Source of the DNA: Symbiodinium sp. CCMP2592
Taxonomy: Eukaryota > Sar > Dinophyceae > Suessiales > Symbiodiniaceae
NCBI GenBank assembly: GCA_905221615.1
Contig: CAJNDT010000598.1
Coordinates: 62,001 to 126,000 of the forward strand
Direction of reading: 5' to 3'
Length of the DNA: 64,000 nt
Position 1 is the stretch's first letter. Each line of letters begins with the position of its first letter. Of the stretch, positions 1-64,000 are shown one piece after another. The notes under the pieces are model-generated. The model ran no database searches. It saw only the letters and a program-made list of their open reading frames with translations, and had not been told where the DNA came from. A program made the translations under genes and the position numbers.

Positions 1-647
1 GAATCCGCAAAGCTGGGTTAATGTCAGGTGGGCTAATGTGCTTATCTGCTTCCGGGGCAATGGACCCGGGATTCGAAGTAAACCTCGCCTGTTCGTCGAG
101 TGCGAGTGCTAGAAAGACAGGAAAGATGATGGGACCACTGCTTGCGATTTAAGATTTCAGGGACATGTCAAAGAACGGATGAGGGGTACATTGCTTCCGA
201 TTTAATTTTTGGAGAAAGCGAAAAGAAGATGGGGGCACTGCTTGTGATTCGATTCAAGATCTTCTTAAGGCATATTGAGCCAATGCGGCTGCAGGTGCAC
301 AGGTGGCAGAGCATGTAATTCTGCTAAAGTGCGACACTGGGTAGTAAAGCGGTATTTCAACAGGAGTTTAAACATGGCACATCCTCTGCAGAAACGTATG
401 TTGCAGTCAAGCAGCCCAGGAAAGCCAGAGCCCTTACTCCCCACTCTCTTGCAATTGTGTATGCTGAGGACAGGCTCAGCAAGCACAGGCTTTGCATCTT
501 GATCGTACATGCTTTTTGTGATGCGTGCTGGCGAATCTCAGTCGAGCCTGCCATGGGTACATACATACAGGCCGTCACATAGCAGCAGCAGTAGGCAGTA
601 GTAGCAGTAGAAGTAGCATTAGCAGTAACATTAGCATTAACAGTCGC

Positions 648-720
<73 letters not shown>

Positions 721-1787
721 TGATTCATGATGATTATGATCATGATGTGAGAGCTCATGATGTCACAGGGTGCCATTACAGTACAGCCTTGAATGCCAGT
801 GCCCGCTTTACCAGCTTCACATAGGTGACATATGCCAACGCATGTGTGTTCGTCTGTTGTCGTTCGTGCGAAGGATGGGCCAATCTGCCCTAAGGCCGAT
901 CAATGCCGTAAAGAAACTCTCCCGTCGCCATGCTCAAGTTCGATTGATTCCTTTATGGAGTAGGACTGTCAGAACTTCAGCTATGACAGCTATGACATGT
1001 ACCAGACTCTCCAGGGGTTCTATCGCCTGCTCAAGATAGATTTTTTAGAGGCCAGATATCGATCATCTTTTCCTGGAAGATCTTCCCAGCGAATTCAGTG
1101 GCAGATCAGCACAGCCAGATTGGGTCGAAACTCCAGAACCAATACGTGATTCAAAAGAAAGTATCATGATTCCAAATCAATTTAGACTTTCTCCCTCATC
1201 GGCATGAATTTGCAGGGGAATAATACCATGATGCATCTAAGAGTGGTTGCTGAATATCTGATCCGATGGGCACTCCTGGCAACACCACCTCCAGACCTTG
1301 GGCAGGACTGAGCTTGCTTCCTGATGACCTCCCCATAATTTCGGCAGCTTGCCCCGAGAAGCTACAACTCGAAGCTTGTTGGGTATCCGCACAATAGGCT
1401 GAAGTTTTGGCAAGCCACTATCTGGTGCATCAACTTGGACAGGACAAGAGGGCTTTCGTTTTTTTGCAAGGGTTTACTTAGCATGCCGATTGAGTTCCCC
1501 AACAGTGACGAACTTGCTAAGTTGTGTGCCATGCCTGGGTCAGGCTCCACGCGCTGTTCAAATAACCACGGAGTCAATTCACAAAGTAATCGGTCAGGAG
1601 CCCGGAAAGGAACAACATCCTATGTGAACTTAACTGTAGGAAGACCCGTTGAAAATGTGAGGTCCAGTTTATTGCGAATTACTCATCAACTACTTCTACA
1701 CATGGTTCAGATAGACGGGATACATAATTATGCACTTATGTTGTGGTAGTTGTGGGTGAGTTCTAGGCTTCTGCGTCTTGGCATGAC
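1..1787. other. Gene-free left flank
   Basis: I see no supportable gene here. A loose duplication about 100 bases apart (around 115-160 and 215-262) shares a 'gatggg.cactgcttg.gatt' core. The open frames in the area are short, or are translations of the AGT microsatellite in other frames. Confidence 0.5.
648..720. repeat. (AGT)n microsatellite
   Basis: An uninterrupted AGT/TAG trinucleotide run of about 24 units, preceded by degenerate AGC/AGT units from about 580. It produces spurious poly-Ser and poly-Thr open frames on the two strands. Confidence 0.95.
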
Positions 1788-2560
1788 GTGATTGTGTTGG
1801 ATGTGGATTGTCAGGAGGACCTCAACAATCCCCACACAGCATCATATTTGCTGCGCCTTGCTGCGCTTGGCAAACTGAAAGGGGTGATGTCAGGATTGCC
1901 TTGTCGGACCCGTAGTGTGCTGAGGAACAGGGCCCCAGGACCACCAGTCATTCGTGGCAGGTTTGGAGAGACGCGTTGGGGGTTACCAGATGTGGACTTG
2001 CGTGATCGGGATAAGTTGTTTGAAGATGGCTGCCTCCTTATGCGCACCCTTCTCTTGAAAGTTGTGGCTGCCACTGGCCATAAACTTGCGTAGCCTGACC
2101 CGCCCCCTTTGCCGAGTTTGCTTGAAAATCCAGAGGCTTTTCTTGGTTCCGAGGCCAAGCATCTACCATCGTTGTGGATTACGCCCGAATGGATGGCGGT
2201 ACAAGAATTCCTCGGACTCCAACAGTATCACCTCAATCAGGGCCCCCTGTTTCACACTAGGGTTAAGCCCACGACGGCAGCTGTTCACGGCATATACTGG
2301 CCCTTGTGGGCCAGAGATGTGGTCGATACAATGCACTGCCGCAATCAAGTTGTGGGTAGGGAAGATAGCAAGACGTGGGCTGCACGGGCCCCAGGGTTGA
2401 AAGCTGCTGTGAAAGAAGCCATTAACAATCTTGGTGATGTGTGGCATCGGTATAAGGTAGACCCTGAGGCTCTGAAGGCGCTTGCTCTTTCACGCTCCCT
2501 GAAACTCTTGGTGTTGGGGGTGTTGCTGCTCCGGATGAGCCGGCTCGAGGTCCTCCTTTA
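1788..2560 (+). pseudogene. Copia-like polyprotein remnant: cytosine-methyltransferase-like segment
   Basis: An open frame at 1788-2093 has a hydrophobic strand (IVLDVD) and then SGLPCRTRS, with the Pro-Cys pair at 1899-1904, like motif IV of C5-cytosine methyltransferases. The sequence continues at 2109-2561 in the same frame after one stop, with SLWITPEW and LNQGPLFHTRVKPTT. These blocks resemble a domain that I recall from dinoflagellate Ty1/copia polyproteins, where a methyltransferase-like module sits upstream of the integrase. The AdoMet-binding N-terminal motif (FxxxCxG) is not visible, so the domain is truncated at its 5' side. The internal stop and a frame change into the downstream integrase make it a relic. 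The domain name is an inference from motifs; the PC motif and its position before the integrase are seen directly. Confidence 0.6.
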
Positions 2561-3266
2561 GATGCTGAGGAGCAGGAATGGGAAATATTAGAGGATGTGG
2601 TGGAACCACTGCCCATAGCTCGGGTGCACACAGATGGAGGGAGGGAATTCTGTAGTGAAGGGTTCCGGGCCTTTTGCGATGAAAAGGGCTATGTTAAGAG
2701 TTGCATGGGAAGTGACGACTTCAAGTCAAATGGCAGATGTGAAAACATGATAGGCGTCTTGAAGGGCAGGGCTAGAACGTTGTTAAGGGCTGGAGGAAAT
2801 GAGTGGCAGGACTGGCCATTCGCTATTCAGAATCCTGGCACCAGCCAAGGAGATTGAACGAGCGTATGTGGTTAGAACTGAATATGGCAATCTACGCAAC
2901 GTCAAAGTTGTCTTTGGTGGAGTTGTTGATGCACACCCCTGACGTTGATGAAGGTTACGAAGTCCCATTAGTAGTGGATGCCCCTGCCCCTCCTGAGGTA
3001 CCACGACGGGTAAGAGGTAAAAGTCCTGGGTTAAGTATGCGTGAGTCAGCCTCGGCGGCCGCGCCCATGCTGAGGATGAAGTAGCCGCTTTCCTTGCTCA
3101 GGCCCCAACCTTTCACCCTCACAAGGCCTCCCGCAAAAAGAACAGCTTTCGCAACTTCTTGTTTAAGGATGCATCTTGCTTTTCCTGGCCAGCTCTTTCT
3201 GCAGCACAGCAGTTGGTGAGGGAAGAATGGCCATGGCTGGGAATCGCACCTGACTTAGATCTTTAA
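2561..3266 (+). pseudogene. Copia-like integrase core and tail remnant
   Basis: A linker rich in Pro and Glu (from about 2537) runs in one frame into ARVHTDGGREF, whose Asp is at 2633. NGRCENMIGVLKGR follows about 50 residues later. These are the second Asp and the Glu of the rve (DDE) integrase core, with the spacing usual in Ty1/copia integrases. The first catalytic Asp block is absent, so the 5' part of the core has been lost. After a frameshift near 2810 the frame continues with LAIRYSESWHQPRR, then a Pro/Val-rich stretch. A further in-frame segment of roughly 65 codons ends at TAA 3264. No reverse transcriptase follows, so the element is truncated on both sides. It cannot be an active integrase. 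Confidence 0.7.
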
Positions 3267-5690
3267 ACAGCTGAGCAAAGTCAATTAACGTGTTTCGTCC
3301 AACTGCTGGGATGACGAGTGACTAGCTAGCCAGCCCACTGGGCCGAAAAAGAGGGCATCTGCCCGGGTTCTAGAAATTATTGCAGTCTCAATTGAAAAGT
3401 GCCATGTGTCAGCTTTGGGTGTGTTCAGGAGTTCCCGCAGAAACGCCATGATCATATACTTGTTAATGCTGCATGAGGCTCAAAAAGGGCGTCGACCAAT
3501 CCAGAAAAAGGCATCGACAACCCCCAAAACAGGCATCGCAACCGCCCAAAAAAGGCATTGGCAGTTAGCAGAGCTGGCATCCACTTGGCTTTGTTTCACA
3601 GACCAATTACATGAAAAGTATACCACGACCTCAATGCTTGAAGGCTAAATGCTGTCTTGCGCAGCGCGAATGATGCGATGATACTCTCAAATTTCGAGTG
3701 TGAATCGAGGTTTTGGAGCCTTATATGGTTCAACTTCTGGGGGTCAAGGCTAGGCTACAGTTACGTAATTAGGGAGCATTCCAGCGCTCAAGCTTTGCAA
3801 GCCAGAATCTTCCCCTCAAGACACAATGCAAAGCTTTGCAGAGAATTCAGCTTTAGTTGTGGGATGAAAATGGGGGGTGATTCAGGGGCATAATGGTTCT
3901 CAACTTGAGATCCTTTCCAGAAACGCGCTGTAAGTGCGCAACGCTTGTAACAACATGGTTTGTGTAGTAAACGAGGAGTACTTTAATGAGACCGTCATCA
4001 TTGTATCACTACAAGAGGCGGGAAATGACTTCTTATCACCCCCTGTTTACTCCTGAAGGACGACCCAAACATGAGAGCCATGTATAAACATTCGAAGTGG
4101 CAGCCTTACGCCTTGCAATTCATCAGGCATTCTTCAGTCACTGATAAGATCGCAGCTCCCTCTCGTCTATGGTTTGCCGGCTGGCCGCGGCGCAGCAGCA
4201 AAGCTGGTGTCTTGGACGCTCTGGGGGTGTCTAGATACAGGGTGAAGGGCCCATTGACAGCTGGCCGATTCACAAGCAGGAATTTCTCATACAAAATTCT
4301 ACGAGAACACTGAGGGATATACACATTATACACGCATAATCCCCATGACCCCGCATATATGATACAGATCATCTCCTTGTATTACTCCTTCCTTCTTATG
4401 TAGCCATTTTATACATGCATGGGCCAACTAATTTTCCGAAACTCCCAAATGGTTTCTGAGAGGTGACGAGTCCCAAGGTAATTCCAATAGCATTCAGACA
4501 CCGTGACTCCTGCTTTCTGACACTACTTTCAAAACAAGCCCAGCACGCTTGCGCACACTTGCACGCTTTCAAATGTATTGGAAGCTACAGCAGCAGCTTC
4601 TTTATATGCGACCCATGCATCGCCTGTAGGCTATACATGCCACGTGTAATACACTTCCATGGAAAAGAAGATCCCATACGGCTGTACTTCGATCGCCAAA
4701 TAATCCACGAAGTTTGTTATACAGAGTCTGCGCAGGGCACGGGCTTGTGGTACAGTGTTTGGGTATTAAGGTTCATGGCCGTAAAACCTGCGAGGCGTAG
4801 GTACTGCGTGGTGCAGGGTTCAAGCATATCATTGTAGGCGCATACTGCCCAAGTCAACTTTCCATGTGAAAGCTTGGCCATTTACTGGCGCAGTGAATAC
4901 TGCAACTTGCAACTGGTTAGAACAAAAAATCAGGACAGCTTTTGACACCCCCCCTACCTCCTGTACGAATTCTGCGTGCGTATAGAAGTACCGTGTAAAC
5001 CACAATTTGGTGTGCTCTTATAATTTGATCCTCTTTACAGATTATCACGGCGATTTCCTGTCGAAAACGCAGACACGTCTGCAAGCACATGTTTTGAGGG
5101 CGGACGACGGGGCCCTTAAGGTAAACCCTATATAGTATGTGTCACAGATATGTCAGGGAATAAGGTTTTTTTTGGGGGGGTTCTGAGAGGCTGTTAACTA
5201 TAATTAGTCCCCTCGTAAATCATTTCGCGACTTCGGGTCTACATTGTGAGCTTTCAGGAACATGTGCTGACACACCGGCTCTTCGAACAATTAGGTGAAT
5301 TCCGACATACCAATGCATCACCTTTTCATAACATATTCGAGGCGATGCTCGCAGCGAGAATCTGGAGATGTGACCTATATAACTTATATAATCTTCGCAT
5401 GCATCGCAATTGAAGATAGCTGGATATAGTATCCAACGATGACCGGACTCCAACTGGCGCCGGATGCGGTCAAAGTCGTGAATTTGTAGGTCGCAAGCAA
5501 AAAAGATCGAGGTTCTCACTCAACGCTTGCTGTGCCCAGTAAGCATATCCTCTTAACAACCGCAAGCCTGATCTGTGAAAAAAAGGCGGCACAACTAGGA
5601 GGCAAGAACAGGTCGTACGAATGCAGAACGCCAAGGATCAAACCTCCTTTTAACTTTTACAGTTTCGTGCATTGCACCTAGCATTTCTTG
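3267..5690. other. Gene-free stretch
   Basis: No coding segment is supported; the open frames here are short and lack recognisable motifs. The stretch contains the short minisatellite at 3480-3567 and a G-run near 5175. Confidence 0.45.
3480..3567. repeat. Short minisatellite, about 22-bp period
   Basis: Four degenerate units of the form 'ccAAAAAaGGCATCGacaac' lie head to tail. Confidence 0.7.
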
Positions 5691-5693
5691 GTG

Positions 5694-6555
5694 TCACGGT
5701 TCGCGTGGATCACGCCTGCACATTGCGAGGAACCTGTCTAACCACATCATGGCTTGAACAGTATCTGCACCCTTGCCGCCAATCCACGGAAACTGATTAT
5801 ATAGGTTTTTTTGCAATTCAGATTGCTCTTCGAGAAGTGTTTGAGAGTGGAGTTCTTCGAGAATGCCAGCTGCCACATGGGAAACCAGGAAAACGCCCTC
5901 GAAAGACGTTCCTCAACAGCCTTGCTTCTATTCTCATCGCCATCAAAATACGTTAGGCGGGCCAAGTAAAGCAACAAGCTACCCACTAGGTCACGACAAA
6001 ATCCGTACTTCAGTGTGTGGAATTTGTCAACTTTGAAAAGAAAGGCGGCTTGGCGTCTGTGAAAGGAGGCTGCGCCAGGGCAGGCTCAGTCTCCCATGGG
6101 GGAGTTTCAAAAAGGGTTTGGGACCAGGCCGGATTGTTCGCCACATCCTCGAAAGGATGATCACTGTCGCCAGCAGGACAATAAGGACGCATTCTGTTGT
6201 CATAATGGGTTCCCACATTGCCGCGGTATCTAACAAAGTTCGCGGCTTCGTAATGTTCTTCAAAGTCGCCCTTGCTTCCGACACGGTCTGCTTGGCACGT
6301 GGTCCATTTACTGTCACGCCCTCTGTAAAAAGGAGCTGATGATCGTTGGAGATTTCCTGCAGCAGTGAAGAGGATGCCACCATGGCCTTGCTTGGCGGCT
6401 CTTCGGCTCTGCCGTATTCTGTCAGCTTTGGATCCCGCATTTCTTATTGCTTCCGGTAAGCCAAATCCAGATTCCCAGCTATAGCAATAAACGGGTGACT
6501 TTTGATATCCGTAGACAGATTGGCAAAACCATCTGGCGCTCTTTCCAAGCAGCAC
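5694..6555 (-). pseudogene. Dispersed dinoflagellate family, middle part (copy 1)
   Basis: Read on the minus strand, three overlapping frames give one continuous protein-like message. It contains HPFEDVANNPAWSQTLF and PPWETEPALAQ (about 6160-6060), then KVDKFHTLKYGFCRDLVGSL (from about 6030), then FPWIGGKGADTVQAMMWL (to about 5720). Two frame changes join the parts, one in a T/C-rich run near 6045 and one in an A7 run near 5815. The layout PFED - PW - FHxxKxG - WxxxKGxDT matches the copy at 54.5-55.3 kb and a large uncharacterised protein family that I recall from dinoflagellate genomes; its function is unknown. The upstream part to 6555 is open but not recognised. It is either a pseudogene or a gene damaged by single-base sequence errors. 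Confidence 0.55.
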
Positions 6556-6559
6556 CGAA

Positions 6560-7508
6560 AAATGACATGCTGAAGGGGAAAATCTTTATACCTGCTCCAG
6601 AAAATCCGCAGGAACTCTTTTGAGTCCTCCCCTTGGGGGATCCCTCCGAATATTAATTAATCTGGCACGCTTTTTCAGTAAAACCTTGAAAAGGCACTGA
6701 CCTTCAGGCAGGGAATATCAGCCGGCCCCGCTCCCGATTCTTCCCCAGGTGGACTTTCAACATGCAGAATCGAGATTGGAACACGGATTTAAAGACCGTA
6801 TCTATGGAAAATTCGAAGAGAACCTCTTTCCCCGTGTCAGTTTGACACCTTTGCTGCTGCATTCACCTCCGAGGTGTTGCAGCCGGATCTACGAAATGTT
6901 TTGGCTGTTCGTCCCACCTCCCATGCTACTGCTTGGGTTGTGTTTGGATTCAAGTGTTAGTCTGCGTGCATGATTGCAATGTAGGGAAATTTAATTACAA
7001 ACAAGAAAATGTACGACTTCAGGTGTAGGCCTTTCTACAATAATTGCTCTATATACTCAAGAAAATCCTGATAGACTTCTTGTATGTCCAAGCCTTGCAT
7101 CAGAATGTTTCGCTAATCTTGGCTCAACAAACATGTTTGGGTTCACCGCGTGACCAGGGATATTGATGATTCAGCAAATAAGGGACTACAAAGGATAAGA
7201 CTTGAAAGTACTCTTTAACAGATAGCCCAATGAACTGTTCTAGACGAAACGCCTTATAAAGCCCTAAAGACCTCAAACCATTTAAACCCGGTATATACCC
7301 CATATAGATAGATAGACATGTAAATATACATATATATGTATGTATATATATATATATATATATATACAGGGCCCAAGTGACCCAGCAGCGGGTATCTTGA
7401 AGGCCCCAGTACCGCACGCAATGGCCGCATAGCGGAAGGCGGTACGCCAGTTTGCAGCTGCCTGGGCAGCTGCAGGGGGGCAACAGCCAGACCTACAATT
7501 GGGATTCC
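6560..7508. other. Gene-free stretch with TA-rich tract
   Basis: No gene is supported. A TATG/TA-rich simple tract lies at about 7300-7368. The frame of the following ORF is open upstream to 7452 without an ATG. Confidence 0.4.
7300..7368. repeat. GATA/TATG/(TA)n simple repeat
   Basis: Runs of 'atagatagatag', 'tatatatgtatgta' and (TA)n follow one another directly. Confidence 0.9.
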
Positions 7509-8309
7509 ATGTTGGTGGGCAACTACACCAACACCCTTGTGCACACCGGCTTCGAGTTCCCGACTTACAGCCGCCACGGCTCCAGCAAGAAGCTGTTCGC
7601 ATGTGTGGATGACGAACATGTGACGCTCAGAGTGGCAGTGTTTGATCACCAGGGGCACTTGAAGGACACCATTCCCACAGGACACGAACACTTGGTCGTT
7701 GTCCGGCTCTTCTTGACCCCGGAAGAGCTGCAGCTGCTGATGGATAGCGTCCCGAAGTGGGATATGGCCGGTGCCATTCCGTGCACCACAAAATCGAACA
7801 TGAGCGAGATCGACCTCTTGGTTTGCAATAAGGACCTGGAAACCGACGCCAAAGCCAAAAGCATGGTGGGTGCCGTTAAGGATGCTTTCCGAAATGGTGC
7901 TCTCGGCTGGATGAGCTGCTTAGCCAACATCAAGAACATGTTGGCCAAGGTGTATCCGGAGCAAAACGTCTACGCCAATCGTGGCTACACCACGAACATG
8001 CACTGGATCGTCGGCCCCAATGCCGTCTTCCTGAGAATCATGATGGCTATGATGGAGCTGACGGAGATGGATGCCGTCCCCATTAGGGACCACTGGCTCG
8101 ACCACTTCGAGATGGAGGCCCACGAGATGGCCGATAATGCCATGGCCATCCCCGAGAGCCAGTACTTGGGCGACAGTTGGGACCTGCTCAAAGCAATGAT
8201 GCCGACTTACTTGGCGGAGCACATCAATAGCAATGCCTTGTATAACCTCAAGCACCTTGGACCGAGGCGGTGTGCGATGCATTCCACAGCATGGATGGCG
8301 GCAGCATGA
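7509..8309 (+). CDS. Orphan single-frame ORF, 266 aa
   Basis: I do not recognise this protein. It is one uninterrupted frame from ATG 7509 (the first ATG) to TGA 8307. The product is mixed-polarity and globular-looking, without a signal peptide or clear transmembrane span. It has a hydrophobic beta-like start (LVVVRLFLTPEEL), a Met-rich helix at codons about 175-190 (FLRIMMAMMELTEM) and a His/Glu-rich stretch (DHWLDHFEMEAHEMAD). The length and the lack of low complexity suggest real coding sequence, and no intron or frameshift is needed. The 3' flank to 8.5 kb has no obvious poly(A) relic. It could be a host gene, a retrocopied gene or an element ORF; the neighbours do not help. Confidence 0.55.
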   Translation: MLVGNYTNTLVHTGFEFPTYSRHGSSKKLFACVDDEHVTLRVAVFDHQGHLKDTIPTGHEHLVVVRLFLTPEELQLLMDSVPKWDMAGAIPCTTKSNMSEIDLLVCNKDLETDAKAKSMVGAVKDAFRNGALGWMSCLANIKNMLAKVYPEQNVYANRGYTTNMHWIVGPNAVFLRIMMAMMELTEMDAVPIRDHWLDHFEMEAHEMADNAMAIPESQYLGDSWDLLKAMMPTYLAEHINSNALYNLKHLGPRRCAMHSTAWMAAA

Positions 8310-9056
8310 TGGAAGGGATGGCCTTCGATGAGCCATTCGCCATGATTAACATGGATGCGATGTCAAGGAACACTAGCAGATGAGCCGTTTCAGGTTTAGT
8401 CTGCCTCTTTCAGTGGTTCGGCACGCGTGGATGTGTAAACGCTGTCACTGCACATGGATGCGTGTTTGAACGGGCGCGGCGATTTTTGAATTCTGTTGTG
8501 TGGGGCGTAGCTTGAAGTTGGCCTCTCCCGTTCTTTGGAGGAATATGCTCAGGCTAGATATAATATAGTTTCGCAGGTGTCAGCTGTGACTGCATGTCTG
8601 AGTGGAGTCTGCTAGAAGCAACACTCAGGAGCCTTGAAGTGTTGGTGCGCTTGCAAACTGCAAACGTCCTTGTTTCGCCACGGCACTTATGTTTGCCACA
8701 CCGCGCTAAATAGCCCAATGTCGTAGCTTGCTTGTTGCCTGCGGGATTGCACTTCGGTTTGTGTGTTCCCGTTTTCCCGTCGTTTACGAAGCAGCGCGGA
8801 GTCACAATGACCACGCTGAGAGAAGTAGTAAGTTTGGTTTTGTGGCAGGATGTGACGTAACCGCTTACGGTTTTTTACGTAGCTGCTGTGCAGCTGGCCG
8901 GGTCTACAGCGGTCCGCCTTCCCTGCCTAAACCCTGATGTGCCAGATTTCTGCTCGGCTTGTGTCAAACATCAGCTAGTGCATACTGGCAGTCAGTGGTT
9001 TCGTTTGCAAGTTAATTAGGCAGCGAACTCCTCTGAATGCTTGGAAATGGAAATGG

Positions 9057-9060
<4 letters not shown>

Positions 9061-9095
<35 letters not shown>
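9061..9095. repeat. (AT)n microsatellite
   Basis: A5 followed by about 15 AT units. Confidence 0.95.
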
Positions 9096-9096
<1 letters not shown>

Positions 9097-9167
9097 GAAG
9101 CCTCAAGGACGGACCACGAGGGTTGCAGCCCGCCATCCTTTCAGTGCTGGGGTTTGGGGCGAAGGAA

Positions 9168-9213
9168 TTAGGGTTTAGGATTGTGGGTTAGGGTTTGGGA
9201 TCAATGCTCAGGG
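9168..9213 (+). repeat. Degenerate telomere-like TTTAGGG stretch
   Basis: TTAGGGTTTAGG, then GGGTTAGGGTTTGGG and CAGGGTTT, lie in tandem with interruptions. TTTAGGG is the telomere unit known in dinoflagellates and plants; this short degenerate array is interstitial. Confidence 0.6.
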
Positions 9214-10498
9214 TTTCTCATTGAGGAATCCAAATCCCAGCCCCCTAAGAATGAATATTGAATATCCTCTCAGTATATCATGCTATTATGAGGAGATTAC
9301 CCATGCAACAGAAACTCAGGCTGTAGCCCTTGATCTTCATATTGGCTTTCTCTACACTAACCCTCCTATACCTCATGCAGTCCCCTGCTTTCCTCTTATA
9401 CTTGTAAAAGATGATGTAAGGGTATAGTAGAAAGAAAAGGGGAAACGAGCACCCATTAATAATTGGCAGTGGAATTACAGGCAAGCCACCCCATCTGCAA
9501 CACTCTGTGCCAGGGCTTCTAAAGCGGATGGGAGTTCAGCAGGTGGTTCAGTCCCAGGCACGACTTGCCAAGGCAATTATGAGAGGGGAGTTTGGGGGCC
9601 CGGACATGTTGCTGTATTACGTTTGCAAACATTCTCTTCCATCCGCATGCTGCTGTTCCACTGCCTGATGATCATAACATCAGATCGGGATCCCTAGAAC
9701 TTGGAAACGCCCAAGCTCCTTCTGAGCTGGAACGCAAGAGACCTCATATCTGAGCCTGCAATCTGCCCCCATCATATCAATATTCTTGAGATGGCATCTG
9801 AAGCTGATTCGGTTCCCCTACTTTTTAGCCGCCTTCTTCTTTGGCGCCTGGGACTGAGGAGGCTTTTCCTCCTGCGTTTGCTTCCTCCTTTGGGCGCGGC
9901 TGCTTGGCTGTGCTTGGCCTTGAGCGTGATCAGGGTCCTACACAGGGAATCATGGTACATTTTGCAACACAGTCTTGTGAAAACGCTGAGTTGCAAGGGC
10001 TTACATGGAAGCAACACGGCCGGTTTTGTGACGGCACTGCGTGAACTTCAGTCCACCACTTGATTTTGTGTTTTTAACGCTTTTCTTGTCTCACTCTTTG
10101 TGCCCTCTATAGTGGGCGTTTCCTCACTCCGTTTTTTTTGTAAGCCCCGATGTTTCATCCTTGTCAAGGTTTGTTTGACTTTTCGGTTCCCTCCGTTTTT
10201 GCATTGCTCTTTCCACATCCTGGCTTCATCTGGCTTCTTCAACTCTATGGGAATTGGCCATATGGCACATGTGAAGCAGACCTTTCAAGTTAGTTTCAAG
10301 GCACGGGTGCAATGTTGCGTTCCTGCATTTGCCGAAGTGGTGGTCTTCTTGTTTGCTTCGTCCTGTAGAAAGCAGGGGCATCGCAGCCTGAAGTGCTTGG
10401 CATGATTCGCGGCATGATTGTTGCCGATTGACAAGCTGTTGGCTTTCGTGCTGGCATCTCTGCATTTTGCTGTTGCGTCCCTCGCTAGAGTTGTCATC

Positions 10499-11221
10499 AT
10501 GGACGCTGCACTCAATGGAGCAGTTGACAAAGCCGTCAACGTGTTCATGGACCTGGACCTGGTCCCCACGGTGGTCAGCGCAGACATGTTGCACAGCCAC
10601 TGTCGCGAGCTCATCTCCGATGTTCTTGAATGGGAACATCAGAAGTACGTCCAGGACAAGGTCCAAGTGGAGGGCAATGACGTGCAACTGCTACGAGTCC
10701 AGGTCCATGGCGCGTGGGTCAAGGTCTCAGACGCCGGCAACCTTCCCGAAGGAGCCGACGAGTCAACCCTGGTTGACTTGAGAGCTTGCCTGGGCACAAC
10801 GCGACCGCTGCACTACGCGCAGACCGCCCTGAACGGCATCCTCATGTCCTTGCCACTTGTTCTGCAAGCCCGTACTGACTGGTACGCGGCACATTTTATC
10901 CATGAGCGATGGCTCTTGGATAATGCATCCCGCCGTGAGGATGAGCAGGTGAACCGAGAATTTTGGGACTTGGATCGCAATGAGATGCTGAAGGACGTGA
11001 GCATTTCTTTATTCGTTCGCGATGCTGTTCTCAGCAGATGTCCGTTCCTCCCCGATCCCACACGGGAGGCCCTCGAGCACGGAGGGTTTGTTCTCAAAGA
11101 GGACCTTGATTTGTTGGCTTTCGACCCACGGTGGGATGCGTACGGAGTTGAGAACCTGTACAGTCTAGTTCCAGCCCCGTTCCTAGACGTCCGGAAGATC
11201 GTCCGGGACCGGGAGGGCTGA
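10499..11221 (+). CDS. Orphan single-frame ORF, 240 aa
   Basis: I do not recognise this protein. The chosen start is ATG 10499, whose product begins MDAALNGAVDKAVNVFMDL; the frame is open upstream to 10418 with an ATG-less hydrophobic leader. The product is acidic, rich in Leu, Asp and Arg, and probably mostly helical. It contains FWDLDRNEMLKDVSISLFVR and LPDPTREALEHGGFVLKEDL. There is no signal peptide in the short form and no low-complexity sequence. Like the ORF at 7.5 kb it is intronless and undamaged, unlike most coding relics in the window, so it is a fair candidate for a real gene. The function is unknown. Confidence 0.55.
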   Translation: MDAALNGAVDKAVNVFMDLDLVPTVVSADMLHSHCRELISDVLEWEHQKYVQDKVQVEGNDVQLLRVQVHGAWVKVSDAGNLPEGADESTLVDLRACLGTTRPLHYAQTALNGILMSLPLVLQARTDWYAAHFIHERWLLDNASRREDEQVNREFWDLDRNEMLKDVSISLFVRDAVLSRCPFLPDPTREALEHGGFVLKEDLDLLAFDPRWDAYGVENLYSLVPAPFLDVRKIVRDREG

Positions 11222-15829
<4,608 letters not shown>

Positions 15830-15830
<1 letters not shown>

Positions 15831-17004
15831 TGTGCATTCACCTCGCGGGCGTGCGATTCTCTCTCAACATGCGCGTCTTCTGCACCTCCGCTAGACCGAC
15901 TTCCTGTCAGTGTTTCGGCAGGCGTGGCATAGAATCTCTGCAGCACAACCTTCTCCACCGTCGAGCGGTGGCAACGTTGTGACAAACCTTGTTCATTCAA
16001 CTGCAGCCACATGGCTTCAACTGCCCCATTGACTAAGCTCATGATCAGACCAGTTGCCTTTCAGTCGCCCCATGTAGTCCTCATCCAAGTAGGTGTGGAC
16101 CATTCTCGGATTCATACCTGATCTCAGATTTGGGGCTAACGGCACCTGACATAAGATTCCTAGATTGTATGCCTGCAAGCAGGGGTAGGGTCTCTGATGC
16201 CATGATGGCAACCTCCTTCAGTGCCTTCAGTGTTTTGTGGACAGGGTTTACAAGGTTCATGCTTCAGGGCTTAGGTATTGCGTAGATCTTGAAATCAAAG
16301 GTACACGTCTAACCAATCATCACTTAGAGCCAAAATGCATGAAGTTTGGGTTTCAAAGGCCACAAGCGTTCACCTTCACGAGCAGCAGTGGTCGCCAAGG
16401 ATCCATAGTAGGCTTGGAAGCCATCCTTGGCTATCATCATACCCATGGCACCCTAGACCCCTAAACCTACAAATCTAGAATACCATGAGCGCTTTTTTCT
16501 GTCAAGATTCCACCATGCCATCAAATGTAGCAGCATCTCCGTCGGTCAAACAGCGGGCATGATCGTCGATGAAATTGAAGATTGCTGCCAGCCAGAAACT
16601 CAGTTTGAAGCAAGTACTGGTCAGCAATGTTGATGGGACAACAGCAGAACTAGTGATCAACCAATATAGCCTGTATGCAGCTACAGATGTTGCTAGCTGC
16701 TTCGACAATAATAACTCATGATCACTAAATCGAGCCACACACACACACATCGGCAGACCTTGCCCAAACGAATGTCCAGGAGGTGGTCCTGGTTCTTCCG
16801 GAACTGCAAGATAAAGCTGGCCAGCCATGCAACAATCACGCGAACCTCAGCTACAGGGGCTCTAAGTTGATTGTTCATCGCTTCTTGGGGATTGCAGCTT
16901 GCGGGTTGGTATTCTGGACTAATAACTTGCGATAAATAATGCCAGGTTTGGTTATGGCACTTGGCCGCCATTTCAGTGTAGCCCGTCATCGAGCCACGAA
17001 GCAA
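15830..17004 (-). pseudogene. Dispersed dinoflagellate family, C-terminal part (copy 2)
   Basis: On the minus strand the order is LRAPVAEVRVIVAWLASF with FRKNQDHLLDIR (about 16870-16750), then PLKPKLHAFWL (about 16360-16325), NPRMVHTYLDEDYMGRLK (about 16115-16060) and STVEKVVLQRFY (about 15960-15925). PKLHAF followed by NPxxxxTYxDEDxxGR and a final xxVLxRFY is the C-terminal pattern that I recall for the same uncharacterised family as the 6-, 55- and 60-kb copies. Several stops and frame changes lie between the blocks, so it is clearly decayed. The assignment of the first block is the weakest; it could instead come from a DDE transposase tail. Confidence 0.4.
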
Positions 17005-17045
17005 CTTTGCACAGAAGTCTAGTTGAAAATGCCTTGATGCAGCAT

Positions 17046-17077
17046 AGGGTTTTTAGGGTTTGGGGTTCAGGGTTTAG
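17046..17077 (+). repeat. Degenerate telomere-like stretch
   Basis: AGGGTTTTTAGGGTTTGGGG, then TTCAGGGTTTAG: four imperfect TTTAGGG-type units. Confidence 0.55.
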
Positions 17078-17923
17078 CTTATCATATTAGGGATGGTGGG
17101 TTCAGGGGTCTGTGCCAAAAAAACATAAAGGCAGGGTGCGGGATTGGTTTGGCCTTGCACCAGCTTGTAAAATCGGAGTATGCGCAAGACAGGCGCACAT
17201 TGAGACGACCGACCCCAGGCCGGGCTGGCCAACAGTCCTGACAAAACATGAATAATGCATTTCAAAAAACCTGGGCTACATCAAGTCTAGCTTTGAAACA
17301 GGCCAGCTAGCCTCATATTTCAGGAGCTCATAGAGAGCACTGCCTACAACCCACTGGGCCACACCAAGGTTGATGGTGTGTAACGTACACCACTAGCTTG
17401 ATCATGGCGCGGTCAAAAGTACACAAGCTTCGTGAGTTGACCTCATAAATAAATGCTGGGGCGAGTTTGAAGGGATAGGTGCAACAAGCGGTTGAGTTTT
17501 GACACTTTAGAGCCTGGTATATACTGGAAAATACCACAAATTATAGTTTCCAACCTTTAGCCTAATTTGTATCGAACTCAAACATGTATCCAAACAACAT
17601 GTCGCATAAATCTGTTGAAGACAAGCAGCATTTGTCACCATCAGAATTCGGCTTGCAAACACTTTGAAGCTATCAAGGGAGCGCCTGGTCAGCAACGCAG
17701 GTTGTACCGACACTGTGAAACAGATATTCAGCGCATGCACACAAATTTGCGCAAACTGCATACTGCGAGCGAATGTGAGCGTGATATGTTGAGGATATTG
17801 AGTTTGTTGTTGTTTTAACTCGGAAGGCTTAGCGGTCAATGTCGATTATCCTGCCTACGTGACCGAGAAGGGTCATCTAGCACTCTTGGTCAGAAGCTTA
17901 CTTGTGTGCGAGAGTGCTTTGTG

Positions 17924-18972
17924 ATGTTCAAGACTCAAAAAGCTACACCCAGCGGAGCTAAGTTCGCTGGGCAATGGAGCCACGTTGGCTGCAGAACGAC
18001 GGGTGTCAAATATTTGATGAAGCCTGCGCCGGATTTTCCTCCACCCGTTCCTGCCTCTGCAGGCGGGCACAAGCAACATCAGAACGGTCGGGGGCAGCGG
18101 CAGCGGGAACTGGCAAGCACGTCAGCCTTCAGGGGGTTGGCGAATGATTTGCGGTCGTGGTCGAAGCAGATCTTGGCAAACCGTGCCGATGACGATGATG
18201 ATGGTGAGCTGTTGCTCAATCATCTAGATGACAGTGAGCAAGGGCCTGAGTGTGTCAGTGGGCAGTGCGCAGCTTCGGCATGACCTCTTGAGTGACTCAC
18301 GTCTCACGTCACTTTGTCTTGTAGTCGCAGTCACGGTAACGACAGGGGCAGCAATTGTAGTGCTTGGGTGTCCCATGCAGTTCTCGGCCCAGGATTGCAT
18401 TATCCAAGGAGGATGCCCTCGTGGAGTGGGTGTCTTGGCTAGAGGACTGGGCCTCTGAACTGGAAATGCTGCAGAACACGGGACGCTTCAAGCAAAGCCG
18501 CACTGTTGGCGGTGTGGCGTTCAAGGCCCAGACTCTGCTTAGCTGCTGGCAGCTGTCGCTCCAGATACGTAGCCTGCACGGGTTGAAAGATGCTGTTGCG
18601 AAGAGCATCGTGGTGGCACTTTCAGGGCCACTTGCAAATGCAGTGTTGTCAGCAGCCCCCTGCCAAGATGATGAGGGCTCACCTGCTCTGAAAAGCTTGC
18701 CCTCCGCATGGACGTTGCAGCGTGCGAAAGCCAGGATAGATGTCGCGTTTATGCTCCTCATGGCCAAGCAAAACTCGTTGCCTGGAGCTCTGTCAATTCT
18801 TCATGGGGATACTCAGCGCTTTCCCAGTTGGGCGGCTTGGGTGTGCAAAGATCCAACACCAGAACTGAAATGCTGCTACTTGCTCTTTGGCCCGGAAAGA
18901 TTATCGTTGGCAGGCAGTTCAGGATGCTCGTGTAATTGCGAGGCAGGTGTGGGCTGGAGTGCGAAAGTGTGA
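17924..18972 (+). pseudogene. Transposase-like gene, N-terminal segments
   Basis: Two coding-like segments are present. The first starts at ATG 17924 and runs to 18283; it is Lys/Arg/Gln-rich, then acidic (five Asp in a row). The second runs from about 18390, after an AG acceptor-like site (gtcccatgcag), to 18972 in another frame. The second contains VEWVSWLEDWASELEML and LPSAWTLQRAKARIDVAFML. That last block precedes the DSSPQ motif in a dinoflagellate family that I recall as transposase-like. The gap at 18284-18389 may be an intron. The frame after about 18790 drifts, so the segment end is approximate. It belongs with the two following entries as one gene. Confidence 0.45.
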
Positions 18973-19090
18973 CTTGTAATGTTGTTTGTGGAAAGGGGCC
19001 GTCTGCCACACCTGTTGCCGTTGCTGCTTGTAGCCGCTTGTAGACTGTAGACTTTGGCTTGAGATTGAGCGGTTTCACAACTCAACTCAG

Positions 19091-20628
19091 GTTTGCAGAT
19101 TCCAGCCCGCAGGGTGGGCGCGATTGGTTTCTTTCTGCGTGCTACAAAGTGGCGACGTCGGATCTTTCAAGCCTAGCCGCTGCAATGGATCAATTGCAGG
19201 AGTCGGCACAGTCTGCAGAACGGGTCGAGCCTGACGATTCCGGCGAGTTGGATGCATCTTGCTATGAGGTCGCTGCTAAAGGGCCACTCGGACGGACGGA
19301 TGTGACAGGCTTGTTTGTGTGCGGTGCCGTCGTCTTTCCCCAGCTTTGAGTAAGCGGTAGGGTGGTGGTAGCTTCAAGAATCAAGAACACTGCTGGAAGT
19401 CGCGGTCTAAGACCGCTTAAACAAGCCTGCAAGCTGGTGGCTTGTGACTTTTGTTAGGGCTTTCGGAGGGCTAGTTGCTTTGATGCCGCAGGAAGCAGAG
19501 CGCAGAGACCATGCTCAAAGCATGTTCGAAGCACATGAACGTGCCAGTGGTTCTCGGGTCCAGGGCCACGGACCTTCCCAACAAAGCTGCAGCACTCGTG
19601 CATGCACTCAGACTTGAGACAGGGACCTCTGAGAGTTTGCTATGCTGGCTTCAACAGTCAGTTTCACATCCGACATGGGTGTGGAATCAGGGCTGCCCGA
19701 TTTCCCGAAGGTTGATCTAGCTCAGCTGTGTGTTGCGCAGATTCCTGGAGAGTTGCAAGATGATGTTGGTGCCGGTGCCGATGCTTCTGGTACGTCGGTA
19801 GGGCCTGGACCAGAGCTGACTGCGAGCACGAATGACTCTAACTTCATGTTTCCGCACACTCTACTGATTTGTGGTGTCTTGCATTTTCTGGCCAATGCGG
19901 CGTCTCAGGTACATGAAAGGCTCGGTGTGTGGCAGGAGTTTAAGCCTCAACTGAAAGCGGTGGCCTGCATCTTGCATCATGGGCATTATCGTGACAGGTT
20001 GAAAAGCACATGTTTTGGAAAGCGCACCCGTTTTGCTGCTTTCGCAGACTTCTGCAACACGGCATGCCCAATGCCGATCGAGTGGAGATGGTTGGTCACA
20101 CAGCAGGTGTTGCATCACATTTTGGGTTTGGAGCATGCGCTCTTGGCAGGTTGGAATTTGCAGGTGTTCCTGGCAGGAGGTTCTGTCGACGCCGATGCCA
20201 GCGCTGGCGACGGGGATATCGGTTACAGGAACAGAGTTTCCGATGCAAGGGTTTCACTCAGCCAGGTGGACGAGGCTTTGAGACCACCCTTTTTCTGGGC
20301 CACTTGCAAGATGCTTTGGCACCTTGGCGAGACCGTCCGGGAGATGGAGGGCTGGTCCAAGGGTTGTCCATGCCACCCTCGCGATGCGAAGCTGTCGGCG
20401 TTCAAGCAGCAGGCAGCGTACAATGCAGAGCTGGGCCGTGCTGCTTCGGATCAGAGCGACACGTGTCCTGGCAAAGGCAAGCGTGCTCCGGAGTTGGCGG
20501 CGGGCAAGTTGCCCAGCCTGTACGAGGAGGTGAGTCTCACGCATTATGCCTTAGTGCTGTCCGCCAGTCAGTCCGTGCCACAAGAACAACGTTCTCAACT
20601 CTTGCGTGCCGGGCTCATGACTCCATAG
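19091..20628 (+). pseudogene. Transposase-like gene, core (DSSPQ and SDMG motifs)
   Basis: After an acceptor-like 'ctcaactcag', the frame opens with FADSSPQGGRDWF (Asp at 19098). A later segment reads VVLGSRATDLPNKAAALVHA (from about 19536). After a one-base frame change near 19640 it reads STVSFTSDMGVESGL (Asp at 19672). It then runs unbroken to 20628, with LLICGVLHFLANA and EMEGWSKGCPCHPRDAK (about 20340-20390). Two Asp-centred strand motifs and a distal Cys/His block in this order suggest an RNase-H-fold DDE nuclease. This is inference from pattern and from recall of a repeated dinoflagellate family, not a domain search. The single-base frameshift argues for a pseudogene. Confidence 0.5.
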
Positions 20629-20640
20629 TAAGTCCCTCGC

Positions 20641-20900
20641 AGTCTGTGTCTGTGCCTGGGGGGTTGGGGCGGTTGGGGGGGCCGGGCGGTTTGGTGTTGC
20701 TGATTGGTGCATTCTGGGCAGTTTGGTGGGTTGCTGATTGGTTACGCGCATGCATCTGGGCGGTTTGGTGGGTTGCTGATCAGGAGGGGTGCGACGGCCG
20801 GGCGGCGTGCGGGAAGGCGTTCCGGCCGGGTGGGGGATGAGGGGGGTGGGGTCGGGGGCGCGGGCGGGGGGCTGCGGCTGGGGGTCTGTCTGTGTCGAGT
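20641..20900. repeat. G-rich tract with 42-bp tandem units
   Basis: Units of 'ctgggcggtttggtgggttg' recur at about 20683, 20714 and 20756, followed by a very G-rich, C-poor stretch to 20890. The tract lies between coding segments of the transposase-like gene and may be an intron. Confidence 0.6.
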
Positions 20901-21136
20901 CTGAGAGTTGACACTCACAGTGACTTACATTGACACTCTCTGTGAGGTTTGAATTGCGAGGACTAAGGCCTAAAGGCTAAGGGGTAAGGGCTGTGGCCTG
21001 TGAGCTGCGCCACTCAAATGCACATTCTCCAAGCCCGAACATGCGTAGAAATCGTTTTTCCGGATGTGTTCATGGGCACGCTTTTCAGCTTTGTTGCCTC
21101 AGGTGATTTCGAGGCAGGAAAAACCATCTTTGCTAC

Positions 21137-23082
21137 GTGATCAAGATGAAGCTCAATGCATGGAGCAAGCTGCCTTTGCATCTTTGTGGCCTTGGTCTGC
21201 CGCAGACCCAACCCGAGGCGATTCAAGAAGTTGCCCGAGACTGCCTGCAACAGTATGCTGCCCAACCGGATGCCGAGCACAGAGTCTCCAACTTTTTCTG
21301 TGCGCCAGGCAGCCCGCTTTACGACAGTTTGGTCTCAGTGGCCAATGGGGCACCGCTGCAACAACATATGGAACTACACAGATCTGTGCAAATTTTGAAA
21401 CTCATCCCAGTTGCAGAGCACGTTATCGAGGGAGGGTCCGCATGCAAGCACGCAGCGGCAGATCGTCAGGGCTCCACGTTGCGGGCCAGTTGCTGTGAGC
21501 ATGGCATTGCGAGGCCCAGAGATTGAGCGCTTCGTGGTGGAGGGCCCTGTGTGGTCTGGGATGGTGCTTGCAGAGACTGTGGATTTGGTCTCCAGTTTGC
21601 CCAGAGCCTTGCCACGTTTAGGTCTTCAAGCGCATCCTGCTATTGCAGCCGCCGAAGCAGCAGGGAAGCTGACCACTGGTTTCGTTTGCAGCATTATCTA
21701 CAGGTGTGATGCTGAGTCGCAGCTCGTGAACTTGCGAGGAGCCCGGAAGGCCGCTGAGGTGAGCAAGGACAAGCAGAAGAAGCAACGAGCCGAGAATGAT
21801 CACAAACGTGACAAACAGGCCGCAGAGCGAAAACTTGCTCCAGAGGAGAGGGCCGACTGGTTCTTTCAATGCTTGCTCTTTGACTGTCTACGGACGCAGG
21901 AAGACACTGAGGCCTCCGTGTTCTCTTTGCCGGCGTCTGTCACGAGTCAGCCGTTGGCGCACGGGGAGGCCCAGCAGCTGTGCGACAAGGAAGGGCGTGT
22001 CCAGCTGCCGGACATGAACCTGCCCTCCAAAGCCTATAGACAGTGTTATCGCTGTGGGTGCGGGGAGTGCAGGTGTTGCAAGGTCTAAGGCCCCGGAAGC
22101 TTTTCTGCAAATCGAAGATGATCTTGGAGATGTGAGTGCAGATCCCGATGGATTCAGTGCCCTGCCAAGCTGCGGGCACGCCGGTGCTTCAGAGGATTCT
22201 GGCCTACATGGCTTCTTCCGCGTTGTGCACGCGAACCCTTCGAGGCAGAAAATTCAACATGTTTCGCCTGCCCTTGGTCAGAAGTTGAGGGACAGCGACA
22301 TGGCTGTAACCCGGCACAAGTGCCTGCATGTTGATGAAAGCCGTGCCAAGATAGAAGCTGCGCCTCTATCGACAGCAAGGTCAAGCTCAGCTGATGCACA
22401 GTCTGCAACTACAACCTTCTTGTTGAACACTTCCGTGCCGATGGGCTCGCGCCAGGAACTTGCCGAGCAATTGCTCAGATGGGAGTTTGATGCAGAGTGT
22501 GAACATGCTCTTTCCGGGGTTTGCCCACGTTTGCTTGACGTGTTTCCAGACCTCGGCGCATTCGAAGGTCGTGCGGCGAAGTATGTGCCCGAGGAGGACG
22601 ATGAAGACACCGATACGCTCAATCGTCTTCTTCGGGAGGGTGTTCTTCGTGCGGAACAGGTTCGAGAAGATGTGCGTGGGTTTCAGCTGACGCAGCAAGG
22701 CATGTGTGAGCTGAAGTTGGTGTTCAAGCTGCGGAGCCCTCGGCCAGTCTGTCTTGTGCCAGACATCGAACGCAGGCAATGGGACGCTCCGTCCCTTGGA
22801 GATTTGCATCCGTGTCAACTCTGGTTGCTTATGGAGACGAAGGGTTGGCAGCCGCTCGTGGCGACCACGAAGGAGCAGGCCGGTGAACCAGCCTATGCGT
22901 TGGACGCAGATGTCAGGAAAGTGTTTTTCTTACCAGTCAGGGGCACTTCGCCCCCGTCCCGTTGGTACATGCTGGCTTATGCTCTATCGGATTTGGTTTG
23001 GAGACAACGGCTTGCTCCATCTGTGCTTCCCGTGGAGCATAGCTGGCAAGTAAAGCAATACCGTGGCCTGGTCGAATGGTAG
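21137..23082 (+). pseudogene. Transposase-like gene, C-terminal segments
   Basis: Three joined frames are seen. At 21137-21430, NAWSKLPLHLCGLGL leads to LIPVAEHVIEGG. After a frame change near 21440 the message continues with GPVAVSMALRGPEIERF and VCSIIYRCDAESQLVNLRGA, followed by a Lys/Glu-rich helix (codons around 21750-21850). After a second frame change near 22080 the frame is open to TAG 23080, with HGFFRVVHANPSRQKIQHV and, near the end, LWLLMETKGWQPL and RWYMLAYALSDLVW. The order matches the dinoflagellate family mentioned for the previous two entries. The last 340 codons are intact. Whether the breaks are introns or frameshifts cannot be settled without transcripts. Confidence 0.5.
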
Positions 23083-23342
23083 TTGTGTTTACTCAACATT
23101 GTTTACACTTTAGCTATCCCGCTTTTGCGTTGAGCTTGGTGATATTTCTTCATGCTTCAGCCACTTTGCTCAGCAGACGCTTCCAACATGCAGCAGCTGA
23201 CATGTTGAAGAACATTTTTCACAGCCTGACAGCTTTGCTTTACATTTAGCACTTGTCGGATTTGCTTGCACATTCCGTTTTCACAGTGACTCCTTTCTAG
23301 GTGAGTGTAGGCTGTGCAGTCCGGTTCCGTGCGGGCCGGCAG

Positions 23343-23777
23343 ATGGACAGTGAGTTCCCTCCGGGGCACTCAATCGAAGAGGCAGTGGAGCTGCTTCGTG
23401 TCGCAGCCTTCCGTTTTCATTGTCTTGAGACTCGCTTAGAGACATTGGAAAATTTTGTGTCGGAGTTCCGCTCCGTCCAGGAAAGGATCAACACTATTGC
23501 ACTTCGTTTAGATTCTCTTGAGCGCGATCTGGCTGTGGTTCAACAGGCTTTCACCAGCCCTCAGGGTGTCAGCCTGCGAGCTGAACTTGAGGGCATCTCC
23601 TTGTCGTTGTCTTCAGTCATTGAGGTTGTGAATCGGCTTGAGCCTGAGACAACTCGCATCTTGCATTGGAGAGAGCGCTTTACAGGATCGCTTCAGGAAG
23701 AGCTGTCTCGCATAGGCCACCAATTTAGCCTTTCTTGCCCTCGCTTGGACGTTACATTTCTTGATGAGCTCGACTAG
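23343..23777 (+). CDS. Small coiled-coil ORF, 144 aa, 5' of recombinase
   Basis: Begins at ATG 23343 (MDSEFPPGHS) and ends TAG 23777. The product is a heptad-rich helix (LETRLETLENFVSEFRSV, RINTIALRLDSLERDL) with no zinc motif or membrane span. Its end overlaps the ATG of the next frame (23764) by 14 bases, an arrangement compatible with coupled or frameshifted expression of one element. It may be a structural (gag-like) protein or a multimerisation domain of the retroelement. I do not recognise a named family. Confidence 0.5.
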   Translation: MDSEFPPGHSIEEAVELLRVAAFRFHCLETRLETLENFVSEFRSVQERINTIALRLDSLERDLAVVQQAFTSPQGVSLRAELEGISLSLSSVIEVVNRLEPETTRILHWRERFTGSLQEELSRIGHQFSLSCPRLDVTFLDELD

Positions 23778-25253
23778 ACTTCTTCAGCAAGGCAACATGC
23801 TTAGCGGTCAGAGCGCTTCTTCGGCGGCGAGCAGTGTGCCCGTGGTTGCGGACACAGGCACCGTGACGCCAGGTGACAGCAGTACTTTTGTGCCTCCTAC
23901 CGCTCCGGTCTCAGCAGGGTTTCTTGCACATTTGGATTCTCTGATTGATTCTCCTGCGGAAGCGGCTGATGAGCAGTCGCAGGCATCAGATTTGCTTACG
24001 TCTTCTCCTGAGAAATCTGCTTCAGCTGCAAGCTGGGAACTCATTGCCCCAGGTGGTCATCTGCCCGCTTCTGCGGGCCCGAGGGTTTGCACGGTCAAGC
24101 GTTATCGTAAGCAAGTTTTGCCTGTTCAGGATTCACCTGTTGTGCCGCTGGAGCCAGTCCCATTGCTTTTGCAGGCCTCGCCTAAGGCATTGGTTTCCCG
24201 CTCTCGATCTCGCCCGCGGGATCCGGTCTGCCATGAATCACCCGTTGCAGCTTCGAGCCTTTCTCCTAGTCAAGATGATCATAGGACTAGGCTTGGGTTG
24301 GGTTCTAGGTCCTCCCTAGGCCCCTTTAAACCTTTGCCGGCCCCAGCTCCATTGCACCGTTCGGGGCTCTCCACTTCAGGTGCATTGCCGGTACAGGATT
24401 TAGCTCCACCGCTGCCTAGACCTAAGCACCGGGCGGCCTTTTATTGCAAGCACAATCGTTCACCTCGGCCTGCGCCGGAGCCACACATGCTGTTGCAAGC
24501 AGGGGTTAAATCAGTGCCTCCAGGGGTCCCCCAAGGTGTGCCTTCGTCTGCTTATGCAGGGCCCAGACCATGTCCTCGGCAGGCTACTTCTCAACAGGTT
24601 CGTCCGGGCCTCACCTTGCAACAGTCTTTGCATCAGGAGCAGTTCGCTCGTGTCTTGCTGATTTGGGTGTTGGTGCGGCCCCTGGTGCTTTCCTTCTCGC
24701 CCATCCTGCAAGATCTTGCTTCGAGTGTTAATGCCCCGGAGCTGGAGCTGGGCTTGCTCCGCACGGTGACCGAGACGACAGCCTTACGGTACTTGCAGGT
24801 GGTACATAAGTTTCTTCAGCAGCTGCACACTCTCTGGCAGCTCACCTGGGATACGGCATCGCAGTCTGCTGTTGTTGATTGCATCCTGTCTTTGCGCAGG
24901 GATCATCAGGATTGTCACCGCATCAACTGTGTCAAGGCCTTACGCTGGATTACAAAGCTGCTTCGTCTGCAGGTGGATAATCTTTATGACGGCCTTTTCC
25001 GTCCGCTGGTTGCTGTATCGATACACGATCCGTTCGATACCATACGTGGCGACGACTCTTGTTATAGCGACGTCCGCTGTATAGTGAACTCGTAATTTAT
25101 CTATGTCCGCACTTGCTTGTTGTTGCACACCCTGAAAATTAGGGGTTGCTCGTGGGGGCTTCGTGTTGCTTCTGTTCTGCAACAGAGTTAATATATATAT
25201 ATATATATATAGGTGTATATATATGTGTATATTAACTCTGTTGCAGAACAGAC

Positions 25254-25290
<37 letters not shown>

Positions 25291-26421
25291 TCAGCAGGTC
25301 TGCCTCGGATAAACTGCGACGTGAGTCGTACCCGCTCCCATGGCGTCTGGTGAGCTTCTTTGAGCATGCCCTCATGTTTCGCACATTGCCGTTGCAGGCT
25401 CTCTTACTTGCTGGTGCAGCGCTTGTGTGTGTCTACGCTTCACTCAGATGGAGTGATTCTCAGCATCTGCGCTGGGATACATTGCTCTTCAGTGCCTCTT
25501 GTTTGTGAGCATTGATTTTCAGAACCAAGACGTCACGAGCCGGCATGCCAATCGCTTTGCAGATTTCGGGGGTGCTTGGGCGTGACACAGGGGTTATGCA
25601 GACATGGCTGGCGCACTACCTGGCTATTCTTTCAGATGTTTGGGTTGAAATGCGTCTGTCCTTCGGGGATTCTGTTTGCCCGGATTGCTTATGGTTCTCT
25701 TGGGATAAGTCTTCGGAACAATTTGCACCCTTGACTTATGCTCAAAGCCTTCGGTTCTTGCGTGAATCGGCAGTGCAGTGTGGCCTGACAGAAGGTCTCG
25801 TGCAGTCGGCTTCCTTGACGCTTCACTCTCTGAAAGTTTGCTTGCTCAGTGCTATGTTGATGCTGCGCCTCAGCCGTAGGGCCAGGTGAAGCGCTGGCAG
25901 CTCAATCGGTGGTGCTCTGCAAGGTTCAGTCAGGCTGGCTTCCTCTTGCGCCAATGGCCAGGGGGTGGCAGATACCCATTCAACAGTTGCCGTTGATTCA
26001 GGTGGAGGCAGAGATTCCGCACGCCCCTTCTGCGTCGTGATTCCCACTGATGCCCGATTTCAGCCTTGCTTCTGCTGTGCAGGAACCGCCTAGTCTTGAA
26101 CCGAGTTCGGATTTGCAGGTGGTTCACTCTTCATCTTCAATGGAGCCCACTCCTGGGGCAACCACAGCCGCTGTGCAGGCTGAAGATGATCTTGCATCCT
26201 CCTCTTCCGGGGATGAGTCACTGGGCCAGGCCGAAGAGACAGTCTTCTTGCGTGCCAAGTCAGGGATTGTTCATGTGGCAGCCCCAGCTTTGTCGGGTAC
26301 TGGCGTCTGTCATGATTCGGTGTGGCTGAAGCCCATGTGTGGCATGCTTTCTGCTGATATCCCACCTACCTGCCAATGTTCGCATTTGCAAGCACAAGGC
26401 GTGCCAGGGATTGCTCAATAA
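23764..26421 (+). pseudogene. Tyrosine recombinase (YR) of retroelement, inactivated
   Basis: Codons 1-290 are low-complexity and rich in Ser, Pro and Ala. They lead into a helical SAM-like N-domain (about 24640-25000: TETTALRYLQVVHKFLQQLH, then CVKALRWITKLLRLQVDNLY). An insertion of roughly 280 bases follows. The catalytic domain resumes at 25308 with ESYPLPWRLVSFFE, YASLRWSDSQHLRWDTL (first Arg), IFRTKTSRAGMPI (Lys strand) and SASLTLHSLKVCLLS (H-x-x-K in place of H-x-x-R). TGA at 25506 and TGA at 26038 interrupt it; both would be CGA before one C-to-T change. After 25870 a frame change leads directly to VVLCKVQSGW, so the segment expected to carry the catalytic Tyr is missing. The tail (26050-26421) includes FLRAKSGIVHVAAP and a Cys/His cluster. 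YR-class identity is inferred from motif order. Confidence 0.6.
25173..25250. repeat. Inverted repeat with TA-rich loop
   Basis: Arms of 23 bases are exact reverse complements: TGTTCTGCAACAGAGTTAAT plus ATA on the left, and its complement ending TTGCAGAACA on the right. They enclose TA-rich sequence. A further (TA)n run follows to about 25288. The hairpin lies inside the insertion that splits the recombinase. Confidence 0.9.
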
Positions 26422-27034
26422 GTGCGCTTGGTGCCTTATCGAGCGTGTATCGCGCTGCAGCGATGCCGGTCTTTGCTTCTGTGGCCTTTTGTCAGCTCTG
26501 CAAGTAGCTGAATTTTTGTATCGCACAAGATGCTTCATGCACAAGAGAAAAGAGGGATTAAGTCCTTGATCGTGCAAGAGTAAGAGGGTCTTGCATACAG
26601 CCGTTGCAATTGCTGTGGCCGCATCGCGAAGTTTTTCGGCTGCTGCACGCTGTACGCTGAGGGCTTAGGTCGGTGTGATGGCTGTCTCGACCACTTTTGC
26701 ATCTTTCGCAGGCCCGCTTATACAGCCGTGCATGAGCGATACAAGTAGCATTGCTTTGGCGCTGCATCGCAGCCTGCAGTCCTATTTGGAGGGGTGTGGC
26801 CCTGGCTACAACCCCGGCCGGTTTTGGCGTCTTAGCTCTGCCGCGCCTCGTGTGTTATTGTGTTTGCAGCTCCCGGGACCCCTCTGTCGCGCCTTTTCTA
26901 TGGCTGTTGGGGCATCTTATGCTCCTTGATACTGTTGCTTGCGGGTTTGCTGCGGCCTTGTTGGGGTTTTTGCTGCTTATGCTCCGGCCTGAGCAGGTGA
27001 TGCACTTGCAGACGCGCCCGCTTCGCCTACAACC
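26422..27034. other. Spacer between recombinase and gag-like ORF
   Basis: In another frame, 26339-26450 gives HLPANVRICKHKACQGLLNK, a Cys/His tail that probably belongs to the end of the recombinase polyprotein after a frameshift. The rest (to 27034) has open frames without recognisable motifs. No long direct or inverted repeat was found here by eye. Confidence 0.4.
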
Positions 27035-28210
27035 ATGGCATCACTCCTTGAGTCACATGAAGTCCCTGGGGTTCTGCATCATCACTTTGCAGAGTTCACG
27101 CCGGAGGTCTTTGCAAATGTGGCCACGGATGCTGCCAGCTTGGAGCGCTTTTTGACTAGCCTGACTGAGAACACAGGCGCTGACCAGTTCGTGGTCGAGG
27201 CTCGCATCCGCATGTTGTGGAAGGATTGTGTGGCGCTTCAGGGTGATATCTCAAAGAAGCTGCCGGTTGCTGCGGCGGCGGCGGAATCGAAGCCGGACAC
27301 CTGGGCGGACCCTTTTCCGGCAAAATTGAGTTCTGCTATCTGGAAGGGCCTTCACGAGGACCTTTTGGCGGCATACCCATCTGAACTGCACCCTGATGAG
27401 ACCCCGGGTGCCAGGCTGATGGCATTGACTTATCGGGGTGTGTCGGAGCGATCTTTGAAATGGCCACAAAGGAAGTTCAGGCTGTCGGTGTCTCAGGAGC
27501 AAGCTCATCAACTCACACGCCCAGCTAAGCTGCCTCGCTTGGAAAACCTGCTCTTTGATGAGGTACCGTCTAAGGAGGTGCCCAATGTGTTGCAGTACGG
27601 CTATGTGGCAGGCATACTTAACATGCACGCCACGTCACTGGCCCTTTGCAAGGCCGCGCATCTTTCGGTGCTCAAGAGGTACGTCCAGTCCTTCCTGAAA
27701 CTTTGTTTTCCTCAGCTTGAGTCCGGCTTTCGCGGCCCCAGCGTCGCAGAGGCTATTCAAGCCGACGAGAAAGCGTGGCAAGCCATCAATGACCTTTATG
27801 CTCATCATGACTGGGAGCTGGGGGACGCCGTGGCCGAGATCATCGATGTTCGGATGATTCTCCATGCTTATCTGCAGCCGCGCCTGGCTGCGGTGACACC
27901 GAATCCCCCTGGGGTTCCGCAGCCGCATGGTGGCAACGGTAGGCGTCCTTACACAGGTGGCCGCGGCCGCGGTAGAGGCAGAGGCTTCATGGGCAAAGCA
28001 TTTGGCAAGGGCAAACAAGCGTCATCGTCCCGTGCGGATTCCGTCAAGATCTCGGGACAAGTGGTCGTCATTTGCAGAGATTACAATACTAAGGAGGGCT
28101 GCAAACGCGCAGAATGCCAATTTTCCCATGTTTGCAATGTTCCTCGTGCGGATGGTGTTGCGTGCGGTGGCAAGCACTCTGCTGTGAATCATCGATCCAA
28201 CCCTCATTGA
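27035..28210 (+). CDS. Gag-like ORF with CCCH zinc finger, 391 aa
   Basis: Intact from ATG 27035 to TGA 28208. Residues 1-290 are mostly helical and acidic. Residues about 300-330 are Gly/Arg-rich (an RGRGRGRGF stretch), a typical RNA-binding tail. A zinc knuckle follows: C347-x8-C356-x4-C361-x3-H365, then C367, C377, H381 and H386. CCCH fingers with an RG tail bind single-stranded RNA, so a nucleocapsid or RNA-packaging role for the element is the simplest reading. It stands between the recombinase and the dioxygenase/methyltransferase ORF, in a different frame from the latter (stop at 28210, next frame open from 28291). It is the least damaged ORF of the element. Confidence 0.65.
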   Translation: MASLLESHEVPGVLHHHFAEFTPEVFANVATDAASLERFLTSLTENTGADQFVVEARIRMLWKDCVALQGDISKKLPVAAAAAESKPDTWADPFPAKLSSAIWKGLHEDLLAAYPSELHPDETPGARLMALTYRGVSERSLKWPQRKFRLSVSQEQAHQLTRPAKLPRLENLLFDEVPSKEVPNVLQYGYVAGILNMHATSLALCKAAHLSVLKRYVQSFLKLCFPQLESGFRGPSVAEAIQADEKAWQAINDLYAHHDWELGDAVAEIIDVRMILHAYLQPRLAAVTPNPPGVPQPHGGNGRRPYTGGRGRGRGRGFMGKAFGKGKQASSSRADSVKISGQVVVICRDYNTKEGCKRAECQFSHVCNVPRADGVACGGKHSAVNHRSNPH

Positions 28211-28290
28211 GGGGGCCCGGCTCAGGTTCTAGCGCCGGCCTGCGCGGGCAGTGAAACCCATGAGGTGCCGCTCACGGGCATTCTGGAGGT

Positions 28291-29250
28291 GTGGCATCAA
28301 CCGCCGACAATGTGGCGGAGGCTGCCTCTGCTGCATCCTCCTCAGCAGCTACTCCCATGGTCGTGGACACCCCAGCATCCAATGTGCCAGATTACGATGG
28401 CTGTGCTGAGCACCTGCGCAAGCATTTTCATTTTTCCAGGAAGAGCGTTCGCCCTGATGTGGTTGGGGCGAGTGCCGGCTATTTTAATCTGGGGGCCATG
28501 TTCGGCTCCGGCAAGGTGGGCCTCACGCACTTGACTCAGGCATTCAAGCTCAGCTGCGTTTTCTTGAATCAATTTCTGCTTTCATGCTTCCCTCAAGGGG
28601 AATGGACATCAATCTGCACTGCACGTTCAGTTCAGACGCAAGTTCACTCTGAGTCCGGGACTTTACCGCATTCCCTGAACTTTTCTGTTAGTGTCGGCCC
28701 GTTCACGGGCGGTGAGCTCTGGGTGGCGGGCTCAGGCTCGGTGCCTATGCGTGACAGGTTTGGCAGGATCAGGTATGGTCATACGGTGTGTACACGACAC
28801 ACACCAGTGCAATTTCCCTGTGATGTGGAACATGCTACCATGCCGTGGCAGGGGGGCCCACGGTGGGCTCTGACGGCATATTCGGTTCCCGGCCTTGAGG
28901 TTATGTCTGAGGCGGCTCGTCAGCAACTTCTTGATTTGGGGTTCCCGTTGCCAGGGACTCGGCAGGCCGCTTCTGAGGCACCGTCGGTGCCGCACCAAGC
29001 CCAGGTGCCTGCGCTCCCGCTGCCCCCTGCAATGCCACAGACTGCTCAATCCATTTTCTTGGAAATCTGCTCGGGGGCTGCGGCCCCGTTGTCGTGTGCT
29101 GTGTGTGCTCAGGGCATTTCCTGCCTTCCAATAGACTCCATCCGTGAGCCGCTGGATCATGATTTGCTGGACGATGCGTGTTTTGATCGCCTTATGCTCA
29201 TTGCGAGGGGACGGTGGACCACGCCCCATCCGTTCAGCGGAGTACCCTGA
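28291..29250 (+). pseudogene. 2OG-Fe(II)-dioxygenase-like domain plus methyltransferase N-part
   Basis: The frame is open from 28291; the first ATG is at 28357, so it may be expressed by frameshift from the gag-like ORF. Numbering from 28291, residues 110-205 look like a double-stranded beta-helix dioxygenase core. They show H119-x-E121 (H-x-D/E iron ligand pair), LNFSVSVGPFTGGELWV (129-145), H181 followed by MPWQGGPRW with R191 (distal His and 2-oxoglutarate-binding Arg), then LTAYSV. This spacing is like that of TET/JBP and related DNA- or RNA-modifying oxygenases. After a Pro/Gln linker comes FLEICSGAAAPLSCAV (256-271), the AdoMet-binding motif I of C5-cytosine methyltransferases, then PIDS (280-283). 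The frame ends at 29250 through a frameshift. No search was run; the domain names are inference from motif spacing. Confidence 0.5.
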
Positions 29251-29770
29251 AGGTCTGCCGAACTTGTCTGATGCGGAGATGAGTCGATTGGAGTCTAGCA
29301 AACGGCTGCTCACGCGCACCATTTCTTTGCTTGATGCTGTCTTTGCCGCAGGAGGCCACGTCTCTCTTGAGCAACCCCGAAACTCATTGAGCTGGTTGTG
29401 TCCCGAAGTTCAGGAGTTCCTGAAGCGCACCTCTGCCGACCTCAACATTGTGTCCGCTTGTTCGGTGGGTGTTTCTATTCACAAGTACTGGCTTTTTGCA
29501 TCGTCCTGGCGTCCATTGCAGGATCTCGCTGCTTTGTGCCCGCATGGCAAAAATGAACATCAGGACATTCGTGGGTTGCGTGATGCTGAGGGCAATTGGT
29601 TGTCTCAGAGCACGGCCGCCTTTCCGGAGCAGCTGTGTAAACGCTTTGCCTCGGCCATTCTGCCGGTCTTTGGGGAGGTGCATGCAGGCCGCTTGCTCAG
29701 CCTTGCTGAGGTCATGGGCATGATCCAGCCCAAGTCTCATACCGCGTTGCCCAGGGCAAACCAAGACGGG
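29200..29770 (+). pseudogene. DNA-methyltransferase-like C-part, motif IV lost
   Basis: Continues the previous entry in another frame: LRGDGGPRPIRSAEYPEGLP, LSDAEMSRLESSKRLLTRT, HVSLEQPRNSLSWL (an ENV/EQP-like strand), ACSVGVSIHKYWLFASSW and CPHGKNEHQDIRGLRD followed by FPEQLCKRFA. These blocks match the C-terminal half of a methyltransferase-like domain found beside RT in dinoflagellate retroelements, as I recall it. Between 'LMLIA' (about 29205) and 'LRGDGGP' (about 29208) there is no room for the Pro-Cys catalytic loop expected there, so a short deletion seems to have removed motif IV and shifted the frame. The copy should be catalytically dead. The intact parent element could be active. 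Confidence 0.5.
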
Positions 29771-30771
29771 GTGGGATCTTCTCCTTACCCGATTGGTCGG
29801 CTCCGCCGCCAGGTCAGCAGGATAAGTTACAGGGCCTCCGTGCTAAGTGGTCTGATTGGCTGGCTGCTAAGCACATCCCCCTTCGTTTGCGTCAACATGT
29901 GCAGGCTGGCTCAGAGGAACCGTTGTTCTCCTCGTCGGAGATTGAGGAGCTGCACTCTCTCGCTTCCGAGTGGTTCGTAGAGCAGGGGAAGAACGCCATT
30001 TTGCTACGAGGCCCAAGCCGGGCAAGCCAATTAGGTGCAGAGATTAAGAGGTCGGGTGCTGCTACTTCAGTGGTTTCCGAGAAAAAGCGACTGGCTTCGA
30101 GCATTGCCTTTTCCCTCAGAAGATCAAGATCCTTGCAGCTTCAAATTGTCACGGACATCTTGTCGTGTGCTTTGCATACACTGGTGGGTATGGAGGAGCC
30201 GGAGCTTTCAACACAATGCGGGACTGTTGGATCACGGAAAAGGATAATCAGCTTGTACGCAACGCTTAAGCCCGACTGCCATGACGCATGTTCTCAAACC
30301 ACTGCCAAAATGGCGACTGAAAGCGAGATTGAGGTTTTCGGTCGTCAGCTTGTTGAGCAGGCCAAGCTGGCGGCTGAAAGCAAGGTTGAGGCCTTTGGTC
30401 GCCAGATTGTTGAGCAGGCCGAGGCAGAGCTTCACAACATGCGTACGCTTCTGGACGAGCGAGCTGCGACCATCAAGAAGTTGGAGGCTAAGCTGTCCCA
30501 CACTGAGCCAAGCACGTCAGCCCAAGATGTGAGACCCCTTGTCAATGATCAACAGGTTTTGATTGCGCAAACTGCCAAAAGGCAGCGATTGACTGGGAAA
30601 GACACACAGAACGCCGACCTTCAGCAGCTACAATCCTCGGGCCACGTGTACATCAGACCTGCCGTTGACTTAGAAACCTTGAGAAGGCGACATCATGATG
30701 AACGACTTGCACAGAAGGCAGCACGTAGGCTTGCAAGGCAAAATTCAGAACCCAAAGGACCTGGTGTATAG
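29761..30771 (+). CDS. Linker ORF with coiled coil, upstream of RT
   Basis: Open from 29761 (IFSLPDWSAPP) to TAG 30769. It starts with a conserved-looking helix (AKWSDWLAAKHIPLRLRQHV, SEIEELHSLASEWF). Then come a basic stretch, a long heptad region at about 30315-30500 (FGRQLVEQAKLAAESKVEAF, with a 57-base, 19-residue internal duplication) and a Lys/Arg-rich end. It has no stop but needs a frame change to join the RT at 30846. It is probably the polyprotein segment between methyltransferase and RT, or a multimerisation domain. Confidence 0.45.
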   Translation, partial: PRRGGIFSLPDWSAPPPGQQDKLQGLRAKWSDWLAAKHIPLRLRQHVQAGSEEPLFSSSEIEELHSLASEWFVEQGKNAILLRGPSRASQLGAEIKRSGAATSVVSEKKRLASSIAFSLRRSRSLQLQIVTDILSCALHTLVGMEEPELSTQCGTVGSRKRIISLYATLKPDCHDACSQTTAKMATESEIEVFGRQLVEQAKLAAESKVEAFGRQIVEQAEAELHNMRTLLDERAATIKKLEAKLSHTEPSTSAQDVRPLVNDQQVLIAQTAKRQRLTGKDTQNADLQQLQSSGHVYIRPAVDLETLRRRHHDERLAQKAARRLARQNSEPKGPGV

Positions 30772-30845
30772 ATCGGCCTTTTCTCGTACAAGTTTCTTTT
30801 TGTGAGTCCTGTCAAGGATAGGAGCTTAGTAATGCGCCTGCAGAA

Positions 30846-31841
30846 GTGGGTGAACATGAACGGCTTGTCGTCGTGAGAGTCAGCTCGTCTCCTCTCCTTG
30901 CTTTGAAGAAGCTGGGGAAAGGGGGCTGTTGCTGTAACCGGGCTGCTGGACAACGAGGCCTGCTGCAAAAGGGGATTTCTTCGGTTTCGTGGATTATTCC
31001 GGAGTTCCAACCTTACGCCTTGGAGGCCCTGCAACAGCTGGCTGGGTTTCTTTCTGACCCAGATGTGGCATTATGGCCTAGCCGAATGCAAGGGGTGCCT
31101 ACCGGTATAGACGGTAATATCCCAAAATCTCATGTGTTTGTCCCGGTACACCAAGGCGAAAACCCGTCGGTTCCCGACCTTCACATTTGTCAGGGCAATT
31201 GGCAGCAGGCCGAGGCTCAGCCGGATCTCCTCAAGGAGTTAGTGCTCAAGGAAGCCTCGGAGGGGTACATCTTTTCCATGCCAAGCCTAGAGGCAGCGCG
31301 TGAACGTTGGGGCGAGCGGGTAGCAATTGGCAAATGCAACATCGTCGGCTTGGAATCGGAGCAGAAGAAGCCTAGGCTGATAGTAGACACCACGGTTTCA
31401 GGGACAAACCCCTCGGTCTCCATACCGGAAAAGTATTCACTTCCTGGGATCCAGGACGTCATCAACTCCCTGCCGCTCAGGGGTAGCACAGAGGAGCTAG
31501 CTGGCTTCTCCCTCGACATCCGGTCAGCTCATAAGACTGTCAGGGTGCGCCCTGACGAACAAGGTTTGCTGGGCTTCGAGGCCGACAACCGCCTGTGGTT
31601 CTATCGTGCCGCCCCCTTCGGGGGGTGCTTCAGTGCACATTGGTTTCAAAGGGTGTCTTCGTTCCTGGTAAGGGTTTTTCACTTATTGCCTTGGGTACAA
31701 CACGCCCTTTGGGCGTACGTTGATGACTATTTCATAGTCCAGCCCCGCTGTGTGATTGAGCTTTGCTCCAGCCTGCTGCTGGCGTTCTGCGCTACCTTCG
31801 GCATTCCGATTCCGTGGAGTAAATTACAGTTGGGGAGTACG
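30846..31841 (+). pseudogene. Reverse transcriptase of YR retroelement, 5' part
   Basis: The frame from 30846 includes the pre-RT motif GVPTGIDGNIPKSHVF, then RT motifs. FSLDIRSAHKTV is motif A (Asp at residue 224). FYRAAPFGGCFSAHWF is motif B. AYVDDYF is motif C (Asp 293 and 294). IPWSKLQLGST starts the primer-grip region. The sequence is typical of the RT-RNase H family of YR-type (DIRS/Ngaro-like) retroelements as represented in dinoflagellates. All catalytic residues of the polymerase are kept. The frame is cut at 31841 by the inserted DNA transposon; the message resumes in register at 33137 once the element and one copy of the 8-bp duplication are ignored. Confidence 0.8.
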
Positions 31842-31909
31842 TTAGGGGTTTCCTCTAACAAGAACTCTTTATGGTATCTCGGGCATACAAACCAACATTG
31901 AAAACCAGC

Positions 31910-32015
31910 AAATCAACAGTAGATTTGGTGTTGGTTTGTGGGCTTGAAAACGACAAATCAACAGTAAATTTGGTGTTGGTTTGTGGGCTTGAAAACGACA
32001 AATCAACAGCTGATT
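31910..32015. repeat. 45-bp direct repeats at left end of the inserted element
   Basis: 'aaatcaacagtaaatttggt' plus 25 bases recur with a 45-base period (starts near 31911, 31956 and 32001). Confidence 0.85.
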
Positions 32016-32263
32016 TGTGGGCCCGGAGAACCACCCCAAATTGCCTGGGAGTACAAATCAACAGTTATTTCCGGGCTACAAATCAACAGCAAATCCCGGG
32101 ATTTGCTGTTGATTTGTGGGTCCGGAGAACCACCCCAAATTATCTGGGAGCTACAAATCAACAGTAAATTCCGGGCTACAAATCAACAGCAAAATCAGGA
32201 ATTTGGTGTTGGTTTGTGGGCCCGGAGAAGCTTTCGGGGGGTCCGGGAGGGGGTCCCGGGAGG

Positions 32264-32653
32264 GGTTCTCCGGGCCCACAAATCAACACGGAATTCCGGA
32301 ATTTGGTGTTGGTTTGTGGGCCAGAAATTAGTGTTGGTTTGTAGTTTCCTAATGAAGAGCTACAAACCAACAGTAAATTTCGGGCCCACAAACCAACACC
32401 AAATTCTGGAATTTGGTGTTGGTTTGTGGGCCCGGAGAAGCTTTCGGGGGGTCCGGGGGGGGGGTCCCGGGAGGGGTTCTCCGGGCCCACAAACCAACAC
32501 CAAATTCCGGAATTTGGTGTTGGTTTGTGGGCCCGAAATTTACTGTTGGTTTGTAGCTCTTCATTAGGAAACTACAAATCAACACTAAATTTCGGGCCCA
32601 CAAACCAACACCAAATTCCGGAATTCCGTGTTGGTTTGTGGGCCCGGAGAACC
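32264..32653. repeat. 390-bp near-perfect palindrome
   Basis: Centre at 32458/32459, with arms of about 195 bases. Matching blocks sit at mirror positions: GGTTCTCCGGGCCCAC at 32264 against its complement ending 32653, and a 37-base block at 32345-32381 that is exactly complementary to the end of the right arm near 32572. A perfect 54-base palindrome (32482-32535) is nested in the right arm. Such a structure can form a large cruciform or snap-back RNA hairpin. Confidence 0.85.
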
Positions 32654-32867
32654 ACCCCAAATGGCACTCAAATTGCCTGGGAGCTACAAATCAACAGTAA
32701 ATTCCGGGCTACAAATCAACAGCAAATCCCGGGATTTGCTGTTGATTTGTGGGTCCGGAGAACCACCCCAAATTATCTGGGAGCTACAAATCAACAGTAA
32801 ATTCCGGGCTACAAATCAACAGCAAATCCCGGGATTTGCTGTTGATTTGTGGGCCCGGAGAAACCAG

Positions 32868-33045
32868 TTTGTGGCTTTCATAGCCACGAATTCGCTGTTG
32901 ATTTGTGGTCTTCAGCCACAGATTCGCTGTTGATTTGTGGCTTTCATAGCCACGAATTCGCTGTTGATTTGTGGCTTTCATAGCCACAAATCGCTTTTGA
33001 TTTGTGGCTTTTATAGCCACAGATTAGCTGTTGATTTGTAGCGCC
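32868..33045. repeat. Hairpin-unit tandem array at right end of the inserted element
   Basis: Four to five units of about 35 bases, each with 'GTGGCTTTCATAGCCAC' (itself a short palindrome) followed by 'GCTGTTGATTT'. Confidence 0.85.
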
Positions 33046-33128
33046 GCCACCTCATTCTTGCTACCATTCTGAATGGACTGAATCAGCCTAAAGAACCCAT
33101 GCTATTTGCTGTTAGAAGCAACCCCTAA

Positions 33129-34265
33129 GGAGTACGATTAGGTGGTGCGGTTGGTTGTATAACTTGCGTGCACAAACGTTCAGCGTCCCACAAGAAAAGC
33201 TCTCCAAGTTGCTCACAGCGTGTGTGGAGGTTCTCGAGCATCGTCAGACTTCCAGAAAAGCCCTGGAGTCCCTCATCGGACTTTTGCACTGGCTATTGCA
33301 CATCGCCCCAGGTCTTAAGCCTTGGCTCTCAGTTCTTTATCAAGACTTAGCACGTCCCCTAGGAACAAGCTTTAGTATAAATCCAGGCATTTGGCAGTCA
33401 CTGGCTGATACCTTGAGTGATTCCTTGTATTTTGTGAAGAGCCCGCCCAACTCGGGCATTCCGGTTGGGGCGAAGCTTCTCTCGGCTAAGCATGTGGAAC
33501 TTCATAAAAAGAGTGATCTTCGTCTGGTTCAGCCCTCTGGCAGGCGTCTGTGGCTTCGCGTAGCCGATCCCCGGACTGAGAAACGTGTCTTGAGCTCGGC
33601 TAGCAGGGAGTTTGCTCTGTTGGGCGATTGGCACGCCCCGTATGCGCCCCTTGCGGCCGCTTCCGACGGCCACTCCGGTCTCCATCGCGGCGGATGCCAT
33701 GGCTTCAGGGAATAGCATAGGCATAGGTGGGTTTGCACTGTTGCATGCGTCAGGCCCTCTTTTGTGGTACGCTGAAACCTTCGAGGCTTCGAGGTGCAAG
33801 ACTTTCTTGATCTGGGTCTGAAGAGGCAGGCTCAGGCTCAGCGTGATATCACTTCATATGAGACGTTAGCTCAGCACGCTTTGCTTATGCTTGTCTCCAC
33901 TGCGCTGCCGGCGGGGCGCTTGGCTGTAAACTTGCCTACTCTCAGCGACAACACAGGCTCGGAGTCGTCGGTGAACAAACTCTTCTCTACCCTGTACCCA
34001 GTGTGTATGTTTTTGCAGCGCATTGCCTCTTTGAGCGCACTGACAGGCATACAACTTGAGGTTGCACACATCCCGGGTGTTGCAAATGATGACGCCGACA
34101 TGCTATCTCGCTGGGACGGCACATCGCAATTATTCGCAATTGCCATCAAAGTGGCAAATGCAGCATCGCATTCGCTTGCCACTTGAGCGCTTGTGGTATT
34201 TCAGGACTGATGTCCGAGTTTGGCCAGAGGGTGCTCCATTGCTGTGGCAGCCGCCAGTGTCTTGA
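33129..34265 (+). pseudogene. RT thumb and RNase H of YR retroelement, 3' part
   Basis: After the inserted transposon the frame resumes with IRWCGWLYNLRAQTFSVPQ and LESLIGLLHWL (RT thumb). RNase H motifs follow across frame changes near 33640, 33790 and 34130: AADAMASGNSIGIGGF (first Asp), SYETLAQHALLML (Glu), LSDNTGSESS (Asp) and HIPGVANDDADMLSRWDG (final Asp). The D-E-D-D set is complete in sequence but lies in three frames. The last piece, IRLPLERLWYFRTDVRVWP, ends at TGA 34265. No recombinase follows downstream, which supports the placement of YR at the 5' side of this element. Confidence 0.7.
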
Positions 34266-34290
34266 GCTTCCTCTCGCAGTGAAATCCCGC

Positions 34291-34433
34291 GCCTGTTGGG
34301 CAGTACCGCTGGCGGCGCGCGGTCGCACGGCTTCCCCCGTTGGTGTGGGCTGTCCAGTAGCACAGGTCTCCTGTCGGGCAGTACCGCCAGCGGTGCGCGG
34401 TCGCTGTGCTTCCCCCGTCGGTGAGGGCTGTCC
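34291..34433. repeat. 78-bp tandem duplication
   Basis: GGGCAGTACCGC...GGTCGC...CTTCCCCCGT occurs at 34298 and 34376 with a 78-base period and about 85% identity. It lies directly behind the RNase H end. Confidence 0.85.
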
Positions 34434-34642
34434 TTTGTAACGGGCTCCGATGCGGGTGCTGAGGGCTTTGCTGCCCCAGGCCTCTGAGTGCTGTAGTTTC
34501 AGTGCTGTGAGCTCGAGCGTAGGCCCCCTGAAGTTCCTTAGCTTGCTTGCGTAATCTAATCTAGCTGCGGCTTTGAGCTCCGGTGCTTTCGTCGACCCAA
34601 CACGTTTTAGCTTTGGCCGAATTACCGTTGGTGCGTTAGGCC

Positions 34643-34751
34643 TCCTTCATTTGGTACGTGGCAGCTTTATACTTGGCGACTTTGGTATCGTAACCAGATT
34701 GCTAAAGACCTCTTCGCATCTGCTTTCGACCGCCACGTACAAAATGAAGGA
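34643..34751. repeat. Inverted repeat 3' of retroelement
   Basis: TCCTTCATTTGGTACGTGGC at 34643-34662 pairs with 34732-34751 at 19 of 20 positions, with a 69-base loop. It could be a 3'-end structure or a terminal repeat of the retroelement. Confidence 0.85.
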
Positions 34752-34852
34752 GTCCCCGACTGAAGACTGCGTTAGTGTGAGCTTGCGAACTTAGTTTCTA
34801 GTACTGCTAGCGTAGTGGCTGTAGCGAATAGTGTGAACCGGATGGAACAACT

Positions 34853-35323
34853 GTGCCCGCACGCCAGATCAGGAAACAAGCCTTGGTGTTGCAGGACGAT
34901 GATGGTCGCGCAGCGCTGGCGCTGCCTGCGCCTCGGCGCAAGCGGCGCCAAGGAGACGCGAAGCCCAAACCTGCTGGCGCTAAGCGGAGGAAGCGTGCTG
35001 GCGCTGAAGTTGTCGAGACTGCAGAGTCTGAGTCTGCGCACGAATGCGAGCACGAAACGGCTGGTGACGTGCCGGCGCCGGCGCTGGAAGATAGCTGTGC
35101 CCCATCGTCCACACCACTGCCCGCATCAGGCAATGCAGCCTCGTCTGGGCCGCCTTCGTCCGTTGCTACCGTCTCTGCCCCAGCAGACTCGAGCGATTCT
35201 GATAGTAAGTCTTCCAGTGGTTCATCTTCAAGCTGCAGCTCCAGCAGTAGCTCTCCTATACTTCATCCAGCTCAGACGGCAGCAGCGGTGGGGTTGCAGC
35301 TGCCGCAGCTGTTGTGCCATTAG
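34853..35323 (+). CDS. Low-complexity basic/serine-rich ORF (doubtful)
   Basis: An open frame without an early ATG. It has a basic start (PRRKRRQGDAKPKPAGAKRR, nuclear-signal-like), then an acidic Glu/His stretch, then Ala/Pro/Ser-rich sequence and a run of Ser. It ends just before the MITE at 35338. The composition could be chance in GC-rich sequence; it might be a 3' ORF or exon, and I recognise no family. Confidence 0.25.
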   Translation: MPARQIRKQALVLQDDDGRAALALPAPRRKRRQGDAKPKPAGAKRRKRAGAEVVETAESESAHECEHETAGDVPAPALEDSCAPSSTPLPASGNAASSGPPSSVATVSAPADSSDSDSKSSSGSSSSCSSSSSSPILHPAQTAAAVGLQLPQLLCH

Positions 35324-35337
35324 GACCTTTGAAGTAA

Positions 35338-35844
35338 CCCTGGGCATCCTGTATTGATCCTAATAAATAGAAGTAGAGTAAAATATATTGATATTGATTT
35401 GTAGTGTTTGAATTGATAATATCAACATTCATATTGATGTTGCTGTATGGATTTTGTGCAAGACGTTTTTTGATCAGACTATTGATTCTGCTATTGATCG
35501 AACTCACGAAAAATCAATTGTGATCAAACCATGGTTTTGATCAGATTTGATCAAACTTTTACCAGATTTGATCAAATTTGACCAGATTTGATCAAATTTG
35601 ACCAGATTTGATCAAATTTGATCAGATTTGATCAGAGTTGATCAGATTTGATCAGATTTGATCAGGTTTGATTTTCTTGAGGTGGATGCGCAGCTGCATT
35701 TTCCATCGAATATGCTATTGATTATGTTGCTACCTATTGTGCTGTTATTTATTGATTTCGGCCATTGATTGACGCAATTGAAAAAACGTCCGGATTAATA
35801 AGACTGGAACATTATTGATTAGGATCAATACAGGATGCCCAGGG
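35338..35844. mobile_element. 507-bp MITE with 27-bp inverted termini
   Basis: The left end CCCTGGGCATCCTGTATTGA continues TCCTAAT; the right end is its exact reverse complement, ending at 35844. The interior is AT-rich, non-coding, and full of TGATCA-containing repeats. A target duplication is not obvious (AA at most), so the superfamily is open. Confidence 0.85.
35535..35672. repeat. 10-bp TGATCA-core tandem repeat inside MITE
   Basis: About 13 units of GATTTGATCA or AATTTGACCA. Each unit contains or nearly contains the palindrome TGATCA. Confidence 0.9.
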
Positions 35845-35913
35845 AAGGGTTCATGAGCGTCGGCTTTGAGAGCTCATCTGGGGCAGACAGGCTCACTACC
35901 TGCGCCGCATTCA

Positions 35914-35929
35914 CCCCAAACCCTAAACC
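35914..35929 (-). repeat. Short telomere-like stretch, reverse orientation
   Basis: CCCCAAACCCTAAACC, followed by more degenerate CCTTAAA units to about 36050. Confidence 0.45.
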
Positions 35930-36107
35930 TTCAAGACTCAACCTTAAACTCAAACCTTAAATTCGCTAAGCTCCTAAGTCAGAATTCAGTAAACCGTTGA
36001 ATCGCTGAACCCTTAAGCCCCTAAGCCCCTGATCCCGAAATCCCGGAACGTTCTTCCCTTGCAGTTGAAAGTCCTGAAAACACTGAGAACCCACCCTATG
36101 GAGTTTC

Positions 36108-36464
36108 ATGGCAGGACCTGCAGGACCCCGGGTGCGATCGGATGATTCTCATGCGTGGGGAGTTTTCCACATCAACTGGCGAAGGCCCACTGACACGTGT
36201 CGCTTTGGTGCTTGGTCCACGAAGTGCAGGTTTCACACAGCAGTTGGAGGAGCGGCTTGTACAAGATCTATCAATGTTCCTTCTGCCGATCATGATGCCA
36301 AGGAGGAGACTCTGACTTACCTCAGGCGCTGGTGCAATACCGCAACTGCGTGCGGTAGTCGCGACGAGCACATGCAGCTAGTCAGAAGGCCAGAGGGTTC
36401 TGCAGGACAGCAGCTGGAGGACGAGAGGTTGACAGAAGAGGACCTCGCAGAATTTCTCAACTAG
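36108..36464 (+). CDS. Zinc-ribbon-like ORF fragment, 118 aa
   Basis: Starts at ATG 36108 and ends TAG 36462. It contains GVFHINWRRPTDTCRFGAWS, KCRFHT and, further on, YLRRWCNTA and RDEH, i.e. C-x6-C-x3-H followed by C and a distal WC. It ends in a short acidic tail (EDERLTEEDLAEFLN). The 'CRFH...RRWC..A...RDEH' arrangement is one that I recall as a recurrent segment of unidentified dinoflagellate proteins. It is probably the last exon or a truncated copy of a larger gene. Function unknown. Confidence 0.45.
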   Translation: MAGPAGPRVRSDDSHAWGVFHINWRRPTDTCRFGAWSTKCRFHTAVGGAACTRSINVPSADHDAKEETLTYLRRWCNTATACGSRDEHMQLVRRPEGSAGQQLEDERLTEEDLAEFLN

Positions 36465-36744
36465 TGCAAGGCGCACGGCGCAGAAGTTGTCGGGAGTGCG
36501 GTCTGGACTGCGTCGGTATAGCTGCTAGTTTCGATCCTCCATACCATATGGAAGCTCCGATGACTCTCGCTGTGTCAGGGAAACGAACTGTGGCTGCAGC
36601 AATACTCTGTGATCATGCTGTTGTCTTTGCGGTTGTTCAACGACACCGCCGCCGCGGCGTCACTGTCGCCACCATTCCCGAGACATAATAGAGGTTTTAA
36701 GCCTCCCTAGGGCCACACTCACATTTCTAAAAGACCACGCACCC

Positions 36745-36983
36745 CAGCAGCAGCAACATCACCGATGCCAGCAGCACCAACACAGCCGAAAGCAACAACA
36801 AGACAAAGCAGCAGCAACAACAACAACAACAGCAGCAACAACAAAAGCTACTACACAACGACAACAACAACAGCAGCAGTAGCAGCAGTAGCAGTAGCAG
36901 CAGCCAGCAGCAGCCAGCAGCAGCCAGCAGCAGCCAGCAGCAGCCACCAGCAGCCAGCAGCAGCCAGCTGCAGCCAGCAGCAG

Positions 36984-37050
<67 letters not shown>

Positions 37051-37090
37051 GAGCAGAGCAACAGCAAAAGCAACAGCAACAGCAACCATG
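36745..37090. repeat. CAG/CAA/CCAGCAG-rich tract
   Basis: Mixed CAACAG, CAGCAGC and CAGCAGCC units with a pure (CAG)n core at about 36984-37048. Plus-strand translation is poly-Gln or poly-Ala and minus-strand poly-Leu; none is credible as a gene. Confidence 0.95.
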
Positions 37091-37099
37091 AACACAACA

Positions 37100-38693
37100 A
37101 CTGACAGCAATAGCATCAGCATCATCATAAAGACATTGTTACTATGATTCTGACTCTTACTGCGGCCCCGGCGACAACGACGAAGACGACCGTGGTGACG
37201 ACCGCTACGGCGACGGCTACAACTAAGCTACCACTATTGCGATCTGTCTGCAATAATACATCTAATTCTGAACACTGACACTGTTCTTCGTATTCTTATT
37301 GTTAGGACTGCTGGGTATGATTCCTGTTGGCTGCCCCTCTTGTGTGACTGGTATGCTATGACATGTCGTCCTTTGCGGGCATTCTGCGTGGCTAGGGTAG
37401 CCTGTGTAGCCATGAGACTCTTGGGACTTAGGCCGACCACGGTGGTGGGAGAAACGTTGTGCGCACGGTCGCGCTGTGCCCGCAAAAACTCGAAAGTTGT
37501 GAAGGTCTCTGCCGTGCATTCGTTCACAGTTTCTGCAGATTTTTTCTCCTTTTTCTGGTGTGTACGCCTGCTGAGCAAAGGATCTCTCTGAAAGTTGCGG
37601 TGTTGCCGGTCTTGCCCATCCTGGCAGCCGGTGACAGTTCTGGCCTTGCTCCAACCAACCCCGGGCCCTGACATGGGAGGTGGTCCCCGGTTCCCCCCGG
37701 TTCTCCCAAGAGGTTGCTAAGAGCTGGCCCGGTTCTTCCCCGGTTCTTCCTGGTAGCGTGCTATCCCCAGGAAGGCCTTCCTGGGCTGTCCCAAGACACT
37801 GACCTGGACCTGCTGCGGCGCGGGATGACCCAGCTAGTCCCCTTTGCAAAACGTTGGCCGAGTGCCTGCTGATGGACGCAAATGACGCAAACAGCCTCAT
37901 TTAGGCCTTCGCCAGCGATTCAGAAGGCAAATCAACGTTTTTGACTTCGCGCAACAATTCACAACCGGTTAGGTTTGGTGGTGTGGCGTGTGTTGCGTTT
38001 GCGGTTGCGGCGTTTGCGGTTGGCGCGTTTTCTAGCGCGTGTGCGTAGCCGGGGCCGGCCGCTATTATATATCTGAATATATCTAGCCAAAAATTCTATA
38101 CTTCTATGTATGTCTATTCTGTCTATATCTGTATCGTATCTATAATATCTGTTTATAGCCCATAATACCTGTATATATCAGTGTATCATTAGATCTACAT
38201 GTTTATATAGCATATATCTCTTTATCTATATCATTTACTATCTATGTGTATCTGTATGTATTACATGTATATGTATATGTAGGTAGTTATAAAGATAGAT
38301 AAATATATTGAATTGGTACATTCGCATTATGTGCCATCTCCAAGGATACTGAAAAGCGCCACCAACAGCCAACAGCAACAGCAACAGCCAACAGCAAAAG
38401 CACTCGCAACAAAACGAAGAACGATTGCAGCTGCAACTGCAACCACAATCTCCAGTGCCTCGCCCGCTCCGCCCTCCTCCTCCTCCTCCTCGTCCTCCTC
38501 CTGCACCTCGTCCACTTATTGCTATCACTATCACTATCACTACTACTACGACGACGACGATGACGACAAGTAGTGTCACTGCTGCTGCTGCTGCTGCTGC
38601 TATACTGCCACTGGTAGCGCTACTGCTACAACTACGGCCACTCCTAGTGCTACCACTACTGTAACGAGTAACGACTACCACTCCTTCTTCTCC

Positions 38694-38780
<87 letters not shown>

Positions 38781-40500
38781 GGCTGCTGCTGCTGCTGCTG
38801 CTGCTGCTATCACCACGACCACTAGCACTCCCACGACCACTTCCACTATTGCTGCTACTACTACTGCTGCTGCTTCTACTACTACGACTATTGCACAGAC
38901 AACTGAAGCCACTATACTACTGAAGCTGCGACTGTAATTACTACTGACTGTAGCTACCGCCTTATACTCTTCCGGCTCCTGCTGCTGCTGATCTAGGGGA
39001 ACTCTTGCCACCGCTGCTGCTGCTGCTGCTTGCTGCTCCGTTGGCTGACGAGTAGCAGAGAAATAAAAGCAGCAGTGTTCGGTGACATTCTTTTGCGAAG
39101 AAGACAGAACTTGCATCGTTTTGCACAAGGTGCAAGCTGTGGCTTTCTGAGTAGGGGCTGCGTTGCACATGGCCTCACGTTGCAGTTGCACCTGAGCGTT
39201 GTTCTTGATTCTTGGTCTGTTCTGTTGAACAGGCGAAGGCATTCCCCAAGGCCCCAAACGTGCGAAAGTCGCTGCTGGTGACGCCAGACGCAGAACCCAA
39301 CCCCACTTACTAGACTTAGGACACCTGCCGAAAAAAGGCCAGGGACTTGTGGACAGCAACATCTTGCGGCAGGGTTTTCCGCCATGGGCACCGATGTTGC
39401 AAGCGTTGCCAGCTACTCCCAGGACTCATGGTCGTGATCTCGGGCCAACACGGGAAGCTGTAGACTTCGGAGGTGTCCAGAGATCTAGCTAAAGTGGTAG
39501 CAGCGCTGTCGTCCGTGAAAGTTGCTAGGGCTAGTGTGTGCGGAAGGCAAATGGCCAGGCCCTAACAAAGCACCCGAAAGCTTCACTGCCCAGGTCTGTC
39601 GAGCTGGTGGAGTCCCAGTCAAGCTCGGCCGATCTGCAGGTCAAGGATGACTTGCGTGCACTTGGTCTGCAAAGAAGGTTCATGTCTGGGGCTCGGGTCA
39701 CTACTGCAAAGCTGCCTAGAGTCGTTTGGGATGCTGCAAGATTAGCAGGGCAGCGTCTTTAGAGCTGGACGTAGCAGAGCTGTTGACCTTTTGCACATGA
39801 GAATTTTGTGACATGGTCCAACAAAACCATGTCAGAATCCTTCCGCAAGAAATAAGTTTTTGCGAATTTTGATTAGGGCAATTTGGCCCTTTCAGTCTCA
39901 GCTCAGTGTGTGATGTTCGGCACAGGGCAGCTTGTGTGAGAAGCCCCGTGAAGCTGCGACTTCAGTTGAAACCCTTCGGTTTCAGCGTCGGTAACCCAAC
40001 CTTTGTTTGCAACTATCTTGTTGAGGTTTGTATCTGTGTCGGGCCCACAGTTGAAACAGCGACCCAAAGACTGCGCTAAACCCAAGAACGCATTCCAGAG
40101 ATCATGATTGTGGGTGTTTCCGCTGGGCAGCACACCGTCCCCTCAGGCGGCTTATCTTCGGAGCCGAAGCGGAGAAGATAGAGCGTGATCTATGCAGCTG
40201 ACTGCTGCGCCCTAAGAAGATCCAAGTCTGGTCCATCATTGATGATCCGCAAAACACCCTTGCTGCAGTCCATGTCGTGTGGTGTGGGGTGTTGGTGTGG
40301 GGGGGACGGCAATAGACCATTGCCGTTGGCCGCAGCTCAGGTGATTCCTTCAAACAGCTGGGTCCGAGTTCCCTGGAAGAGGCTTTCCATTGGCCGACAA
40401 CTGCCTTGTCTGCTTTGACTCCGAAGCAGAAGCAGAAGGTGGTGAAATACTTCTCAGATGGCATCGCCACAGCCCCAGAACCAGACCTGCAGGCCTTTTG
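37100..40500. other. Gene-free, repeat-rich stretch
   Basis: No gene supported. At 38060-38310 there is an AT-rich tract of degenerate TATATCTGTAT units, and at 38340-38580 CAACAG-, CTC- and ACG-type trinucleotides. The long open frame on the minus strand across 38.2-39.4 kb is an artefact of the CTG array. Confidence 0.45.
38695..38808. repeat. (CTG)n microsatellite
   Basis: About 37 CTG units with two CGG interruptions. Confidence 0.95.
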
Positions 40501-40509
40501 ATAATAAGC

Positions 40510-42998
40510 ATGTCGAATGTAGACAGCTCGCCGAATGCTGCAGAAAGTAGTAGCGCCACCAGGGCCATACCATGTCTGAAGCGGTCGTTGGAAAGTTCCA
40601 CACCCAGTGCCCTGTGCGCAGTTCTGCAAGAGCCTCAAGCACCTTGGAGCGCGCCGTGCACCTGCAGCGCAATGGCCGACTGCAGCTTGGGCAAGGAGAA
40701 CTACGTCTTGCAAGATGATGGTGAAGAGCTCGCAGTCGGCAACAGCGGCCTTACCGCTGCGGCTGTGACTGCATCGCCACCGAAGGCTGCGGCTCTGTTC
40801 TGTCAGCTCATCAAAACGCCTGCCGTCGAGAATGGTGCAGGCAGTGCAGGCCCTGGCAGCGAAAGTCCTGGGAAAGAGCAGCCTCAGCCGCAGCTCTTTC
40901 AATGCAGGATGTGCTTGGATTGGAGTTTCTCGTGATGGCTATGTTCCCCAAAAAAACACCAGCCTCTGCCTTGAGTGCCGCAGAGCGGACGAGGCAGCAC
41001 GTGCTCAGGTGAAAGGCACCCCACAAGAATCGACATTCAAAGAGCTCAAAGCCGCCGGCAACGAGGAGTATCGGGCACGGATCATGGACTTCAGGAAACG
41101 GCGCCCCGCTAAGGGGCGAGGAAAGGGCAGGCAGCGCTTCGATTTCACTACCTGGTTCCGCACAGTAGAAAGTTATAACGAGGTGAAGAACGATGCCCGA
41201 TGCCGATTTATGCCCGAAGTGTACTACCTGTCTTGGGCACAAAGTCCTGAAAGCGGGTGTTACACCCCCCTGGAAGCAAAAGCACGCTGGGATGCTTGGT
41301 ACGAGGACTTGTCGGTTGCTCGGGACAAGCTTGGGAAAGATGGAGCCGAACGGCTCTTGATCCACATGTTCGATGAGGTGACAGGATCTAGTGGTACCAA
41401 GTCTGCGCGCGGCTACAGCACCTCAGGCCCTAGGCAAGTCAGTCAAGAACGCCACCGACGAGCAGCTGTCAGAGCTGGACGCTCTCAGGAATCTGGGTCA
41501 CGACAGCTTCAGCTCGGATGTCTTCGATGGCGTGAATGGTGCAGGACTTTCCAATGCGCTCCGTGGCAGCAGTTCCTTGGCCGAGGGCAAGCACAACACG
41601 GCCGCTTTGGCTCCTGCGGCTAATCCTGAGCCGGAGTCTGAGGAGAATCAGAAGAAAAAAACGCAAGACCGACATGCATGCGATGCAAGTCAATGAGCAT
41701 GACCGCTTGGGCCGCGAAATGGACGCCTTGCTACGGGAGAGTGAAGAGACAGTCTAGAAGATGCAGGAAGCTTTGGATAACGTCGATGAAGACGATGAGG
41801 CCAACTACAAGATGTACGTGCGCATGCTCAGAGTGCACAAACAGGCAATCTTGAAGTGGGCAGGAAACACATCAGCGGAAGCATCCGAGGAGGACGTGCA
41901 GAAGGCTATCGACACCTACGATTCGTACCGCACGGCTGCTTACATGCCAGAGCGGAGCTCTTCGTTGCCCAGTCCTGACTTTGAGCACCTTGTGTCCAGA
42001 CACGTCGTTTCGCGGGAGGCCAGAGCCTTCACGGATGCCGCAGAAGACACCGATGCCATCAAAGCGGCCCTCAAGTACTTCTTGGAGCAAAAGGCACTCG
42101 TCAAGAATCTGCTTGGTGGTGAGGTCCGGGCTGTGAAGGATTTGGCTTCCGCTCGAAAGGCGAGAGCCAAGACTTTCGAGCAGCAGGTCAAAAAAGAAGC
42201 GGCGGCTGCAAAAGCGGCTGCGAAGGCCAAAGCCAAGGAGGACGCGAAGGCATCAGGTCAAGGCAGCAGAGCGCCCAAGGGTGCCCAAGCCGAAGCTAGC
42301 GCTGCTCCGTAGTTCCATCTTCAGTTTCGCTTCGTCGTCCCAGCTTAGTGATGCAATCAGTGCGGTGCATGCGAAGATGGTTCCCACAATGTCCGCCGAA
42401 GAGTTCCAAGTCGCCGCTGAGCAGAACAAGCTGGATACCTCCATACCGTACATGGTGCAGCACTGTGGAGGCCTACATGCAAAGCTTGCTGTGCAATCTT
42501 TGGGCTTTTGCAGCCCCAACCGCCGTGGACAGCAGCAAGGCCAACATTTCCGACAAGCCGTTGAGTGCCTTGCTTGGGAATGTGGCTGCGTTTGCTTTCG
42601 CGGAATCTATGCGCTACAGTGGCACTGAGTTCAAGCAGGCTGCCACGATGCGATTCCACATGAACGGCAGGCGCCGATGTGCGTCAGCCCCATTTGCGAA
42701 GCTGCAGTCCAAGCTGCTTGCTTTTCGGGATGAAAGTGCCACTGCAGGTGCCGCTGCGAAGATGAAGGAGTTGGGGATTGAATCCGCCGCCCAGCTCAAC
42801 CCGGAAGTCATATCAAACCGTGGAGAAGTGCTTTCCCCGCGCCATATCGGGTTCAAGCTGGGCAAAAGTGGTTTCGGAGTCTCTTATAGCATGAGTGAGC
42901 TTGAGTCAGAATTAAGTGTGAAGAACGAAAGTTCACAGAATGAGCGATTAGCAAGACAACTTCCATGTCTTCTTGCTGGCTGGAGCCGCTGGCAATGA
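40510..42998 (+). pseudogene. CxxC-finger and Lys/Ala-rich gene, frameshifted
   Basis: Begins at ATG 40510 (MSNVDSSPNAAES). A Ser/Ala/Pro-rich leader ends in FQCRMCLDW (C-x2-C, about 40900). After a frame change near 40930 it continues with SLCLECRRADEAARAQ (second C-x2-C), then RGKGRQRFDFTTWFRTVESY and PEVYYLSWAQSPESGCYTPL. A further frame change near 41400 precedes a helical segment. From 41761 a clean frame gives MQEALDNVDEDDEANYKMYV, a long helix and a Lys/Ala repeat tail (AKAAAKAKAKEDAK) to 42312. Segments in other frames to 42998 (PLSALLGNVAAFAFAESMRY) may extend it. The paired CxxC motifs suggest a zinc finger. I recall similar multi-copy ORFs in dinoflagellates, without known function. 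Confidence 0.45.
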
Positions 42999-42999
42999 A

Positions 43000-45223
43000 T
43001 ATAAGCTCGCTGAACACATTGTTGCCTTCTTAGATTATTTGAAGTCCTGCACTGCGTCGCTGCGCTGACCTGTCAGAAGTCAAGGGTATCCAGTTGAGCA
43101 TTCTGCAGCATGTCTATACAATGCTGGGCTGATACAAGAGTTGGGATGTTCTCAAACCCCTCGCCTTCAGTCCTTCAGTCTCCTAGTGTCTGATGGCACG
43201 GGAGGCGACCACACGGTTTTGCCTGAACCCCTTGGCCTTGAGTCGCTGTTTCGCATAAGGCTGCATGCGCGGAGATGAGGCGTGAGATGCAGCGAAGCAA
43301 CTTGGAGAACATCATTGTTGGGCCCACTACTGCGGGCGTTATTGAATTCCGTGCTTCCCCTGCTGGGGTCCCAGAGGTCCTCTCCCTAGGCGGCGGAGTA
43401 GAAGGAGGCAGGTTTGTGCAAGTGGGGTGCAGGGAGCAGCATTCCCAGCATTTGCATCATGATCATCCATTCCAGCTTGGTTTTCTTCAAGCACGCGAGT
43501 ATGGCAACATCCAGACATGGTAATGATATGCGTTTGAGGTTCCGCAGGGCATCAATGATCCTTTCCGACCACCGCATCCTGCGACAACAAATATACAACA
43601 TATTCCTATATCTAAATGCATTCGAGCTAGAACACGACAAGGACAAGTCCGCCAACGCACGTTCCAGGGATATGCAGGTGTCTTGGAATTCTGAATCCTT
43701 ATCAGTTCCAGGCACTGCAAGAATTTGATCGTACCTGTTAAGCTCGCAACATCCATTAATTTCATGTGCCAACTGCCAACTGCGTTCTATACACATCTAG
43801 CTAGGTGTTCGTTGACACTTGTCCTCGACAAGAGCAACTTGCGCAGATGCCAGGAATCGCCAATAATTGTTTGCGGATCATGAGAACGGTGAAATATATC
43901 CGAGAGAAGAAATCTAAAGATGTATAGAAGAGTTTTCTCATTTCGGCTTAGGCTTGTCAGAAAAAGGTTTGCGAGTCAGCGCATGTCAGTTTTCTATCCA
44001 CGGCTGCATGCTTCACATGGCAGGCCTGCCATTCGCGCAGTGCCATCTGTGCCAGGGCCTTGGTATCGGCAATTACACATTTCCCCAGATAGCTTAAGTT
44101 AGTAGGGGTTCTAACTAAATAGGGCATGCCGTGTCCGCAGCCAGCGGACAGGGTGCAGCAGCATGCACATGGCGCAGGGGGTGCAGAGGAAAATGGTTCT
44201 GGCTTGACAGCTAGCCGCTAGCCAACATCCGTAAACAAGTGCATGAGACGGATGCAAAATCGTTCCTGGACCCGACAAAATTTGTCGCCGTAACATAGAC
44301 TGACTTCAATTGATTTTTGAGAGCTTTGGCCAAGCGCATAGACGGGATCCAAAAAATGCTCTTGGACCCGACAAAATTGCTAAAGAGCAATCATTGAAAC
44401 TTTTTTTTTGGGAGAGCTTCGGGAGCCTGATTTCGGGTTTGAAAGCTAGCCAACGTCACTAACAAGCGCGTAGATGGGATCCCAAAAACATTGCTGGACA
44501 CGACAAAACTGCCAAGGAAAGAGCAACTAAATTTAGCTGATGTTTTCGACAGCTTCGGGAGGCTGAAGTCGGGCTTCAAAGCTAGCTAGTGACAGTAACA
44601 AGTGTATAGGCTCGACCGGATCCCCAAAACGCTCTTGGACCCGACAAAACTACCAAAAGCAAATCAACTAAATGTCCATGTCGTTTGTGGTGGCAACAAA
44701 AGCGGTTTGGGGTTCCTTTCTTTGAGGCTTCGTTTTGGGCAAGAAATCAAACTCCCAGCTATTTGGGTTTTTGCCGGTATACTTTTTTTTGGGGGGGAGT
44801 AGGCTTAATTCACAGTGCCCCATCGACTATTGCGGGAACGCTTTTGGGTGGATTGAGTGAGTGAGTGAGCGGGAGGGAGAAAGAAAATAATAAAAAACAG
44901 AAAGGAGGGAAGAGAGAAACATGGTCATTGCATTTCTTTTTGGGGTCGTCCTACATCTCAAAAGCAAATGCCCAGACGTCTTCAATGATTTTATTGTGTC
45001 TGTGATGCTGCAAAATAATTCTTTTGGGACCGCTACCTCAGGCGTTGAAGTCGGCCCAGTGGCTAAAGATGGCAGTCTTGGGTGGATGGAGAGATGAAGG
45101 GAAGAGGGCCGCAAGCTACATGGATGCTTTGTGGGACTTGCGGCATTTCGCCACTGAATGCGGTTTGCAGTAGCATATTCTCGGCTCACAGGCGGCATAC
45201 GGTGCTCCACCACGTCTTCCACC
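43000..45223. other. Gene-free stretch with degenerate repeats
   Basis: No gene supported. It contains the degenerate repeat array at 44213-44680 and a short G9 run near 44790. Confidence 0.45.
44213..44680. repeat. Degenerate 96-141-bp repeats
   Basis: 'TGGACCCGACAAAA' recurs near 44267, 44363, 44495 (one mismatch) and 44636. It is preceded each time by 'gatccaaaaa' and, in three units, by 'gctagc' and a 'caagtgcata'-like segment. Confidence 0.75.
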
Positions 45224-46264
45224 ATGTCCCTTCAGTGGTTGGAGACTTGCACCAAGGAGTGTGTTCAAGCCCAATTCCTATTGTGGAAAGCAGAAAATCG
45301 CCAACAGGGCATTTTTACAAAGCCCAAGATTTTCCGTCACGGAGCCTGGACGAATGCTGCCGAAAACGATGATGACGCTGTCGACCTGATGTCATTCGAC
45401 AATGCGGAGGACCAGCCGGCCTTCTTCGTCCAGAACTCGCAAGATGGGGTCGAAACTGCAATCCTCTGCATGCTTGAGGGAATGACTGATTACGCGACAG
45501 CGCATGCTGTGCATGCCAGCTGGGTGCGCCGGAACCCCGGCGCACCAGCTCATCAACAGGTCCCTTGGAACTGCTTGGCCGCCACAGACCAGGTCAAGGA
45601 CGTGCACTTTGCATCGGAGGTCAGGGCTTGGCTACTTGAGCATCTGGACCTGATCCCAGAGGCAGGGGTCACCGTGATATCTCGTCCGAAGAATGAACAC
45701 CCCAGCACAAGTCATCTACTACTCCTACTACTGCCGCGCTGCCACCGCAATTGCACGGGCTACTACTTTTGCTACTGCCACTGCTGCTGCTAATTGTGGC
45801 TGTACAGGCAGCTAGCCAGACGATGGTGGTGTTGGTGTGAACATTAGCGGCTCCAATGTCATTACATGTCATTACCGTTGTGGGTGGCGGGAATGCTTCT
45901 TTTGCTGTTTCCTTAACTGCTTCTTGCTTCATGGTTCTATGCCCTGTTTGAGTGCTGCGACTTCCGTGCCTCAAAACGTTTGTGTGAGACCCAGCTTACA
46001 AGACGTCAACATGTTTGGATTTTGTGGTCCGGAGACCCTGCAATAGGTCAAGTCTTTAATGAAGTAATCCAAAAATGACAGCAGCCACAGACCTTGTCGC
46101 AGGATCATATCAGCAACGACAAGGCTGATATTATGGAAGCCGGCGGCCTCTTCACGCATATCGACCTGGATAACGGCTGGCTCCCGGATCACATGTCGGA
46201 GGATGACCGCACCAGCCTAGCAGCTATGGTGCCAGTGACGTTCAGTGACTTCTTCGACAGCTGA
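45224..46264 (+). CDS. Unrecognised two-segment gene candidate
   Basis: Segment 1 starts at ATG 45224 (MSLQWLETCTKECVQAQFLL) and reads to about 45700. It is acidic, with FDNAEDQPAFFVQNSQDGVE, MLEGMTDYATAHAVHASWVR and SEVRAWLLEHLDLIPEAGV, before running into TACTAC-type repeats. Segment 2 is an open stretch from about 46072, after an AG acceptor-like site, to TGA 46262. It includes DIMEAGGLFTHIDLDNGWLP and MVPVTFSDFFDS, which look coding but short. They could be two exons of one gene with a repeat-bearing intron, but no donor is certain. I recognise no family. Confidence is moderate for segment 1 and low for the join. Confidence 0.4.
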
Positions 46265-47217
46265 GCTGTTAACTCCGATGAGAAGCCCGAGGACTGCTGC
46301 GGCGGTTACAAAGGATGATATATCCAAGTACTCTGACAGTGTTTGCAGATCATGCATGCTTTGCTGAGATCTGCAACCTTCCCAGGTCCGATGCTCAGCG
46401 CGCTGTTTGCCGCGAGCTTGGACGATGCTTGAGTGATTGCTTGGAGGTGGTTGAGTCGTCATTGTGACCATGGGGTGCCATTTTCAGTTCAGATCTTTGC
46501 TTATGTGCGCTAGCATTTCCTCCTGGTTCGTGTCCGCAACTTAGGAGCTGCAAGTCTACATGGCCCTACATAGCAGCATTTTTTGCAGCGATAGCATCAT
46601 GCCATCCCCGCGTGGTCTCGCCGTGTGTCCTTGATTTTTTCAATGTTCAAAGCAAGCACGCGATCAGAAAAGGCAATATGAATTTCAACCCAATCCCCCA
46701 TGGATAGGATTGTGAGCCGCGCCAGTCCAAGCTTTGTGGCCATTCCCAACGAAGGTTGTCCAAAAACCCATGTTCAAAAAGCTGTAAGCACGTGGAATCA
46801 CGTGGACACATAAGGAGAATATGCCGCGAGCGCAAGCTCTCGCAAGCACGGCGTAAGGGTTGCGTCTGCGTAAGAGTCAGCTTTAGTCCCAGTATTTTCT
46901 GTGGTAGCATCACCGCATTTTCATGAAAGAGTCGTTTTGCCTCATGTCATGCGCGCCTGCTGTGCGTCCGTCGGCAACTTGGGTCCATGGTCTGTTTCAT
47001 GGCTAAGCTTATGCAAGAACAGCACAAGGGAGCATTTGTTGCGCCCACTACAGAAATGCCTCCTGGACTGTTGCTGTCTCATCGCTAGCTTCTTTATCAA
47101 CCCGAATTTCATAGCGCCATGTGACTCGCGTGCAAGGCGCGCCCAAGGGCAGCGCAAGGGCAATGCGCCCCGCAACGGGATTGGCCCATCCGAGCTTACT
47201 GCTTTTGCTAGTATTAC

Positions 47218-47218
<1 letters not shown>

Positions 47219-47250
<32 letters not shown>

Positions 47251-47301
47251 CAGCAGCAGCAGCAGTACTACTACTACTACTACTACTACTACCACTACTA
47301 T

Positions 47302-47387
<86 letters not shown>

Positions 47388-47400
47388 AGTTACTACTACT
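47219..47400. repeat. (AGT)n-(AGC)n-(ACT)n self-complementary trinucleotide block
   Basis: About 11 TAG units, five CAG units and then about 45 ACT/TAC units with a few ATT and ACC. The AGT part is the reverse complement of the ACT part, so the block can fold on itself. Confidence 0.9.
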
Positions 47401-48750
47401 TCTACTACTCTACTATTACCAGCTTGGGCAAGGTTGTTTGCAAATCTTAATAAAATCGCGCGGGCGCGCGCACGAAAGCTTGCGAAAGGTACGCGCAAGC
47501 GCGGCATAAGGGTCGTCGTATTTGGGAGAAGGAATATTGGACACCCCTCAAGGTGGGTGATGCGCAGCAGATGCCCTGTTAAGCCATGGGTCATCAGCAG
47601 CAGAAGCAAGTGTTCAGAACCTACAGACAAATGGCATCCATGTTCACGCTCTTGGCGGTATACTGCTCCACTGTCTCGGTAAATTGGTTACCGCTCACAA
47701 AAGCCTATAAGTCTCTAAATTGTATCGAGCATCAACTGGAATCTTTTTGCTGAGCGCAATACTTGAGCTTGGAGCTTGAAATTGTTTGGCGGACTACCTA
47801 CATATGTTGCTCTGGGGCCTTTTGAGTCAGTAACGTATAGGCATACTAGGCTAATACTAGGAAATAACAATACATTTCTCATATTCTGAAGGACCGCTTC
47901 TTATCTGTAGCAACTAAAACATTTGCATTAGGGATGAAGGGAAGCAATGCTGCGACTGTCCCATCTGCTAAACCGGTGCGCGGAGCTTTGCATTTCGCTG
48001 ATGACAAGCTTTACGCCCCCTGCGGCCGTAGTCCAGATTTCTAGGCTCAATTAGGTGAGTAGCGTACACCCAGAACCCTTTGAGGGTTTTAACGGATTTT
48101 GTCACGGAAGCTGAGCTCAGGTAGCGAGTCTTTCGTTTCTATCTGCTGTAGCCTATACCTTAATCTGGCCCCCTCTACCAGCCCTGCCGCCTCTGCAGCC
48201 GCCCCCCCTCTGGTGGCCATGAACTTGTTGTTGATTATCAGAAGATGTTGATGATGTTGACGGAGGTTGTGTGTTTGCTGATGCTGCTGCTGCAGGATGG
48301 TGCTGGTAACGACGATTAAGATGTTGTTGATGATGATGAATATGATGCTTCTGAGGATGGTGGGTGTGGATATGGTAAGCTGCTAAGCTCCGAAAGAAGA
48401 GAGTCATCACACGGCTGTGGCATGAAGGTGAGCGGCCAAGTAGACCTAAAGATTTCAGCCACATGCACCAAGGGCCCCTCGATGGGATGTAACCTCCTCC
48501 TGTTTTGTGAAGTGCACCAAACACCACAAAGAGATCCAAGGCTAAATCGTTCAGCTGATTAGAGCCTGTTGAGGTGCAGAGCAAGAGACGAAACAGTTGG
48601 TAAAGTTGTTTGGCCATGAGATTAGATCTTTATTCAGGGATGCGCTGAACAAATACGGCTCCCTCTGTATACTCAGTGCACTCTTTCTCGGCTGCTTAGA
48701 TGTCAGCTTGGAACGCGGCAAACATTGAAATGTTTGTTCAGGTTATGCTG

Positions 48751-49415
48751 TTCGGCCCATGGCCAAAACACACCATGCAAAGCCGATTGCTGCAACATGT
48801 CTGTGATGTCGTGCGGGCGTTTGCGCGCAACAGCATGGGTAATGCAAGGGCGTTGCGCTGCATGGCAGATTGCCAGGGCACGTGCAGAACAGGCAATGTG
48901 ACTAGTGACTAGAATGTGATCAGTGATGCGTGTCCATGGCCATTCAGAAAGCAGCAAGGAAACGCAATCAAGATGTTCGAACGGCACATGTGGAATCGAG
49001 CGATGCAAACTTGTGTAATGTCATGCAAAACTCAGTCCTGTGTAGCAACAGGGATCAATGGTTCAAAAAGTGCCTCCTGGTTGGCTGTGTTCGAAGAAGC
49101 GAAGTCCGTATGTCCAATTCGGCCCGTGGCCGCAGCACACTACGCAAAGCCAATTGATGCAACCTTTGTGTGTCGTCGTGCGCGCGCAAGCATGGGCAAT
49201 GAAAGAGCATAGTGCTGCATGGCAGATTGCCAGGGCACGTTCGAAACAAACAATGTAGTGCATGGCATGTGATTAGTGTCCTTGGACATTAAAAGACGAC
49301 GAAGGAACGCGATCAAGTTGTTTGGCCGGCACATGTAGAATCGGGCGACGCAACCTTGTCTGTTGTCGCGAAGCACGGTTCCGTCTTGCAACGGCGATCA
49401 GAGAAGTGCCAACCA
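48751..49415. repeat. 367-bp tandem duplication
   Basis: TTCGGCCCATGGCC at 48751 and TTCGGCCCGTGGCC at 49118 begin two units. Both units contain 'gctgcatggcagattgccag', a 'ggcacatgt.gaatcg' block and a final 'gatcA.....aagtgcc'. Identity is perhaps 75%. Confidence 0.8.
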
Positions 49416-49420
49416 CGACG

Positions 49421-49448
49421 ACGACGACGACGACTACTACTACTACTA
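49421..49448. repeat. (CGA)n(CTA)n short microsatellite
   Basis: CGACGACGACGACGACGA followed by CTACTACTACTA. Confidence 0.9.
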
Positions 49449-49558
49449 GGTATACTTTTGGTATTTGACTACTCTCTTTTGTATGCCTCTTTGTTTGAGT
49501 ATGACCGCCGCCATGCACATTTTCACCGCAACTTGCAGCCCTTGCTCTTTACAGAAGT

Positions 49559-49588
49559 CGTTTTTTTTTTTTTTTTTGGGGGGGGGGG
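49559..49588. repeat. Poly-T/poly-G homopolymer junction
   Basis: A T run of about 18 is followed directly by a G run of about 11; a likely assembly weak point. Confidence 0.9.
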
Positions 49589-52315
49589 TTCCTCTTCCAA
49601 TTGCCAGTCGGGTTTGTTCGCTCTTTTTTGCTTGCTTGTGGTCGAAGCAGCCTAAACTACTGATATCTGCAGTACATTTGGCCTTTGCTGCGTTTCTGAA
49701 AGTCTGCTTTTCCTTGGTTTTTTCAGAGCTCTGCTTTTGTGGGCTTGGACAAACTCACTGGTATTTGCAAGGGCTCGTAGCTTTTTTCAGCTTTGGCCCA
49801 AAACGCGTTTTTGGATTTTTTTACGGGATTTCACACATTTTGATCGCTTTCTTTGCAAGGGGGATGCAACAGTAGGCTAGCAGGAAGGCTGGTAAGGGCA
49901 GAAAGAACACGCGTTCGCCTCTTCCACTGCTTCAGCTCGATGCTCTCCACTCTTACGAGGGCGCTTCAAGCTTCGCTGCTTGTCAGGTTTCTTCGCACCA
50001 GCAGCCAGCTTGAGCAAGCGACGGATTTCTGCAGCAGCCCAAGAAATTAAGTTCTCCAGTCAGTGCCCTGTCTGGCCACAGGCGCGAGAAGCGTGAGACT
50101 TCTGCTTGCCGGTGCAGCGCTTTCCCGTGGCTTCTTCAAAAACGCGTTTTCTGACAAAATGCTGATGTTTTGTAAAATGCCGTAGTTTACATTGTTTTCT
50201 GCTTCCCTGCCATGTGTCAGTCTGTGTCTGAAATGCATGTTGTGCAAATCACGCAGAGCCCGAAACACTGCGTGTGACATGGAATTTGTTGCAGAATCCA
50301 CTGTTGAGTTGTTTCTCCGCTTCCAATTGCCAGATCGAATAACACTTAAGTGGGTGCAGCATCAGGGGGGCAGGTGAATGTAATGGCTACGCCGCGGCTA
50401 CGCCGTCGTGTCGGTCATGAGGCCGGGTCAGTGGCATGGTGCTGGATGGCATTTTGGCCAGGGCGCCAGGGCAGGAGAAAAGCATGTTCTTGCTTGAACA
50501 TGCGATTGCGTTGGGTGCCGAAACCTGAGCTCGTAGGCATGACTTGATGCAGCTTTTGTCGCAGCTTGAACTCCAAGAGAAGCGCAAGGACGGCATCGCG
50601 AGTTGCTGCGGTCTTTTCGGCTCTAGGGGTAGCTCACCACACCGCCTTTTAGGCGCTCTCCCGGTTCGGCATGATGCCCGGGAATCTCTTGTGTTGGTGC
50701 TTAGGCGGAAACCTGAGAATGGATTCCTCTCGTAGCGGCTAAACTGATGGAAATAGTCCGTGGACTCCAATCTTCAAGCCGTAAAGAAGCTGTCATCTTA
50801 GTTTTGGCGGGAACTTCGAACCATGGCTTGGGGCTCGATGCACAGGGCGGGAATGTGTCTCTTCCCGATGTGCCAGGACCCTGTGTCGACAGGTGTGTTG
50901 TTGAACAGGAAGTCTGCGCATCTGCCAAGATCTCCAGATCCTTTTGGAGCATGCCCTGGCAACGGGACAGCTCATCGTTTTCGTGCTGTGCTTTGCTGTT
51001 CGGATGCTCGAAGTTCTTCAATGTGCAATCTACATAGCGCTGTCGCCGAAGCTCTTGTGTAAGGCGCCGGCTCGCCCGCCAAATGGAATGGGCGTAACGC
51101 TACTGCAGTTCGATATCATCAGCCCGCTAGCCGGAAGGGATGCGGTCTTTCCAGTTTAGCCGTATTGCTTTTGAGTTTTGGTGCCCTCGCTACCGCGGTC
51201 GCATTTTGGAAGCATGCAGCATGCAATGGCTGGCGTCATGGTTGACAAGCCTCGAGGAACGGAGCAGCTGGACATCCTCAGCGGTTATGTAAGAAGGCCA
51301 ATGGTTCTGTTAACAGCTAACCTAACACCACCTAACCGCCCAAATCCAACAGGTACAGGGAGCGGGCTAGCTGTTAGAGCCCCGAGACCTTCTTTGAGGA
51401 TTCATGTGAATGAAATTCCATTGAAGACATGCTCTGTTTGACGCGGGACTTTTGATGCGTGAGAACCTGGAGTTCGGACTTTGGCAAGGACTGTTGCTAG
51501 GTGGGGGGCCCAATTCCAGTCGCAGAATGTGAAACTGCCTGCTCGTTTCCATCCGGCGAGAAATATTTGCCCCACAGGATTCTACGGTTGGCAGCACGGC
51601 GCGATGAGATCGTCCGTGTTGCATGACGCCGCGACTTTTGCGGCTTTTCCAGGACCGCTGCTTGCCACCCCCTGCTTGAGCAGAAGTGTTGCATAGCTCC
51701 TCCATCTCACCCCCAGAACGAGTCAGTTAGTCGTTCTCGTACCATGTGGCATGTGCGCAACGTTGACAAAAGCGGCTGCTCTCAAGTGACGCCCCTTGGA
51801 CTCGATGTTCCACTGTCTCAGGCGAAACGATCGCATATTCAGGCCGTTATGATGCAACTCAGGACGATTTAAAATTTTGGCTTTTCGGGGAGTGTAGTAC
51901 GAAGGAGGCCACAGGAAAGGATCACAATTTTGACATACTTCCACTGCTCGCGTCTTTGCCAGGGGGAGAAGTTCCAGCTCCAGCTCAGCTTATTCCACCG
52001 CCAACTCAGTGCAGGGGGGAGCTCCCCTCGGCCTCGACATCTCGCTTGCCTCGCAAAGCATCAATCTAGGGAAGGCTAGTTTGCATCGTAGTGGAATTAA
52101 GCATGAGATCTGACCTGCGGGATTTCCGTCTCTTCATACCCACGGATCCAAGTGACCCAGCCTTACATTGCAAAATGCAATATGCAGTTCTGCTGCGGCT
52201 GACATTTGTCCAATCAAAGTCTCGGCCTTGCCCTGCTAAAAATTTCAAGCTGTCGAACTTTCAATACAACCAACTTGTCAGATGCAGTGGCTCACGCGTC
52301 CTAGAGCTGATCTCG

Positions 52316-52318
52316 AAT

Positions 52319-52345
<27 letters not shown>
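52316..52345. repeat. (TA)n microsatellite
   Basis: About 14 TA units ending in TACAC. Confidence 0.95.
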
Positions 52346-52349
<4 letters not shown>

Positions 52350-53270
52350 TCGAATTTTCTTGGAAGTTTGGCTTGATTGCAAGTAAGACGTAAAGAAATT
52401 GGATTAAATTCTACGAAGCCGTCTGGAAAGATTTTATACCGGAGACAGGCTAGTCAAGAATAGGCACAGAGTTTCTGGAAGGTTAGGTGACGCCCTGTCC
52501 AGGGGTTGACATTGCTTAGGATTTAAAGGTTTAGGATACCCCCTGCGATTCCTCTTAAAGCCCCCTTGCAAATTCTGTATACCTTCTTCTTGTTCTCAAT
52601 ATTTTTTGATTCTGAAACCGACGGCATTCTCATGAATCCTTCACTCCTTGTCTAGCTCTCGGGAATCCAGTTTCTCCGTTACAGCCTAGGGCAACCGCTC
52701 AGCACAAGCCAAAGCCAACCATCACCCATTTCAAGCACAAAATTGCTGAGGTCCAGCAAAGCTCTTCATTAAACAAAATGAAGAGCACCATGCAACAAAA
52801 AAAGCTAGACAACACAAGATTCTGGCACTCATGGTTCTTCGGCTGACGTACTGGAAGTCCCGAAATACTCTTGCGTTGCTTTTTTTGTTCAGGTCTCTTG
52901 TTCGCTTTTGATTCCTCGTGAGAAAATCCAATTCCTGCAAGCATTTGGTGATTTGGTTTTGCCTGTCCCGGGTGGTGCATCGAACGGAAGACCTAGCATA
53001 TTTTGTCGTCATCCATAGTTTGCCCACTTGGAGAACATAATCCGGAGATTTGAGAATCAAGGTTCCTCACGATTTTGGAGCTGTGGAGCTAGTTCTGCAG
53101 GGTCTGTGGTGCATGGTCTCGGTGAGCACTTGTGGCCCAGAACCTAAGCTCGTGATGCAAGTGGCAATCGACAAGGAGAAGAAGTATCGGCTGATGTGGT
53201 CAGAGCCTCAAAGTTTAGGATTTATAGGGATTTTGTGGCAAGTTGGTCATCTGAGGGTGACCGTAGAGCT

Positions 53271-54489
53271 AGGTGTTCTCAGCACACAAGGAGACCCAAA
53301 TAATTGATTTGTTAGCTTCCGCCTGGTGGCATGCCTTGAAAGTTGGGCTTGGAAGAAGCTTACGGCTTGTTCGTGACAAATCTGCAATGGAAATGGCCCT
53401 TAAACCCGAAGGTGCCAAGCCCATTCGCGACAAGCCTTTGTTTAAAGGCCTGAAGCGACAGGGCGAGACACAGGGTCCTCCACAGGGGTCGGGGCGTCGC
53501 GCCACAGGCGAGCGATGCCTGCAGCATGCTCCGAGCTGCCGCATTCCAATGACTGTGCCACTCCCGCAAGAAAGTCAACGTGGCCCGCACGGCTTCCTTG
53601 GTGTCCCTCCTCCGTCACCGGCACGTTCGGGTAATCGGCTGTGTTCAGGACCTGGCGGCACGGTTCTACTGCATGCTACGGTGGTTAGAGCTTCCGGCTT
53701 CTCTTTGGGCCCGTCGCGCCTGGCAGTGCTTCCGCATGTGGTGCTTCTCGGAGGCAGCTGGTCCCAAATCTTCCGGCGCCATGCTGCGCAGACCCTCCGA
53801 AGCTTCGATGGCACCTGCCAGGTGCGAGAGGCCGATCTCCGGGCGGTTGAGGAGCTCGTTGGCCGGCGCCTTCGGGTGCTTCTGCCGCGGTGGCGGCCGT
53901 GCCATTTGAAGGCGCACGCGGCTGTCGGAGGAGCCGTCAAGAAGCAGCAGGGGAAGAAGGCGCAGCAGCCGGTGGCCGGAGCAGGAATCGGACGCCGATC
54001 CAAAACCTCCTACGCACTGGCAAAAGGAGCACTGTCCGGAGCTTATATCCTGTCATGTGTTGCAGGTTGCATGCAGACGGAACCCTGCTTGTATTCAGCG
54101 ACACCCTCAGGGAAACCAAGACCTCCAGAAGACGGAAAAGATCGGGGAGCAGCTCGCTGTGGTGCAGCGCCGCATCGAAGAGGCAACATGTCGGAGCAGA
54201 CAGAGAAAAGGAGAGGTAGAGTTGAAGAGGAGAGATGGGAAACATAGTGAACGTGGTGTTGCTGACCAGGGGGAGGTAGTGCTGGCGGAGGCGGCGGCCA
54301 GAGTGAGGCAGGGCTTGCCGTTGTTGCCAGGGCAGAGTCTGAAGGCCATGCAAGCAAAGATGGCCGAATGCGTGAAAGAGCGCACCCGCCTCTTGAAGAC
54401 CTACCGAATGTGGCGGTCCAAGGGCGGGGGCGCTGAATTCGCGCCGTACCACAGGCTGCACTGGGTTGCACGCAAATTCGCGCGGCTCA
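53271..54489. other. GC-rich region open on both strands
   Basis: Overlapping frames of 75-320 codons occur on both strands, as expected of GC-rich sequence. Plus-strand 54300-54540 has a basic helical segment (KMAECVKERTRLLKTYRMWR, YHRLHWVARKFARL). Minus-strand 53917-53666 has GLRSMAPEDLGPAASEKHHM, and minus-strand 53590-53480 has RATLTFLREWHSHWNAAARS. At least one is probably coding, perhaps a minus-strand relative of the family at 54.5-55.3 kb. I cannot decide which strand. Confidence 0.3.
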
Positions 54490-55314
54490 CGAAGCAGGAG
54501 CGAGCGCGGCTGCACGTCTCCAAGGGTGGTCGGATGAAGAGGGGCCCCCCTTGCCCTCGCAACTGCAAGGAGCGGGCCACCTGCAATGGGGACTCAAGAT
54601 GTCCAGAAAAGGAATGCCTGTTTCGAACCTCGGAGCGATCTCACGAATCAGCGGGTCATCGGTGTCTTGCCATTCTCTCTCAAGAAAGTCCTGGGGCCAT
54701 GATAAGAGGTTCGTCGTGACGAACCCCTTGTGCCAGTGCCCCGGGGCATCAGGCCGGTATGCTCCCAGCCCAACAGGTCGCAATTGATGGCACCAATGTA
54801 GGCGTAGCGATTCGTCCGGGAGCAGAAGGTGCGGTAGTCCCGGGAGAGGTATTCCATTCGCAGGTCCATCTTGCCAAGCTGAGGCATGTTCTCTGCCAAA
54901 ACGGCAATTGCCGCCGCCACATAGGTTTTTCCGCATCCTAGATGGAAGCAATGCCAAGCATCCAACCGGTTAAAAAAGCCAGGGATGGTCATGCGGCACC
55001 TGCAACAATGGCCCTGCCTCATCGTAGCCAGGCGTGCTGCTGCTCCCAATGGTTTCGCGCCATCTCGCATTCAAATTGAAATCTTCCCACGGCGTTGGCT
55101 CTGCAGTTTTCTCGCTGCCTCCAAGGCACATGAAGCCAATTCCATCGCATGATTTCTTCGACGACGCCTTCTTCGGACACATACTGTAAGTCTGGCAGCC
55201 TCGAGTTACCCCTGTGACGCGCCCTGACTGCCCGATAACCTGGTATTGTTCTCCTGAGGATGTTTCAAGGCTCTCTTTGGATGTTATTGAATGGTCAGGG
55301 CGCATTGATTGCAC
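54490..55314 (-). pseudogene. Dispersed dinoflagellate family, middle part (copy 3)
   Basis: On the minus strand three frames join into one message: CLGGSEKTAEPTPWEDFN and GPLLQVPHDHPWLF (55150-54985), then NRLDAWHCFHLGCGKTYVAA and MDLRMEYLSRDYRTFC (54975-54800), then HWHKGFVTTNLLSWPQDFLE and IREIAPRFETGIPFLDILSP (54745-54600). The first frame change is one extra T in a T6 run near 54972. The second is one missing base in a C4G4 run near 54742. The pattern PWED - PHD - FFNRLDxxHxxHLGxGK - WHKG matches the 6-kb copy and a repeated dinoflagellate family of unknown function. With only homopolymer breaks it may be a real gene damaged by sequencing error, or a young pseudogene. Confidence 0.55.
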
Positions 55315-56408
55315 TGCGGAGGCTATAATTTGGGAAATATCAGGCCTCAGCCTTCCCTGCTGGACCCTGGTGATGCGACCGGCGGTTATCGAAGGGCTTC
55401 ATGAGTAGTTTGGCCGGAAGCTTTTCGGAATTCTGCAGTTTTGGCTGCACCTTGCACCGTACTTCATACCTTTCAGAACTGTTTTACTTGCTCCTTGCCC
55501 TGAACTGCACTGCCTGCGATGCTTTTGCTGTTGCCCTTGCCTGCACTGTTCCTTACCCTTGCACTGCCTTGTTTTCCTGCACTGTATTGGACCTTCAGTA
55601 CGAGTGCCATGCCGGCGCCTTATAATGTATCGCCAAGGCCGCGCTGAGAAACTAACACATCCAGTCGTGTTCTAGCGAGCTGAATATATGATTCTGCATG
55701 GCACTCCCTACTGGAGAGCCCCACGTGTATGGCTAGTCTCTCAGTCGGTTGGAAGTAATCCATTTCGCTGCACAGTGACTGCCTCTTGGTTACATAGAGA
55801 AAGGGGCGAGCACCTTGGCATGATTCGGAGCACGTATCCGTGCCCCCTGCATTTTGTTTTCCGGCCTGGCGCTTGGTCGACGGGGACGTAGTTTTTGCTG
55901 AGGCCTCTGAAGGCCTCCCCGTGCCTTGATAGATGCCCGATACTTGGTCGGGTGTTTGCTGCTGACCCGAACGCACCCGCTCGGGGGCCGAGTGCCTCAT
56001 GCTATGGAGGAAACCCACACCTCTGTGTCGATGCCCAGGACAGCCGTAAGCTAGAGTGCTAATTACGGGAATTGGACTTCGGATTCTTGGTGTTTGGGAT
56101 GTTCGAGGCCTTGAGAGGTTGCTGCTGATACTTCTCTGTAATATTTCCCTTGATGCTGGAGACACCAAACTACAGGAGTGGGCATGTTTCGTATGTTCCA
56201 CTCACTGCGTGCGGATTCGGTAGCTCTGCTGAGTTCCAAAGGCGAAACTGCAGTTGCAACTAAGGCTTGAACGTTCCCCTCAGTTCACAGGTAGACATGC
56301 CTGCCATGGAACCGAGGATGGAGGTACACCCGCAGGCCGCTGTGTCGTGGCCGCCGGTGGCTGAGGAACACAAGCTTCAATCATCGGCGCGAGTCATCCC
56401 GGCCTTCC
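55315..56408. other. Gene-free stretch
   Basis: No gene supported. At 55490-55600 the words 'cctgcactg' and 'ccttgcactgcctt' recur, a pyrimidine-rich stretch that reappears at 57955-58050 on the other side of the next ORF pair. Confidence 0.4.
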
Positions 56409-56738
56409 ATGGCCGATGGCACGCTGGGCAACATGGGCGAAGGACTTCTGCTCGAGGCAAGGATCTGGGGCGGCTGGTACATGAACCCTCAAGGAGCTCT
56501 TCCGTGGCTCCTCCTGGCCACGTTCGTGCTCTACAATGCCGCGCAGTTTTTCCGTTGTAGACGGAGACAACGGCTGGCTACTTCCCTCGACAATGAGCCG
56601 GCAACCCGTGCACCTGATGCACCACCGCCACCACGAGCAGGAGAACAAGAAGCCGACCCAGATGACAAAGGGGTCAAGGACCCCCCGCATGGACCCGACT
56701 CACAGCAAAAGAAAGACGAGCCAGAGCCGGACAAGTAA
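56409..56738 (+). CDS. Single-pass membrane ORF, 109 aa
   Basis: ATG 56409 (MADGTLGNMGEGLLLEARIW). A hydrophobic span at about residues 31-48 (LPWLLLATFVLYNAAQFF) is followed by CRRRQRL, so the long C-terminal tail should be cytosolic by the positive-inside rule. The tail is acidic and Pro-rich. The stop (TAA 56736) is in the same frame as the next ORF, so the two may have been one reading frame broken by a single nonsense change. Family not recognised with confidence; similar membrane plus coiled-coil ORFs occur upstream of retroelement ORFs in dinoflagellates as I recall. Confidence 0.45.
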   Translation: MADGTLGNMGEGLLLEARIWGGWYMNPQGALPWLLLATFVLYNAAQFFRCRRRQRLATSLDNEPATRAPDAPPPPRAGEQEADPDDKGVKDPPHGPDSQQKKDEPEPDK

Positions 56739-56768
56739 ACCATAGGGGTGGGGGCTACAACACCCCCA

Positions 56769-57840
56769 ATGCCGGCGCCTCCCGCTACTCCGAAGGCTCC
56801 GCCGGCTCCTCCAACGCAGACTATGGGACCCCCGGGTCCGTCCCCCGATGTCCTGGAACTCATGCATGCTAAGCTCTCGGACGTCAAGATGTGGGTGGAG
56901 GATGCAGCTCACGCAGCGGCCAAGCGAACGAAGGGACAATTCGACGACCTCTTGGAGGAAATCAAAAAGCTCGTGAGCGAGAACAATGTGGGAGACGAGC
57001 GTCTGAACGCGGTGCTCAAGGACGCCTTGGAGCCTCTCCGTGACAAGCTGGTGCCGATCCTGGCGGACGTGGGGGACTTCAATAACACCCTTGGCCCCTT
57101 CCCATCACAAGGGAACATCCGGGGCCTGAGAACGGTGATCCTCGACATGGAGGTTTTGCCCCACGACGCACAGAAGGCGTCGCAAGACTCCTCCTGGGAC
57201 CTGTGTGGCAGAATCAATTCCACTGGCAACCAGGTGACCAGCATGCACACCGAGGTGTCGAACAGACTTCAATTAGCACATCGCAAACTGGACTCGTTGC
57301 ACAACACCCTGCAAAACTGGGACAGCTCCGGCGACCGAGCAGAGGTCGCAAAGCTACTGTGCCAGATGAAGGAGATGCAGGACACCGTCGGCACGTACAA
57401 CCAGAATCTTGAGGGGGTACAAAACCGCCTGCAGACCCTGGAGGGCAATATGGAAACGGTGCCTGCTAGCCAAACTTACGGCTGTGGAAGCATCGACTGG
57501 GAAACTGGCCGCTGTGCGCCCTAAGGCACCGCCCCCGGCGGGGCCTGCGCCACAACTGCCCCAAGAAGCTGCGCCACTCCCTCCTCCAGCCCAACCGCCG
57601 GGACATTGGAGCTCACAGGCGGCTTCGAGCAATGCGGCTCCGATGTCGGCCCTCCCACAGGTGCATGTGCTACACCCTGGCGTATTTGGACCCGCTTCGG
57701 CTGGACCCCCACAACATCATGCGGCGGCGTGCCCCCAGGGTGTGCCTGGGAACGTCGAGATGGTGAACATCGTGTGGGGTGACAAATGCTATCCAGTGCC
57801 TGCTGCGGCAGTCAGGTCTACGGGGCCTGGACCATCGTGA
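56769..57840 (+). pseudogene. Coiled-coil ORF with Pro-rich tail, frameshifted
   Basis: The first ATG in frame is 56769 (MPAPPATPKAPPAPPTQ). Residues from about 40 on form helical and heptad segments (LMHAKLSDVKMWVEDAAHAA, LNAVLKDALEPLRDKLVPIL, NRLQLAHRKLDSLHNTLQNW, GVQNRLQTLEGNMETV). At about 57460 a one-base shift leads to LAKLTAVEASTGKLAAVRPK, a Pro-rich tail and a folded-looking end, VHVLHPGVFGPASAG with NVEMVNIVWGDKCYPV, to TGA 57840. The repeats of Leu-based heptads suggest a rod, such as an oligomeric ORF1/gag-like protein. It follows the membrane ORF in the same frame. Function is not known. Confidence 0.45.
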
Positions 57841-59503
57841 TGCTGCTGAGGGTGGGCCCTTGTCGTGTGTTTGCAGATTTTGATTTAAGTCATGTCTTGC
57901 CCACATCGGCCCGCTCTCAGGAGTATCCGTAATGAAGCTTACGCACTGCTTTCGAACCAACCTTGCAGGTTTTTTCGCACTGACTTTTCCTTGCACTGTT
58001 TTTCCCTTGCCTTGCAAATTCGCACTGTCATTCAGACACCTTGCACAGCAGGCTCGAGCCTTTGTACACTAAACACAGCGCGCAGCTGCAAGGCTGCTTC
58101 GAGGCTTTTGCCAATTCCTGCGCTTCTCCCATCGAATTTTCAGGAGCAGGCATGCCTAGGTGGACGCCGCAGTATCTATGCAAAATCGTGACTGAAGAGT
58201 GACAGGACGTCTGAGATTGTTGATATGGTGCCATGATGTTGTTTCTGCGCGCCCTTGGTGATGGTGCCGTTTTCTGTCTTGAATTGCAGGGTATGGATGG
58301 ATGATGCTGCTCCGAAGGGTGGTGAATGGGTGGTGAGTGTAGAAGACGGGAACACGCAACTACACACCCCCGCAAGGAGGTATATCCCTCCATATCCGGC
58401 GGATCCGTGGGCCCTCACCTCTCCCACACCTGGAAAGCTGGAAACATTGTTCTCAGAACCTCACACCATGACCTGCACAGGACACCTGGGCATTGCCAAC
58501 GACCTCTGCGCCTCAGGCTGTTGCCTGTCGTGCCATGGCCCCGCCATGGCGTGTTCCCTGAGTCTGCTGATAAGGGAGGTCATGGCTCTCCCTCCTTGCT
58601 GATGTGTCGTGCAATCTGCTGGTCTCGGGGCCATAACCTTGCCTCTTGCTGCTATACGCCGTGCCGAAAGCTGGTTCGAAGATTGAGTGGAAATCATCCG
58701 AACCGGATGGACACGTGACTGCAATGTGTGGCTTGCGCTGACTTTGAGATTGATGCAACAAGCACCCTGGCATGGGCGTGGCTACCACTCAGCTGAATGG
58801 ACGACGGGATCGTCCTTTTGCTGCCTCCTTGGTTCCTGCTTGGGCTCGGCCTGATCAGGATGACTGCGTGGGGCGTTTCATGTGAAAGGACACATATGGC
58901 GACTGGGAACAGACCTAGACTGAACAGCCAACAGGCTGACAGCGAACAGGCTGTTCAGGAAAGTTTGTTTTGGAGCCTGGATTGGGAGATGGTGACTGCT
59001 GAGATGTGTTGGCTGGTGAGGCGTATACCCCGCTGGTCAAAGCAGTAGCATGCGAGCCTGTCTATACACCCATGTAACACGGGGCGTGGAGCTCTGGAAA
59101 GAACACAGGGCTATGGTGAAGCTCAGAAGCGTGCTGATTGGCGTGATTCTGTTGCGCTGGATGATGCAGATGCTGGTGCACGGCAAATGGGTGGACTGGC
59201 TGTGAGGGGTTAAATGACGGCTGGCGTGGAAGTGTGTTTCTTCTATGAGCAGATCGCGAGGAAGTGGAGACCTCCTTAAGGGAAGGGTCGCGAATCATGA
59301 TGCATATAGGAAGTGGAAGTGATGCGCAAATCAGCTAAACATGCTGAGACCTCGTCTGACTTGTTCGAGCACGAGTGACAAAAAAAGTCTGGCAGAAATG
59401 GCCGGCCTTGCCTAAATAAGGCAAGTCGCCCTTGCTGCCCACGCAAAAAAAAACCTCAAGCGTTTCAGCTCTCCGCCGTCTAGCACATCCACGCCCTGCA
59501 ATG
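57841..59503. other. Gene-free stretch
   Basis: No gene supported on either strand; the open frames lack recognisable motifs. Confidence 0.4.
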
Positions 59504-60167
59504 CTAAAGCACGAGATCAGCTGCGTAGATGGAAAGCATGGTGTCGAGTGCCTCGGGGTGTTGTTTGTACAGGCACTGGGGGAGTGTCGCGAACACGTAG
59601 TGTGTGAGCATAGTCGACCCGATGAAATTCAGGTTGAGAGGGTTCTCATCCATGGCCGGTTCTTTTTTCTTTTTGAGGTGGTCTGACTGCCAGGAGCCTT
59701 GGCCTAAAACTCGTGGACAATACTGCAATACCATCAGCGGCAGCTTGCGGTAGGACCTCCCCTCATCTCCACGATGGAGAATTGGAATTACACATCTTAA
59801 GTCCAGCTTGGAATCTTTCTCCCACTGAAAAAGTGGAAGGCCTGGTCTAAGGTCTTTCATTCTCCGCCAATACTCTCTGCAAAGCTCCTGTCGCCTCTCG
59901 ACAGTCTTTGCCCCGGTGGTGTAATGCAAGCCATCGGTTCGGGCCAGGTATTTCACCCAGCTGGAAAAACTTGATGTAAGTGACATCTTTGTGGCTGGGC
60001 AGGTCTACATAGTCCATCGGGACAGGGACTGCGTGGCCACTCTCCTGAAGCACTCTGTGCACACCCTGTTCGGAATGATTCAGTGGAATGTCATTCAGCT
60101 GCTTCACTCCCACGGATGTAGAAGATGAGGATGCTCTCGCGTGCAAGATAAGATAACGTCGCCGCAT
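59504..60167 (-). pseudogene. Dispersed dinoflagellate family, N-terminal part (copy 4)
   Basis: On the minus strand, QESGHAVPVPMDYVDLPSHK runs into DVTYIKF (about 60060-59975). After one extra T in a T5 run, it continues SSWVKYLARTDGLHYTTGA, ELCREYWRRMKDLRPGLPLF, VIPILHRGDEGRSYRKLPL, LNLNFIGSTMLTHYVFATLP and HPEALDTMLSIYAADL (to about 59510). The H-x-DEGRxYxK motif and the N(F/Y)xGxTxxTxxxFATLP motif are those I recall for the N-terminal region of the dispersed dinoflagellate family also seen at 6, 16 and 55 kb. Function unknown. Only one homopolymer indel separates it from a clean frame. Confidence 0.55.
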
Positions 60168-60354
60168 GGCACCTTGGCGGGTCGCGAAAGAAACACACGC
60201 TCAAGCACTCACTGCTTCAGTTGCTCATGATGCACTGCATGCACAGTTATAGATATGTCAGTGATGCAAGCCAGCACCCAGCACACGCACTGAAGCAGCA
60301 TTTTTTCGTGCGCAGTTCCTATAGCAGATCGAAGCTCAGGAACAACGGTGGACG

Positions 60355-61074
60355 TCAGCCTCCTATTGTAACCGCAACATCCGCTCCTGCACCTACAGTG
60401 TACACACAGAAAAGCTGTGCCTGCAAATGGCCCGGCCCTTCCCCGCCTGGGTTCTGATTACGACAGCCAGAAATGTTCCAAAACACGTCGATCAGCGCTG
60501 CTTCGAGCATTTCCGCAGTGTTCTTACATGCCGTCACATGCAGAAGACACATGTGTGAAAAGTTTGCAAGCCGATAGCTCACAAAACGCTGGATGGGCTT
60601 GCTTGTGAACCCGATTTTGAACACGCACACGGCAGCACCCATAGAGGATCGGAACAGATGGGCTTTACGCTTACAGTGCTGCAGCACGGTTCCTGCGCTA
60701 GGGGTGCGACAATCTGTAGGAAGGTACACAACAGGCATGCAGCCAGTCGAACGAATCAATTTCTCTTTGTCTTCCCTAGTCTCACATAGTTCGAAGTTCT
60801 CAGAAAGCTCACTCAGCAGCCTGGCCGAGCTCTGCGATTGGATGTAGGCAGCCTGAATCCAAAGGTAGTCATTTCGCCGCGCTATGTTGTTTGGTGATAA
60901 GACAGAAGTCGCGAAAACGGCTACATGACTTAGAAGAGTCACTGCGTATATAGATCTAGATGCATGTGTCCATGCAGCTCCTTTCCTGCGCTGTACTTCA
61001 GCGGCTAAGTTGCGGAGGTGTACACTAGGTTTGAATATAGACACTTCAGAACTTTGTCGATTCCTGCAACACAA
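60355..61074 (-). CDS. GIY-YIG-like nuclease-domain ORF, 239 aa
   Basis: One unbroken frame on the minus strand. Residues 150-200 hold the candidate domain: VCVFKIGFTSKPIQRFVSYR (F152-K153-I154-G155 in place of the second YIG half, then R163), and MLEAALIDVF with E191 at the place of the catalytic Glu. GCRNQNPGGEGP and a strand FCVYTVGAGAD follow. This looks like the T5orf172/GIY-YIG fold found as a multi-copy family in dinoflagellates, as I recall. The N-terminal 140 residues are helical and unassigned. The first GIY half (around VVYL, 115-118) is plausible but weak, so nuclease activity is not assured. No frameshift is present, so it may be a live gene. Confidence 0.5.
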   Translation of the reverse strand: MCCRNRQSSEVSIFKPSVHLRNLAAEVQRRKGAAWTHASRSIYAVTLLSHVAVFATSVLSPNNIARRNDYLWIQAAYIQSQSSARLLSELSENFELCETREDKEKLIRSTGCMPVVYLPTDCRTPSAGTVLQHCKRKAHLFRSSMGAAVCVFKIGFTSKPIQRFVSYRLANFSHMCLLHVTACKNTAEMLEAALIDVFWNISGCRNQNPGGEGPGHLQAQLFCVYTVGAGADVAVTIGG

Positions 61075-63240
61075 CTCTAAACTACTAGGATAGGTTACAA
61101 CCAGTAGATATGTGCATATGCTTGTACATGTTCACATACGTACTTTTCTATAGACCGACAGATATGTAGATGTATAGACCGATCATCGTTAGGCATGTAG
61201 GGAGTTTGAGAGATCAGCAGATCGGTAGATGGATAGACACATAGGTTTGAGAGGCAGCAGTAGCCAGGTACGTAGGCTGCTATTTCGTGTGTGTAGAATA
61301 GTTACTATGTACACAGACAGGGTAGGTAGGCGAGTAGTCGAGTAGTTTCCATGAGTGTGCTAATGTACGTGCTTTGCATAGGAGAACTTGGGAACAGGAT
61401 GAGCTCATAGTAGAACTCTAGCGAGTAAGTGGTAGCCTCCGAGACCCATGCATACTGGTCCAGTAAAGCTAGCTAGTACCTTCTCAAACGTATGCCTCCT
61501 TTATGTTGCTGCGCTGCCTTGGCATCCAACTGTGGGCGATGCTGAGGTGCCTCTGGAATGCCCTTCTTGTCTTCAGAGTTGAGCTCGGGAAGCCTTACAT
61601 GAGCGCACTTACAAGGGTCGAAATGGTAGATGGGTTCGTATGGGAATTCAGCCCATGGGCAGCTGAGTCGCGCTTGGACCACAGGCTTGTACTGCCCAGT
61701 AGCATCAATTCGCCGCTGGCACCCCGTGACATTCGTATGTGAGAAGGTCTAGCAAATCATCCTCCCACTCCGAGAGGGTCCCCTCCATCGGCGGTTAAGA
61801 GCCCAAACACTTCCAGGATTTCGATTGATCTCAGATGGAACAGAAAGTACATGTGCACAGGCTGGGAAAGGCGCCGCCTTGCCGATCTGCCGGGCGAAGG
61901 CAATCATTTCTGCATCATTGCCTGGCTGGCATGGGACTCAGCCGGAACCCTGCACTCGACCGTGGGGTGGTTTACAATCTTTCTATGCAAATACAGTCGC
62001 ATCTTAACGCCCAGACTATCGATCTAAGTAGATGCTGCACACATAATTCAACCGGCGATTGCGAGAATTAGGCAAGACTAGCTTGACAGGAGTGCCACAA
62101 ACAGCACTGCCTCAGCATCGGCGCTTTGCGCCAAAACAACCAGCACCCCATGAAAGCTCTGCCTTTGTAGAGCAGAGACAGGACCCGGCACCCTTGACCA
62201 CATGTGTAAACCACGCAATCCACCTGGCTACCAAAACAGCTAGGATTCGATCTAGTTTATGTCAAGCTTAGAACACACATTGACTAGAGGGTGTTCTCCA
62301 AAATTATTGTCGATCCTACGGAAACACTAGATCAGTCTTCCCTCGCGGATGCCATCCTTTTGGATGCAGCCCGCTCCGCTGCCCTGTCAGTGCTAAGAGT
62401 GAACCGCGAAACTTTGGATGCGAAAGCAGTGTCTGCGTGAGCTTCGCCTTCGCGACGCCCGGAGCCCGAGCAAGCTCTGGTAGGTTCTCTGCCACCAGCC
62501 CTGTCAGTCTTAGGCGTCCCTGAAGCATTTCGATCGCATTTGGAAGGAAGGGGCGAAGAAGACATGCCGTAGTGCTGCGATTGAGGCCTTACAGCCGGTA
62601 ACTGGCGAAGACTAGCTAGCAGTTGCATTCCGTCAGATCATGGCGAAGTTCCCGGCTCGGAGCCGCATGTACAAACTCGCGCAGCAAGAGCTGCTGTCGG
62701 GCGCCCAGCTTTGACCCGCAGCGAAGGTTCAGGAGTCGAAACCAGCTTAGCCAAAGCTCTGCTGCCAGGAACTGGGAGAATCGCAGCCTGGAGGAAGTGC
62801 CCCGAACTCGTGCGGATGGCATTTCAACCGAACTAGGTGGGGAGCCGTCGGAGGAGGAGGACTCCTGAGGTCTAGCTATCATGCGCAAGAACACACGTCG
62901 ATCAATACCGATCAGTATACCACATGTTTGAAATAGTTACTGCGGTAGTCAAAGAACATAAATCGGAGCGTCGCGGAATTAACATGTTAGCGCCGAGACT
63001 GGTACGAGACAACCCCGATATAGACAAAATGGACCCCACGAGGCAAGAGCCGCGAGCAACAAAACGCAAGACCTGCTCGGCATCGCAACTTCGGACAACG
63101 ACGGGACGATCGCAGCAGTGCGTGCGCGATAAAATGAAGCTTGGCCCTGTGCACATGGAGTTCGGAGAAAGGGATTACAGACGTCAGACTCCAGGTCGCA
63201 GGCCCCGCCGTTCCAACTCTGCAAGGGGTTCGTCTGGAGC
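61075..63240. other. Mostly gene-free; weak ORFs near 62.6-63.2 kb
   Basis: At 61100-61340 degenerate 'gtagatagac' and 'acatacgtac' simple sequence dominates. Plus-strand 62640-62868 and 62924-63256 are open and Arg-rich (RNQLSQSSAARNWENRSLEE; DNPDIDKMDPTRQEPRATKR) but have no recognised domain, and minus frames overlap them. I do not call a gene. Confidence 0.35.
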
Positions 63241-63870
63241 CCCTCGAAGCCTTTAGAATCGAAACCTCGCGAGGTCTCCAGCCCTTCAAAATCTCCTTGA
63301 GGGGCGTATTATGAAGGATTGTAGGGCTCTCCATCCCTTTAAAAACCCCTGAAGACGGGTTTGTTCCCCCTATGTGGAGGGTGGTAGAGCTCCCAACCGT
63401 AACAAAACTACTCAGAAGGAGTTCGTTCCACCTAAACGACGGGTCCTAGAGCTGGCCAGCCCTCTCAAAACACCTTGAAAAGGAGTGTTCAAAACCCTCA
63501 AGGGCGGTTGGGTCCACCTAAACGAAGGATCACAGAGCTCGCCAACCATTCTGAACCACTCGGAGAGAGCTCGTTCCACCTATGTGACGGGTCGTAGAGC
63601 TCTCCAACCCGTCAAAACCACTCAAAAGAGTTTGTGTCAGCTCTCCGCGTCTTCAAAACCCATCAAGAAGAGTTAGTTCCAAATATATGACGGGTCGTAG
63701 AGCTTTCCCACCCTTCAAAACCCCTCAAAAGGAGGAGTTTGTTCCAGCTATAGGAAAGAACCATTGCCGCGACTCATGTTAAGGGTCGTAAAGCTCTCGA
63801 ACCTTGCACAACACATCGACAAGAGTTTGTTGGAACTATATGACGGGTAGTAAAACTCTCCAACCCTCGC
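63241..63870. repeat. Irregular ~60-bp minisatellite array
   Basis: 'ACGGGTCGTAGAGCTCTCCA' and variants recur near 63317, 63379, 63439, 63526, 63589, 63692, 63783 and 63844, separated by 'acccctcaaaaggagtttgt' and 'tccacctatgtg'. The spacing clusters near 60-63 with longer exceptions. Confidence 0.85.
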
Positions 63871-64000
63871 CACCGCATTCCTGTTTTAAAGTCTCCCAAA
63901 GCCCTTGTTGCATCCTATGATCCTTGCACACCGGCCCGAAGCATTGTTTTAAAACCGCGCGTTACTTTAAAATATTTTCGTCCTCATACTGGATACAAGA

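Follow-up and report, generated by a model that had tools for sequence, protein, structure and literature searches.

A degenerate tyrosine-recombinase retrotransposon in Symbiodinium, from a recombinase-first family with TET/JBP-like oxygenase and DNMT3-like methyltransferase domains in Pol

In a 64,000-nt stretch of the Symbiodinium sp. CCMP2592 genome (the window), sequences resembling a tyrosine recombinase (YR), a CCCH gag, a 2OG-Fe(II) oxygenase, a C5 methyltransferase, a reverse transcriptase (RT) and RNase H follow one another on the + strand, raising the questions of whether a recombinase that precedes gag belongs to the same element as the RT, and what the two additional domains would do there. 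HMMs built from other copies in this genome, run on window stop-to-stop frames of at least 25 aa (threshold E < 0.01), matched all six parts in collinear order, and their matches are confined to the element in Table 1 except for one methyltransferase-profile fragment. A sequence-only reading had named these parts, in one + strand run at nearly these positions, and is borne out in placing YR ahead of gag (YR pieces 23716-26566, gag 26993-28207), a dioxygenase-like plus methyltransferase-like region before RT, and nothing YR-like 3' of RNase H, where no YR-profile match occurs at E < 0.01. Our explanation as a whole, to which we assign a probability of about 0.7, is that this is an inactivated copy from a YR-first family that would insert as a circle and whose Pol would modify bases of its own cDNA.

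The copy is dead and degenerate, and longer than the 23343..34265 previously proposed, which does lie within it. Its left end shares the start pattern G(N5)TGTGYTNNCTCA with six full-repeat copies; the A1 assignment stands on this start, the remainder aligning weakly with other A1 repeats. No matching A2 was found 3' of it (score 29; shuffles mean 27.5, maximum 37), and the copy has a single B, with no A2-B2 found. At the right end, 34280-34843 aligns to C3212a, the nearest relative, across its tail and B1 repeat, with a score of 252 (maximum 39 in 50 shuffles).

Table 1. Features of the retrotransposon copy, in window coordinates
Feature	Position	Strand	Evidence or remark
Whole element	23078..34838	+	Spans 11,761 bp, A1-type left end through B-type right end, with three later insertions counted
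A1-type left end	23078..23200 (right limit approximate)	+	Begins GGTAGTTGTGTTTACTCA; A-start motif match
ORF at head of ORF1, possible coiled coil	23301..23777	+	Outside family YR profile; weak Pfam matches
ORF1 N-terminal S/P/R-rich part and YR core-binding domain	23716..25092	+	YR profile 78-415, E 2e-37
AT-microsatellite-containing insertion splitting YR frame	25093..25300 (approximate)	.	YR profile 415 ends before, 416 resumes after
YR catalytic domain	25257..25886	+	SLRWSD arginine region, TKTS strand, LHSLK motif
ORF1 C-terminal part, GW.P...ARG region and Cys-rich tail, frameshifted	25861..26566	+	YR profile 631-669, 718-785, 784-809
Gag-like ORF	26993..28207	+	Gag profile E 3e-105
2OG-Fe(II) oxygenase-like domain (TET/JBP-like), start of pol	28351..28974	+	Profile and alignments
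C5-cytosine methyltransferase-like domain, two frames	29041..29698	+	Methyltransferase profile
Start of RT region (QDG.G..S.PDW linker)	29770..29991	+	RT profile 3-76, E 4e-22
Foreign insertion carrying 'coiled-coil linker' and 57-nt tandem duplication	29988..30959 (approximate)	.	AGGGG both sides
Reverse transcriptase with YVDD	30963..31844	+	RT profile 72-363, E 3e-122; Pfam RVT_1 8e-06, below its cut-off
Tandem/palindromic repeat array between RT and RNase H	31845..33127 (approximate)	.	~1.28 kb, inserted
Connection and RNase H, frameshifted	33128..34262	+	RT-RH profile 360-733 in four pieces; ends LLWQPPVS stop
B-type right end	34720..34838	+	Finishes GTGTGAAC; versus B1 of C3212a score 55, shuffle maximum 40

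Between these ends YR, methyltransferase and pol are all disrupted, and the copy has neither the tyrosine of YR nor the PPC motif nor intact frames. The catalytic region of YR is matched in two pieces (25257-25505, E 1e-21; 25509-25886, E 2e-40) around one in-frame stop at ~25506, and lacks the GHH...Y stretch (profile 607-631); a separate whole-genome YR search matches 25317-25841 (E 1e-40). The C-terminal part of ORF1 is likewise matched piecewise (25861-26037, 1e-8; 26041-26418, 4e-11; 26330-26566, 0.007). Methyltransferase-profile matches fall in part of the 28264-29247 frame (7e-15) and in 29135-29977 (6e-73), omitting the catalytic PPC motif region (profile 56-80). RT-profile matches lie in two frames (part of 29710-30768, then 30822-31898), and RNase H in overlapping pieces (33116-33712, 5e-61; 33594-33818, 3e-12; 33776-34183, 1e-41; 34044-34262, 2e-12). 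A CCCH zinc finger lies near the gag end (residues 360-379; Pfam zf-CCCH_2 weak, 0.028). Of two coiled coils proposed earlier, the N-terminal one retains its ORF, with weak Pfam matches only (E 0.05-0.31) for the coiled coil itself; the 'coiled-coil linker' is no part of the element, since it sits in a ~970 bp insertion (~29988-30959) absent from relatives, which run straight through the site. Judged by its sequence, the window copy is an old, inactivated member of a YR retrotransposon family.

Recurrence of the gene order elsewhere in the genome bears directly on whether YR belongs to the element. Among the matches listed, the nearest YR lies upstream on the same strand at 57 of 113 scored RT places, at a spacing of 4910-8499 bp (median 5782; 5781 in the window copy, itself one of the 57), so that the predicted YR-first order does recur; on the opposite strand the count is 0 of 113. 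The only listed YR is downstream at 2 of 113 places: the one listed for C489:80546 also lies upstream of the RT copy next to it, C489:70100, and for C2258 the distance is 11.4 kb. The other 54 have no YR within 12 kb among the YR matches listed (134 of 1127 candidates); one of them, C657, carries an upstream YR ORF when its sequence is read. Ten copies were fetched, and eight have the order YR-gag-pol, the others (C5180m and C3212a) being without the 5' part. Split direct repeats, A1-[YR-gag-pol]-B1A2-B2, 98.9-100% identical, are present in six of the ten; two of the remaining four have a B pair only and two have no repeat pairs. The repeats enclose YR, gag and pol, and YR therefore lies inside the element. 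The conserved repeat junction reads (G/A)AAC followed by G(N5)TGTGYTNNCTCA, and a second, diverged family shares the ORF layout. Looking for YR 3' of RNase H or unlinked to this RT, the observation named beforehand as fatal to a single element, found YR linked upstream at 57 places and repeat-enclosed in six copies, and the interpretation of a YR-first element is supported at the level of sequence.

Taken together, the copies establish the intact layout, in predicted ORFs, as A1 - ORF1 (YR) - [small ORF in some] - gag (CCCH) - pol - B1 A2 - B2, and the order of predicted domains in the family's pol as TET/JBP-like 2OG oxygenase, DNMT3-like C5 methyltransferase, RT and RNase H. The residues R, HxxK/R, H and Y of tyrosine recombinases are present in 8/8 aligned family YR ORFs; Pfam gave no family match in the three YR ORFs scanned from this family, and its Phage_integrase matches a profile relative. 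In the one pol scanned, RVT_1 is the only Pfam match in the RT half, and the RNase H motifs ADA, E.L.Q, DN and AD.LSRW are conserved in 7 copies. No Pfam integrase family appeared up to E 5 in nine proteins scanned. The family thus has the YR residues and the RT plus RNase H without a DDE integrase that mark YR retrotransposons (order DIRS), and split direct repeats of the Ngaro/PAT/VIPER type.

The oxygenase profile matches 28264-29247 at E 8e-68 with the window's own row included, 3e-56 without that row, and 1e-49 when its nearest relative is also removed. Tet_JBP is the sole recurrent Pfam match of this domain (best 30.1 bits, E 3.3e-07), and genome-wide no match exceeds the curated cut-off (34.9 bits), for which reason we call the oxygenase TET/JBP-like rather than assign it as a member; AlkB families are absent from its Pfam matches (scans to E 5, one to E 1). 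TET/JBP oxygenases have an HxD...H iron triad and a downstream R, set in a double-stranded beta-helix. The window copy has HSE...H with R where other aligned members have HxD, and the HxD...H...R iron and 2OG ligands are kept in nearly all aligned subfamilies; L042, one of 20 further loci read for this domain, has an open frame in which R replaces the first iron-binding H. An AF2 model of the window oxygenase failed (pLDDT 36.9). Codon comparison demonstrates purifying selection on the predicted domain (dN/dS 0.04-0.18 in 13/13 pairs with finite dS). TET/JBP-like oxygenases occur on retroelements at no fewer than 150 scored places in the genome (of 4134 first-look candidates). The adjoining methyltransferase is modelled as a DNMT3-like fold, in a VIA ranking of structure matches that re-aligns Foldseek's first 1000 only; Foldseek by itself found nothing in the PDB below 1e-3 (best 6.1e-03), and Pfam DNA_methylase does not match the family methyltransferase. 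Subfamilies C4334 and C5124 are without the oxygenase, and the methyltransferase has decayed in these and in C657; neither domain is strictly required, because each is lost or decayed in some subfamilies.

PAT-like and DIRS1-like elements carry an adenine (Dam-like) methyltransferase after RNase H, and DIRS1 also has inverted repeats; neither type matches the family here, in which a C5/DNMT3-like methyltransferase precedes RT and the repeats are direct. VIPER/TATE elements begin with gag, followed by YR and then RT, so that their cyclic order is a different one, and we know of no C5 methyltransferase or oxygenase in them; with YR ahead of gag, the family here does not have the VIPER-like order. 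Ngaro elements (gag-RT-RH-YR, no methyltransferase) differ in both respects, as YR is first here and a C5-MTase-like domain is present. Likenesses are nonetheless clear: kinetoplastid VIPER/TATE elements also have YR ahead of RT, and they are described with split direct repeats (PMC6681497), and Ngaro/PAT-like elements with YR, RT-RNase H and split direct repeats A1...B1A2-B2, Pat1 having a zinc-finger Gag, whereas their YR follows RT-RNase H and the descriptions consulted mention no oxygenase; in them, MT is present in PAT and absent in Ngaro, and nematode-form Pat1 and Kangaroo have internal repeats between MT and YR (PMC4157794, PMC6681497, PMC8547959). The MT of DIRS elements is described as adenine-type (PMC5890265). 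TET/JBP-type oxygenases are carried by fungal mobile elements, but these are DNA transposons and Helitrons, and the survey as cited reports no retrotransposon with a TET/JBP gene (Kojima 2025, PMC12730594). An orchid Ty3/Gypsy retrotransposon has a 2OG-Fe(II) oxygenase, but it is an LTR element with an AlkBH5-type RNA demethylase, and its description names no methyltransferase as a part (PMC9289625). Our literature search found no retrotransposon in which a DNA-methylation writer and a TET/JBP-like oxygenase are fused within Pol.

The window copy taken alone is compatible with two unrelated neighbours, a Crypton-like recombinase transposon upstream of an RT retroelement that lost its own YR. 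YR distances between copies do not track gag, 2OG or RT distances, and scored YR places (134) outnumber linked RT places (57; among matches listed, both). Near-identical repeats around all three genes in six of ten copies, order and spacing fixed in 57 copies, and the same layout in a second family tell against such an arrangement, which the enclosing repeats, as sequenced, largely refute and which we consider very improbable. YR appears instead to behave as a swappable module, because its distances do not follow the rest of the element. A far stronger contender, given close to an even chance, is that the element is the published SymbioDIRS-Dnmt3, in one of its two layouts with integrase/Pol order swapped, and that the novelty is limited to a missed domain. 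YR-Pol reshuffling (two types) and Dnmt3 in Symbiodinium DIRS elements were reported in 2018 by de Mendoza et al., whose elements share with ours the host genus, a YR in its own ORF, A-coding-B-A-B repeats, and an integrase/Pol order shuffled between types; their Pol ORF joins a DNMT3-like domain to RT-RNase H, as the fold model suggests for ours (PMC5890265). DNMTs were counted there with PF00145, a model that does not detect the domain here, and the main text contains no 2OG, TET or hydroxymethyl term (PMC5890265).

What the additional domains do admits two further readings. The oxygenase may act on RNA, protecting element RNA rather than modifying DNA, as in the AlkB-type m6A demethylase of the orchid Gypsy, a precedent for a functional retrotransposon 2OG demethylase (PMC9289625); it also adjoins RT and gag, which handle RNA. 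Its recurrent Pfam match is to Tet_JBP, with no AlkB family among the matches, and it is fused to a DNA C5-methyltransferase fold, so that we regard this as unlikely. Somewhat less probable again is that both domains are structural relics whose catalysis is dispensable, serving Pol as modules for folding or for binding nucleic acid. That some subfamilies have lost them or carry them in decayed form, that L042 is without its first iron ligand, and that the window copy has HSE and no PPC all suit this. Against it stand the ligands kept almost throughout and the low dN/dS, and one class of fungal TETs normally carries HxE too (PMC12730594).

For the YR-first family as we understand it, Pol would copy the element RNA, the split repeats would let the cDNA close into a circle with the B-A junction as recombination site, and YR would insert that circle. 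With the nascent cDNA still held by Pol, the methyltransferase may add 5mC at CpG and the oxygenase may oxidise 5mC or thymine; the modified cDNA could then resemble host DNA, or have its mark altered to escape silencing. To call the oxygenase an 'eraser' of methylation, as was proposed from the letters, is a guess. Read as a circle, the YR-first arrangement matches gag-pol-YR and so could arise by circular permutation without gene reordering, if the recombination junction shifted from the rear of YR to its front; with the enclosing split repeats, the arrangement suggests a route for such relocation and for exchange of YR modules. 5-Hydroxymethyluracil is a component of dinoflagellate DNA and in Breviolum minutum is enriched over certain repeats; the account consulted names no enzyme that makes this base (PMC11071213). 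The family supplies testable candidate enzymes, under purifying selection. That the retroelement oxygenases are the missing dinoflagellate thymine (or 5mC) hydroxylases, marking element cDNA and, over time, a repeat-rich genome with 5-hydroxymethyluracil alongside the fused DNMT3-like writer, is a long shot, rated marginally below the relic reading; if true, dinoflagellates would owe the unusual base in their DNA to their retrotransposons. The lone methyltransferase-profile match outside the element lies at 1767-2090 of the window (E 2e-8).

The 1.098-Gb assembly was searched with reverse transcriptase (RT), for which 113 places were scored (the best 113 of 1892 candidates), and with the tyrosine recombinase (YR) domain of C4904, one of ten copies from the same genome, for which the best 134 of 1127 candidates were scored. 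At 57 of the 113 RT places, including the degenerate copy at 23078-34838 (+) of the window, the nearest YR among the matches listed lies no more than 12 kb upstream in the same orientation, with a YR-RT spacing of 4910-8499 bp (median 5782); at 2 the sole YR among the matches listed is downstream, and at none is an opposite-strand YR among them. The 54 places with no YR within 12 kb among the matches listed are an inflated count, because the YR list comprises the best 134 of 1127 and is biased to one subfamily; C657, scored in this class, has a YR ORF upstream on reading. The YR search also matches the window independently (25317-25841, E 1e-40). On reading, 8 of the ten copies have the order YR - gag - pol, and C5180m and C3212a have their 5' side cut off by other elements.

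Each of the ten copies was fetched with 20 kb surroundings and its ends were sought by self-comparison. Six (C4904, C2902, C4989b, C4989a, C657, C1668) have split direct repeats in the arrangement A1 - ORFs - B1 directly followed by A2 - spacer - B2, in which the A repeats are 102-144 nt (99.2-100% identical), the B repeats 156-317 nt (98.9-100%), the A2-B2 spacer 137-360 bp and the whole element 9.8-10.7 kb. A starts with G(N5)TGTGYTNNCTCA in these six, with one extra base in C3212a, B terminates in GAAC (AAAC in C4989a), and a C-rich run lies 3' of A2 in all six. Self-comparison yielded B pairs only in C5124 and C3212a, and no repeat pairs in C4334 or in the window-family copy in C5180m. Because the split repeats enclose all ORFs, we reject the explanation that unrelated elements merely lie side by side. 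The sequence-only reading had placed YR before gag, with a dioxygenase-like plus methyltransferase-like ORF ahead of RT, and had raised the prospect of a distinct clade if the order recurred; the linkage at 57 of 113 RT places and the repeats enclosing YR-gag-pol in 6 of 10 copies support its interpretation as one element. The YR-first order recurs; the novelty of that gene order is at least partly pre-empted by published work.

Within the window, profiles built from relatives for YR, gag, the 2OG-Fe(II) oxygenase-like (2OG) domain, methyltransferase, RT and RNase H match collinearly across 23716-34262, as the sequence-only reading had observed, and its ORF list agrees with the stop-to-stop ORFs. 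The 2OG profile first used included the window's own row; with that row removed the match is 3e-56. Pfam performed much less well than these profiles: among ten window ORFs it gave RVT_1 (8e-06, under cut-off) and, weakly, a CCCH finger (0.028) and coiled-coil-type families, and among ten further window proteins no convincing family, and scans of the window for Rfam families and tRNAs returned nothing useful. The left end, 23078, carries the A-start pattern with one mismatch (23074-23095), the chance expectation of 3.2 referring to 3 or fewer mismatches, not one. At the right end, alignment with the nearest relative's tail scores 252, where 50 shuffles reach 39 at most; the last bases are ...GTGTGAAC, at 34838. 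An A2-B2 end was rejected here, as A1 scores 29 against the 3' region, within the shuffle range; its absence would fit recombination between B1 and B2.

This copy of the element is dead. Its YR is without the GHH...Y part (profile 607-631) and its methyltransferase without the PPC part (profile 56-80). YR, pol and RNase H all contain frameshifts, and three insertions lie inside the element (see table). The coiled-coil linker that had been counted as a component sits within the second of these and is rejected as part of the element. Outside the element, the only profile match with E < 0.01 in the whole window is an isolated methyltransferase fragment at 1767-2090 (+; E 2e-8), probably left over from a different copy.

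Insertions in the window copy, and the second YR-first family
Feature	Location	Details
Microsatellite stretch	in YR of window copy	insertion 1 of three
Insertion of ~970 bp	window 29988-30959	AGGGG both sides; 57-nt tandem duplication; coiled-coil-like sequence
Repeat array between RT and RNase H	window ~31845-33127	tandem and palindromic repeats nested in one another, with periods near 45, 100, 212 and 34
Second, diverged YR-first family	L057 (G000:C485:41501-51500), 2304-9758	a single 1283-aa pol carries 2OG, methyltransferase, RT and RNase H

The second family has the order YR - gag - pol (oxygenase-methyltransferase-RT-RNase H). Its RT matches RVT_1 weakly (0.0048), its YR matches the YR profile of the first family (9e-10), and its oxygenase gives the best Tet_JBP score observed (3.3e-07, 30.1 bits, under the cut-off of 34.9).

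Twenty oxygenases were aligned (12 from extra loci, seven that belong to the ten full copies, and that of the window), eight extra loci being omitted as near-duplicates. The first H is invariant and the D, second H, R and W are nearly so. In L042 (G000:C5378:137029-137745), one of the omitted loci, the first iron-binding H is replaced by R (RxD) within a 2108-aa open frame, possibly an inactive version judging from its motif. The window has HSE, and HxE is normal for one fungal TET class (PMC12730594). Pfam matches Tet_JBP in 6 of the 20 (best 0.0059), 2OG-FeII_Oxy_3 in one and four other families once each. A whole-genome Tet_JBP search scored 150 places, with 30 matches at E <= 0.01 (best 2.2e-4), none above the curated cut-off and no match in 14 control genomes; all eight loci opened carry the oxygenase (9e-23 to 3e-26) and methyltransferase (2e-12 to 4e-14) profiles in one frame, and L057 of the second family is one of these eight. 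In a search with the C4904 oxygenase domain, 86 of 150 scored places (the best 150 of 4134 candidates) lie in open frames of at least 1000 aa. Nei-Gojobori dN/dS, calculated on 19 sequences with 17 pairs of 60-98.5% identity kept (4 saturated; pairs share sequences), was 0.04-0.18 in all 13 pairs with finite dS. The putative oxygenase fold is assigned from sequence because the AF2 model of the window domain failed (pLDDT 36.9, shallow 6-row alignment). PDB sequence searches with the 2OG and methyltransferase profiles gave only rows of E 0.2 or worse, viral contigs scanned with the methyltransferase alignment and RT held no relatives, NCBIfam gave nothing informative on five proteins, and a further protein search for relatives yielded mainly methyltransferase parts.

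Eight aligned YR ORFs have SLR, HS.K, GHH and Y.R.D in common. Pfam assigned no family to the three YR ORFs scanned; the YR assignment is based on the motifs and on a profile match (2e-21) to the YR in a neighbouring element, itself recognized by Pfam as Phage_integrase (2.3e-4). Across six copies, distances correlate between gag and RT (r 0.94, reached by 4 of 720 permutations), gag and 2OG (r 0.64, 15 of 720) and 2OG and RT (r 0.59, 22 of 720), and co-divergence between YR and the other parts is rejected (r -0.15 to 0.12). The YR of C4989b is nearest to that of C4989a (46%), its gag and RT to those of C4904 (62% and 71%). Since YR distances are uncorrelated with the others, YR seems to have been exchanged between subfamilies with its position retained, and gag, 2OG and RT to have stayed together as a group.

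Beyond the demonstrated anatomy, recurrence, repeats and selection, we propose that the cDNA would be closed into a circle with a B-A junction, at which YR would insert it, and that Pol-tethered enzymes might methylate and oxidize the nascent cDNA. YR-gag-pol is the gag-pol-YR circle with a different cut point. VIPER, with the order gag-YR-pol, differs in not being the same circle. The putative methylation writer is plausible because SymbioDIRS-Dnmt3 domains methylate CpG in yeast (PMC5890265). The oxygenase could convert the writer's 5mC to 5hmC; alternatively, it could convert thymine to 5hmU, or act on RNA, like the AlkB domain carried by Gypsy elements in orchids (PMC9289625). Enrichment of 5hmU on certain Breviolum repeats, strongest on Maverick elements (PMC11071213), does not point specifically to this family. 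The element is a YR retrotransposon variant, and the 'eraser' role is putative. The literature searched, with few subscription papers and no supplements, contained no earlier report of an oxygenase-methyltransferase retrotransposon Pol; as far as this search extends, the fusion of oxygenase to methyltransferase, its conservation and its occurrence in two diverged families are new. The family is of high interest as a source of candidate DNA-modifying enzymes of dinoflagellates that can be put to the test.

Other copies vary in content. On reading, C4334 and C5124 are without the oxygenase and their methyltransferase is decayed; C657 keeps the oxygenase with a decayed methyltransferase. In C4334 (L013 then L014, joined coordinates) a 1637-aa pol frame at 8975-13885 passes RNase H into a Copia-like polyprotein, recognized by eye and probably another element inserted in frame; the RT profile was built from 7 copies, C4334 being left out for this continuation. 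In C5124 (L017 reverse strand, joined coordinates) a 174-nt direct-repeat pair at ~1982-2610 (1982-2155 = 2431-2604) resembles a B pair belonging to an element upstream and ends near the start of the C5124 element, which suggests insertion beside a pre-existing B end. C5180m (L009 then L010 reverse strand, joined coordinates) holds at 2777-9702 a third layout, YR - gag - methyltransferase-RT-RNase H, with no oxygenase-profile match and a B-type repeat pair (8874-9087 = 9489-9702); directly behind it, at 9703, starts the truncated RT copy of the window's family.
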